From Deltaproteobacteria bacterium (GTDB taxonomy: Bacteria; Desulfobacterota; DSM-4660; Desulfatiglandales; HGW-15), in the NCBI GenBank assembly GCA_019310525.1, contig JAFDEE010000017.1, forward strand, positions 1 to 42,400: a stretch of 42,400 bases of DNA. Direction: 5' to 3'. Made by a program: the position numbers and the translations under genes. Below are positions 1-42,400 of this stretch, one piece after another. The notes under the pieces are model-generated. The model was not told the DNA's origin. It did no database searches and was given only the letters and a program-made list of their open reading frames with translations. How positions within the stretch are numbered: position 1 is the first letter of the stretch; every line of letters begins with the position of its first letter.

Positions 1-162
1 TCGCCCCCCATACGGGGGCGTGGATTGAAACCAGTGGATCGAGTTTGATTTGCCTGGCTTGGCAGTCGCCCCCCATACGGGGGCGTGGATTGAAACACCC
101 CGCATGTAAAGGAGGCCCTGGCCTACCCCGGTCGCCCCCCATACGGGGGCGTGGATTGAAGC
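1..162 (+). CRISPR. Leader-distal end of a type I-C CRISPR array (3 repeats, 2 spacers)
   Basis: Three copies of a 32-bp repeat lie at 1-31 (first base cut off by the window edge), 65-96 and 131-162. They begin GTCGCCCCCC, carry a C-run/G-run hairpin and end GTGGATTGAAAC, the typical form of type I-C repeats. Spacers are 32-64 (33 nt) and 97-130 (34 nt). The last repeat has an A-to-G change near its 3' end (position 161). A degenerate final repeat marks the leader-distal end, so the array is probably transcribed on the plus strand from a leader to the left of the window. No cas gene is in the window. The subtype comes from repeat sequence only. Confidence 0.93.
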
Positions 163-518
163 TTACGGAAAGAAGAAGAGCTCCCGGCCTCCGCTCAGGC
201 CGTAGCGCCCGGCACCGGTTAACGGGAGCGGCCGACCGGCACCATTGATGGTCAATAATTACGCAATTAGAAAGGAAAATCAAGTGGCGGATGCTGCTAT
301 AAAGGTAAAAACAAAAGACAAGGAGATTAAAGGAGGCCCTGCTGGAAACTCTACTCTCCCGCGACCCTGACGAACAGAAAGGGCCACAAAGTGCTCATAC
401 GGCAAAGGCTCACAGGGGGTCTCACGGGCAGCATAAACGGAAGGGCCGAAAAGGACAGCCCCTTCGTACCAGGCCGTGGATCAAGGCCTCTCCCCGTCTC
501 CAGCCTCTAGTTTCTAGT
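163..518. other. Intergenic region after the CRISPR array; hairpin-rich, no gene seen
   Basis: I see no credible gene between the last repeat and the 3' end of the minus-strand zinc-ribbon gene. The first part is strongly structured. CGGCCT at 185-190 pairs with AGGCCG at 197-202, and GCTCCCG at 180-186 could alternatively pair with CGGGAGC at 223-229. There is no clear T-run after either stem, so this is not a standard intrinsic terminator. The remainder looks like unremarkable non-coding sequence. Confidence 0.5.
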
Positions 519-1754
519 TTATAGGTGCCGTGCAAAGGCCAGCAGGTTCCGGTTGATCCGGAGACGGTAATCGGACTGATACAACTCGTTCCCTCTGCGG
601 CGAAACGGGATGTAGACCAACAGGTAGCTCTGGGGGATTATTTGGATCCCGGAAAGCATCGGATACATAGTTTTCGCGGGTTTCAAGAAATCCGCAAGGG
701 TCATCTTCAAACCTTCCACCGCCTCCCGGATGGAAAGCGTTACGGGGTGGAGACGGCCCTCAGGAAACCCGGAGGAAAATTTTTCCCGAGGCTGACCGAG
801 CGTGAGGTGGGAGGAAAATCGAAGCAGGTCCAGAGGCCTTACCTTGAAGGCCGGGAACCAGAACCGGAAGGGAATCTCCGCCCATTCGGGCCGAGGGGCC
901 TTGGGAAGGTTGGCCGCCTTTACCAGATCTGCATATGAAGCAAGCTGAATTCCCCTGACTTCAGCGTTGATACGGTAAAAGGGAAGATAGGAGACCTCCC
1001 CTCCTTCCACGGGGAGATGAACGGCCTTCACCCCTTGAAACGTTCCTTTGCCTGCCTGCCAGGCTGATTTGCAGTTTCGGCACACCAGGATCAGGGAGTC
1101 CCGATCTCCTTCCAGATCCCAGCCACAGACCGGACAGAGGGCTGGAACAAACCGAATCCGCCATCCGGGAGGCGGCCCCTTCAACAATTCCTTGTCAAAA
1201 TCCTCAGGCGGATCTTGTACCAAAGGCCGATTCAGGACCCCGTCATAGATCCGGGAATCGACATAGAAAGGGGCATAGATCTGGCTCAGGCTTTCGCCGA
1301 TAAAGCTCTGGAGAAAAAGGGGGGTTGGGAGGGATTCCCTGGTCTGTCGCTCTATGAAATCGATGAAATCCTCGTGGGACAGACGGGATTTCAGGAAAAC
1401 ACCTCCTGTATCGGAGGCAAGGAACCGGAGTTTAAGGGTCTGGGTCCTGAGCCCGAGGGAGGGGGGAAAGAAGGGGCTCGGCAGGGCAAGACGGCTGATA
1501 TCAATGATTCGGTGACGAATCCCTTCATTGAGGCAGGAAAAGGCCATGCCCTTGAACCGCCAGTACGGCACGTAGAGCAATTCCTTTCCCTCCGGGACCC
1601 TGTGTGGAAGCACATAGCGGAACACGTCCCGGCTCACCAGGAAAGATTTGACCCGGCAAAACCCGCAGGTCAGGAGGCGGTCCGTCTCCTGGAGGATGAC
1701 CGGAGCCCCGCACTGGGGGCATTGATGTTCGATCTGGAATCCAGTTGGGTTCAT
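519..1754 (-). CDS. Zinc-ribbon protein of unknown function, partner of the SPFH protein
   Basis: A 411-residue protein with two separate zinc ribbons. The first is near the N-terminus (CPQC at about 12-15, CGFC at about 30-33). The second is in the middle (CPVC at about 207-210, CRNC at about 225-228). The rest is a mixed alpha/beta sequence without signal peptide or membrane segment, and I recognise no enzymatic motif. It lies 78 bp downstream of the SPFH gene on the same strand, so the two are probably co-transcribed. No strong ribosome binding site precedes the ATG at 1754, so the start is only moderately sure. Function unknown; a cytosolic partner of the SPFH assembly is an inference from position and shared zinc ribbons. 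Confidence 0.8.
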   Translation of the reverse strand: MNPTGFQIEHQCPQCGAPVILQETDRLLTCGFCRVKSFLVSRDVFRYVLPHRVPEGKELLYVPYWRFKGMAFSCLNEGIRHRIIDISRLALPSPFFPPSLGLRTQTLKLRFLASDTGGVFLKSRLSHEDFIDFIERQTRESLPTPLFLQSFIGESLSQIYAPFYVDSRIYDGVLNRPLVQDPPEDFDKELLKGPPPGWRIRFVPALCPVCGWDLEGDRDSLILVCRNCKSAWQAGKGTFQGVKAVHLPVEGGEVSYLPFYRINAEVRGIQLASYADLVKAANLPKAPRPEWAEIPFRFWFPAFKVRPLDLLRFSSHLTLGQPREKFSSGFPEGRLHPVTLSIREAVEGLKMTLADFLKPAKTMYPMLSGIQIIPQSYLLVYIPFRRRGNELYQSDYRLRINRNLLAFARHL

Positions 1755-1832
1755 ACGGGTCAGGAAGAGTCACGCCCGGCCTTTTGGTCCCGGCCAAGAA
1801 TGCCCGAAGACAAAGACGGGCCACCGTGAGGG

Positions 1833-2966
1833 TTACAGCCTCTCTCCGCACTGGTTGCAGAAATGGGCACCCCTCAGGTTTTCGCTCCCGCACTTGGGGC
1901 AATTAACGGTGCCCGGCGTGTCTTCGACCGGCTTGCCGCAGCGGGGGCAGAACCTGGCGTTCGGAGTCAGGTTCTTCCCGCAACTCGCGCACTTTTTGAA
2001 GACCAGGAGCTGGTGCCCGCAACTGGGGCAGAATCTGGCATCCACGGGAACGGGATGCTTGCAATCGGGGCAAAGAGAGCCAGGTGTTTCATCGCCGCCG
2101 TTCGGGGTGTGCGGTCTGGCCCCGGCAAAGTACTGGGCGAACATGGCCGGCATCATGAGGCCCATGCCCAGACCCATGCCCTGGCCGGATTCACTCCCCG
2201 CTTCCGAGGCCTTCTCCATGGCCATGGCCGCCTTCATCTGCATGAGCTTGTTCATGTCCTTGAAAACCCCCATGCGGGCCCGGTCGTCGATGGCCGCCTG
2301 CACTTCCGGAGGAGGGGTAATGGCGTTCACATACAGGCCGCTCAAGGCCAGCCCGAAGCGGCTGAAATCCTCTTGAAGTCGCTTGGCGAGGCCTTCGGAC
2401 AACTCATCATACTTGGCGGGAAGATCGAGGATGGAATCCATGGTCTCCCCCATGTAATCGTTGAATCGCGAGACGATCACCCGGTTCAGGTATCCCTCGA
2501 CGGCCTCCGTGCTCATCATGCCCTGGGTCCCCACCAGGCTGTTTATGAAGAGAACGGGCTGTACCACCTGGACGTTGAAGACACCAAAGGCCCGCAACCG
2601 GATCAGACCCAACTCCGAGTCTTTGAAGGCCACGGGATCCCGCGTACCCCACTTGAGATTGGTGAAGATCTTCAGGTTGACGAAATAGACCTCAGCCCTC
2701 AGGGGGCTTGAAAGTCCCCAGGGGATACTGGCGATCTTGGTAAGTATCGGGATGTTTGCCGTCTTGAGGGTATGCCGGCCCGGCCCGAAGGCCTCAACGG
2801 CCCTTCCCTGGTAGAAAAAGACCCCGGCCTGGCTCTCCCGGACGGTCAATTGGGCCCCGTATTTGATCTCTCCGGAACCTCCCTCAGGTATCCGGTGAAC
2901 CAGTTCCCTGCCCGTCTCGTCGAACCACTCAATAACCTCCAGAAAGACCACGTTGTTTGTTCCCAT
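1833..2966 (-). CDS. SPFH-domain protein with C-terminal zinc ribbons (YdjI/virion-core-like)
   Basis: About 377 residues. The N-terminal two-thirds resembles the SPFH (band-7-like) family often annotated as virion core protein or YdjI-like. A Met/Gly-rich linker follows. The tail carries a run of CxxC pairs (CPDC, CPSC, CASC, CPRC, CPKC, CNQC) that make three zinc ribbons. No N-terminal membrane anchor is visible, unlike stomatins or flotillins. An upstream in-frame GTG would add eight residues. I chose the ATG at 2966 because GGAGGG lies about 5 nt before it. It is first in a two-gene minus-strand unit. Relatives form membrane-associated oligomers; the role here is not known. Confidence 0.85.
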   Translation of the reverse strand: MGTNNVVFLEVIEWFDETGRELVHRIPEGGSGEIKYGAQLTVRESQAGVFFYQGRAVEAFGPGRHTLKTANIPILTKIASIPWGLSSPLRAEVYFVNLKIFTNLKWGTRDPVAFKDSELGLIRLRAFGVFNVQVVQPVLFINSLVGTQGMMSTEAVEGYLNRVIVSRFNDYMGETMDSILDLPAKYDELSEGLAKRLQEDFSRFGLALSGLYVNAITPPPEVQAAIDDRARMGVFKDMNKLMQMKAAMAMEKASEAGSESGQGMGLGMGLMMPAMFAQYFAGARPHTPNGGDETPGSLCPDCKHPVPVDARFCPSCGHQLLVFKKCASCGKNLTPNARFCPRCGKPVEDTPGTVNCPKCGSENLRGAHFCNQCGERL

Positions 2967-3258
2967 GCCGGCCCTCCATTGTTTTTGCACCGATTATTTC
3001 CCATATCTATCGGAAAAGATGACCTTCAACGTTAATCCCCATAGTGAAGGTGTCGAGCGATGGAACCTGTTTTATGTATGCACCCTGAATCCTCTGCCCC
3101 TCGAACTCGTCAAATCGAGGAATTCACAATGATGTCTTTGGCTGAAGGCAGGGATTTTCTTCCGATCCCTTGAGCGGCACGGCAAATAGCCGGTTGATTT
3201 GCCTGGGACCTTCGTTTACCATTGAATCCTGGTGGGGGAAATTGATGGAGAGTCCTGA
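2967..3258. other. Divergent intergenic region between the SPFH and DUF364 genes
   Basis: About 290 bp separates two divergently transcribed genes and must hold both promoters. I could not identify a convincing -35/-10 pair for either. A GGAGAG sequence about 6 nt before the ATG at 3259 is a reasonable ribosome binding site for the plus-strand gene. No RNA gene or repeat is seen. Confidence 0.4.
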
Positions 3259-4023
3259 ATGAATATTTACAAGCGGATAAAGGATTCCCTCGTTCACGAG
3301 GCGGACAAGATCCGTGTAGATGAGGTCCGCATCGGACTGGGGTATACGGCTGTTTTGCTTGAGGACGGCCGCGCCGGCGTGGCCCTGACCTTTCATGAAG
3401 GGCCGAGAAGGGGATGCACGGTATTCAAGGGACATTATCCTCTAGCCGGCGGGAGTGCCTCAGAACTGCTCGACTTTTTAGACTCGGGGGACACGGTGGA
3501 AGCGGCGGTTGGCCTGGCCACCGCCAATGCCCTGAGTAATACTCCGAAGGAGAATCTCCACGAAGGAGATATCCTGGAAATTCTTCCCCTCCGTTCCGAT
3601 GACCAGGTCGGGATGGTGGGCTTTTTCGCCCCCATCCTTCCAAAACTCAAAAAGAGGACATCCTCCATCTTCATTTTCGAGAAGATCCCGGAGAAGCAGG
3701 GAGACATTTTACCCGAACAGGAGGCCTACCGGTTGCTTCCTCGATGCCAGGTGGCGTTGATCACTTCCACCACCCTCCTCAATCATACTCTCGAACGCCT
3801 CCTTGAGGCCGCCTCCCCCTGCCGCGAGGTGGTCCTCCTCGGTGCCTCTACACCTTTGCTTCCGGAGACCTTCCGGGAGACGCCCGTCACCCGACTCTCC
3901 GGAGTCATCGTGACCAACCCCGGGGAAATCCTCAGGATCGTGAGCGAAGGGCGCGGCATGCGTTACTTCAAGGGCCATGTAAAAAAGGTGAACCTGGATT
4001 TGAAGAGACAAGAGGCATATTGA
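3259..4023 (+). CDS. DUF364 (putative heavy-metal chelation) domain protein with DUF4213-like N-terminus
   Basis: A 254-residue soluble protein that fits the DUF4213/DUF364 family by its overall pattern. An N-terminal enolase-N-like part contains an ALSNTP stretch near residue 92. A C-terminal Rossmann-like half contains the characteristic TSTTLLNHTLERLL segment (about 172-185) and a VVLLGAST strand soon after. Family members occur in anaerobes and are proposed to bind metals or a corrin-like ligand; no biochemical role is firmly established. It is followed 100 bp later by the phosphatidyltransferase gene. The family assignment is fairly sure, the function is not. Confidence 0.82.
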   Translation: MNIYKRIKDSLVHEADKIRVDEVRIGLGYTAVLLEDGRAGVALTFHEGPRRGCTVFKGHYPLAGGSASELLDFLDSGDTVEAAVGLATANALSNTPKENLHEGDILEILPLRSDDQVGMVGFFAPILPKLKKRTSSIFIFEKIPEKQGDILPEQEAYRLLPRCQVALITSTTLLNHTLERLLEAASPCREVVLLGASTPLLPETFRETPVTRLSGVIVTNPGEILRIVSEGRGMRYFKGHVKKVNLDLKRQEAY

Positions 4024-4123
4024 CCTCCGGTTGAATCCTTTCACCTTGAACAGCGTTTTTGACAGGAAGGCACCTCTTTGGTATCTTCACATCCTACATT
4101 TGCGGGAGGCCGAAAAGGACAGA

Positions 4124-4795
4124 ATGGCGCAATTCGTCTTCATCAATGACAGAAACAGGGAAAGGTACCTGAAAATCATCGCACCCGCCGGGAAATTCCT
4201 GGCCCGTATGGGGATTCACCCCAATGTCCTTTCCTTTGCAGGCCTCGTGTTCAGTGCCCTTGCAGGGCTCCTGTACAGTACGGGCGCTTTCTTCTGGGCG
4301 GCCTGGGTGGTTGTCCTTGCGGGTGTTTGCGACAGCCTGGACGGCCTCATCGCCAGGCAGACCCAAAAGACCAGCACGTTTGGGGCCTTTTTTGACAGCA
4401 CCCTGGACCGATACGGGGACATGTTCCTTTTGCTGGGCCTGGCTTACCACTTTGCCGGAGGCATTCCCTTCTTCTTCCCAGGGATGCCCCGGGTATTGGG
4501 AGGGGAGGCCAGCCCCTGGACGGTCATGGTCATCTTCCTGGCCCTTACGGGGTCCTTCATGGTAAGCTACGCCAGGGCCCGAGCCGAGGGACTGGGAATC
4601 CCATGTAAAGAAGGGATGATGCAGAGACCGGAAAGGATCACCCTCCTGATCATAGGATCCCTCCTTGGCGCCATCCCCCAAGTCGGTCCCTGGTTGCTCA
4701 AATTCGTGCTGCTGCTCCTGGCCGTTTCAACCAACCTGACAGCCGTTTACCGCATCATCCACGTGAGGAATCGTATCCTTAAAGGAAACCCCTGA
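4124..4795 (+). CDS. CDP-alcohol phosphatidyltransferase, integral membrane
   Basis: About 223 residues. It carries the complete family signature DxxDGxxARx8GxxxDxxxD, seen as DSLDGLIAR followed by GAFFDSTLD (about residues 70-95). These Asp residues bind the catalytic divalent metal for transfer of a phosphatidyl group from a CDP-lipid to an alcohol. Several hydrophobic helices follow, as expected. The long open frame begins at a TTG at 4031, but the family-like protein starts at the ATG at 4124, which has AAAAGGAC just upstream. The acceptor alcohol (glycerol phosphate, inositol phosphate or other) cannot be told from sequence. The Nudix gene begins 2 bp after its stop, so the two are probably co-translated. 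Confidence 0.9.
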
Positions 4796-4797
4796 AC

Positions 4798-5244
4798 ATG
4801 AAAGAACAGATCCTGTGTCCCCACTGCGGAAAAGTGGTGGAAAGATACCGCAATCCGGTTCCCACCGTCGACATCATCATCGAGGTGGAGGGAGGGATAG
4901 TCCTCGTGGAACGGAAAAACCCGCCCCATGGTTGGGCCCTTCCCGGCGGGTTCGTGGATTACGGGGAAAGCTGTGAGGCGGCTGCGGTCCGGGAGGCCAG
5001 AGAGGAGACCTCCCTGGAGGTGCAACTCGTATACCAACTCGGAACTTATTCTGATCCAGCCAGGGATCCCCGCCACCACACCATCACCACCGTTTTTGTG
5101 GCCAGGGCCGATGGACGGCCCGTTGCCCGGGATGACGCGGCCGGCACCGGGGTATTCACCCGAGACACCATCCCTGGGCCCCTCGCCTTTGATCACGAAA
5201 GGATTCTTCAGGACTATTTCAAGGCATGTCCATCCAGAAAATAA
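4798..5244 (+). CDS. Nudix hydrolase with N-terminal zinc-ribbon-like CxxC
   Basis: A 148-residue protein with a Nudix box at about residues 51-73 ([12 protein letters not shown], then REAREETSL). The metal-binding REAREE core is intact; the usual Gly near the end of the motif is Ser. Such enzymes cleave nucleoside diphosphates linked to another group; ADP-ribose or NADH-type substrates are common, but the substrate here is unknown. A CPHC at residues 7-10 resembles the half zinc ribbon seen in some NADH-pyrophosphatase-like relatives, without a second pair. It begins 2 bp after the phosphatidyltransferase stop, and its 3' end overlaps the AsmA-like gene by 19 bp. Confidence 0.9.
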
Positions 5245-8200
5245 AACGGATCATCAAAACCGGCCTGCTACTTTTCCTGCTATTCCTCTCCTGTATCCTC
5301 TTCTTAAACCTCCTTGTCCAGCGGCCCGGGTTTCAGGCCTATTTTATAAAAAAGCTTTCGGAAACCGCCCCCTTCACGATCCGCACCTCCAGGATCGAAA
5401 TGAACTTTTGGAAGGGTTTCGGACTCCTGGTCCACGACCTTGAGGCCCGATCAAAAAGCGGCCTGGGGTCCATCCGGGCCCCCAGAGTCAGGATCATCAT
5501 GGACCTGGGCCGGCTCCTCAAAGGAGATATAACACCCGCCGGAGTTCACCTGGAGCGTCCCGTTATATACCTTGACCTCCAGGCCCCGAAGGGCAAGAAA
5601 TCTTCCCTTGCCCCTCCCTCGCCTTCTGTCGGCCTTACCGTTGCCTGGCCCAGGGGCCTTAAAACCCTGTCGGTCAGTGATGCTGAAATCCACTTTAAAC
5701 AGAGCCCCTTCACACTCACCCATCTCCAGGGCCACGCATCCATGGAAGACCCGTCCTTCCCGGCCCGGATCAAAACAGGAGGACACAGTGACCTGGAACA
5801 GAATGGCAGGAAGGCCCGTATCCGATGGAAAGGTGAAATCACACAAAATCCGAACAAGCCGACCCGCCCGGAGATCCAACTGAGCGTCAGCGCCGAGAAG
5901 ATCCCGTTACCCTGGATTCCTCATCCAAAGAAACTCTCCTTGAAGGACGGCCGCGCGGGAGTAAAAGCCGAGTTGAGATTCCGCCCGGATGGGTCCCTCT
6001 CGGTTAAGGGGCAGGCGTTCCTGGAAAGGCCCCGCTTCGACCTCCTCAGTGGAAGTGACTCCAAGACCTACCTATTCCCCCGGGTCTCCCTGGACTTTCG
6101 TTCCGTCATCATGGGATCCAAGATCACGGTTCCCGATATTAAGCTGGAGATCGGGGGGACATCCTTTTCCCTGAATCTCGAATTAGACCTCGAAAACCCG
6201 CAGGACCCCTCCATACTGCTTGAAGCCGAAAGCGCCCCGATGGATCTTTCTGTTTCCAAGATCTTGTACCCCTCTCCCTTGCTGCCCGGATGGATCCAAA
6301 CCCATCTCTTCCCCATGCTGAAGGATGGAAAGGTCCAGCTCGCCCGGTTGGCGCTAAAGGGCCCTATCTCCCGGCTCGGGCACTTGGGGACCCCGGCCGA
6401 TTCCGAGGCCTTCTCCCTTCGATTGCTTTGCCGGGATTTCAAGGTTTCCGGCAAGGAAACGACCGTCCCCTTTGAAAATGTCTCCGCGGATGTAATTTAC
6501 GAGAAGGGGGATTTCCGGATTTCCCGATTGAAGGCCACCTTCGGGAAATCCGTCATCCGGGAGGCCGCTCTCCTTGTTCGAAGGGTAACCGACAAAAACC
6601 CGGCCTATGATGTGCACATTGACGGCACCTTTGATCTTCCAGGGCTCATGGACCTTAAAGGCCTGTCCGTGCTGGGGTCCGAGATCCCCGGGAACCTCGA
6701 CCGGCTGGGTATAAGGGCGGGCCGGGTGGAGTGCCGCGCTGATTTCCGTTATGAGAAGGGTTGGCCCTACCCCCGGCCGGCGAAAGGAGAGTTCGTTTTC
6801 AGGGACGTCCTGATCCGTCAGGAACGCCTGGGGCTCCCCCTGAGCCTCGACATGATCTCCTTTTCTCTTGGCGGAGATGGCGAGAATCGTTTCAAGGGCT
6901 CCGGCTCCCTGGGAAAAACCACCTTCCACGCCTTGGGACTTCTCGGGGGTGCGGCCGATGGCTTTCCTTTGCAGTGGGCCAACCTCTCGGCCGAGGTCGA
7001 TACCGGAGAAGTGCTTCCCCTCTTGTTTTCCCAACCCAACCCGCCCCTCACTTTCAGCCGGCCTGTATCCTGCCGATGGATCCTTGAACGCGACAGGGGC
7101 GGTTGGTCCTGCAATGGTAAAATCGCCCTAGAGGGCATGCGCATCAAGATCGGGGAATTGATCCTGGATCCCCCTGAAAAGGAAGGGGAAATTTCCGTTG
7201 ACCTGAACTCCAGGCCCGGGGGTTGGATTGAGCTGAAATCCCTCCGTTACACCCCGGGACAATCCTCCCTGACCTTTTCAGGAAACTATAACACCCGTAC
7301 CCGGGAGCTTTCTCCCATTCGGGCGGTCTTTCCCCGTCTCTCCCTTGCCGAAGCGGGGCTCAGGTACGGCCCGGGGCGAGACATGATCCGGGGAATCCTG
7401 AAGGGGTCCCTGGAGATCCGTTTCCGTCCCGGGCAATTTTCACTTGAGGAAATTTACGGAGAGATCCGAGGAATGGATCTCTCCTTTCCCGCTCCCTGGG
7501 CTTCCTCCTCCGTAAAAGACTGCAGCTTTGAAGGGGGCTTTTCCGGGAAAAAAATAACCTTGAACTCAGGGACCATAAGGATCGGAAACAGATCTTTTTC
7601 CGTCCGCGGTGCTCTTACGGGCTGGAAGGGTCTTCAGGGAGAACTCACCATCCATTCCGACTTCCTGGATACGGCCGATTTTTCCCCTCCCAAGGATAGC
7701 CGGCCGGGTACGACTCCGGACACTCAGCCCGGCGATTTCCTGGGAAGAACGGACATCCGAATGGAGATCACCGTGAACCGCGGCCGGTGGAAGTCCTTGG
7801 ACTGGGGGCCTCTCAAAGCCACACTCTGCTACCAGGGCGGTGACCTGTATCTGCGCCGCGCCCGCCTCAGACTCCCCCATGGACTCCTTGACGCCACCGG
7901 GCGATACTGGAGGGGAGCGAGGCCGGAGATACTACTTTCGACCCATATCCAGCTAAAAGATCAACCCCTGAAAACCCTTCTTACCAGCCTGGGTATCCGG
8001 GACACCCAGATCGAGGGCGACCTTACCTTCCGGGCACTTCTGAGCTTTAAGGGAAGATCCAGGGAAGAATTCATATCCAGCCTTGAAGGGGGCGGCGACT
8101 TCCTGCTAGAGAAGGGAGTAATCCGGAAATCCAACGTGCTCATCAAGGTTCTGAATCTCCTGAGCATTCAGAAAATCTTCAAAAAAAGGCCTCCTGATCT

Positions 8201-8618
8201 CTCAAAAGAAGGTTTCTACTACGAGAGCATCCGGGCCAATGCGGTCCTCAACAAGGGTATCCTCCACACCCGGGACCTCCTCATGAAGAGTCCGGTAATG
8301 AACGCGGTCGCCACCGGGGACCTGAATCTGGCCCGAAGGACCTTTGACCTGGAAATGGGGATAAGACCCTTGGAGACCGTGGACACCGTGGTAAGCAAGA
8401 TCCCTCTCCTGGGCTACATCGTTACGGGGCCCGACAAATCCTTCCTGACATACTTTTTCAAGGTCAGGGGCCCCTGGAAAGACCCCCGGGTTGAATATCT
8501 GCCTTTCAAACACATGGGGAAAGGGGTCGCAGATGCATTCAAACGCCTGTTTTCCACACCCGGGCGCATTTACAAGGATCTTTCAGGTGAAGGAAACGGC
8601 TCCGGGAAAGGCGAATAA
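5226..8618 (+). CDS. AsmA-family envelope protein
   Basis: 1130 residues. A short basic N-terminus precedes one hydrophobic helix (about residues 11-31), predicted to anchor the protein in the inner membrane with the bulk in the periplasm. The body is long, beta-rich and repetitive. The C-terminal ~200 residues (from about residue 915) match the AsmA-like C-terminal domain, with a pattern around [16 protein letters not shown] and the later [20 protein letters not shown]. AsmA/TamB/YhdP relatives form hydrophobic grooves that carry phospholipids between membranes. That role fits its place behind a phosphatidyltransferase, but it is inference. The start overlaps the end of the Nudix gene, which suggests translational coupling. 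Confidence 0.87.
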
Positions 8619-8659
8619 AGATGCCGGACAAAACTGGAATCTATATCCCATGGAGGTGC

Positions 8660-8688
8660 TTGATCAGCCCGTGAAACCATGCTACATT
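8660..8688 (+). promoter_or_regulatory. Possible sigma-70 promoter for the carboxyltransferase gene
   Basis: TTGATC (8660-8665) and TACATT (8683-8688) are separated by 17 bp in the 189-bp gap before the carboxyltransferase gene. Each hexamer matches consensus at four of six positions, so this is only a reasonable candidate. Confidence 0.3.
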
Positions 8689-8807
8689 CGCCGCTCAACC
8701 TGGGGTGCGAACCCGGGAAAAAAGACTAACCCCACCAGGACAAAACCGGGGATGACGCCGTTGATAAAGTATTCCCCGGGCCTTGGGGGATGAGAGGGAT
8801 ATTCATC

Positions 8808-10670
8808 ATGTCGAAGCAAGAACTCGTAGAGATCTTCAAGACACGAACCAGGCACCCTTTCCGGCCGAGATCCTCGGACATCATCGAAAGGATCTTTCCC
8901 GATTTCAAGCCATACCCCTCTTCGGACAAGTCCCTGATTGCGGGACAATGTGAATTCCTGGACAAGCGTCTTTTCATCATAGGCCAACAAAAGCCCAAAC
9001 CCGAAGACCTGAAAAGCAGGGAAGACCTCCAGACCCTCAACTACGGGATGTTGACCTCCGATGGACATTCCCAGATTCTCAGCATTCTGAAGGAGGCCCA
9101 GGCCTCCGAAAGGGAAAAGACTTTTATCTTCACCCTGGTGGATACTTACGGCGCGGACATCTCCATGTATTCCGCACAGCGCTTCCAGGCCTTTTTCATC
9201 GCCCATCTTATTCGAGAATTCCTGACCATACCCCTTCGAACCATTTCCCTGGTGCTGGGCGAAGGGGGCAGCGGCGGAGCGCTTGCCATCCAGGTGACGG
9301 ATATTCGGGGCCAATTGGATGACGCTCTTTATGCCACCGCTCCTCCTGAAAGTATGGCCTCCATCATCTTCAGGGACGCCAGCCGCGTGGGAGACGCCTT
9401 GACAATCCTGAAACCGACGGCCAAAGAGCTGAAAAGCCTCGGGGTGATCGACCGAATCGTACCCTCCCCGAAGGATGTAACAAACGCCGATGAGATGGCC
9501 GAAAACATCAAGCAGTTCCTGACAAAATCCATCAAGGAACTCTCCCGGGCAAAAATAAAGAAACTGATAAGAAAACGCTGCAACCGAGCAAAAAAATACG
9601 GGGTCTCCAAACAAAGCGGTAAATTTTACGATATCAAGCGATACATCGAGAAGCCCATCAAACGAGCCTTTTACAAGGCTCCTCCGGACATCAAGATCGT
9701 GAATTACTCAAGTCTTACTGAAGTCGCGGACGATTACGGGAAGGTCCACACCAAAGAAACCACCAAGGAATTCATTGTCTGCGGTGCAGTGAACGGCCAG
9801 GAGAAACGGGTGAAAGGATGCGGGAAACTGATCCCCCTGAACACCTTCCTGGAGAATTACCATGTCTGCCCGGAATGCGGTTACTCTTACACCCTCGGCG
9901 CAACGGGATGGATCGATTGTCTGGCGGATCCGGGAAGCTTCCATGAACTCTACAGGAACCTCACCGTTGATCAACTCCTGGAAGAAGACGCAATCACGAG
10001 TTATTACCGTGAGTTCCTGGCGCGCCAGGTGGGAAGGTCCCACTTCAAGGAATCCCTGGTCGTGGGAAGCGCCAGGATTCACAATTTTCCGGTTGTCATG
10101 GCCATCGGGGAATTTTATTACTGCGGGGGTTCCATGGGAGTGGTCTTCGGAGAAAAGTTCAGAAGGGCCGTGGACTATGCAATTCAGGAGAACCTGCCTT
10201 TCATCAGCCTCTGCTGCTCAGGAGGAGCCCGTCTCTATGAGGGAATCTCGGGCCTCATGCAGATGGTCAAAACCATAGAATCCGTGATCCGGCTTAAACG
10301 CCAGGGGCTGCTTTATTTGTCCATCCTTACAGATCCCTCCACCGGCGGGGCCATCGCCAGCTACGCGGCCCTGGGGGATATCACCATTGCGGAGCCGGGG
10401 GCTCTGGTGATATTCGCTGGTCCCAGGGTCATGAAATCGCGCGGTTTCGAGGTGGACGAAAAGCTGGTTCGTTCCTCCTCCCTGTATCAGATATCCTCGG
10501 GCATTTACGACCAGGTCGATTATTACCACGGGATCAGGGGCATACAAGAGATTTGCGAGCGGAAACACATGAAGATGACCGTGGCCAAATACCTGGAGCT
10601 GTACTCACGCCTGAATCACCGCCCCAGGAGAAGAGCCCGGAAAAAAACGAGGAAGTCATTTATTTTCTAG
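8808..10670 (+). CDS. Acetyl-CoA carboxylase carboxyltransferase, AccA and AccD fused
   Basis: 620 residues containing both halves of a biotin-dependent carboxyltransferase in one chain. The N-terminal half is AccA-like, with the GEGGSGGALAI oxyanion loop at about 150-160. The C-terminal half is AccD-like, with SGGARLYEG, TDPSTGGAIASY and AEPGALVIFAGPRV motifs. Between them is a zinc-finger region whose cysteines are spaced C-x12-C-x15-C-x2-C; bacterial AccD normally has C-x2-C-x15-C-x2-C. The alpha part comes first. No biotin carboxylase or BCCP gene is in the window. Malonyl-CoA synthesis is the likely role; another acyl-CoA substrate is possible. An ATG at 8790 is in frame, but 8808 has AGAGGG at a better distance. 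Confidence 0.88.
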   Translation: MSKQELVEIFKTRTRHPFRPRSSDIIERIFPDFKPYPSSDKSLIAGQCEFLDKRLFIIGQQKPKPEDLKSREDLQTLNYGMLTSDGHSQILSILKEAQASEREKTFIFTLVDTYGADISMYSAQRFQAFFIAHLIREFLTIPLRTISLVLGEGGSGGALAIQVTDIRGQLDDALYATAPPESMASIIFRDASRVGDALTILKPTAKELKSLGVIDRIVPSPKDVTNADEMAENIKQFLTKSIKELSRAKIKKLIRKRCNRAKKYGVSKQSGKFYDIKRYIEKPIKRAFYKAPPDIKIVNYSSLTEVADDYGKVHTKETTKEFIVCGAVNGQEKRVKGCGKLIPLNTFLENYHVCPECGYSYTLGATGWIDCLADPGSFHELYRNLTVDQLLEEDAITSYYREFLARQVGRSHFKESLVVGSARIHNFPVVMAIGEFYYCGGSMGVVFGEKFRRAVDYAIQENLPFISLCCSGGARLYEGISGLMQMVKTIESVIRLKRQGLLYLSILTDPSTGGAIASYAALGDITIAEPGALVIFAGPRVMKSRGFEVDEKLVRSSSLYQISSGIYDQVDYYHGIRGIQEICERKHMKMTVAKYLELYSRLNHRPRRRARKKTRKSFIF

Positions 10671-10946
10671 GGACCGTCCCTCTTCTTGAAAAGTCGACAG
10701 ATACTCCCTCAGGCCCGGCTTGAGATAGATTTCGCTGAGGTCAAACCGATTCAAGGCCTTGGCCAGGGTCTTGATCTTGTCCCGGGTGTTGGCCTTGGAA
10801 TGGATGATGAGGAGCCAGTTCCCCTTTATCCGGCAAAGCCCTCCCGGATAGAACCGGCCGTCCTTTTTGATAATCTCGTAACGGATCTCGATCGAAAGAG
10901 CGCGTGCAACCTCCTCCAATTGACCCAGCAACGCATTTTCTTCCAA
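10656..10946 (-). CDS. Small conserved-looking protein of unknown function
   Basis: A 96-residue, charged, soluble protein with no recognised domain. It has a mixed strand/helix pattern, with a central IKGNWLLIIHSKAN segment and a basic, Leu-rich helix after it. The start is a TTG at 10946 with GGAGGG six bases upstream, which supports real translation. Its 3' end overlaps the 3' end of the carboxyltransferase gene by 15 bp in convergent orientation. I do not know its function. Confidence 0.65.
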   Translation of the reverse strand: MEENALLGQLEEVARALSIEIRYEIIKKDGRFYPGGLCRIKGNWLLIIHSKANTRDKIKTLAKALNRFDLSEIYLKPGLREYLSTFQEEGRSLENK

Positions 10947-11203
10947 AGAAAACCCTCCACCAACACAAAATCAAGCCTTCTCACCTGGAGCGGATTCCCT
11001 TTCCCCAGGGCGAAGTGATTGCACGGGTATTGAACCCAGATCATGCATGACAAATTTTGAAAGAAGCTATTTATTCAATGATTATAGACTATTGAACGCT
11101 TCTCAAAGGTCTCGCCTTGTATCTTCGGCAAACTTGGCAATTGCATAATCCGGGTTAAAAGATATGAACATCTTTCCGTTCAGGGAACGGTTAAGCAGCC
11201 CCT
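10947..11203. other. Intergenic region between two minus-strand genes
   Basis: About 250 bp without a credible gene. The part around 11050-11100 is AT-rich compared with its surroundings and could hold the promoter of the small minus-strand gene, but I cannot point to a clear hexamer pair. No RNA gene or repeat is seen. Confidence 0.35.
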
Positions 11204-11521
11204 TTACCGAATCCGCTTACCGCAAGAGGGGCAATAGTTGAAGGAAGAATCCAATTTCCCCCCGCAAGAGGGGCATTCATCCTTTTTGCTGACTGATCCC
11301 GCGCTCCATTCCCTCCCGGGTTCCCGGGGGATGTTCCCGCACCGGTTGCAAGCCAGAAAGGGAACACCCCTTTTTACCGGGAAGAGGGGAATGAAAAACA
11401 GGGAAAGGTAATGGTCAACCCTTCTAAGACGTGCCCCAAAGAGCCCACAAGAGGGGCACATCATGGGTTGGTCGTCAAGATCGACCGTTTTAGGCTGAAT
11501 ACCGGCAATGAAAAAAAACAC
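11204..11521 (-). CDS. Small double zinc-ribbon protein
   Basis: About 105 residues, starting MFFFIAGIQPKTV if the GTG at 11521 is used. GAGGAGG lies about nine bases before that codon, and the hydrophobic start looks natural. An ATG at 11557 would add 12 residues. Two zinc ribbons are visible: CPSC paired with CNRC in the first half and CPSC paired with CPSC near the C-terminus. Between them is a hydrophobic stretch around SLFFIPLFPVKRG. Zinc binding is clear from the cysteines; no function can be assigned. Confidence 0.72.
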   Translation of the reverse strand: MFFFIAGIQPKTVDLDDQPMMCPSCGLFGARLRRVDHYLSLFFIPLFPVKRGVPFLACNRCGNIPREPGREWSAGSVSKKDECPSCGGKLDSSFNYCPSCGKRIR

Positions 11522-11762
11522 CTTCCTCCCCTCCTCATACCCGGAATAGAAACTCAACTTCCGAATCGAAACACCTGGGACAGGCGGCGTTGATAGACTG
11601 TAAAGGAGCCAAATTTTCTCATTTTTTATTCATTTGTCAACAGATGGTTTCCATCTCGAACCACCTATCCATGGTCATTGCGTTTTTCCAAACATCAGGA
11701 TCTTCCGGGAAAACCGGAACAATATTTGTGTGAGACATTTGCCGGAACCCACCGACGAGAAT

Positions 11763-12392
11763 AAAACCATAGACGAGATCGCCTTCCAGACCAACCTGCT
11801 TGCATTGAATGCCGCTGTAGAGGCCGCCAGGGCCGGAGAGGCGGGAAGCGGTTTCGCAGTTGTAGCCGATGAGGTCAGAAATCTTGCGATGCGGGCCGCC
11901 GAAGCCGCCCAAAACACGGCCGCCTTGATCCAAGAAACGGCGAACAAGGTCAAGGAAGGATCGGATCTTGTCATCACCGCCAGTGAAGCTTTTGGATCTG
12001 TAACGACTACGACGAGCAAGGCAGGAGAGTTGGTCAGTGAAATTGCAGAGGCTTCCAATGAACAGGCCCATGGTATCGTGCAAATCAATCAGGCCGTGGG
12101 AGAAGTGGACGAGATCGTCAATCAAAACGTCGTCAAGGTTCAACAGCTGGCTTCAACATCCGAGGAAATCAACTGTCAGGCCGACCGCCTTGACTCCTTC
12201 ATCGAGGAGTTGCTTGCTCTTGTCGGGGATCACATCAATGCGGAAAGCCATATCTCAGACACATCCGGTACTCCTTTAAAATCGCTGCCGGAAAAAATCT
12301 TTCCATCCACAAAAACCGGAGCATCGAAGTCAGGGCCTGACGCAACTTCAGCCTGCCCCCATGAAACATGCGATGCCTTGGAATTGAACTGA
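11763..12392 (+). pseudogene. C-terminal remnant of a methyl-accepting chemotaxis protein
   Basis: From about 11763 the frame encodes the conserved hairpin tip of a chemoreceptor signalling domain ([20 protein letters not shown], then [12 protein letters not shown]) and the returning helix with [11 protein letters not shown] non-family tail follows to the stop at 12392. The ligand domain, membrane helices, HAMP and the whole descending helix are missing. The open frame runs back to 11634, but those ~43 residues do not look like an MCP. No upstream piece of the receptor is nearby. I read it as a truncated, probably non-functional gene; expression as a soluble fragment cannot be excluded. Confidence 0.75.
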
Positions 12393-12548
12393 TGCATTTC
12401 CTTGCCAACTTTCGCCTTTTTTGAATCCGGTCGAATGTGATATATTTTCATCTGGTTTGAAAAAATTCCCTCGCACCCCAAGCGTGATTGAAAGGGTGAC
12501 AACGGGGGATCCACCTCCATGCTTCATTAAACACCATGAGGGAATGCC

Positions 12549-13595
12549 GTGGACAAGACAGGTATCGTCAGGGATGAAAGATTCATGAAACATGTCATGG
12601 GCCTCTACCACCCGGAATCTCCCGAGCGCCTGGAGGCTATCTACGCCATGCTCGATGAATCGGACATGACAGGAATCTGGACGGAGATCCCCGCATCTCC
12701 GGTTGAAAGGGAAGACCTCCTTCGTATCCATTCTCCTGAATACGTAAACCGCCTGGCCGATACCCGTGGAAAGGAACACACCTACCTGGACCCGGACACC
12801 TCCACCTCGGCGGATTCCTATGATGCGGCCCTCCTTGCGGCAGGAGGCCTGTGTAACGCCATCTCCGCGGTCCATTCGGGGGCATTGAGCAACGCCTTCG
12901 CCCTGGTGCGGCCTCCCGGTCATCATGCCGAAAGGAGCCGGGCCATGGGCTTCTGCCTTTTCAATAATGTCGCCGTGGGAGCCCGATATGCCCAGGATCG
13001 ACTGGGGGTGAAACGTGTGCTCATCGTAGACTGGGACCTGCATCACGGCAACGGGACCCAGCACTCCTTTGAGGAAGATCCCACCATTCTTTACTTTTCC
13101 ACCCACCAGTACCCTTACTATCCCGGAACCGGTGCCATGGAAGAGACCGGCAGGGGAATGGGGGAGGGATTCACCGTGAATGTCCCTCTTCCCGGGGGTT
13201 GCGGCGACCCGGAATACATTGCCGTTTTCAAAAAGATCCTCCGCCCTGTTGCCCTTGAATTCGCCCCTGATTTTATTCTCGTTTCCGCTGGTTTCGACTG
13301 CTATATCGCAGATCCTCTGGGGGCCATGAAGGTATCTTCCGAAGGTTTCGCAGCCCTCACCCGCATTCTCATGGAAATCGCGGAAGATTGCTGCCAGGGG
13401 CGAATCGTCCTGACCCTGGAGGGAGGATACGACGTCCATGGCCAGGCGGCATCGGTCAAGGAGGTGCTAAAGGTATTGGCCGGACAGTCCGATAGGAGCA
13501 TAGAGGAACTGTCGGCCGAATCCGGGGGCCGGGCCCTTGATCCCTTGATCGAAAGAGTGAAAGGGATACAACAACCTTACTGGAAAAACCTCTAG
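12549..13595 (+). CDS. Histone deacetylase-family amidohydrolase (acetoin utilization/acetylpolyamine type)
   Basis: 348 residues with the full set of HDAC-fold motifs. These are RPPGHHAE (His125/His126), a [10 protein letters not shown] metal site (Asp161, Asp163, His165/166), AGFD (Asp250) and LEGGY (Tyr294). These are the zinc ligands and catalytic residues of class II-like deacetylases, so the enzyme is expected to be active. Bacterial members remove acyl groups from lysines, polyamines or other amines; the substrate here is unknown. The start is a GTG at 12549 preceded by GAGGG. A GNAT acetyltransferase lies about 115 bp downstream in the same direction, a suggestive acetylation/deacetylation pairing. 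Confidence 0.92.
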
Positions 13596-13710
13596 CGGCA
13601 GGTCGTTGGAAAACCTCTTCACTTACGCGGAGTTGTCTTTCTCCAGTGGGAGGACCTCTCGGGAATCAGCGAATCGATGAAAGCGTAACAAATCCGGTAA
13701 ATTGCAAGTC

Positions 13711-14331
13711 ATGACAAACAGGGGCCGCTATGGGAAATACGGTGAGACCAAGCGTCTCAACCGTCTCCGCCAGGGTGGTAAAAGGATCTTTTTCCCAACC
13801 ATGAAGAGTCCGCCCGGCATGGGTACAGAAGAGATGCGGATCGGGAAGGATCAGGCAGGGAAATCCCGGATCCGGGTCCGCCGGGCGCGTCACAGGGAAC
13901 GGAGATTCATCACCGAGTTGAGCCGTGAGGCGTTCTCTCTTTATGGTCCCTATGAAGAGACCGTCACCCACTGGTTCGATTCGGGGCGGGCGATGGCCTT
14001 TGTGGCCCTGTTGCGGGGAAAACCGGTGGGTTTTGTGATGTCGGGCCCCCTTTCCGTCGAAGAGGGTCCTGTGGAGCGTTTCGAGATCCTAGCCATCGCG
14101 GTGAGGCCAGAAAACCGGCGCCGGGGTATAGGGGAAGCGCTTCTGGAAAAAACGGAAAAGGAGGCCCGGCGGCTTCACATACCGAGGGTTTATCTCCATA
14201 CCGCCGCCGAAAACATTCCAGCCCAGGAACTGTTCCTGAAACACGGGTTCCGGCCCCTTTCGAGAAAGAAAAATTTTTATCCTAAGGGGCAAGATGCTCT
14301 CACTTTCGTAAAGGACTTGATCGGCCGATAG
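13711..14331 (+). CDS. GNAT-family N-acetyltransferase
   Basis: The C-terminal ~150 residues carry the GNAT fold. Strand FEILAIAVRPENR is followed by the acetyl-CoA pyrophosphate loop RRRGIGEALL, then a helix and the late motif FLKHGFRPL. This resembles RimI-like acetyltransferases, but the acceptor cannot be predicted. The start is uncertain. ATG codons at 13711, 13801, 13819 and 13834 are all in frame and none has a strong ribosome binding site. The first ~50 residues of the longest form are basic and domain-free, so the true protein may start later. It follows the HDAC-like gene and precedes pilT. Confidence 0.82.
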   Translation: MTNRGRYGKYGETKRLNRLRQGGKRIFFPTMKSPPGMGTEEMRIGKDQAGKSRIRVRRARHRERRFITELSREAFSLYGPYEETVTHWFDSGRAMAFVALLRGKPVGFVMSGPLSVEEGPVERFEILAIAVRPENRRRGIGEALLEKTEKEARRLHIPRVYLHTAAENIPAQELFLKHGFRPLSRKKNFYPKGQDALTFVKDLIGR

Positions 14332-14421
14332 GGAAAACGTGGGGTTATCCTTTCAAAGTGGAACGGGTTTCCAAAGCCCCATGTTGAACCAAGGATACGA
14401 TGCCTTTTCGGGAGGGAAAAA

Positions 14422-15504
14422 ATGGCTCAGATAGATGCCTTTTTCAAGCTGATGAACGAACAAGGTGCCTCAGACCTCCATCTCGTCTCAGGGCAGCAAC
14501 CCGTCCTGAGAATAGGGGGCGAACTGGAAAGGGTCAAATTCAAGCCCCTGGACAACGACACTCTGAAATCCATGCTTTATGAGATCACCCCCGAGCCCAA
14601 GATCAAAGAATTCGAGGAGACGGGGGATGTGGATTTTGCTTACGAGATCCCGGGGCTCGCCCGATACAGGGCCAACTTTTTCCAGCAGAAATACGGCATA
14701 GGAGCGGTCTTCCGGGAGATTCCCTCAACGATCCTGACCTGCGAACAATTGGGGCTTCCCCCCGTGGTTAAACGCCTTGCCACCCTGCCCAGGGGTTTGG
14801 TCCTCGTAACCGGTCCGACAGGCAGCGGGAAATCCACGACCCTCGCGGCCATCATCCATGAGGCCAACATCACCCGAAAAGAACACATCCTGACCATCGA
14901 AGACCCGATCGAATTCGTTCATAAAAGCGAGAAGGCCGTGGTCAACCATCGGGAAGTCGGAATACACACACGCTCCTTCGCCGCAGCCCTGAGAGGGGCC
15001 CTTCGGGAAGACCCGGACATCATCATGGTGGGGGAAATGAGGGATCTGGAGACCATCTCCCTGGCCATCGAGGCCTCGGCCACAGGACATCTGGTTTTCG
15101 GCACCCTGCATACCACCAGCGCCGCCAAGACCGTTGACCGGATAATCGAGGTGTTTCCCGTAAACCAACAAGAACAGATCCGAAACACCCTTGCCGACGG
15201 TCTCAGGGCTGTGGTGGCCCAGACCCTGTTCAAGCGCATCGACAAGAAAGGCCGGGTGGCGGCCCTCGAAATCATGATCGCCAACCCAGCCGTTCGAAAC
15301 CTCATTCGGGAGGGGAAGACCTTCCAGATCCCCTCCATGATCCAAACCGGGAAAAAGTACGGAATGCAGACCCTGGACGATGCCATCATGGAACTTCTCC
15401 AGAAAAAAATCATCTCCCCGGACGATGCCTACAGCAAATGCGTTGAGAAGAGCAAGTTTTTACCCTTTTTGAAGAACCCGCCCGCCGACTTCACGGAAAT
15501 CTAA
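14422..15504 (+). CDS. pilT: Type IV pilus retraction ATPase PilT
   Basis: 360 residues with the standard PilT arrangement. A PAS-like N-terminal domain is followed by the RecA-like ATPase with Walker A GPTGSGKST (131-139), an Asp box with LTIEDPIEF, Walker B DIIMVGEMRD (about 199-208) and a His box TGHLVFGTLHT. The C-terminal NLIREGK segment matches the PilT-specific AIRNLIRE motif needed for retraction. It would form the cytoplasmic hexamer that depolymerises type IV pili for twitching. GGGAGG lies just before the ATG. A paralogue follows 53 bp later, so the two are probably one operon. Confidence 0.95.
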   Translation: MAQIDAFFKLMNEQGASDLHLVSGQQPVLRIGGELERVKFKPLDNDTLKSMLYEITPEPKIKEFEETGDVDFAYEIPGLARYRANFFQQKYGIGAVFREIPSTILTCEQLGLPPVVKRLATLPRGLVLVTGPTGSGKSTTLAAIIHEANITRKEHILTIEDPIEFVHKSEKAVVNHREVGIHTRSFAAALRGALREDPDIIMVGEMRDLETISLAIEASATGHLVFGTLHTTSAAKTVDRIIEVFPVNQQEQIRNTLADGLRAVVAQTLFKRIDKKGRVAALEIMIANPAVRNLIREGKTFQIPSMIQTGKKYGMQTLDDAIMELLQKKIISPDDAYSKCVEKSKFLPFLKNPPADFTEI

Positions 15505-15557
15505 GGGGGATTCTGTAACGGAAAAGGATTCCTTTTTTCGATAGGAGGCATCCAAAA

Positions 15558-16730
15558 ATGAGACAACAACAGATCGATCATATACTGACGGCCATGTTGG
15601 AATCCTATGACAATGTCTCAGATCTCAACATCACGGTCGACAAGCCCTTCCAGGTGGAATCCGCCGGGGAGCTGAAACCGGTCTCCCTTAACCCTCCCAT
15701 CGAGAGGCTGACCCCCTTCCAGGCGGAGATCTTCGCCCTCAACCTGATCAACGGGGATCGGAGATTGACCCGGAATCTCCTCAGGGAAGGTTCCTGCGAC
15801 ACCTCTTACCAGTTGGCGGGCAAGGCCCGGTTCAGGGTGAACATTTTTTCCCAGAAAGGGTATTACTCCACTGTAATGAGGCAGTTGGCCACCCGGGTGC
15901 CTACTATCGAGGAACTGAAACTGCCGGGGGCCTTCCGCAAGATGGCCCAGGAACGAAACGGGATCATTCTGGTTACGGGGGCCACCGGAACAGGGAAATC
16001 GACCTCGCTGGCCGCCGTCCTGAACCTTATAAACGAGACGAAGTCGGTTCACGTGGTCACCCTGGAAGACCCCGTAGAATACGTACACTCTCAGAAAAAG
16101 GCCACTTTCAACCAGAGAGAGCTGGGGGTGGATTTCGATTCCTTTGCCTCGGGTCTCCGTGCCGCCTTGCGGCAGGCGCCCAAGGTGATCCTCGTGGGGG
16201 AGATGCGGGACAGGGAGACCGTCGAGATCGGGCTCTCAGCCGCCGAAACCGGGCACCTCGTCCTGAGCACCTTGCACACGGTGGATGCGGGCCAGACCGT
16301 CAACCGGATCGTAGGCATGTTCGAACAGGAAGAGGAAAAACAGATCCGGATCCGCCTGGCGGATACCATCCGCTGGATCGCCTGCCAGAGGCTGCTCCCC
16401 AAAGTGGGAGGAGGGCGCATCGCGGCCTTCGAAATCCTGGGGACCAGCCTCAGGGTCAAGGACACCATCCTGAACGGAGAATCCGAGGGAAAGACCTTTT
16501 ACGAGATCATAGAACAGAGCCGCCCCTTCGGCATGATGACCTTTGACCAATGTATCGCGGATCTTTACAAAGAGGGACTGATCACCGAGGAGACGGCCAT
16601 AAGCTACGCTTCCCGAAGGGCCGTGGTGGGCCGCGCCATCGACGCCATCAAGGCTGCCAGGGGTGAAAAAACGACGAGCATCGAGGGCCTGGCCATCGAC
16701 AAAGAGTACGGGAAGAAAGACCGGCCCTGA
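15558..16730 (+). CDS. Second PilT/PilU-like ATPase
   Basis: 390 residues, homologous to PilT, with Walker A GATGTGKST (141-149), VTLEDPVEY, the GEMRD end of the Walker B region and a His box TGHLVLSTLHT. The residues before the Walker B strand read QAPKVILVGEMRD, where the neighbouring PilT has EDPDIIMVGEMRD. The C-terminal LIRE motif of PilT is not present, and the last ~30 residues form a charged extension. This fits an accessory, PilU-like retraction ATPase working with PilT. AGGAGG precedes the ATG. It is the middle gene of a three-gene motility set. Confidence 0.9.
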   Translation: MRQQQIDHILTAMLESYDNVSDLNITVDKPFQVESAGELKPVSLNPPIERLTPFQAEIFALNLINGDRRLTRNLLREGSCDTSYQLAGKARFRVNIFSQKGYYSTVMRQLATRVPTIEELKLPGAFRKMAQERNGIILVTGATGTGKSTSLAAVLNLINETKSVHVVTLEDPVEYVHSQKKATFNQRELGVDFDSFASGLRAALRQAPKVILVGEMRDRETVEIGLSAAETGHLVLSTLHTVDAGQTVNRIVGMFEQEEEKQIRIRLADTIRWIACQRLLPKVGGGRIAAFEILGTSLRVKDTILNGESEGKTFYEIIEQSRPFGMMTFDQCIADLYKEGLITEETAISYASRRAVVGRAIDAIKAARGEKTTSIEGLAIDKEYGKKDRP

Positions 16731-16756
16731 AATCCAGATTTTGAGGAGACTGTCCC

Positions 16757-17425
16757 ATGGAGGTGACCTGCGAACACTGCGGGGTGAAAATCAAGGTGCC
16801 CGATGAGAAGATCCCCCGGGACAAACGGATTAAATTGACCTGTCCCAAGTGCGGGCAAAAGTTTCCCCTTCCTTCCCCGAGAGGACCGCAACTGGACGAT
16901 CTTTCACAAGGTGGACAAGGGGCGGACAGGGAGCCTGATTCTTATGGATACAGGGACTATGCGGAGGACGAGGAACTCGTCTTCTTCGAAGAAGGAACCC
17001 TGTTGGCCCTGGTCCTGGAGAACAACCCCGAGCATCTGGAAAAGATCACCGGGGCCTTGAAGGAATTAGGATATCAATGTATTCCAGCGCCCGACACCCG
17101 TGATGCAACGGGGAAAATGCGGTTCCACCGGTTTGATCTCGTGATACTCTCAGACGGATTCGACGGCCAGACGCTGGAAAGGAGTCCCGTGCTGAACTAC
17201 CTTAACCGGATGTCCATGTCGGTCCGCCGCCGGATGTTCGTGGCCCTCCTGGGAGACCGCTTCAAGACCATGGACCACATGATGGCCTTCGCCATGAGCG
17301 CCAACGTGGTGATCAACAAGAAAGACCTGGAAAGGCTGACCCTCGTCCTCAAAAAGGCGGTCTCGGAAAACGACAAATTCTACAAGATTTTCATGGACGA
17401 GCTGAGGGAACTGGGGAAAATCTAA
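16757..17425 (+). CDS. Zinc-ribbon protein with a receiver-like C-terminal domain
   Basis: 222 residues. The N-terminus is an MJ0042-type zinc ribbon (CEHC at 5-8, CPKC at 29-32). An acidic Gly-rich linker follows. Residues from about 80 onward look like a degenerate CheY-type receiver: a strand at LLALVLENN, FDLVILSDGFDG where the phospho-acceptor loop would be, and later MFVALLGDRF. The usual acidic pair near the N-terminus and the conserved Lys are not obvious, so phosphorylation is doubtful. It starts 26 bp after the second PilT gene. A regulator or adaptor of pilus retraction is a plausible inference. Confidence 0.75.
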   Translation: MEVTCEHCGVKIKVPDEKIPRDKRIKLTCPKCGQKFPLPSPRGPQLDDLSQGGQGADREPDSYGYRDYAEDEELVFFEEGTLLALVLENNPEHLEKITGALKELGYQCIPAPDTRDATGKMRFHRFDLVILSDGFDGQTLERSPVLNYLNRMSMSVRRRMFVALLGDRFKTMDHMMAFAMSANVVINKKDLERLTLVLKKAVSENDKFYKIFMDELRELGKI

Positions 17426-17434
17426 GGGAACCCC

Positions 17435-18493
17435 TTACCGGACTCCCACCGGGTCAAGCCGGGAAGGCAGGATCAGGGCCCCCTGGACGGACTCGAGCAG
17501 TCGCCCCCAGATCTTCCTGACCTCTTCGATCCGATCCGGATCTCCGAGGGCCCACACCGAACCCCCGCCCCCTGCCCCGGCGAAACGCGCCCCGCAACCC
17601 GCCCTTTCAGCGGAAGTGATCAACTCTTCGGTCAAGGGAATCAAGGCCCCGGGAGTAATCTTCCTCCGCACGGCCATTTCTTCCCTGAGGAGGTGCTCAG
17701 CCTCCTCCCAATCCTCCCTCTTGAGGGCACTGGCGAACCCGGTGACGATCCGGTTGGCCCGGATCCATCCTTCCCGGGTGGCACCCGTGAAAAAGTCGTG
17801 GATCCATCCCTTATTGATACGTGAGGAAACATGGCCCTTTCCGCTGTAAGCTACCAGGATTCTGCGGGAAAGGGAAACCAGGCCTTTTCGATCGAGCAGG
17901 GATTCCCTCCAGAGAGGCCTCGCCGGGTCCCCGTATCGCCACCTCCAGCAATGCACCCCCCCGTATACGGCCGCCGCCTGGTCCTGGAGTCCGCATTTTC
18001 CCGGGCTCACGGCGTCTTCGAGTTGGTACCCGAGATGTAGGATCTCCCTGGGGGCCCTGGCCTTTTTTCCCTCGAACCGGACAGAGGCCTTGTCCAGGGC
18101 TTTCAAAAGGGCCACCAGGGCCGTGCTGGAGCCTCCCAAGGCGGATTTCACCGGTACGGCTGCCTCGATCCGGACATCCAGGCCGTGGAACCCAAAGTGG
18201 GATACGGCGGCAAAAAAGATTCCGAAGGGAGAATGAAAAGGGAGTTTCTCGAAAGGAGCGGTCTCCACCCGGCTGAAACCTTTTGAAGCGATCCGCACCC
18301 ACCCTTCCTGAAAGGGGCGCAACGATACCCTGGTCCGCAATCCCAAGGCCATATTGACCGTTACAGGGCCTTCCCCTTCCAGGGGGAGGGCAAGGCTCTT
18401 GATGTCCCAGGTGCCGCCTGCGTCGATGCGGCAGGGGGCTGAGGCCTCCAGAAATTGTTCTTCCAGTATCCCTTTTATGGAGAGCGGCTTCAT
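17435..18493 (-). CDS. GHMP-family sugar kinase
   Basis: About 352 residues. Diagnostic GHMP motifs are present: an N-terminal CRIDAGGTWDIK segment, the phosphate-binding loop PVKSALGGSSTALVALL (about 116-132) and the C-terminal GAGGGGSVWAL motif. The overall look is closest to galactokinase-like or D-glycero-D-manno-heptose 7-phosphate kinase (HddA-like) enzymes; the sugar is not certain. The frame opens with a TTG at 18520, but the ATG at 18493 has GAGGA just upstream and is preferred. It is convergent with the zinc-ribbon/receiver gene (9 bp between stops), and 42 bp downstream of the J-domain gene on the same strand. Confidence 0.87.
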   Translation of the reverse strand: MKPLSIKGILEEQFLEASAPCRIDAGGTWDIKSLALPLEGEGPVTVNMALGLRTRVSLRPFQEGWVRIASKGFSRVETAPFEKLPFHSPFGIFFAAVSHFGFHGLDVRIEAAVPVKSALGGSSTALVALLKALDKASVRFEGKKARAPREILHLGYQLEDAVSPGKCGLQDQAAAVYGGVHCWRWRYGDPARPLWRESLLDRKGLVSLSRRILVAYSGKGHVSSRINKGWIHDFFTGATREGWIRANRIVTGFASALKREDWEEAEHLLREEMAVRRKITPGALIPLTEELITSAERAGCGARFAGAGGGGSVWALGDPDRIEEVRKIWGRLLESVQGALILPSRLDPVGVR

Positions 18494-18535
18494 GGGTCCT
18501 CGAAAACCCCAACGTCTCAAATTTTAGGGCAGCTT

Positions 18536-19309
18536 CTAAAGGGGCGGGCTCCACTTGTTGGTTGCACCGTCGTAAGACCAGCAGTCGTTGAGGGCCTTTC
18601 TGGTGGTATACTGCGGGTTGGCCGCCCAGGTAAGCATCTGTTGGTGGGCCTCGTTGAGTTTCTTGAATTTTTCGGCATCTCCCCCCATATCGGGATGATG
18701 CACCTTAGCGAGCCTCTTGTAGGCCGCCTTGATCCTCTCCACCTGACCCCCGGCGTAAAGCTCCTCCATCTTGATGTGAAGCCGTTCCAACGCCCGTTTT
18801 TCCCGTTTCGAAAAACGGGGCCGAACCCTTCGGCAGGGCTTGATGGATTCAGGAGGCAAATCCTTTTGGTGGTTCTTGTTCAGGAGAAAGAGGGAAGCAT
18901 AGCTCTTGGAGTTCCTGTTCTCAATAATCTGATACCACTCCTCGCTCGCTTCAAGGATGAGCCGCTTCAGGTCGTCGGCGGGCTTCTTTCCGGAAGTGCG
19001 TGCCAGGAGGAACCTGGAAATGGCACCGGACCAAACGGGCAGGACATCCAGGATCACGTGATGGCGGTCAAAGGAGAAAGCCGCATACCGGGCGTTGAAC
19101 ACCCTGAGCAATCCTTTGGAAAGGGACAGGACCCAGAGCATCTGCTGGCGACACTCATCGGAACAGTATCGCCTTCGGCCTTTCAGGTCCTCCGTGCCGC
19201 AGGCGAGGCACCGCCTGGTCCTGGACGGACGCGATGAGGGGGTTATGGCGGTCAGACTTTTCATGATATCCACGGGGCCCCGCAAGGGGGAGCAACGGGG
19301 ATTTTCCAT
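18536..19309 (-). CDS. Protein with N-terminal zinc-finger-like motif and C-terminal J-domain
   Basis: About 257 residues. Near the N-terminus CLACG and CSDEC could hold one zinc ion (a CxxC...CxxxC arrangement). A long basic and helical middle follows. Close to the C-terminus is a J-domain core, RIKAAYKRLAKVHHPDMGG, with the HPD tripeptide that stimulates Hsp70 ATPase. Classical DnaJ has this domain at the N-terminus. No G/F or CxxCxGxG region is present, so it is a specialised J-protein, not DnaJ. The start is unsettled: the ATG at 19309 has AGGAGG almost touching it, and an ATG at 19264 is also possible. Confidence 0.75.
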   Translation of the reverse strand: MENPRCSPLRGPVDIMKSLTAITPSSRPSRTRRCLACGTEDLKGRRRYCSDECRQQMLWVLSLSKGLLRVFNARYAAFSFDRHHVILDVLPVWSGAISRFLLARTSGKKPADDLKRLILEASEEWYQIIENRNSKSYASLFLLNKNHQKDLPPESIKPCRRVRPRFSKREKRALERLHIKMEELYAGGQVERIKAAYKRLAKVHHPDMGGDAEKFKKLNEAHQQMLTWAANPQYTTRKALNDCWSYDGATNKWSPPL

Positions 19310-19490
19310 TCCTCCTTGAAAAAAACTTCTCCCGAAATCAGGGAACAATCCATGATTTTAAGGGAGCGGATTCAAACTATAGCCTGAAACGGCCCAATAA
19401 TCAAGGCGCAGGGCTCACAATCTTCCCATGATCCCGGCTTCCGCCCTGCCCCGGTGCCCCGCCGGGCTGCCCTCTTTCCTGAATCCTTTA

Positions 19491-19519
19491 TTGACCTTGA
19501 GGGAGGGTTCTTTTATACT
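19491..19519 (+). promoter_or_regulatory. Strong sigma-70 promoter for the mltD-like gene
   Basis: TTGACC at 19491-19496 and TATACT at 19514-19519 are separated by exactly 17 bp; each hexamer is close to consensus. Transcription would start near 19526 and give a 5' leader of about 110 nt before the ATG at 19637. Confidence 0.7.
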
Positions 19520-19601
19520 CCCACCCTTAAACAAGGTCCAAAGATCCGTTCTTCCCTCTCTGCCTGTTTATCAGGAAGGGGACGGCGGTGTTACACTCCC
19601 T

Positions 19602-19619
19602 CCCCGGCATAGACCGGGG
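19602..19619 (+). promoter_or_regulatory. Leader hairpin next to the mltD-like ribosome binding site
   Basis: CCCCGG (19602-19607) and CCGGGG (19614-19619) form a perfect 6-bp GC stem with a CATAGA loop. It ends just before the AAGGAAAGG ribosome binding site. It could stabilise the leader or modulate ribosome access; there is no T-run, so it is not a terminator. Confidence 0.4.
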
Positions 19620-19636
19620 AACAAGGAAAGGTCAAT

Positions 19637-21481
19637 ATGGGTAGGATAAGCCGATTACTGGTCGCGGTCTCCTTCTGCTTCTCTCTTTACTCCGCAGGTT
19701 GCACTCCAACCAGGACTCAAGTGGTCACGCAGCCCGTTACGAAAAGTGTACCCGAAGAACGAGAATCCAAACCTTCCGCCCCTCTTCCTCCCCAAAAACA
19801 TGAAACCAAGCCGTTGCCTCGCCCGGCGGAAAACGAAACAAAAGAAAAAGAACAGGCTCATCCACCCGAAAAAGAAGAAAAATCTTGCGAAATCTATCCG
19901 GTACACGCGCCCGTTACCCTGACGAATCAGGAATTGCTGGATTCCGCGCTGGAGTATTGCCAGGCATCCAATGATTTCTGGGAGCGCGGAGACCTGGACA
20001 ACGCCCTGGATGCCCTGGACAAGGCCTATTCCTTGATCTTGAAGGTAAACACCGATGACGATCCTGAGGCCCTTCAACAGAAGGAAGACCTGCGTTTCAC
20101 CATTTCCAAGCGGATCATCGAAGTTTACAGCTCCCGGTTCACGGTCGCCAACGGGCTCCACAAGGCCATTCCCCTTGTTATGAACAAGCACGTGAAGCGG
20201 GCCATCAATTCCTTCAAGGGGAGGGAGAAAAAATTCTTCCTGGATGCCTACCGCCGCTCCGGGAGGTACCGCCCGGCCATTGTCAAGGCATTAAGGGAGG
20301 CCGGACTCCCTGAGGAACTCTCTTGGCTGCCCCTGATCGAAAGCGGATTCAAGGTGAGGGCCATGTCACGGGCCCGGGCCCTGGGGATATGGCAGTTCAT
20401 CGCCTCGACCGGTTACAAGTACGGGTTGAAACGGAACTCCTGGATCGATGAAAGGATGGACCCTGAAAAATCCACACAGGCCGCCATCGCATATCTCAAG
20501 GAACTGCATCAGATCTTCGGGGACTGGACAACAGTCCTGGCCGCTTACAATTGCGGCGAAGGAACGGTGTTAAAAAAGATTCGATCCCAGCGGATCAATT
20601 ACCTGGACCACTTCTGGGACCTGTATGAAAAGCTTCCCAGGGAGACGGCCTCTTACGTGCCCAGGTTCATGGCCGTGCTCCACATCCTGAATAATCCCGC
20701 TGCGTATGGTTTCAACCTCCCTCCCCTCGATCAACCTATTGAAACTGAAAAGGTTACCATCGACAAGCAGGTACACCTGCGGACCATTGCGAAACGCCTT
20801 GGGATAAACTATCGACTATTGAAAGAGCTTAACGCAGAGCTTCGCAGGGAGCTCACACCGAACTCTGCTTACGAGCTCAAGGTCCCCAAGGGCAAGGGGG
20901 ACGTGCTCCTCGCCGAACTCCAGGACATCCCGGCCTGGCGCCCCCCTCAGCCCAGATACCTTATCCATCGCGTGCGGAGCGGAGATACCCTCTCAGGGAT
21001 CGCGAAGCGGTACGGCTCCTCGGTTCGTTCCATCATGGCCGCCAACGGATTAAAAAGCAGGAGCTATCTGAAGGTGGGATGGAGGCTGAAAATCCCGACC
21101 GGGAAAGGCGGATACATCTCATCGCGAAAGGGGACCCGGGCCTATATCCTCAAGCCCGGGGAACGCCTCGTAAAATACAAGGTCAGGCGGGGGGACTCCC
21201 TTTGGACCATCGCCCGCCGGTACAACACAACCACCAGGGCCATTCAGTCCATCAACCAACTCCGGGGCACCCGGTTGAAAACCGGACAGATTCTCCTGAT
21301 TCCAAAACCCACACCCGCAGGTCCCCCACCCTCGACCAGGCAGTATACCGTGCGGCCCGGGGATTCCCCTTACCTCATTGCCAGACGGTACGGGATGGAT
21401 CTTGCAGCCTTTCTGAAGCTGAACAACCTGACTCCCCGGAGCACTATTTTCCCTGGACAGGTGCTCCGGATCCGGGAATAA
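19637..21481 (+). CDS. mltD: MltD-like lytic murein transglycosylase lipoprotein with three LysM repeats
   Basis: 614 residues. A signal peptide ends in a lipobox (SAGC, Cys22), so it is a lipoprotein. A Pro/Lys/Glu-rich linker covers about 25-85. The transglycosylase domain has the catalytic Glu235 in LPLIESGFK, then ARALGIWQF and LAAYNCGEG, all typical of the MltD-type SLT fold. Three LysM peptidoglycan-binding repeats lie at about 441-487, 512-556 and 569-612. It cleaves peptidoglycan with formation of 1,6-anhydro-muramyl ends. The promoter at 19491-19519 drives it. The first palindromic repeat element begins only 9 bp after its stop codon. Confidence 0.94.
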   Translation: MGRISRLLVAVSFCFSLYSAGCTPTRTQVVTQPVTKSVPEERESKPSAPLPPQKHETKPLPRPAENETKEKEQAHPPEKEEKSCEIYPVHAPVTLTNQELLDSALEYCQASNDFWERGDLDNALDALDKAYSLILKVNTDDDPEALQQKEDLRFTISKRIIEVYSSRFTVANGLHKAIPLVMNKHVKRAINSFKGREKKFFLDAYRRSGRYRPAIVKALREAGLPEELSWLPLIESGFKVRAMSRARALGIWQFIASTGYKYGLKRNSWIDERMDPEKSTQAAIAYLKELHQIFGDWTTVLAAYNCGEGTVLKKIRSQRINYLDHFWDLYEKLPRETASYVPRFMAVLHILNNPAAYGFNLPPLDQPIETEKVTIDKQVHLRTIAKRLGINYRLLKELNAELRRELTPNSAYELKVPKGKGDVLLAELQDIPAWRPPQPRYLIHRVRSGDTLSGIAKRYGSSVRSIMAANGLKSRSYLKVGWRLKIPTGKGGYISSRKGTRAYILKPGERLVKYKVRRGDSLWTIARRYNTTTRAIQSINQLRGTRLKTGQILLIPKPTPAGPPPSTRQYTVRPGDSPYLIARRYGMDLAAFLKLNNLTPRSTIFPGQVLRIRE

Positions 21482-21490
21482 TGACAATCC

Positions 21491-21720
21491 GGTGTTCATC
21501 CATAAAGCAGGCAATTTTGTTCAAGGTCAAGGAAGGCGAAGATTTTAACCGCCCCGCTAGGCATCCCAAACGGGACAGGCATCCATACATTGAAGTATTT
21601 CGAGGATTAAAATCTGAGCCTGACCTGTCTGCCGTGCCTGCCTGTCCCTTGGAATGGCAGATAGGTCTGGCATAGGCAGGCGCAGAGATTGGGTGAAAGG
21701 GCCATTTATAGATGGACACC
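21491..21720 (+). repeat. Dispersed palindromic element, copy 1 (230 bp)
   Basis: The ends form an inverted repeat: GGTGTTCATCCATAAA at 21491-21506 matches the complement of 21705-21720 at 14 of 16 positions. The left core (21514-21552) matches copies at 30814-30852 and 35626-35664 with about 3-5 differences over 39 bp. The right core (21594-21624) matches 30866-30896. Compared with copy 2 it carries extra sequence at about 21553-21590 and 21625-21680, the second rich in self-complementary CTGCC/GGCAG blocks. It lies between the mltD-like stop and the alcohol dehydrogenase start. Confidence 0.8.
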
Positions 21721-21781
21721 ATCTAAGCTCCTTCGCCGGAACCATTTTCCTTCTAAGAGACAGCCGTGAGGAGGTAGAGAA

Positions 21782-22813
21782 ATGAAGGCGATGGTACTGG
21801 AACGAATCACCCGGTTGAGTGAAAACCGGACACCCTTGCGTCTTGTTGATTTACCGGAACCCGAACTTTCGGACCGGGACATCCTTGTGCGTGTCGCGGC
21901 CTGCGGGGTCTGCCACACCGAGATTGACGAAATCGAGGGAAGGACTCCTCCACCCTCTTTTCCTATGGTCCTGGGACATGAAATCATCGGTAGGGTGGAG
22001 AAAATGGGTCCCGGGGCCCGCAGGTTCAGGGTCGGAGACAGGGTGGGCATCGGCTGGATCCATTCGGCCTGCGGGAGGTGCGAGTTCTGCGTTGATGGAA
22101 AGGAGAACCTGTGCCACGCTTTCAAGGCCACGGGAAGAGACGCCCACGGGGGATACGCAGAATATACAACGGTTCCGGAGGATTTCGCCTACCCCATTCC
22201 GGAGTACCTGTCGGACTCCGAGGCGGCCCCCCTCATGTGTGCCGGAGCCATCGGGTACCGGTCCCTGAGGCTTTCAGGACTCCAGGACGGCCAGAATCTG
22301 GGACTGACGGGTTTTGGGGCCTCCGCCCATCTGGTGTTGAAGATGGCCGCTTACAAGTACCCCAATTCAAAGATATTCGTCTTCGCCCGAAGCAAAAAGG
22401 AGCGGGATTTTGCAAGGGAGCTGGGGGCAGTCTGGGCCGGGGCCACAGAAGATGCTTCGCCGGAAAAACTCCATGCCATCATCGATACCACACCGGTGTG
22501 GAAGCCCATTCTTGAGGCCCTGAAAAACCTGGAGAGGGGAGGAAGGCTCGTGATCAACGCCATCCGAAAGGAAGCGGTGGACAAGGAGGTCCTTCTGGGT
22601 CTGGACTACCCGGAACACCTCTGGCTCGAGAAGGAGATCAAGAGTGTGGCCAACGTGGCTCGGATCGACATCACCGAATTCCTTCAGGTTGCGGCCGAGA
22701 CGGCCATCAGACCGGAAATCCAGGAGTTTCCTCTGGAAGAGGCCAACCACGCTCTGGCTGAACTCAAGGACAGGAAGATCCGAGGGGCCAAGGTGCTGAA
22801 GATCGGGTCCTGA
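21782..22813 (+). CDS. Zinc-dependent alcohol dehydrogenase (MDR family)
   Basis: 343 residues of the medium-chain dehydrogenase type. Catalytic zinc ligands are in CGVCHTE (Cys41) and GHE (His66, Glu67). The structural zinc site is complete (Cys97, Cys100, Cys103, Cys111). The nucleotide-binding region begins near residue 170 with LTGFGASAHLVLKMAA, a GxGxxA form of the Rossmann loop. It oxidises an alcohol or reduces an aldehyde with NAD(P); the substrate is unknown. GAGGAGG precedes the ATG. The first palindromic element ends 61 bp upstream. Confidence 0.92.
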   Translation: MKAMVLERITRLSENRTPLRLVDLPEPELSDRDILVRVAACGVCHTEIDEIEGRTPPPSFPMVLGHEIIGRVEKMGPGARRFRVGDRVGIGWIHSACGRCEFCVDGKENLCHAFKATGRDAHGGYAEYTTVPEDFAYPIPEYLSDSEAAPLMCAGAIGYRSLRLSGLQDGQNLGLTGFGASAHLVLKMAAYKYPNSKIFVFARSKKERDFARELGAVWAGATEDASPEKLHAIIDTTPVWKPILEALKNLERGGRLVINAIRKEAVDKEVLLGLDYPEHLWLEKEIKSVANVARIDITEFLQVAAETAIRPEIQEFPLEEANHALAELKDRKIRGAKVLKIGS

Positions 22814-22870
22814 CGCGCCCGAAACCCCGCTTTCACCTTAAAAAACTTTTATCCAAAAGGAGAGACGCCC

Positions 22871-23551
22871 ATGAAAAGGATCGCTTGTCTCCTGGTTTTA
22901 GCCCTTTTGCCGATCGCCCTTTTCTGCCGGGACGTGCGGGCCGAGACAAAAGAGAACGCGGAAGTCATTGTGGAAAAGGCCCGCATCGTGCTGGAGGAGA
23001 TGATGCTCAGCAGAGACGGGGGAATTCCCACCTGGCTCATCAAGAAATGTGCCGGGCTCGCGATCATACCCGACATGATAAAGGGGGGTTTCGTGGTAGG
23101 GGGTTCCTATGGGAAGGGCATCGTGATGGCCCATAAGGACGGGAAATGGACCGGGCCGGCCTTCATCTATCTCGGTGCAGGGAGCTTCGGATTCCAGATC
23201 GGCGTCCAGTCAACGGACCTGATCCTGGTCATAGTCGGGCAAAAGACCCTGGAATCCTTCTTGCAATCCCAGTTCAAGCTGGGCGCGGACGTAGCCGTCG
23301 CCGCCGGCCCCGTAGGAGCCCAGGCAACGGCGGCCACCGAGATCATGCTTAAAGGGGGCATCTACTCCTATTCCCGGGCAAAGGGCCTCTTTGCCGGTAT
23401 CTCCCTGGAAGGGGCAGGCATCGGTACCGACTTTGACCTGAACCGGGCCCTCTATACTTCCGTGAGCACCACCAGGGATATCCTGTTCGGTGATCACGAG
23501 GCCCCTCCAGCCGCGCAAGAGCTGATCGCCGTCCTGAACAAGATCAAGTAA
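22871..23551 (+). CDS. SYLF (Ysc84/DUF500) lipid-binding domain protein, exported
   Basis: 226 residues with a clear signal peptide (about 1-24, ending VRA). The rest is the SYLF domain. Visible features are IPTWLIKKCAGLAIIPDMIKG followed by a Gly-rich stretch, GPAFIYLGAGSFGFQIG, and the later YSRAKGLFAGISLEGAG motif. Eukaryotic relatives bind phosphoinositides; bacterial members are periplasmic and of unknown role. AGGAGAG precedes the ATG. It follows the alcohol dehydrogenase by 57 bp in the same direction. Confidence 0.92.
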   Translation: MKRIACLLVLALLPIALFCRDVRAETKENAEVIVEKARIVLEEMMLSRDGGIPTWLIKKCAGLAIIPDMIKGGFVVGGSYGKGIVMAHKDGKWTGPAFIYLGAGSFGFQIGVQSTDLILVIVGQKTLESFLQSQFKLGADVAVAAGPVGAQATAATEIMLKGGIYSYSRAKGLFAGISLEGAGIGTDFDLNRALYTSVSTTRDILFGDHEAPPAAQELIAVLNKIK

Positions 23552-23607
23552 GTGAAGGATTTTTAAAATCGGGTATCCCACCCCTTTCCTTCGGCCGGTG
23601 ATCTGCC

Positions 23608-24252
23608 ATGACAAGGCCAAAAAGTGTGTTCGACAAGACTTACGAACACTACCTCTCACGGATCCGGGACCTCTCCCTTCCTGCCCTCCAGGAGAGGCTC
23701 GGCATTGAGGTCCGGGGGGAGAGCGCCGTCATCCCCTTGTTCGGGAGACCTTACAGGGTATCGGGCGAGGGTGTTTATGATCCCCTCGGGAAACAGCCGC
23801 CCTTGGAAGTCAGCGTGATCCTCTGCCGATACCTCCTTATGTGCCCGGAGGAGGAGCCGAAAAAATCAGAGTGGGTATCCTTCAGGGATTTCAGGGATAC
23901 GGCCCCTTTGAGGAATTACTTCAAGCAGGAGGTAGAAGGGGCCATTACAAAGGAATTTACCCGGAAAACCCGGGATTTGGCCAAGGCAAGTGGTTTATTG
24001 GGGGGGGTACCTCTCACGGAGGAATACCCCCATGACATCACCGTACGGTTCCAGGCCCTCCCTCGGGTCCCGCTCTTGATGCTTTTCAACGACGAGGACG
24101 ATGAATTTCCCGCCGCCTGTTCCGTCCTTTTCGAGAAAAGGGCTGAAAAATACCTGGACGGTGAATGCCTGGCAATCCTGGGAAGGCTCCTTTTCACTTC
24201 CTTGATCAGCGCCTATGAAACCAAACCGCCCACCCTCCACCTTCAACCGTGA
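23608..24252 (+). CDS. DUF3786 domain protein
   Basis: A 214-residue soluble protein that fits DUF3786. It has the central RDTAPLRNYFKQEVEGAI segment and the later PLLMLFNDEDDEFPA-xx-SVLFEKRAEKYLDGECLA run, a pattern I associate with this family in Desulfobacterota and other anaerobes. A single Cys (in CRYLLMC, around residue 74) and others are present but form no obvious metal motif. Its function is unknown. It follows the SYLF gene by 56 bp and is convergent with the giant VWA gene (39 bp between stops). Confidence 0.85.
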   Translation: MTRPKSVFDKTYEHYLSRIRDLSLPALQERLGIEVRGESAVIPLFGRPYRVSGEGVYDPLGKQPPLEVSVILCRYLLMCPEEEPKKSEWVSFRDFRDTAPLRNYFKQEVEGAITKEFTRKTRDLAKASGLLGGVPLTEEYPHDITVRFQALPRVPLLMLFNDEDDEFPAACSVLFEKRAEKYLDGECLAILGRLLFTSLISAYETKPPTLHLQP

Positions 24253-24291
24253 ATTAAAATTCGTCTGCGCTTAGCGAAACCTCCCCACCCT

Positions 24292-27200
24292 TCACTTTGC
24301 ATGCTGGAAATAGTAGGCCACACCGTCGTTGTATCCATTTCCGAATCCCAGGAGATTGTTGCCCATGGAAACGCCGCTCGGATCCAATTCAAACTGAACT
24401 GCACGGCCGAGGCTGACTCCGGGCTTTCCCCCAACCCCCATCCCGGCGGAATCGCCTCCCAGGCTGAAATTCTTCCCAAGGTCTTCGGCGAATTTCCGTG
24501 CCGCTTTCACGATCTCCCCGTAATCCTCCAGTTCCAGGCTGAACGCCGCCACGGACCAGATGGAGACGTCGATCCCCACCAGTGCACCCACCAGGTAGCT
24601 CGTGGCCTGTTCGTAGAGATTTCCGATCAGGCTCTCCAGTATGGCCCCTTGGGCTCCTGTATCCAGTACTGCTACGACCCTGTATGTCTCTGGATCCACC
24701 TCCAGCCAGGCCCATCGCGGTTTCCCGTGGATAAAGGCCGGCCGGCTCGGAAACAGGACGATCCGATCCGTCTCCGTGAGATGTCTGATGATGGGCTCTG
24801 GGTACTTCCTCTCCTTGAGTTGACGCAGGAAGTCCTCCTGGTTCTCGGAATCCACGGCGATCAAGCGGGTGCCTTCGGGGCAATGGTTCCAGATCTGGAA
24901 AAGGCCCTTGGCTTCCCCGGAGAGGGCGCTTGCCTCAAAACGGGCGGAGGCCAGACCGGAGAGGATATTGAAGGCCCGGGCGGCCCTTGGATCCGGAGAA
25001 CGATGGATCTCGTTAAAGGGGCGGATTAAGTCCATAGTGGTTTCCAACGGGGTTTCTCCTTCCGGTTTGACCAAGGTCACCATGATACACCGCCCCAGTG
25101 ACGTACGGCCCGTCACCAGGCCGAGGGTTTTTTCCAAATCCTCCTCGTAGCGCGTCTGGGCGGCAATGAAGCGGGCCAGCACACCCCGGGCGTACCACCT
25201 GAGGGCTGATAGGGCGTCGGGCCGGCCCGGGATCTGCCTCCGGAACCGCCTGCGGGCCTGCTCCAGCCCGGCAAGGGCGTAACCCGGCAGGTCCGGGAGG
25301 TTGATTCCCAGGGTATGGAACACCCCCGTGATATCGGTGTTCTCCTTGAGTCTCATCACCCGCCGAAAGGTATCGCCGTCGGCGTCCACTTGAACGGCGC
25401 ATCCCAAGACCTGGTACGCGGAGGTGTCCACCGCGGATTCATCGTCCGTTACGATCCGCCCCGAGGGCCCGTCCAGGACGGCCTTGTAAAGGATCCGCCC
25501 CTTTCCCGGAGCCTTGGTGTATCCTATGTCGAATGCCCCCCTGCTGAGATCAGGAACCTTCAAGGAGGCGGTAAGCACCGTTACCGTCTCCTCCTCTTCT
25601 CCTCCCCCGGCCAAGGCACCTGAGAGTTCGCGCATCTGCTGCTCCCGGCCTTTTCCCTTTGGACGCACGATGAAATCGACCGAGATACCCACCACTTCCG
25701 TCTGTTCATCCTCAACGGGTTTCACCCGGTAATCCACAAGGCCCTGGAGTTCCCTGACGTTTTTCATGAAAGGGGCGACCAGCACCCGCTCCCGGCCTTC
25801 AGCGTCCCGGTAGCGGAGCCCCGGGCACTCAATCATGGCGATCTTTTCCAGCCCTGCGAGCCGTACCAGGGTCTGGCGGCCCTTTTCCGTGAGCTTGACA
25901 ATCACCCGTTCGGTCCGTATCCCCTGCCGGTTGAGAACGATCTCAGCCAGCCGGGCGAAATCGGACTCCGTTCCCCAGTTCTGGGTCAGGACCGCCTCGG
26001 GACAGTAACGTACCGCCCAGGGCGACCCCTTTGAGGGCAGCCAGCGACAGCCTGAAAGCCGCTTCTTGAGATCCCCAAGGTTCTTGAGGGATTTGAGGTC
26101 TTCCCGACCCGCAAGGGTCATGGCCGGCGGCGGGATGTATTCTCCCCCCTCAACTCCCCCCTCCAGTCCTACCTTCTTGGCCCGAACCCCTCCAGGTCGC
26201 CTGAAATCCAGCACCCTTCGCCGGGCCATGAGGGCCTCCACCTTCTCTTCCACCTCCTCCCAGAAAGAAGACCCGAGAGAATCCTCCACATCGAGCCTGG
26301 CGATTCTGAAGATCCCATCATCCACTGCTTCATTGCTTAGAGGCCTTGAAAGTTTCGGGAGCATCAGGGATCCCACGGCCCAATCATCCAGCTGCGTATC
26401 TTCCGGTATGGAAAAGAAAAAGATCCCCCGGCGGGTGTGCCCGGCAGGGATCACCGTGTTCCCATCCATCCCGAAGATCAGGGTATCCTCCGCGGAAAGG
26501 GGGAAGAGGAGCCCGGGAATGTCCTTCGTTCCCACCGATGCCGCGAAGTTTGCAAGACTCCGGTGGGGAAGCATCGCCGCCTCGTGCCGGAGCCGTTCCA
26601 ATTCCTTTTCGCGTGCCGCGGCCTTTTCCGGATCAAAAGCCCGGTTCTTGTTCTTGAGAACGATCAGCTCCCCGACCCGGGCATGTCCCCGGCCCCCTTT
26701 ATCCCGGATCGTCGCCTCAACGGCCACAAGACGGCTTCCAAGTCCGCTGATATCCTCGATGGGGCCGGCCCGGTGGATCACCACTTCCACACCTTCGCCT
26801 TCGGCATCGGGTTTTTGGGGGAGGCGGTCGGGCGGGAGGGGGTTCCCCAGGGGAACCGCCACGGATCCACCCCTGAGATCCACGACTATCTCTCCCTTCA
26901 CCCCGGTATCGGCCAGTTCCTTAGGAATACGGAACACCAGGCGGACCGGATTGCTGGAGCCCGGCGTGAACAAGGTGGGCCTGTAATAGCCCAAGGGGAT
27001 GCAGCCGGTTACAGGGTGGAGCCTGAAAAAGAAACTCCCCTTGGGTGTCGGCAACCGCAAGAGAAACCGCTCGGCAGGGTGGACATTCAGGTGCGCCTGG
27101 AGCTTTGAAGTAAAGACGCCCCTTACCACCCTGAACAGGCAGTCATCCCCTGCCTCGACCGTGTCGATCTTCGTCAGGTCCTCGTATCCGGTCACCCTGA

Positions 27201-30200
27201 AGGAGAAGGCATCGGAGAGGCGCGTGGGCTCACGGGTCGGAAGTCTCTCCAGGGCGCCCTTTTCTTTCGGTGCCATGATTCCGGATATGGGAAGATCCAG
27301 GTGGCCGTAACGGGTATCGTAGAAATGAAGGGAGGCCTGCCTCATATTTTCCGATGGGACCATGAAAAGGATCGTCCCCTCCACCGGTTCCCCCGGCTCC
27401 ACGGCAAGGGCCGTCTCACCGGGTAGGATCAAGGGAGCCTCCGCCAGCCAAGTGATCTCGGAGACCGGGTAGGAGCGTTCATTGTTCCATCTCAGGAAAA
27501 GATGCCGCTTGAGGTCCGGGATCAGGTATGTCGGCACCCGCTCCTCGTAGCGGAGGGGTTCACCGCCTCCCTTGACCCAGGCGGCGGGGTGGTTGGACCC
27601 GTCCGGGTAAACAGCCACCCTTTGGGAGGGGAGAATGTTTTCAAGGGACAGGGTCAGCGCCAGGTACCGAAATCCGTCTGGCGCATCGATACCCCGGAGT
27701 CGGGAGAGGAATAGGGCCTCCCGGAGACGAAACCGGACGGCCTTGTTGGCCGCCGTAAAATCCAGGGGGATCCGCTTGGTGACCTGCACCTCGAATCCCA
27801 CCCGGTCCTCCCCTGAGACCGATCGTGCTATTTCCGGGTCATAGGGCCTGAGGGGCGGGCCGATCTTCCAGGTGACCGCCTCCGGGGCGGCGATCTCTCC
27901 GCCCAGGGCCGCTCTGGGAAAATCCACTTCCCTGGCAGCGGAATAAAGGGTGTTTTCCCCGTCGGGGTTGTGGTGGGAGAGGACCACCCGGAGGGTGGTC
28001 CGGCCCTCCTCCGACACCTCCTGCTGGATGCTGGAGGCGAGTTCCCGGAAAACCCGGGCCACCTCCTCCGGCCGCGTGGAGATGACGAAGCGTCCCCCGG
28101 TCCGATCAGCCGCGTGGGCGAAGACTCCGTCCTTGTCCTCGTCCACCATCCCCAGCCACAGGCAACGGATCCTGGCGTCCCTTAATTGACCTAAAAGTAC
28201 GTCGAATTCCTTCTCCTGCTCCTCGTCCACCCTCAATGCGGCATCAGTGAGGTAGACCAGGTACCGGCGGGAGGAAGGAACAGCCTTGAGGGTCAACAGG
28301 GCCGTACGGACCGAGTTGAGGATGTCGGTGCCCCCCTCCCCCCGCATCAGGGACAGGGCGCGAATCAGGGCGGTCTTGTCGCGGGTCAACACCTGACGGA
28401 CCGTGCACTCATCCGTAAAGGTCATGATCTGGGCCAGGAAGTCTTCCGGGAGCTTGGTGACAAAGGATCGCAGGGTCTGCCTCACCTTTTCGATCCGGTA
28501 GTCACAACCCTCATTTTCAGGGGATTTATCCATGGAGCCGCTGTTGTCGATCACAAGGCTCATGACCGGTATGTCAGCGATTTGCGCCCGCCTGGGCCGC
28601 TCGAAGACCACCCTGTACTGGTTGCCGAGGTTTCTGGCTATCCGATCGAAGATCACCTCCAGATCACCGAGATCCCGTGCCCGGTAATAGGCCCCTCCTC
28701 CCAGGGAGGCGATTCTCTTCAGGGTGTCCACGTCGGACTTCTCGCCGAATCCGATGGTGAAAACCGGAATTCCGGCCCCCTGGACTCCGGCGAGAACCTC
28801 CTCCTGGGTGGCCTTGCTGCCGGGACCCGTGTCGTTGAAATTGGCGTCCACCCCATCGGTGAAAACGACCAGGGCCGGCCTGTTCTTTCCCCGGAGTGTC
28901 TCGAGCCCCATCAAGATGGAATCATAGAGGGCCGTGGCCCCGCCTGCACGGACCTTTTTGAGGGCTGCCAGCAGGTCCTTCTTGCTCTTTCCGGGAAGTC
29001 TCCTTGGCCTGGTATCAAAATCAATCACTGTGATACGGGCATCCCCCGGAAGGCCCTTGATGAAGCGGGCCGCGGCCTTCAAGGCCTTCTTCATCTGCCC
29101 CTTCATGGACCCGGAGGAGTCGAGGAGCAGGGTTACCTCCAGGGGCGTCTTCAGGGGCTCGACCGACAAGACTTTGGCCTCCGCCCCTGACTCGGTCACG
29201 GTCAGGTTCTCGGGGGTGGGAACAACCTTCTTCCTTTCCTCTCCCACCAGGGAGATCTCTACGACCCCTTTCCCTTCGTCGGCCCCCGCCTTCAATATCT
29301 CGAGTCTGCCCGTTCCCTCCTCCACAAAGGCCTCGGCAAGGGACGGGGGCCAATCCACGATGGTGGTCCGCCCGGCCTGTACCGGTATCATGTGGCTTTC
29401 AAGGTAAGTGATATTTTCCTGCTTCCTCGGATCCACCTGGAGCTTCCAAAGTCCAGGGGGGAGCCAGAAGACGGCCTCACCCGTCGGAGTGCGGTCCCCC
29501 TCCATTGAGGCCTCCGTAAACCCGGGGTACTCGTAGTCTCCGTCGAACTCGGGCAAGGCTCTCGCAGATCCGAACGGGACGTTCCTGAGCAGGATCCCGC
29601 CAAGGGCATCCCCCTTTTTAAGTGGTGAAAGGGCAGGACCGGGTTCAAGGCTGACCGAGACTTCCGCTCCGCCCTCTCCCTCCACCCATCGCGCCGTCCA
29701 GAGGGTTCGACCCGCAAACTGAGGGATATCTGAAAGCTCGTGCCTGGGACCATGGACCCGGTAGCATTCATGACCATAATCCACCTCGTGCCGGAGTTCT
29801 CCGTCGCAGCGCTCGTATCGGCCCTCGAACTCGATATCAGCCTTTTCGCAGGTCACATCCAGTCGCAAATACCGATCACCGGGGTGCTCCGTGTAAAAGA
29901 CAAAGGCTTCTCGATCATCCTCTTCCAAAACAAAGGTAAGCCCCTCGCCCTCCCTGAGAACGGTCTCCCGGATGATGAGGACATCGCAACGATCCTGCGT
30001 GGGGAAAAATTTCATCCATAGAGTCCTCTGTTCCGATTCCTTGAGCCGGGCCGCGATCTCTTCTTCCGTTTCGGACAGAATCTCTGCGCCCTTTTCCCGG
30101 AGCCTCCGGAGCAATTCCTCCCGGCCTTGACTACGGTCCATCCAGGGCAAGGAAAAGCTCCAGGACGACCCGGAAATATCCCTGGAAAGGCCTTCTCTCC

Positions 30201-30384
30201 CGGTCGTATCCGGAAAGGTATCTTGTCCGTCCACCCTGTACTCCACTTCTTCGGGCACCGTCCCGTCGCCCACCGGGTTGAAGGGGAGGGGAGGCGCTTC
30301 TGCCCAAAGGTTGAAGGGAAAGGCAAAAAAAAGAATCATCCCGATAAAAACTATGGAACGATGACAGACTCTTGGTGCGCCCAT
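24292..30384 (-). CDS. Giant exported protein with two von Willebrand factor A domains
   Basis: 2030 residues with a signal peptide (about 1-30, ending WAEA). Two VWA domains follow one another. The first is at about 414-595 with MIDAS DSSGS at 422-426, GGATALYDS and FTDGVD. The second is at about 605-795 with DNSGS at 613-617, GGTDILNS and YLTDAA. Both metal sites look complete. The remaining ~1200 residues are beta-rich in the first part and helical near the end; I recognise no enzyme motif. There is no clear C-terminal membrane anchor, LPXTG or PEP-CTERM signal. AAGGAG precedes the ATG at a good distance. It is alone on its strand. A periplasmic or surface Mg-dependent binding role is inferred. 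Confidence 0.88.
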   Translation of the reverse strand: MGAPRVCHRSIVFIGMILFFAFPFNLWAEAPPLPFNPVGDGTVPEEVEYRVDGQDTFPDTTGREGLSRDISGSSWSFSLPWMDRSQGREELLRRLREKGAEILSETEEEIAARLKESEQRTLWMKFFPTQDRCDVLIIRETVLREGEGLTFVLEEDDREAFVFYTEHPGDRYLRLDVTCEKADIEFEGRYERCDGELRHEVDYGHECYRVHGPRHELSDIPQFAGRTLWTARWVEGEGGAEVSVSLEPGPALSPLKKGDALGGILLRNVPFGSARALPEFDGDYEYPGFTEASMEGDRTPTGEAVFWLPPGLWKLQVDPRKQENITYLESHMIPVQAGRTTIVDWPPSLAEAFVEEGTGRLEILKAGADEGKGVVEISLVGEERKKVVPTPENLTVTESGAEAKVLSVEPLKTPLEVTLLLDSSGSMKGQMKKALKAAARFIKGLPGDARITVIDFDTRPRRLPGKSKKDLLAALKKVRAGGATALYDSILMGLETLRGKNRPALVVFTDGVDANFNDTGPGSKATQEEVLAGVQGAGIPVFTIGFGEKSDVDTLKRIASLGGGAYYRARDLGDLEVIFDRIARNLGNQYRVVFERPRRAQIADIPVMSLVIDNSGSMDKSPENEGCDYRIEKVRQTLRSFVTKLPEDFLAQIMTFTDECTVRQVLTRDKTALIRALSLMRGEGGTDILNSVRTALLTLKAVPSSRRYLVYLTDAALRVDEEQEKEFDVLLGQLRDARIRCLWLGMVDEDKDGVFAHAADRTGGRFVISTRPEEVARVFRELASSIQQEVSEEGRTTLRVVLSHHNPDGENTLYSAAREVDFPRAALGGEIAAPEAVTWKIGPPLRPYDPEIARSVSGEDRVGFEVQVTKRIPLDFTAANKAVRFRLREALFLSRLRGIDAPDGFRYLALTLSLENILPSQRVAVYPDGSNHPAAWVKGGGEPLRYEERVPTYLIPDLKRHLFLRWNNERSYPVSEITWLAEAPLILPGETALAVEPGEPVEGTILFMVPSENMRQASLHFYDTRYGHLDLPISGIMAPKEKGALERLPTREPTRLSDAFSFRVTGYEDLTKIDTVEAGDDCLFRVVRGVFTSKLQAHLNVHPAERFLLRLPTPKGSFFFRLHPVTGCIPLGYYRPTLFTPGSSNPVRLVFRIPKELADTGVKGEIVVDLRGGSVAVPLGNPLPPDRLPQKPDAEGEGVEVVIHRAGPIEDISGLGSRLVAVEATIRDKGGRGHARVGELIVLKNKNRAFDPEKAAAREKELERLRHEAAMLPHRSLANFAASVGTKDIPGLLFPLSAEDTLIFGMDGNTVIPAGHTRRGIFFFSIPEDTQLDDWAVGSLMLPKLSRPLSNEAVDDGIFRIARLDVEDSLGSSFWEEVEEKVEALMARRRVLDFRRPGGVRAKKVGLEGGVEGGEYIPPPAMTLAGREDLKSLKNLGDLKKRLSGCRWLPSKGSPWAVRYCPEAVLTQNWGTESDFARLAEIVLNRQGIRTERVIVKLTEKGRQTLVRLAGLEKIAMIECPGLRYRDAEGRERVLVAPFMKNVRELQGLVDYRVKPVEDEQTEVVGISVDFIVRPKGKGREQQMRELSGALAGGGEEEETVTVLTASLKVPDLSRGAFDIGYTKAPGKGRILYKAVLDGPSGRIVTDDESAVDTSAYQVLGCAVQVDADGDTFRRVMRLKENTDITGVFHTLGINLPDLPGYALAGLEQARRRFRRQIPGRPDALSALRWYARGVLARFIAAQTRYEEDLEKTLGLVTGRTSLGRCIMVTLVKPEGETPLETTMDLIRPFNEIHRSPDPRAARAFNILSGLASARFEASALSGEAKGLFQIWNHCPEGTRLIAVDSENQEDFLRQLKERKYPEPIIRHLTETDRIVLFPSRPAFIHGKPRWAWLEVDPETYRVVAVLDTGAQGAILESLIGNLYEQATSYLVGALVGIDVSIWSVAAFSLELEDYGEIVKAARKFAEDLGKNFSLGGDSAGMGVGGKPGVSLGRAVQFELDPSGVSMGNNLLGFGNGYNDGVAYYFQHAK

Positions 30385-30652
30385 GGGAAAATCTCCTTCG
30401 ATTTTGGGTCCGTCCGCAAACTGGTGATTTCATTCAAGGGTAAAGAGGGGAGGGCCGAAGACATTCGGCACCCCACTATTGCCCTGACCCCGGAAAAGCT
30501 GCCGTAAAACAATATAGCATGGATGATTCCATGAAAAAACCCGCGGTTTCCAGGGCGTGCCCCACTCCTCCTTCGCTTACATGAATATCCCCGCCGTTCC
30601 TTCCAGCCCTCCTTCTGAATATCCGCCCAGGCCCCTTTCCCGTATTTTTTTC

Positions 30653-30682
30653 TTGCATTTCGTGGCACCAATTATTTATGAT
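30653..30682 (+). promoter_or_regulatory. Putative sigma-70 promoter upstream of the metF-like/hdrA genes
   Basis: TTGCAT (30653-30658) and TATGAT (30677-30682) are 18 bp apart. The -10 is close to consensus, the -35 is moderate. A transcript would begin near 30689 and meet the hairpin at 30712 within about 25 nt. Confidence 0.45.
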
Positions 30683-30711
30683 CGCTCCGTTTGAGCAGTA
30701 AGTACTTTTCC

Positions 30712-30741
30712 GGACCGTTCACGCGGTCCTGTCGTTTTTTT
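30712..30741 (+). terminator. Terminator-like hairpin in front of the metF-like gene
   Basis: GGACCG (30712-30717) and CGGTCC (30724-30729) form a 6-bp stem with loop TTCACG. A run of seven T follows at 30735-30741. No plus-strand gene lies upstream, so it would end only the short RNA started at the promoter before it, as an attenuator or a small RNA. Confidence 0.5.
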
Positions 30742-30792
30742 GGGGCAAAATAGAACTACTAAAACAGTATGAATTCTTCGTCGGCATCAACT

Positions 30793-30935
30793 GAGGCCTT
30801 TGAAAAACGTTCGATTTTGTTCAAGGTCAAGGAAGACGGAAATTTCAACCACAGGAATACATTACAGTATTTCGAGGATTGGAATTTGAGTCTGACGCAG
30901 AGATTGAGCAAAAGGGGATGTTTTTCAAAGGCCTC
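30793..30935 (+). repeat. Dispersed palindromic element, copy 2 (143 bp, most compact)
   Basis: The first 16 bases, GAGGCCTTTGAAAAAC, are exactly complementary to the last 16. Pairing continues inward with a few mismatches through CAAAATTG-type sequence to a centre at AATAC...GTATT (about 30856-30871). The whole element can fold into one long imperfect hairpin. Cores at 30814-30852 and 30866-30896 match the other two copies. No flanking direct repeat is visible here. It ends 76 bp before the metF-like start. Confidence 0.85.
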
Positions 30936-31011
30936 GGACCGCTGCCGGAGAATATACAACCAACGCATTTTTGTTTGAAAAACTTGGAAGGTTAGAAAAG
31001 GAAAGGGAATC

Positions 31012-31884
31012 ATGAGCTTCCAGAAACGACTGTCGGCAGGAAAATTCGTAGTCCTGGCCGAGTTGAACACTCCCAAAGGGGTGAACATCTCGGAACTCGT
31101 AACCAACGCCCGTCGCATCAGAGGACGCATCGACGCCGCAGTGATTCCGGACATGGACAACGGCGTCATGAGGATGAGTGCTTTGGCCGGGGGAGCCCTC
31201 ATGCAGCAGAACGGTATCGAGCCGATCATCCATGTTTACGGGCGGGACCGAAACCGCATGGCCTTGCAAGGTGATATCCTGGGGGCTTACGTGTTGGGCA
31301 TTCCGAACCTCGTCGTGGTGGAAGGGGAGCCCATGAACGCCGGAGACCATGTGGATGCAAGGACGGTGGACGACCTGGACGAACTGGGGTTGATCCGGGT
31401 GATTCATTCCCTGGAGAAGGGTTCGGACATGGCCGGCTTCGAACTGAACGGCACTCCGTCCTTTTGCATAGGGTGCGCCATTTCCGCTTGGCCCGATGAA
31501 GACAAACTGGAGGGGGAAATCGAAAAGATCCGGAAAATGGTGGAAGAGGGGGCCAGTTTCGTTCTCGCCCCTGCGGTATTCGACCTCGAGTGGTTTTCTT
31601 CATTTCTGAACAAGGTAAAAGACCTGAAAGTTCCCATAATTCCAAGCGTATTCCTGCTGAAAACGGTTGGAATCGCCAGGTACATGGCCACCTACGAGCC
31701 CGGGGCCCGTATTTCCGAGGACCTGATCAAGCGCATGCGGGGAGCCGACGACCGCGAAAGGGAAGGTATCCTTATCGCCGGCGAAACGATCAAGGGCTTG
31801 AAGGACATGGCCAAGGGAGTTCGAATCATCACCCTGGGATGGGAACATCGGTTGCCGGAAATCCTTGACGCGGCGGGGCTCTAA
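31012..31884 (+). CDS. Divergent methylenetetrahydrofolate reductase (MetF) paralogue
   Basis: 290 residues with the TIM-barrel pattern of MetF, including HVYGRDRNRMALQGDILGA (about 74-92), which parallels the canonical MetF at 36539. The catalytic Glu is kept (Glu17 in LAELNTP). Two other key positions differ. The Asp of the canonical SGDHP loop is Glu106 in EGEP, and the folate-contacting Gln of the TQ pair is Pro187 in LAPAVFD. A CxxC (Cys152, Cys155) appears that the canonical copy lacks. It may reduce a different C1 carrier or be an auxiliary subunit. AAGGAAAGGGAATC precedes the ATG. HdrA follows after 109 bp. Confidence 0.83.
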   Translation: MSFQKRLSAGKFVVLAELNTPKGVNISELVTNARRIRGRIDAAVIPDMDNGVMRMSALAGGALMQQNGIEPIIHVYGRDRNRMALQGDILGAYVLGIPNLVVVEGEPMNAGDHVDARTVDDLDELGLIRVIHSLEKGSDMAGFELNGTPSFCIGCAISAWPDEDKLEGEIEKIRKMVEEGASFVLAPAVFDLEWFSSFLNKVKDLKVPIIPSVFLLKTVGIARYMATYEPGARISEDLIKRMRGADDREREGILIAGETIKGLKDMAKGVRIITLGWEHRLPEILDAAGL

Positions 31885-31928
31885 ACCGGCATCAAAATAA
31901 CGCCGGTTCCCTTGCCGGCCCCGGGCAA
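31885..31928 (+). promoter_or_regulatory. Two small hairpins between the metF-like and hdrA-like genes
   Basis: Immediately after the metF-like stop, ACCGGC (31885-31890) pairs with GCCGGT (31902-31907). TTGCC (31912-31916) then pairs with GGCAA (31924-31928). No T-run follows, so they are more likely RNA-stability or processing structures than a full terminator. Confidence 0.35.
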
Positions 31929-31993
31929 ACGGAACACTCCGGCACCCGGCCGAAAAGACACCATCAATGCAATGATATGAGAACGAAGATACC

Positions 31994-34900
31994 ATGGAAG
32001 AAAAGAAGGATTACCCAACGAGCGATAGAGTACTTGTTATAGGAGGGGGCCTCGGGGGCATCAAGGCCGCCCTGGATCTCGCAGAGGCTGGAAAAAACGT
32101 GGTGATCGTGGACAAGGCCCCGGCCATCGGGGGTCTGATGACTCAGTTGGATCGAACCTTTCCAACCAACAACTGCGATCTGTGCACCCTTTCGCCCCAC
32201 CTGGCGGAAAGCGGCAGGAAATTGCACATTGAACTGATGACCCTTACCCGGGTGATCAAGGTGGAGGGAGAGGAAGGCAACTTCAAGGTCAGCCTTAAAA
32301 CCGAACCCCGTTACATCGATGTGGAAAAATGCACGGCCTGTGGAGAATGCCTGAAAAAATTCCCCGAGTGCATCCGATTCACCCCCGGCCTGGATCACCG
32401 TGCCCCTACCTGTATGCGTTACCCCCAGTCCACCCCCAACGCCTTCTCCGTCGATATCGAGAAGTGCAAGGACATGGATGGTCTGGTCCAGGTATGCCGA
32501 GACGGAGCCATTCTTCCGGAAGATACGCCGAAAACCCGCGAAATGGAGTTCGGGGCGATCGTCCTGGCTCCAGGGGCGGAACTCTTTGATCCCGGCGTTC
32601 TGGAAGGTTACGGGTACGGGGCTTACCCCGACGTTGTCACGGGGCTGGAATACGAACGCATCCTTTCCGCCTCCGGTCCCACCCACGGGGAATTGAAGCG
32701 TCCGTCGGACGGCAGGCAGCCTCAAAAAATCGCCTGGATACAATGCGTGGGTTCCCGGGGGATAAAATCGGGATGCGTTTCCTATTGTTCCAGCGCCTGT
32801 TGCATGTACGCCCTCAAGGAGGCCATCGTCACAAAGGAACGGTTTCAAAACGACATTGAAACCGTTGTTTTTTACATGGACATGAGGACTTCCGGCAAGG
32901 ATTACGAGCTTTACTATCAAAGGGCGAAAAAGGATTTCAACATCCGTTTTGTCCGAAGCCGCCCCCATACGGTCGAATCCGATCCGGAAACCCATAAATT
33001 GACCATCACCTATGCCACCGATGAAGACCCTATCCCCAGCCAGGAAGCCTTCGACATGGTGGTCCTCTCCACCGGATTCCGCATTCCGGAGGACTTGGTG
33101 GAACTGTCCCGGGAGCTGGGCATCGAATTGAACGAGCATCACTTTGTCAAGACCCCGGGATTCTCTCCGGTGGCCACTTCCAAACCGGGAATTTACGTTT
33201 GCGGACTCTTTGAGAGTCCCAAGGACATTCCCGAAACCATGGTCCAGGCCAGTGCCGCTGCCTGCATGGCCTCCCGGACTATTCGCAGCCTTGAAGCCGG
33301 GTCGGAAGAGCAGGAAGAATTTCCGCCCGAAAGGGATGTGAGTTCGGAGGAACCGAAGATCGGGGTCTTCGTCTGTGAATGCGGCCTCAACATCGCAGGC
33401 GTGATCCCTGTCGGAAAGCTGGTCTCCTATGCCCGAAAGCTCCCTGGAGTAGTAGTGGCGGAGGAAGTCGGCCATGGTTGTTCCGCGGAGTCGCTTCGCC
33501 GGATCCAGCAAATTATCTGGGAAAAGGGCCTCAACCGGGTAGTCATCGGAGGGTGCTCCCCGAGGACCCACGAAACCCTTTTCCAGGACACCCTGCGTCG
33601 GGCCGGCCTCAACAGGTACCTCCTGGAAATGGCCAACATCCGTGACCAGGATACGTGGGTGCACCAGGACCATCCCTCAGAGGCCCTGGACAAGGCCAAG
33701 GATGCCATACGTATGGCGGTCTCGGCCGTGGCCCTGGCCCATCCACTCACCGAACATGTCCTCCCCATGAACAAGGACGTCTTGGTCGTTGGGGGAGGAG
33801 TCACCGGGATGAACGCCGCCCTGAGCTTGGCGGACCAGGGTTTCAAGGTTTACCTCGTTGAAAAATCTGATCAACTGGGAGGCCTGGCCAAGGATATTCA
33901 CCGGACCCTCGAAGGCGAGGACGTCCAGGCTTACATGAAGGATCTGGTCGAGAGGACCCTGAACCATGAGAATATCCAGGTCATCACCCGGGCCATCATC
34001 GTGGACCATACCGGGATGCCTGGATTTTTCAAGACGGGGCTCCAGGTCGGCCGCCGCATGTTTTACCGGCAGATCAACCATGGAGTTACGATCCTGGCCA
34101 CGGGCGCCTTGGCGAACCGACCATCCGAATACCTTCTCGGGCAGCACGAGGCTGTCCTGACCCAGTTCGACCTTGATCGCCTGATTGACGACGAACCGGA
34201 TAAGATCAAGGCGTGGGAAAAGGTGGTGATGATCCAGTGCGTGGGATCCCGTACCCCCGAGAACCCCAATTGTTCCCGGATTTGTTGTCAGTCCGCTGTG
34301 AAGAATGCTCTGAGGATTCTCGATCTCAATCCCGAGGTCCAGATTTCAGTCCTATACCGTGACATGCGGACATACGGTTTTCAGGAAGACTATTTCAGGA
34401 AGGCCCGTGAGCGGGGTGTTAAATTCTTTCGGTATGACGCCGATGAAAAGCCGGTCGTCAATGCCGATGGAAATCGGGTCACCGTCGCCTTTCGTGAACA
34501 GATCCTGAACAGGGAGGTGGAAATCCCGGCGGATTGCCTGGCGCTGAGTACGGGCCTGGTGGCCGATGATGAAGGTACTGAAGACCTTTCGATGATCTTC
34601 AGGCTTCCCAGGACCCTGGATGGCTTTTTCCTGGAAGATCACGTAAAGCTCCGGCCGGTGGACTTGCCTGTGCCTGGTTTCTTCGTGGCAGGCACGGCCC
34701 ATTCCCCCAAGACCATCCGGGAGTGCATCACCCAAGCCCAGGCCGCCGCGGGGCGTGCCCAGACCCTCTTGGCCAGGGACGCCATCAGTCTGGGGGCAGT
34801 GGTGGCCAGGGTCGACGGGAAGAAATGCGCGGCCTGTCTTATCTGCGTCCGGGCCTGTCCCTTCGACGTACCCTATATCAACGCCGATGGCTATTCAGAG

Positions 34901-35035
34901 ATCGATCCGGCAAAATGCCATGGATGCGGCGTCTGCGCTGCGGAGTGCCCGGCCAAGGCCATTCAGCTCATGCAGTTTGAAGACGACCAGATCATGGCCA
35001 AGCTGGACGGGCTTTTTGAAAGGATTGCAAAATAA
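31994..35035 (+). CDS. hdrA: Tandem HdrA-like flavoprotein (HdrA-HdrA fusion)
   Basis: 1013 residues containing two HdrA-type units. Unit one has an FAD Rossmann loop GGGLGG (about 17-22), CxxC at 61-64 and a ferredoxin-like cluster at Cys113/116/119/126. Its second cluster is degraded to Cys158 and Cys168. Unit two begins with the HdrA CxCG motif (461-463), then GGGVTG (about 600-605), and ends with two complete 4Fe-4S ferredoxin clusters (Cys945/948/952/956 region and Cys975/978/981/985). HdrA is the FAD-bearing, electron-bifurcating core of heterodisulfide-reductase-like complexes. Here it is likely to exchange electrons with the MetF/MetV pair. It is translationally coupled (TAATG) to the MvhD-like gene. 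Confidence 0.92.
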   Translation: MEEKKDYPTSDRVLVIGGGLGGIKAALDLAEAGKNVVIVDKAPAIGGLMTQLDRTFPTNNCDLCTLSPHLAESGRKLHIELMTLTRVIKVEGEEGNFKVSLKTEPRYIDVEKCTACGECLKKFPECIRFTPGLDHRAPTCMRYPQSTPNAFSVDIEKCKDMDGLVQVCRDGAILPEDTPKTREMEFGAIVLAPGAELFDPGVLEGYGYGAYPDVVTGLEYERILSASGPTHGELKRPSDGRQPQKIAWIQCVGSRGIKSGCVSYCSSACCMYALKEAIVTKERFQNDIETVVFYMDMRTSGKDYELYYQRAKKDFNIRFVRSRPHTVESDPETHKLTITYATDEDPIPSQEAFDMVVLSTGFRIPEDLVELSRELGIELNEHHFVKTPGFSPVATSKPGIYVCGLFESPKDIPETMVQASAAACMASRTIRSLEAGSEEQEEFPPERDVSSEEPKIGVFVCECGLNIAGVIPVGKLVSYARKLPGVVVAEEVGHGCSAESLRRIQQIIWEKGLNRVVIGGCSPRTHETLFQDTLRRAGLNRYLLEMANIRDQDTWVHQDHPSEALDKAKDAIRMAVSAVALAHPLTEHVLPMNKDVLVVGGGVTGMNAALSLADQGFKVYLVEKSDQLGGLAKDIHRTLEGEDVQAYMKDLVERTLNHENIQVITRAIIVDHTGMPGFFKTGLQVGRRMFYRQINHGVTILATGALANRPSEYLLGQHEAVLTQFDLDRLIDDEPDKIKAWEKVVMIQCVGSRTPENPNCSRICCQSAVKNALRILDLNPEVQISVLYRDMRTYGFQEDYFRKARERGVKFFRYDADEKPVVNADGNRVTVAFREQILNREVEIPADCLALSTGLVADDEGTEDLSMIFRLPRTLDGFFLEDHVKLRPVDLPVPGFFVAGTAHSPKTIRECITQAQAAAGRAQTLLARDAISLGAVVARVDGKKCAACLICVRACPFDVPYINADGYSEIDPAKCHGCGVCAAECPAKAIQLMQFEDDQIMAKLDGLFERIAK

Positions 35036-35481
35036 TGGAAACCTTCGAACCCCTCATTGTCGCCTTTTGTTGCCATTATTGCGCTTATACTGCCGCGGAC
35101 ATGGCCGGCAGTATGCGGTTGTCCTATCCGCCCAACGTCCGTATCATCCGAGTGCCTTGTTCCGGAAAGGTGGATGCTATTCATATCATGAAGGCCTTTC
35201 AAAAGGGTGCGGACGGGGTCTACGTGGCCGGGTGCCTGGAAGGTGATTGCCATTTCAAAAATGGAAACGTGAACGCGGCCCGGCGTGTAGCTTACCTTAA
35301 AAAACTACTGGACGAAATCGGCATCGGGGGTGAGCGCCTGGAAATGTTCACCATGTCTGCCGGAATGGGAGAGCGTTTCGCCCGCGTAGCGATCGATTTC
35401 ACTGAAAAAATAAGGGAAATGGGACCTAACCCCGTCAAATCATTCTTGCAGGACCATGCCCGTGAGGCTTCTGGCTCCTAA
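35035..35481 (+). CDS. MvhD-like hydrogenase/heterodisulfide reductase iron-sulfur subunit
   Basis: 148 residues with the MvhD/FrhD-type cysteine pattern: Cys12, Cys13, Cys16, Cys41, and Cys66/Cys71 in AGCLEGDCHF. It would hold a 2Fe-2S cluster and pass electrons between HdrA and a partner. In methanogens MvhD links the hydrogenase to HdrA; in acetogens an MvhD occurs with MetFV-Hdr. The start ATG overlaps the hdrA stop by one base, so the two chains are made in fixed proportion. No hydrogenase genes are in the window. Confidence 0.92.
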   Translation: METFEPLIVAFCCHYCAYTAADMAGSMRLSYPPNVRIIRVPCSGKVDAIHIMKAFQKGADGVYVAGCLEGDCHFKNGNVNAARRVAYLKKLLDEIGIGGERLEMFTMSAGMGERFARVAIDFTEKIREMGPNPVKSFLQDHAREASGS

Positions 35482-35873
35482 AGACAGGTTCACAATTAAT
35501 TGGGGTGGCCCCGGGGAATGATTGAAATTGGACGGCCCATGAAAAGGTCCGGGATTCTGTTCGCCGTGATTCTCGTTACGTGAAGCAGGCTGATCCTGCA
35601 GAATGAGATCTTTGAAAGATGTTCAATTTTATTCAAGATCAAGGAAGGCGAAAATTTTAACCGCAGGAATACACAGAGTATTTCGAGGATTTAAATTTGT
35701 CCGAACTTCGTTTGGACTCCCCACCCTTCGGGTGGGTCCCCGGTTTGAGCCTGACGCTGATATTGGGCAAAAGAGGACGTTTTTCAAAGATCTCAGAATG
35801 ACACCGCGGGACGCGGCAAGATCCCGGGAAGGAAATTTCAGGGTCGTCAAGAAAAAAAGGAGAGGCGAAAGCA
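35482..35873. other. Intergenic region between the mvhD-like gene and metV
   Basis: About 390 bp without a gene. It is mostly taken up by copy 3 of the palindromic element (35606-35793). The remainder shows no clear promoter. An AAGGAGAGGCGAAAGCA stretch just before 35874 is the ribosome binding site of metV. Confidence 0.45.
35606..35793 (+). repeat. Dispersed palindromic element, copy 3 (188 bp), with flanking 7-bp direct repeat
   Basis: The ends AGATCTTTGAAA and TTTCAAAGATCT are perfect inverted repeats. The element is bracketed by CAGAATG at 35599-35605 and again at 35794-35800, which looks like a target-site duplication. The left core (35626-35664) matches the other copies. The right half is split by about 45 extra bases (roughly 35700-35744) that include a CCCACCC-TTCG-GGGTGGG hairpin. 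It ends 80 bp before metV. Confidence 0.82.
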
Positions 35874-36542
35874 ATGATTACTGCCGAACGGAAACCCCTC
35901 GAGGAAATCATGGAATACATTGAACCTTACCGGCGTATTCTTCTCGTGGGTTGCAACGAGTGCGTCACGGTTTGCGCGGCTGGAGGCCGAAAGGAAGTCG
36001 CCCTTCTCGCCTCCGCCCTTCAAATGGCTTCCATGCAGAGCGGCAAGATGCTCGAGATCAAGGAAATAACCCTCGAGAGGCAATGCGATCCGGAATACGT
36101 GGAAGAGCTTGTCAACGTCATCGACCAGGTCGAGGCCGTTCTTTCCATGGCCTGCGGTTGCGGCGTTCAGGAAATCGCAAAGCGATTCAAGAACAAACCC
36201 GTTTTCCCGGCCGTGAACACGGAATTCATGGGGGCCTCGGAACGCCAGGGAGTCTGGGCGGAACGATGCCAGGGTTGCGGGAATTGCATTCTCGGCCTGA
36301 CCGGGGGGATCTGCCCCATCGCCAGGTGTTCGAAGCGACTCATGAACGGCCCCTGTGGCGGGTCTTCCAACGGGAAATGTGAAATCAACCCTGAGGTGGA
36401 CTGCGCCTGGCAACTGATCTGGGATCGCCTCAAGGCCCTCGGCCTGGAGGACAAGTACGAAGAAATCATGGAAGCCAAAGATTGGCGGACGAGCAGGGAC
36501 GGTGGCCCCCGAAAAATCATAAGAGAGGATTTGGCACAATGA
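35874..36542 (+). CDS. metV: MetV-type methylenetetrahydrofolate reductase C-terminal-domain protein
   Basis: 222 residues, very Cys-rich, matching the MTHFR C-terminal (MetV) family. The N-terminal part has VGCNECVTVCAAGG; the middle has MACGCG. The C-terminal part has CQGCGNC, CPIARC, GPCGG and GKCEIN, arranged to hold metal or Fe-S centres. MetV partners MetF in the Wood-Ljungdahl pathway of acetogens and many anaerobes, carrying electrons to the MetF flavin. Its stop overlaps the metF start (ATGA), a strong sign of paired expression. AGGAGAGG precedes the ATG. Confidence 0.92.
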   Translation: MITAERKPLEEIMEYIEPYRRILLVGCNECVTVCAAGGRKEVALLASALQMASMQSGKMLEIKEITLERQCDPEYVEELVNVIDQVEAVLSMACGCGVQEIAKRFKNKPVFPAVNTEFMGASERQGVWAERCQGCGNCILGLTGGICPIARCSKRLMNGPCGGSSNGKCEINPEVDCAWQLIWDRLKALGLEDKYEEIMEAKDWRTSRDGGPRKIIREDLAQ

Positions 36543-37462
36543 AGACGGAAAGTGCGCTTGAGAAGGTTTTGGCATCGGGTCAGCTGGCGGTCACATCCGA
36601 ATGTGGACCTCCAAGGGGTGCAGCACCTGAAAAGGTGAAAGCGAAGGCCGAACTGCTGAAGGGTTACGTGGATGCGGTGAACGTGACGGACAACCAGACG
36701 GCCGTCGTACGAATGTCCAGCATGGCGGCCTGTATTATCCTTAAACAGATGGGTCTCAATCCCATCCTCCAGATGGTGACGAGAGACCGGAACCGCCTGG
36801 CCCTCCAGAGCGATATCCTCGGGGCCTATTCCCACGGCATCAATACCATGCTCTGTCTTTCCGGCGATCACCCCACCTTCGGTGATCATCCCATGGCAGC
36901 CAACGTGTATGATGTGGATTCCATACAGTTTATCCAAATCGTCAAAAAAATGCGGGACGAGGGAAAGTTCCAGGGAGGGGACGACATCGTCAACCCCCCA
37001 CGAATGTTCATCGGTGCTGCTGCCAATCCCTTCGCCGACCCCTTCGAGTTGCGCGTGGCCCGGCTTGCAAAGAAAATCAAGGCCGGGGTGGATTTCATCC
37101 AGACCCAGTGTATTTACAACGTAGCCAAGTTCAAACAGTGGATGCAGGGAGTCCGGGACCGGGGGCTCCATGAAAAGGTCAGCATCCTTGCCGGGATTAC
37201 CCCGATGAAATCCGCCGGCATGGCCAAGTACATGAAAAACAAGGTCCCGGGGATGGATGTTCCCGACGAGGTCGTCAAACGGCTCGCAGGAGTACCGAAG
37301 GAAAAACAGGCCGAAGAGGGCATTCGGATGTGCGTGGAGACGATCGAAGAACTGAAAGAAGTGGAAGGGGTTCGAGGATTTCATATCATGGCCATCGAGT
37401 GGGAACAGAAAGTTCCGGAGATCGTCGAGAGGGCTGGACTCCTTCCCAGGCCTCAGGTATAA
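36539..37462 (+). CDS. metF: Methylenetetrahydrofolate reductase, canonical copy
   Basis: About 307 residues. All key positions of the family are present: catalytic Glu21 in SECGPPRG, Asp110 in LSGDHP and Gln190 in IQTQCIYN. It reduces methylene- to methyl-tetrahydrofolate using FAD. Paired with MetV and the Hdr/MvhD module, it probably takes electrons from, or gives them to, Fe-S carriers, not NADH directly. The long open frame begins at 36482, but the ATG at 36539 overlaps the metV stop by four bases and has GAGAGGAT upstream, so it is preferred. Confidence 0.94.
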   Translation: MKTESALEKVLASGQLAVTSECGPPRGAAPEKVKAKAELLKGYVDAVNVTDNQTAVVRMSSMAACIILKQMGLNPILQMVTRDRNRLALQSDILGAYSHGINTMLCLSGDHPTFGDHPMAANVYDVDSIQFIQIVKKMRDEGKFQGGDDIVNPPRMFIGAAANPFADPFELRVARLAKKIKAGVDFIQTQCIYNVAKFKQWMQGVRDRGLHEKVSILAGITPMKSAGMAKYMKNKVPGMDVPDEVVKRLAGVPKEKQAEEGIRMCVETIEELKEVEGVRGFHIMAIEWEQKVPEIVERAGLLPRPQV

Positions 37463-37463
37463 T
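37435..37463 (+). promoter_or_regulatory. Probable sigma-70 promoter for the response-regulator gene
   Basis: TGGACT (37435-37440) and a perfect TATAAT (37458-37463) lie 17 bp apart. The -10 overlaps the metF stop codon. A transcript would start near 37470, about 58 nt before the response-regulator ATG. Confidence 0.5.
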
Positions 37464-37479
37464 GTGTTCGTTTTTTTCA

Positions 37480-37513
37480 CCGCAAGAAAAAATCCTTTTC
37501 GCGGGTTTCTTTT
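37480..37513 (+). terminator. Weak terminator-like hairpin after metF
   Basis: CCGC (37480-37483) pairs with GCGG (37501-37504), and GAAAA (37486-37490) pairs with TTTTC (37496-37500) after a two-base bulge. A T-rich stretch, GTTTCTTTT, follows. It could end the metF transcript, or act in the leader of the response-regulator gene, whose AGGAGG starts at 37514. Confidence 0.4.
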
Positions 37514-37527
37514 AGGAGGCAGATGGA

Positions 37528-37914
37528 ATGGGAGACAAAAAACTTATCCTGGTGGTAGATGACGATCCTGATTTGGTGGAAGCCGTCTCCATGAAGCTGG
37601 AGAGTGAAAACTTTCGTGTAGCAAAGGCCTATGACGGAGTCATGGCCTGGGAAAAAATCAAGGAAGAACGTCCCGACCTCATCGTCCTTGATGTGATGAT
37701 GCCGAAGAAGAACGGTTATGTGGTTTGCGATGAACTGAAAAATGATCCCGAGTACAAGGACATCACTGTTGTTCTTCTGACGGCGGTGGGAGAGGCCGTT
37801 ACCTCGACGAATTACACCCACATCGATGGGAAAACGTCCCTTGCTGACGAATTCATTCCAAAGCCCATTGATCTGGATGAACTTATGGAAATTATCCGCC
37901 ATTATCTGGGTTGA
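37528..37914 (+). CDS. Single-domain response regulator (CheY-like)
   Basis: 128 residues forming only a receiver domain. Phosphorylation residues are present: acidic pair in VVDDDPD (11-13), phospho-acceptor Asp55 in LIVLDVMMPKKNG, Thr85 in LLTAVG, and Lys112 in PKPID. The loop between Thr and Lys is longer than in CheY and contains THIDGKTSLAD. With no output domain it must act by protein contact. AGGAGG lies eight bases before the ATG. Two ACT-like proteins and two histidine kinases follow in the same direction. Confidence 0.9.
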   Translation: MGDKKLILVVDDDPDLVEAVSMKLESENFRVAKAYDGVMAWEKIKEERPDLIVLDVMMPKKNGYVVCDELKNDPEYKDITVVLLTAVGEAVTSTNYTHIDGKTSLADEFIPKPIDLDELMEIIRHYLG

Positions 37915-37951
37915 GCCAGATCTCTACAGGGAAAGTCCTTCAGCGGTCGTT

Positions 37952-38476
37952 ATGGGTAAGATCCCGATAGGAGGGATAAAACTGGGTCCCCGGCTCCATC
38001 TGCTAAAAATCCGGCACCCACCGACCGGCGACCCGTTGAGATGGAACCTCTGGGAGAAGCTGACCGAAAGAAAAATAAATCTTTTCTATCTCACCACCGT
38101 GTGTACCAACACACACGTAGAAACGGCATTTTGTATCTTACAGGAAAATGAAGGTCCCGTCTGGGACCTTCTTCATTCCGACGGCCGCCTGAAGGCACGG
38201 GTGCGGCTTGTTCCCGCAGTGGGGCCGCTTTCCATATTCCCTCATCAGTATTCTTTCGAAATGTTCGGCCTGTCCTTGTCCGCCCTGGGAAAGGCTCGGA
38301 TTCCTTTACACGGTCTGGCCTCTTCCGTATCTTCCCTGACCTTTCTGACCGACTACGATCTCCTTGACAGCGCGGCCGCGGCCATGCTGGAATTCCTGGA
38401 ACTGCCCTCGGGCCAAGCCCCCATAAGGCAACCGATACCCCAACCGGCTGAGAATCCGGAGGAGATCCCGGTATAA
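37952..38476 (+). CDS. ACT-like domain protein
   Basis: 174 residues if started at the ATG at 37952 (MGKIPIGGIK); the open frame extends upstream, but that part lies inside the response-regulator gene in another frame. The region from about residue 90 resembles an aspartokinase-type ACT fold. VGPLSIFPHQYSFEMFG is followed by a helix with LGKARIPLHGLASSVSSLTF and TDYDLLDSAAAAM. ACT domains bind amino acids or similar small ligands. There is no catalytic domain. The ribosome binding site is weak, so the start is provisional. A second ACT-like gene follows. Confidence 0.65.
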   Translation: MGKIPIGGIKLGPRLHLLKIRHPPTGDPLRWNLWEKLTERKINLFYLTTVCTNTHVETAFCILQENEGPVWDLLHSDGRLKARVRLVPAVGPLSIFPHQYSFEMFGLSLSALGKARIPLHGLASSVSSLTFLTDYDLLDSAAAAMLEFLELPSGQAPIRQPIPQPAENPEEIPV

Positions 38477-38512
38477 ACCCGACCCGGTCTTCAATGAGTG
38501 TATAGTTCCCCC

Positions 38513-39124
38513 ATGGATCCCTTGAAGCAACCCCAAAAGAGAAACCGTTTTTCCAGGCAAAAGGCCATGGAGACGGCGGCCGTGTACTGGGAACCCAGGA
38601 TCAAGACATACGGGTTTCAAGTGTTCCGAAACCTTTCTCTGGTGGAGATGGAAGGAAGGCCGGATCGGTTGTCCGGTTGGGCTGAAACCATCCGGTACTT
38701 TACGGGGACGGGCCTTCAATTTGCTGTTGTATGGGTTCAACCCTCCCTGAACAGCCGTTTGTGCCTATATCTGGTTTTAGATAAAGGCGGTAAAAAGATC
38801 CCGGCCGCCTCCCTTGAGACCCTCTTTCCGGAAAGAGAGGGAGAATCCGTCACCATTACCTCTCCCGTTGAGGCGATCCACTTTCAGGGGCCCCATTTCG
38901 GCGACCGGTACGGCATCGCGCAGCAAACCTTTCGAATCCTCAAAAACGGGGGCGTTTCCGTCCTTGCATCGGTTTGCAGCAGTGCCTCCATTTATCTCGT
39001 ATTGCCCTCGAAAAGGGCGGAGAAGGCAAAGGCCTTGCTGGAAGAAGCCTTTATCATTCCCAAAAGAAGGACCCCTTTGCAGGGGCCGTCTCGCCGGCCC
39101 CCTGGAGCGGCCGATGAACCCTAA
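38513..39124 (+). CDS. Second ACT-like domain protein
   Basis: About 203 residues from the ATG at 38513; a GTG at 38498 is also possible. The C-terminal part has an aspartokinase-like ACT pattern. GPHFGDRYGIAQQTFRIL is followed by GGVSVLASVCSSASIYLVLP and a helix AEKAKALLEEAF. The N-terminal ~100 residues are unlike any domain I recognise. Its 3' end overlaps the histidine kinase start by 11 bp. That overlap, and the paralogous gene before it, suggest a ligand-sensing pair feeding the kinase. Confidence 0.68.
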   Translation: MDPLKQPQKRNRFSRQKAMETAAVYWEPRIKTYGFQVFRNLSLVEMEGRPDRLSGWAETIRYFTGTGLQFAVVWVQPSLNSRLCLYLVLDKGGKKIPAASLETLFPEREGESVTITSPVEAIHFQGPHFGDRYGIAQQTFRILKNGGVSVLASVCSSASIYLVLPSKRAEKAKALLEEAFIIPKRRTPLQGPSRRPPGAADEP

Positions 39125-40619
39125 ACTAAGTAAAGAAAAAGACTGGAGGATGAGGGTGTTCGATTCCCTTTCCTTCCCCACCCTGATTCTCCGGCCGGAT
39201 AAGGTCATTATTCATGCCAACCAGGTCTTCGTGGATCATTACGGGCCCATGGAGAAAATCATCGGCAGAAAATGCCATGAAATCTTTTACAACTCCGAGG
39301 ACCCCTGTGCGGAGGAGCAATGTCCCCTTCCCAGGGTCCTGGCAGACAAGAAAGGACACTCAGCCCTGGTTGAACTCCGCTCTGAGAGCGGAGAAACCCG
39401 GTGGGAAGACCGCGTATTCTCTCCCATCCTGGACGACGATGGCGAAATCATCTACGTCATGGAGAGTGTACGGGACGTCACCCGGCTCAAGTCCCTTGAA
39501 AAAAAGCTGGAGGAGACCAAGGAATTTCTCGAAAAAGTCATTCAGGATTCCGCCAGCGCCATCGTAGCCGCGGACCTGAAGGGTAACATCCTGATCATGA
39601 ACGAGGCTGCAGAGAAACTCTTCGGGTATACCTTCGAGGAGGCCAACCGATTGAAAAACGTGGAACAAATCTATCCTCCCGGGATAGCCAGGGAAATCAT
39701 GCGAAAACTGAGGGATGATAACTATGGAGGAAAAGGAAAACTCCAGGGGGAAAAGACAACCATCATAAACTCCAGGGGCGAAGAGATTCCTGTGGAACTC
39801 AACGCCACCATCCTGTACGAGGGTGATCGGGAGGTGGCCACCATGGGCATCTTCAATGACCTCAGGGAAAAGCTCGCCGTGGAACAGGAACTGCGGGAGA
39901 CCCAAATCCAGCTGGCCCAGTCCGAGAAGATGGCATCCTTAGGGCAACTCGCCGCAGGCGTCGCTCACGAGATCAACAATCCTCTGACCGGGATCCTTTT
40001 TTACGCTGAATTGGCCCTGGAGAGTATCGAGGAGGGACATCCCCTTACTGAAAACCTCAAGAACATCACCGAGGACGTCCACCGCTGCAAGAACATCGTG
40101 AAGAACCTCCTCGCTTACAGCAGACAGACCAATCCCGCCAAAAACATCATACAGCTGAACTCCCTCGTGGACCTGAGCCTAAACCTCATCCGTGACCAAA
40201 GGCTCTTCCGAAACATCGTCGTTAAAAAGGAATTGTCCAATGAAATGATGTTGATCCATGCCGACAAAAACCAGATCACCCAGGTGCTCATCAACCTGGT
40301 GATGAACGCCTGCGACGCCATGGAGGGCCATGGGACCCTGACCTTTCGAACCTATCGGGACCTTGCCAAGAAAAGGGCCTACCTGGAGATTTCCGATACC
40401 GGATGCGGAATACCTGAAGAAAATCTTCCCCGGATATTCGACCCTTTCTTCACGACAAAAGAGCCAGGAAAGGGGACAGGACTGGGGCTCAGCACCTCTT
40501 ACGGGATCATCAAGGAAAACGGCGGGGACATTTCGGTCAAAGAGACCGGGCCGGACGGGACCACCTTCCTTGTTGAATTACCTCTTTATCGGGTGTCAGA
40601 GGATATCCCCGGCAAATAG
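39114..40619 (+). CDS. PAS-PAS sensor histidine kinase
   Basis: About 501 residues. Two PAS domains lie at about 14-125 and 135-255. The first carries an unusual cysteine group (Cys54, Cys65, Cys70) around RKCHEIFYNSEDPC and EEQCPLP, common in kinases of anaerobes and possibly redox or metal sensing. The HisKA box has His285 in AAGVAHEINNPL. The ATPase domain has an N-box NLVMNACDAM, a DTGCGIP G1 box, an FFTTKEPGKGTGLGLS F/G2 region. No membrane helix is seen, so it is cytoplasmic. The ATG at 39114 overlaps the previous gene and has GGAG seven bases upstream. The open frame reaches back to 38814 without support. Confidence 0.92.
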   Translation: MNPKLSKEKDWRMRVFDSLSFPTLILRPDKVIIHANQVFVDHYGPMEKIIGRKCHEIFYNSEDPCAEEQCPLPRVLADKKGHSALVELRSESGETRWEDRVFSPILDDDGEIIYVMESVRDVTRLKSLEKKLEETKEFLEKVIQDSASAIVAADLKGNILIMNEAAEKLFGYTFEEANRLKNVEQIYPPGIAREIMRKLRDDNYGGKGKLQGEKTTIINSRGEEIPVELNATILYEGDREVATMGIFNDLREKLAVEQELRETQIQLAQSEKMASLGQLAAGVAHEINNPLTGILFYAELALESIEEGHPLTENLKNITEDVHRCKNIVKNLLAYSRQTNPAKNIIQLNSLVDLSLNLIRDQRLFRNIVVKKELSNEMMLIHADKNQITQVLINLVMNACDAMEGHGTLTFRTYRDLAKKRAYLEISDTGCGIPEENLPRIFDPFFTTKEPGKGTGLGLSTSYGIIKENGGDISVKETGPDGTTFLVELPLYRVSEDIPGK

Positions 40620-40657
40620 GCACGCTGGATAAAACAAAAAAACAGCACGAGGATCAA

Positions 40658-42133
40658 ATGAGCATGCAGGAAAACAGCTCCGACGAGTTTAAGACGAAAG
40701 TCCTGGTGGTGGATGATGAGAAACATATCCGGGACGGATGCCGCCAACTGCTCAGCAAGGATGGTTTCCAGGTCGCGGCGGCAGAGGACGGGAAAACGGC
40801 CCTGGAAAGAATCGAGCAGGAACATTTCGACATTGTGCTCCTCGACCTGATGATGCCGGGCATTTCAGGTATTGAGGCATTGGCCCGTATAAAGTCCCTC
40901 CATCCGGATACGGTCGTGATCGTCATCACGGGATATGCCACCTTGGATCATGCCATCGAGACGATGAAAAACGGGGCCTTTGACTTTGTTTCCAAGCCCT
41001 TTTCTCCCCAGGACCTCAGGCTGGTCATCTCCAAGGCCATAGATCATCTCCAGACCCTTCGGGACATCACCCATGAAAAATCCCGAATGCGCGTGCTCAT
41101 CAACCACCTGACGGACGGTGTCCTGGCCACTGACAGGGAGAAAAAAATCGCCCTGGTCAACCCGGCGTTCCTGAGAATGATCGGCTATTTCGGCAAGGAG
41201 GCCACAGGCAGGCCGGCAGGTGAGGTCCTTCCGGACCCGTTAATGGAACGGATGATCGAGCAGGCCCTTTCCATGCCGAAAGACGAATTCTCCGAATTGA
41301 GGGAGGAAATCACTTACCACCCCCTTGATGAAACCGAGGAGCTGATCCTGGATGTGCGGTGCGTCCCATTCAGGGATAGGGTGGGGAGGAACCTGGGCTC
41401 CATCATGTTGCTCCATGACATTACGACCCTGAAAAAGATGGACCAGATGAAATCGGACCTGGTGTCCATGGTCGCCCACGAGATCCGGGGGCCTCTGAAC
41501 ACGGTCCTCATGCAGATCAAGCTGATAGTGGACGGGCTGGCAGGGGTCGTTACGGAGAAACAGAAGGAGATCCTTGATCGAACATCCGATCGGCTCAAGT
41601 CGTTGGTCCATCTCACTTCGGAACTACTGGATCTGGCCAAGATCGAATCCGGCCTGATCACCCAGGAGAAGGAAAAGGTGGACCTGGCTCCCATTCTGGC
41701 GGACCAGGTGGCCTTCTTTCAACCCAGGGCCGGGGCCAAGGGGATCCAATTGGATCTGGAAGCGCCGCCCGAACTGCCCCCTGTCCTGGCCAACAAAAAC
41801 AGCATAATCGAGGTCATTACCAACCTGATCAGCAATGCCATCAAATATACCCCTGACAAGGGCCGCGTAACCGTCTCGGCCGGGACGGAAAACGGATCCA
41901 TCTTTATCCGCGTGGAGGATACGGGTATAGGGATCGAGGAGGAAGAAGTAGACCACATCATGGAACGTTTCTACCGGGTAAAAAACGATAAAACCCGCTT
42001 TATCAGCGGGACCGGCCTGGGACTTGCCATCGTGAACAGTATCGTCAAGGCCCACCACGGAAAGATTATCGTCAAGAGCAAGGTGGACGAGGGAAGCACT
42101 TTCACCGTCTACCTGCCCATCTTTTCATCCTGA
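40658..42133 (+). CDS. Receiver-PAS histidine kinase (hybrid with N-terminal receiver)
   Basis: 491 residues. An N-terminal receiver has VVDDE, phospho-Asp63 in LLDLMMPG, Thr91 and Lys113 in VSKPF. A PAS domain spans about 142-258. HisKA has His274 in MVAHEIRGPLN. The ATPase domain has LISNAIKYTP, DTGIGIE and TGLGLAIV motifs. This order (receiver first) suits a kinase whose activity is set by phosphorylation of its own receiver, perhaps by the PAS-PAS kinase encoded 38 bp upstream. GAGGATCAA precedes the ATG. Cytoplasmic, no membrane segment. Confidence 0.93.
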   Translation: MSMQENSSDEFKTKVLVVDDEKHIRDGCRQLLSKDGFQVAAAEDGKTALERIEQEHFDIVLLDLMMPGISGIEALARIKSLHPDTVVIVITGYATLDHAIETMKNGAFDFVSKPFSPQDLRLVISKAIDHLQTLRDITHEKSRMRVLINHLTDGVLATDREKKIALVNPAFLRMIGYFGKEATGRPAGEVLPDPLMERMIEQALSMPKDEFSELREEITYHPLDETEELILDVRCVPFRDRVGRNLGSIMLLHDITTLKKMDQMKSDLVSMVAHEIRGPLNTVLMQIKLIVDGLAGVVTEKQKEILDRTSDRLKSLVHLTSELLDLAKIESGLITQEKEKVDLAPILADQVAFFQPRAGAKGIQLDLEAPPELPPVLANKNSIIEVITNLISNAIKYTPDKGRVTVSAGTENGSIFIRVEDTGIGIEEEEVDHIMERFYRVKNDKTRFISGTGLGLAIVNSIVKAHHGKIIVKSKVDEGSTFTVYLPIFSS

Positions 42134-42201
42134 GTTCGGAGTGCCGATTCCTGATCCCTTGACCCATAACCCACTTCTTATTATCCCATTCCCCTATCCT
42201 G

Positions 42202-42240
42202 AAAAAAGCCGCACAGGGGACACCCCTTGTGCGGCTTTTT
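42202..42240. terminator. Bidirectional intrinsic terminator
   Basis: A GC-rich stem (GCCGCACAGGGG against CCCCTTGTGCGGC, one bulged base) spans 42208-42234. It is flanked by an A-run on the left and a T-run on the right. It can stop the kinase transcript on the plus strand and the PEP-CTERM gene on the minus strand. Confidence 0.9.
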
Positions 42241-42280
42241 CATTCATAAATATTAGGTTGGATATTTAACTCTGTGCTTC

Positions 42281-42400
42281 TTAGCCCTTCTTGCCGAAGC
42301 GCTTGCGGCCGACACCAACTAATCCGAGGAGGCCTGATCCCACGAGCAGCATTGTGGCCGGCTCAGGTACGGGGGCTAACGCGTCGTGCTGCAAATCATC
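42281..42400 (-). CDS. 3' end of a PEP-CTERM sorting-signal protein (partial, runs off the window)
   Basis: Reading the minus strand from the window edge gives 39 residues and a TAA stop (42281-42283). They show the complete PEP-CTERM tripartite signal: VPEPATMLL, then a hydrophobic helix with GSGLLGLVGVG, then basic residues (GRKRFGKKG) at the very C-terminus. Such proteins are exported, cleaved and anchored or released by an exosortase, usually in exopolysaccharide-producing Gram-negatives. The rest of the gene lies outside. The terminator at 42202-42240 follows it. Confidence 0.88.
   Translation of the reverse strand, partial: DDLQHDALAPVPEPATMLLVGSGLLGLVGVGRKRFGKKG

Follow-up and report, generated by a model that had tools for sequence, protein, structure and literature searches.

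Why should an operon that already encodes a canonical methylene-H4F reductase, MetF, be headed by a second gene of the same fold? The window, i.e. the whole 42,400-nucleotide stretch of DNA analysed here, raises this question through five genes on its forward strand:

31012..31884, + strand: metFx, an MTHFR-fold paralogue and the first gene of the operon (profile match, predicted model, structural matches)
31994..35035, + strand: hdrA, 1013 amino acids, two TrxR-like domains, starting 109 nt after metFx
35035..35481, + strand: mvhD (FlpD), 148 amino acids (PF02662, E=1.5e-53)
35874..36542, + strand: metV, 222 amino acids (PF12225, E=1.1e-38)
36539..37462, + strand: canonical metF, 307 amino acids, overlapping metV by 4 nt (PF02219)

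The gene that we call metFx is an open reading frame with an ATG start encoding 290 amino acids, immediately preceded at its 5' side by a ribosome-binding-like stretch (AGGAAAGGGAA). An earlier note on this locus had given its coordinates, frame and residues correctly, as it had the Glu21, Asp110 and Gln190 of the canonical copy. The genes hdrA, mvhD, metV and metF are contiguous and co-directional and form an Hdr-MetVF operon that would lie near the 6S type; the window stretch from metFx to metF contains neither hdrB nor hdrC. Matches to the CdhD family in the source genome are consistent with the Wood-Ljungdahl pathway.

As to the surroundings, response regulator and PAS/histidine-kinase genes lie directly 3' of metF (37528-42133), and a response-regulator gene is also found upstream of metFx in a related locus (L164). 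A 2030-amino-acid frame on the minus strand (24292-30384), divergent from the operon and separated from metFx by about 630 nt, has, judged by eye, a signal-peptide-like start and VWA-like stretches, and at 12549-16730 two ATPases of type II/IV secretion (T2SSE) come after a histone-deacetylase-domain protein.

MetFx retains the MTHFR fold

Both paralogues of the operon match Pfam PF02219 (MTHFR), MetFx with E=1.8e-23 and MetF with E=8.9e-41, and they share 32% identity in pairwise alignment; the same profile is matched by 69/69 members of MetFx set A2. Structure prediction, one of the checks proposed in the earlier note, returned an MTHFR fold: the AlphaFold model built from 69 family sequences has a pLDDT of 92.4 and a pTM of 0.91, and its confidence is among the lowest in both loops of the pocket (blocks 41-60 and 101-120). 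The top matches of this model among solved structures are all MTHFRs (Foldseek E 8e-15), and VIA-align superposes 271-274 residues on them with a Z of 28.0 and an rmsd of 2.8-3.2 Å. Judged by the model, MetFx shares the (beta-alpha)8 fold of MTHFR.

The folate site is dismantled

Residues were compared in two sets. The positions singled out by the earlier note were counted in the best 80 of 142 matches, relatives retrieved through protein alignment alone, and a joint alignment brought together 81 window-type (class I), 17 class II and 7 class III MetFx with Thermus MTHFR, 42 operon MetF and 4 other MetF (46 in total). The positions concerned in the window protein are:

31054..31062, + strand: Leu15-Ala16-Glu17, where Leu15 replaces the Thr of MetF and Glu17 corresponds to E. 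coli Glu28
31147..31149, + strand: Pro46, diagnostic of the class, in place of Thr (Thermus Thr49; joint alignment)
31327..31329, + strand: Glu106, in place of Asp (E. coli Asp120; alignment and family counts)
31465..31476, + strand: Cys152-x2-Cys155, Cys152 being private to the window protein and Cys155 conserved in classes I and III
31570..31572, + strand: Pro187, in place of Gln (E. coli Gln183; alignment and family counts)
31822..31824, + strand: Arg271, in place of His (Thermus His270; joint alignment)

The placement of Glu106 on the Asp position and of Pro187 on that of the folate-contacting Gln, proposed in the earlier note, was confirmed by pairwise and multiple alignments, including those with solved MTHFRs, and family-wide counts make both substitutions features of the class. 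Indeed, among the best 80 of 142 relatives position 187 is Pro in 79 and Ser in 1, and position 106 is Glu in 72, Asp in 3, Ala in 2, and Val, Gly or Thr in 1 each. In the joint alignment Glu106 is present in 73/81 class I MetFx, the window protein included, which lacks the Asp of MetF. Gln at the pterin-anchoring site occurs in 0/105 MetFx of that alignment, with a single outlier elsewhere (L160_47); the site is instead occupied by Pro, Asn or Thr, and positions 106 and 187 both drift in class II.

The joint alignment also pinpoints deeper changes that the earlier note had overlooked. The Thermus Thr49 site is Pro in 105/105 MetFx and Thr in 46/46 MetF, one MetFx outside the alignment (L165_3) having Asn46, and the Thermus His270 site is His in 46/46 MetF, in 4/81 class I and in 0/24 class II and III MetFx. 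Two residues before the catalytic Glu, most MetFx have Leu (Leu15) where MetF has Thr (Thr19), and a comparison of conservation showed either residue to be fixed within its family. In MTHFR, according to the text available of PMC9900621, Glu, His, Ser and Thr are linked by hydrogen bonds into a network, and with Pro46 and Arg271 the window MetFx keeps neither its Thr nor its His. As for the catalytic Glu of MTHFR, its retention holds for the window protein (Glu17) and for all 24 class II and III MetFx of the joint alignment, but not for every close relative: among the best 80 of 142, position 17 is Glu in 75, Gln in 3, His in 1 and a gap in 1, and Gln is found in the class I orthologues L057, L059, L060 and L061 and His in L064. 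The kept Glu is a weaker argument because of these variants.

Mutants of the E. coli enzyme, as described in the accessible part of PMC11094777, give a scale for these losses: Glu28Gln is essentially inactive, with about 0.002-0.01% of the activity left, Km is some 260 times higher in Gln183Ala, and kcat falls to 0.3% in Asp120Asn. The same part of that source reports that flavin-free Mfr naturally carries Glu at the Asp position, so the change from Asp to Glu, although a class feature, is weak evidence of an altered site when taken alone. The changed folate handling suspected in the earlier note is supported by the joint loss of the Gln anchor and of the surrounding Thr/His network. Since the folate anchor and the catalytic proton network are both replaced, the sequences, read against these partly consulted mutant data, indicate that MetFx very probably no longer reduces methylene-H4F.

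A flavin pocket is probably kept, and the CxxC is a coincidence

Twenty-four positions are invariant in both MetFx and MetF, including Arg78-Asp79-Arg80-Asn81-Arg82, Asp112-His113, Lys217 and Trp277-Glu278, and in class I a conservation of at least 0.97 is reached by 33% of the positions at strand C-ends versus 19% of the rest. Conservation of the strand-end residues common to both proteins makes it probable that the barrel of MetFx continues to bind a flavin.

The gain of Cys152-x2-Cys155, which the earlier note had also pointed out, stands as far as the presence of both Cys in the window protein is concerned, but not as a functional motif. Among the best 80 of 142 relatives, Cys152 occurs in 0/80 (Thr in 56/80) and Cys155 in 76/80, whereas in class II position 152 is Cys in 12/17 and position 155 is Ser or Thr. 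By these alignments the CxxC is a coincidence, in one protein, of two separately placed Cys, and a metal or disulfide site was ruled out, as the motif is private to the window copy.

MetFx is a separate and constrained subfamily

Phylogeny of the MetF paralogues, a second check named in the earlier note, shows MetFx to be monophyletic: a FastTree of 103 proteins places all MetFx in a single clade of 60 (support 0.971), within which L165_3, the Asn46 protein labelled MetF, also groups. Median omega amounts to 0.104 in 78 metFx pairs and to 0.067 in 103 metF pairs, values that denote purifying selection, and MetFx diverges faster, with a median identity to the window proteins of 62% versus 80% for MetF. 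Typing of 60 further genome stretches at positions 46 and 187 (one partial gene, L049_53, could not be typed) separated 50 Thr46 proteins, all with Gln187, from 45 Pro46 proteins, one with Gln187. This exception, L160_47, has also retained Asp106, and the L160 gene at 7367-8236, in which Pro46 accompanies the ancestral-like Asp106 and Gln187, encodes a possible evolutionary intermediate.

Matches at E<=1e-80 were obtained in 79/297 genomes of the phylum, a figure that is an upper bound for MetFx because some of the matches (e.g. L155, L157, L167 and L169) were Thr46/Gln187 MetF. The names attached to the best 80 of 142 matches are all Desulfo-, delta- or Syntrophobacteraceae, with one 'uncultured proteobacterium'. 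Carriers in culture include Desulfospira joergensenii (L147), Desulfofustis glycolicus (L134) and Desulfatitalea alkaliphila (L096). The single clade and the common fold establish that MetFx descends from methylene-H4F reductase, and the clade, the purifying selection and the distinct residues and gene position define it as an old, constrained, separate subfamily rather than a decaying copy. This conserved, monophyletic subfamily is bound to its operon and has undergone more active-site losses than the earlier note listed.

MetFx is bound to Hdr-MetVF operons

Among the best 80 of 142 loci, the order metFx-hdrA-mvhD-metV-metF is found in all 63 with enough sequence; where the sequence is long enough, metFx is followed downstream by hdrA in 78/78, mvhD in 68/68, metV in 64/64 and metF in 63/63. 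An HdrB match occurs in only 1/80 of these loci, and 23/80 (a count from the listing) have an HdrC-like gene at a distance of 0.92-1.11 kb upstream of metFx and on its strand. None of the 45 Pro46 proteins is encoded directly after metV, versus 17/19 Thr46 proteins among the rows listed. The suggestion of the earlier note that the paralogue serves as a subunit beside HdrA gains weight from this attachment of the gene to Hdr-MetVF operons in many families.

Other arrangements occur. L162 and L069 have metFx-hdrE-hdrB-hdrA-mvhD-metV-metF, with fhs also upstream in L069, L177 has metFx-hdrC-hdrB-hdrA-mvhD-metV-metF, hdrE-hdrB precede metFx in L154, and class III MetFx adjoin fhs. In L170 (7729-9153) one 475-amino-acid open frame combines MetFx residues 1-267 with an HdrC-like 4Fe-4S domain and is followed by hdrB; this frame, from one MAG and without the last ~20 MetFx residues, may be the product of a deletion or an assembly artefact. 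In the source genome itself, contig C19 carries a class II MetFx, with Arg at the Gln position and Ala at the Asp position, between two further Hdr-MetVF operons (L055, L056), alongside which lie further genes of 513 and 554 amino acids. In L174 (63-5707), MetFx adjoins a pterin-binding methyltransferase-like gene, a 675-amino-acid MTHFR-MetV fusion and a shikimate-dehydrogenase-like gene.

Two simple rules were considered and rejected: MetFx is not a general replacement of HdrBC, as it occurs together with hdrC-hdrB and hdrE-hdrB, and Hdr-MetVF does not strictly depend on MetFx, as genomes lacking MetFx have Hdr-MetVF operons without it (L181, L184, L188, L190).

The adjacent HdrA has lost cluster ligands in the window lineage

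Three features of the window HdrA are of note here:

32330..32497, + strand: inserted ferredoxin domain, ligand pattern C-C-C-F / C-M-L-C
32654..32656, + strand: Glu221, aligned with the bifurcation-marker Glu356 of M. thermolithotrophicus HdrA
32816..32818, + strand: Lys275, aligned with the bifurcation-marker Lys409 of M. thermolithotrophicus HdrA

The Glu356/Lys409 pair is defined as a marker of bifurcation in HdrA in PMC9430772 (available portion), and both residues are kept in 69/69 class I HdrA. The ligand positions 246, 249, 252 and 303 are likewise kept in 69/69, whereas Cys is found at 256 in 1/69, at 299 in 1/69 and at 293 in 55/69; all eight ferredoxin-domain Cys are present in 1/69 class I HdrA, the other 68, the window protein among them, having lost ligands. 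With the usual ferredoxin ligand pattern, one cluster site of the inserted domain is presumably kept and the other lost. Since the HdrA of L162, L069, L159, L160, L173 and L186 keep all eight Cys, the loss is a trait of the window lineage and not general to MetFx; ligand loss is also seen in L158. A simple dependence of this loss on MetFx is not generally supported, the HdrA beside MetFx in L160 and L173 having all eight Cys. Its length places the window HdrA among the short forms, close to the S. ovata type, which has no GltD insertion, and MetFx is also found with HdrA of about 1400-1490 amino acids, the size of the Moorella-like form for which PMC9430772, in its available portion, describes a predicted NAD(P)H site.

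Comparison with known systems

The hdrA-mvhD-metV-metF order of the window is that of HdrABC-MvhD-MetVF of Moorella thermoacetica and HdrCBA-MvhD-MetVF of Sporomusa ovata, and the window HdrA resembles that of S. ovata in having two TrxR-like domains, one of them with the Glu/Lys markers (PMC9430772, in part). The window operon differs from these six-subunit complexes, as far as that text describes them, by the extra MTHFR-fold gene at its head and by the absence of hdrB and hdrC inside it, and its HdrA by one degenerate cluster site in an inserted ferredoxin domain that is itself present. Among the MTHFR types 2S, 3S, 6S and X it would lie near 6S, but none of these types, in the accessible text of PMC8515935, has a second MTHFR-fold subunit. 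MetFx has the fold of the MetF of the MetVF pair and of MTHFR (Z 28 to the Thermus enzyme) and shares with MetF the invariant RDRNR, Asp-His, Lys and Trp-Glu; MetF, unlike MetFx, is encoded directly after metV, and MetFx alone has the change from Thr to Pro, the loss of Gln and His, and the change from Asp to Glu. The uncharacterised Cthe_2304 (PDB 3ijd) also has an MTHFR fold like that of MetFx (Z 22), but with 14% identity, and it binds methyl-H4F according to its entry title, whereas MetFx is without the Gln anchor.

No description of a MetFx-type subunit was found in the literature searched, although it could be drawn in supplementary figures such as S10 of PMC10553843. The available portions of the sources mention no second MTHFR-fold subunit for the S. 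ovata and Moorella complexes (PMC9430772), for the ANME-associated sulfate reducers, which have hdrA beside metF (PMC10553843), for ANME archaea (PMC9012536) or for Thermacetogenium (PMC6895022).

What MetFx may do

We consider it moderately probable that MetFx belongs to the Hdr-MetVF complex as an accessory subunit, a former reductase that has kept its barrel flavin and now serves in electron transfer or in the docking or redox tuning of HdrA. The complex would comprise HdrA, MvhD, MetV, MetF and MetFx, joined in some cases by HdrBC or a membrane HdrE, and the C1 chemistry would be carried out by the real MetF of the same operon. To judge from gene order, MetFx would contact HdrA, or HdrC/HdrE where present, and not MetV, and would most likely deliver electrons to the Hdr module, take them from it, or set the docking or redox behaviour of HdrA. 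Against this stands the fact that MetFx is not obligatory and that the described acetogen complexes have none. Glu17 is moreover kept in 75/80 of the best 80 of 142 relatives and in all 24 class II and III proteins, for which a purely inert barrel would have no need, one Pro46 protein (L160_47) retains Gln187 and Asp106, and the HdrC fusion of L170, which would speak for the subunit role, may be an artefact.

The same dismantled folate machinery, the drift of positions 106 and 187 in class II and the faster divergence from MetF would also suit a pseudoenzyme scaffold without redox cofactor that assembles or regulates the complex, e.g. as heterodimer partner of MetF or HdrA. We regard this as unlikely, given that conservation in class I is higher at strand C-ends than elsewhere and that the RDRNR, Asp-His, Lys and Trp-Glu residues common to MetF suggest a retained ligand. 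The accessory-subunit reading has a sharper form, likewise unlikely, in which MetFx keeps the NAD(P)H half-reaction and forms a site for NAD(P)H or a similar carrier that feeds or drains HdrA. MTHFR barrels accommodate NADH and folate at a single site, NADH can still reduce FAD in E. coli Asp120Asn (PMC3156243, in part), and the window-type HdrA is short, in an operon without HdrBC, with ligands of one cluster lost in 68/69. The same partial source, however, reports that Glu28Gln also lowers the reduction of FAD by NADH, class I has natural Gln and His variants at this position, and MetFx co-occurs with long HdrA of the size that is predicted to bind NAD(P)H.

That the altered pocket takes a different substrate, another C1 carrier or a pterin, is in our view very unlikely. 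The mostly kept Glu17, the natural Glu at the Asp position of flavin-free Mfr (PMC11094777, in part), and the fhs and pterin-binding methyltransferase-like neighbours of class III and L174 would fit such an enzyme, but Gln to Pro together with the loss of the Ser-His-Glu network removes pterin anchoring and proton delivery, and Glu17 itself is naturally Gln or His in some class I proteins. Least probable of all is an ordinary, redundant methylene-H4F reductase that tolerates its substitutions: the fold is the same and the window copy has Glu17, yet Thr, Gln, His and mostly Asp, invariant in 46/46 MetF, are changed together in every class, and the gene never directly follows metV in the Pro46 set.

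Starting from the accessory subunit, a bolder version can be drawn, which we offer as a rather unlikely proposal. MetFx would be an unrecognised electron port of Hdr-MetVF in Desulfobacterota, a second-recruited MTHFR barrel without folate chemistry that docks on HdrA (or HdrC/HdrE) for hydride exchange with a carrier, be it NAD(P)H or some other. In the window lineage this would have allowed HdrA to dispense with HdrBC and with one of the clusters in its ferredoxin arm, the bifurcating flavin being retained.

Significance

Even for acetogens it is not settled by what route electrons pass between MetVF-type reductases, HdrA and further partners, and the accessible parts of PMC6085437 and PMC8515935 call the second acceptor of the Moorella complex unidentified. 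A conserved subunit that resembles the enzyme but is stripped of its chemistry is a tangible candidate for this contact, and sulfate reducers in culture allow it to be tested cleanly by genetics. Furthermore, metFx genes match the MTHFR profile and are likely counted as spare copies of MetF in annotations. In many sulfate-reducing bacteria a look-alike of a folate enzyme heads an energy-metabolism operon and is probably an overlooked part of an electron-transfer complex rather than a second copy of the enzyme; should it indeed be an electron port, the so far missing partner of methyl-H4F oxidation would be identified in those sulfate reducers that oxidise acetate.
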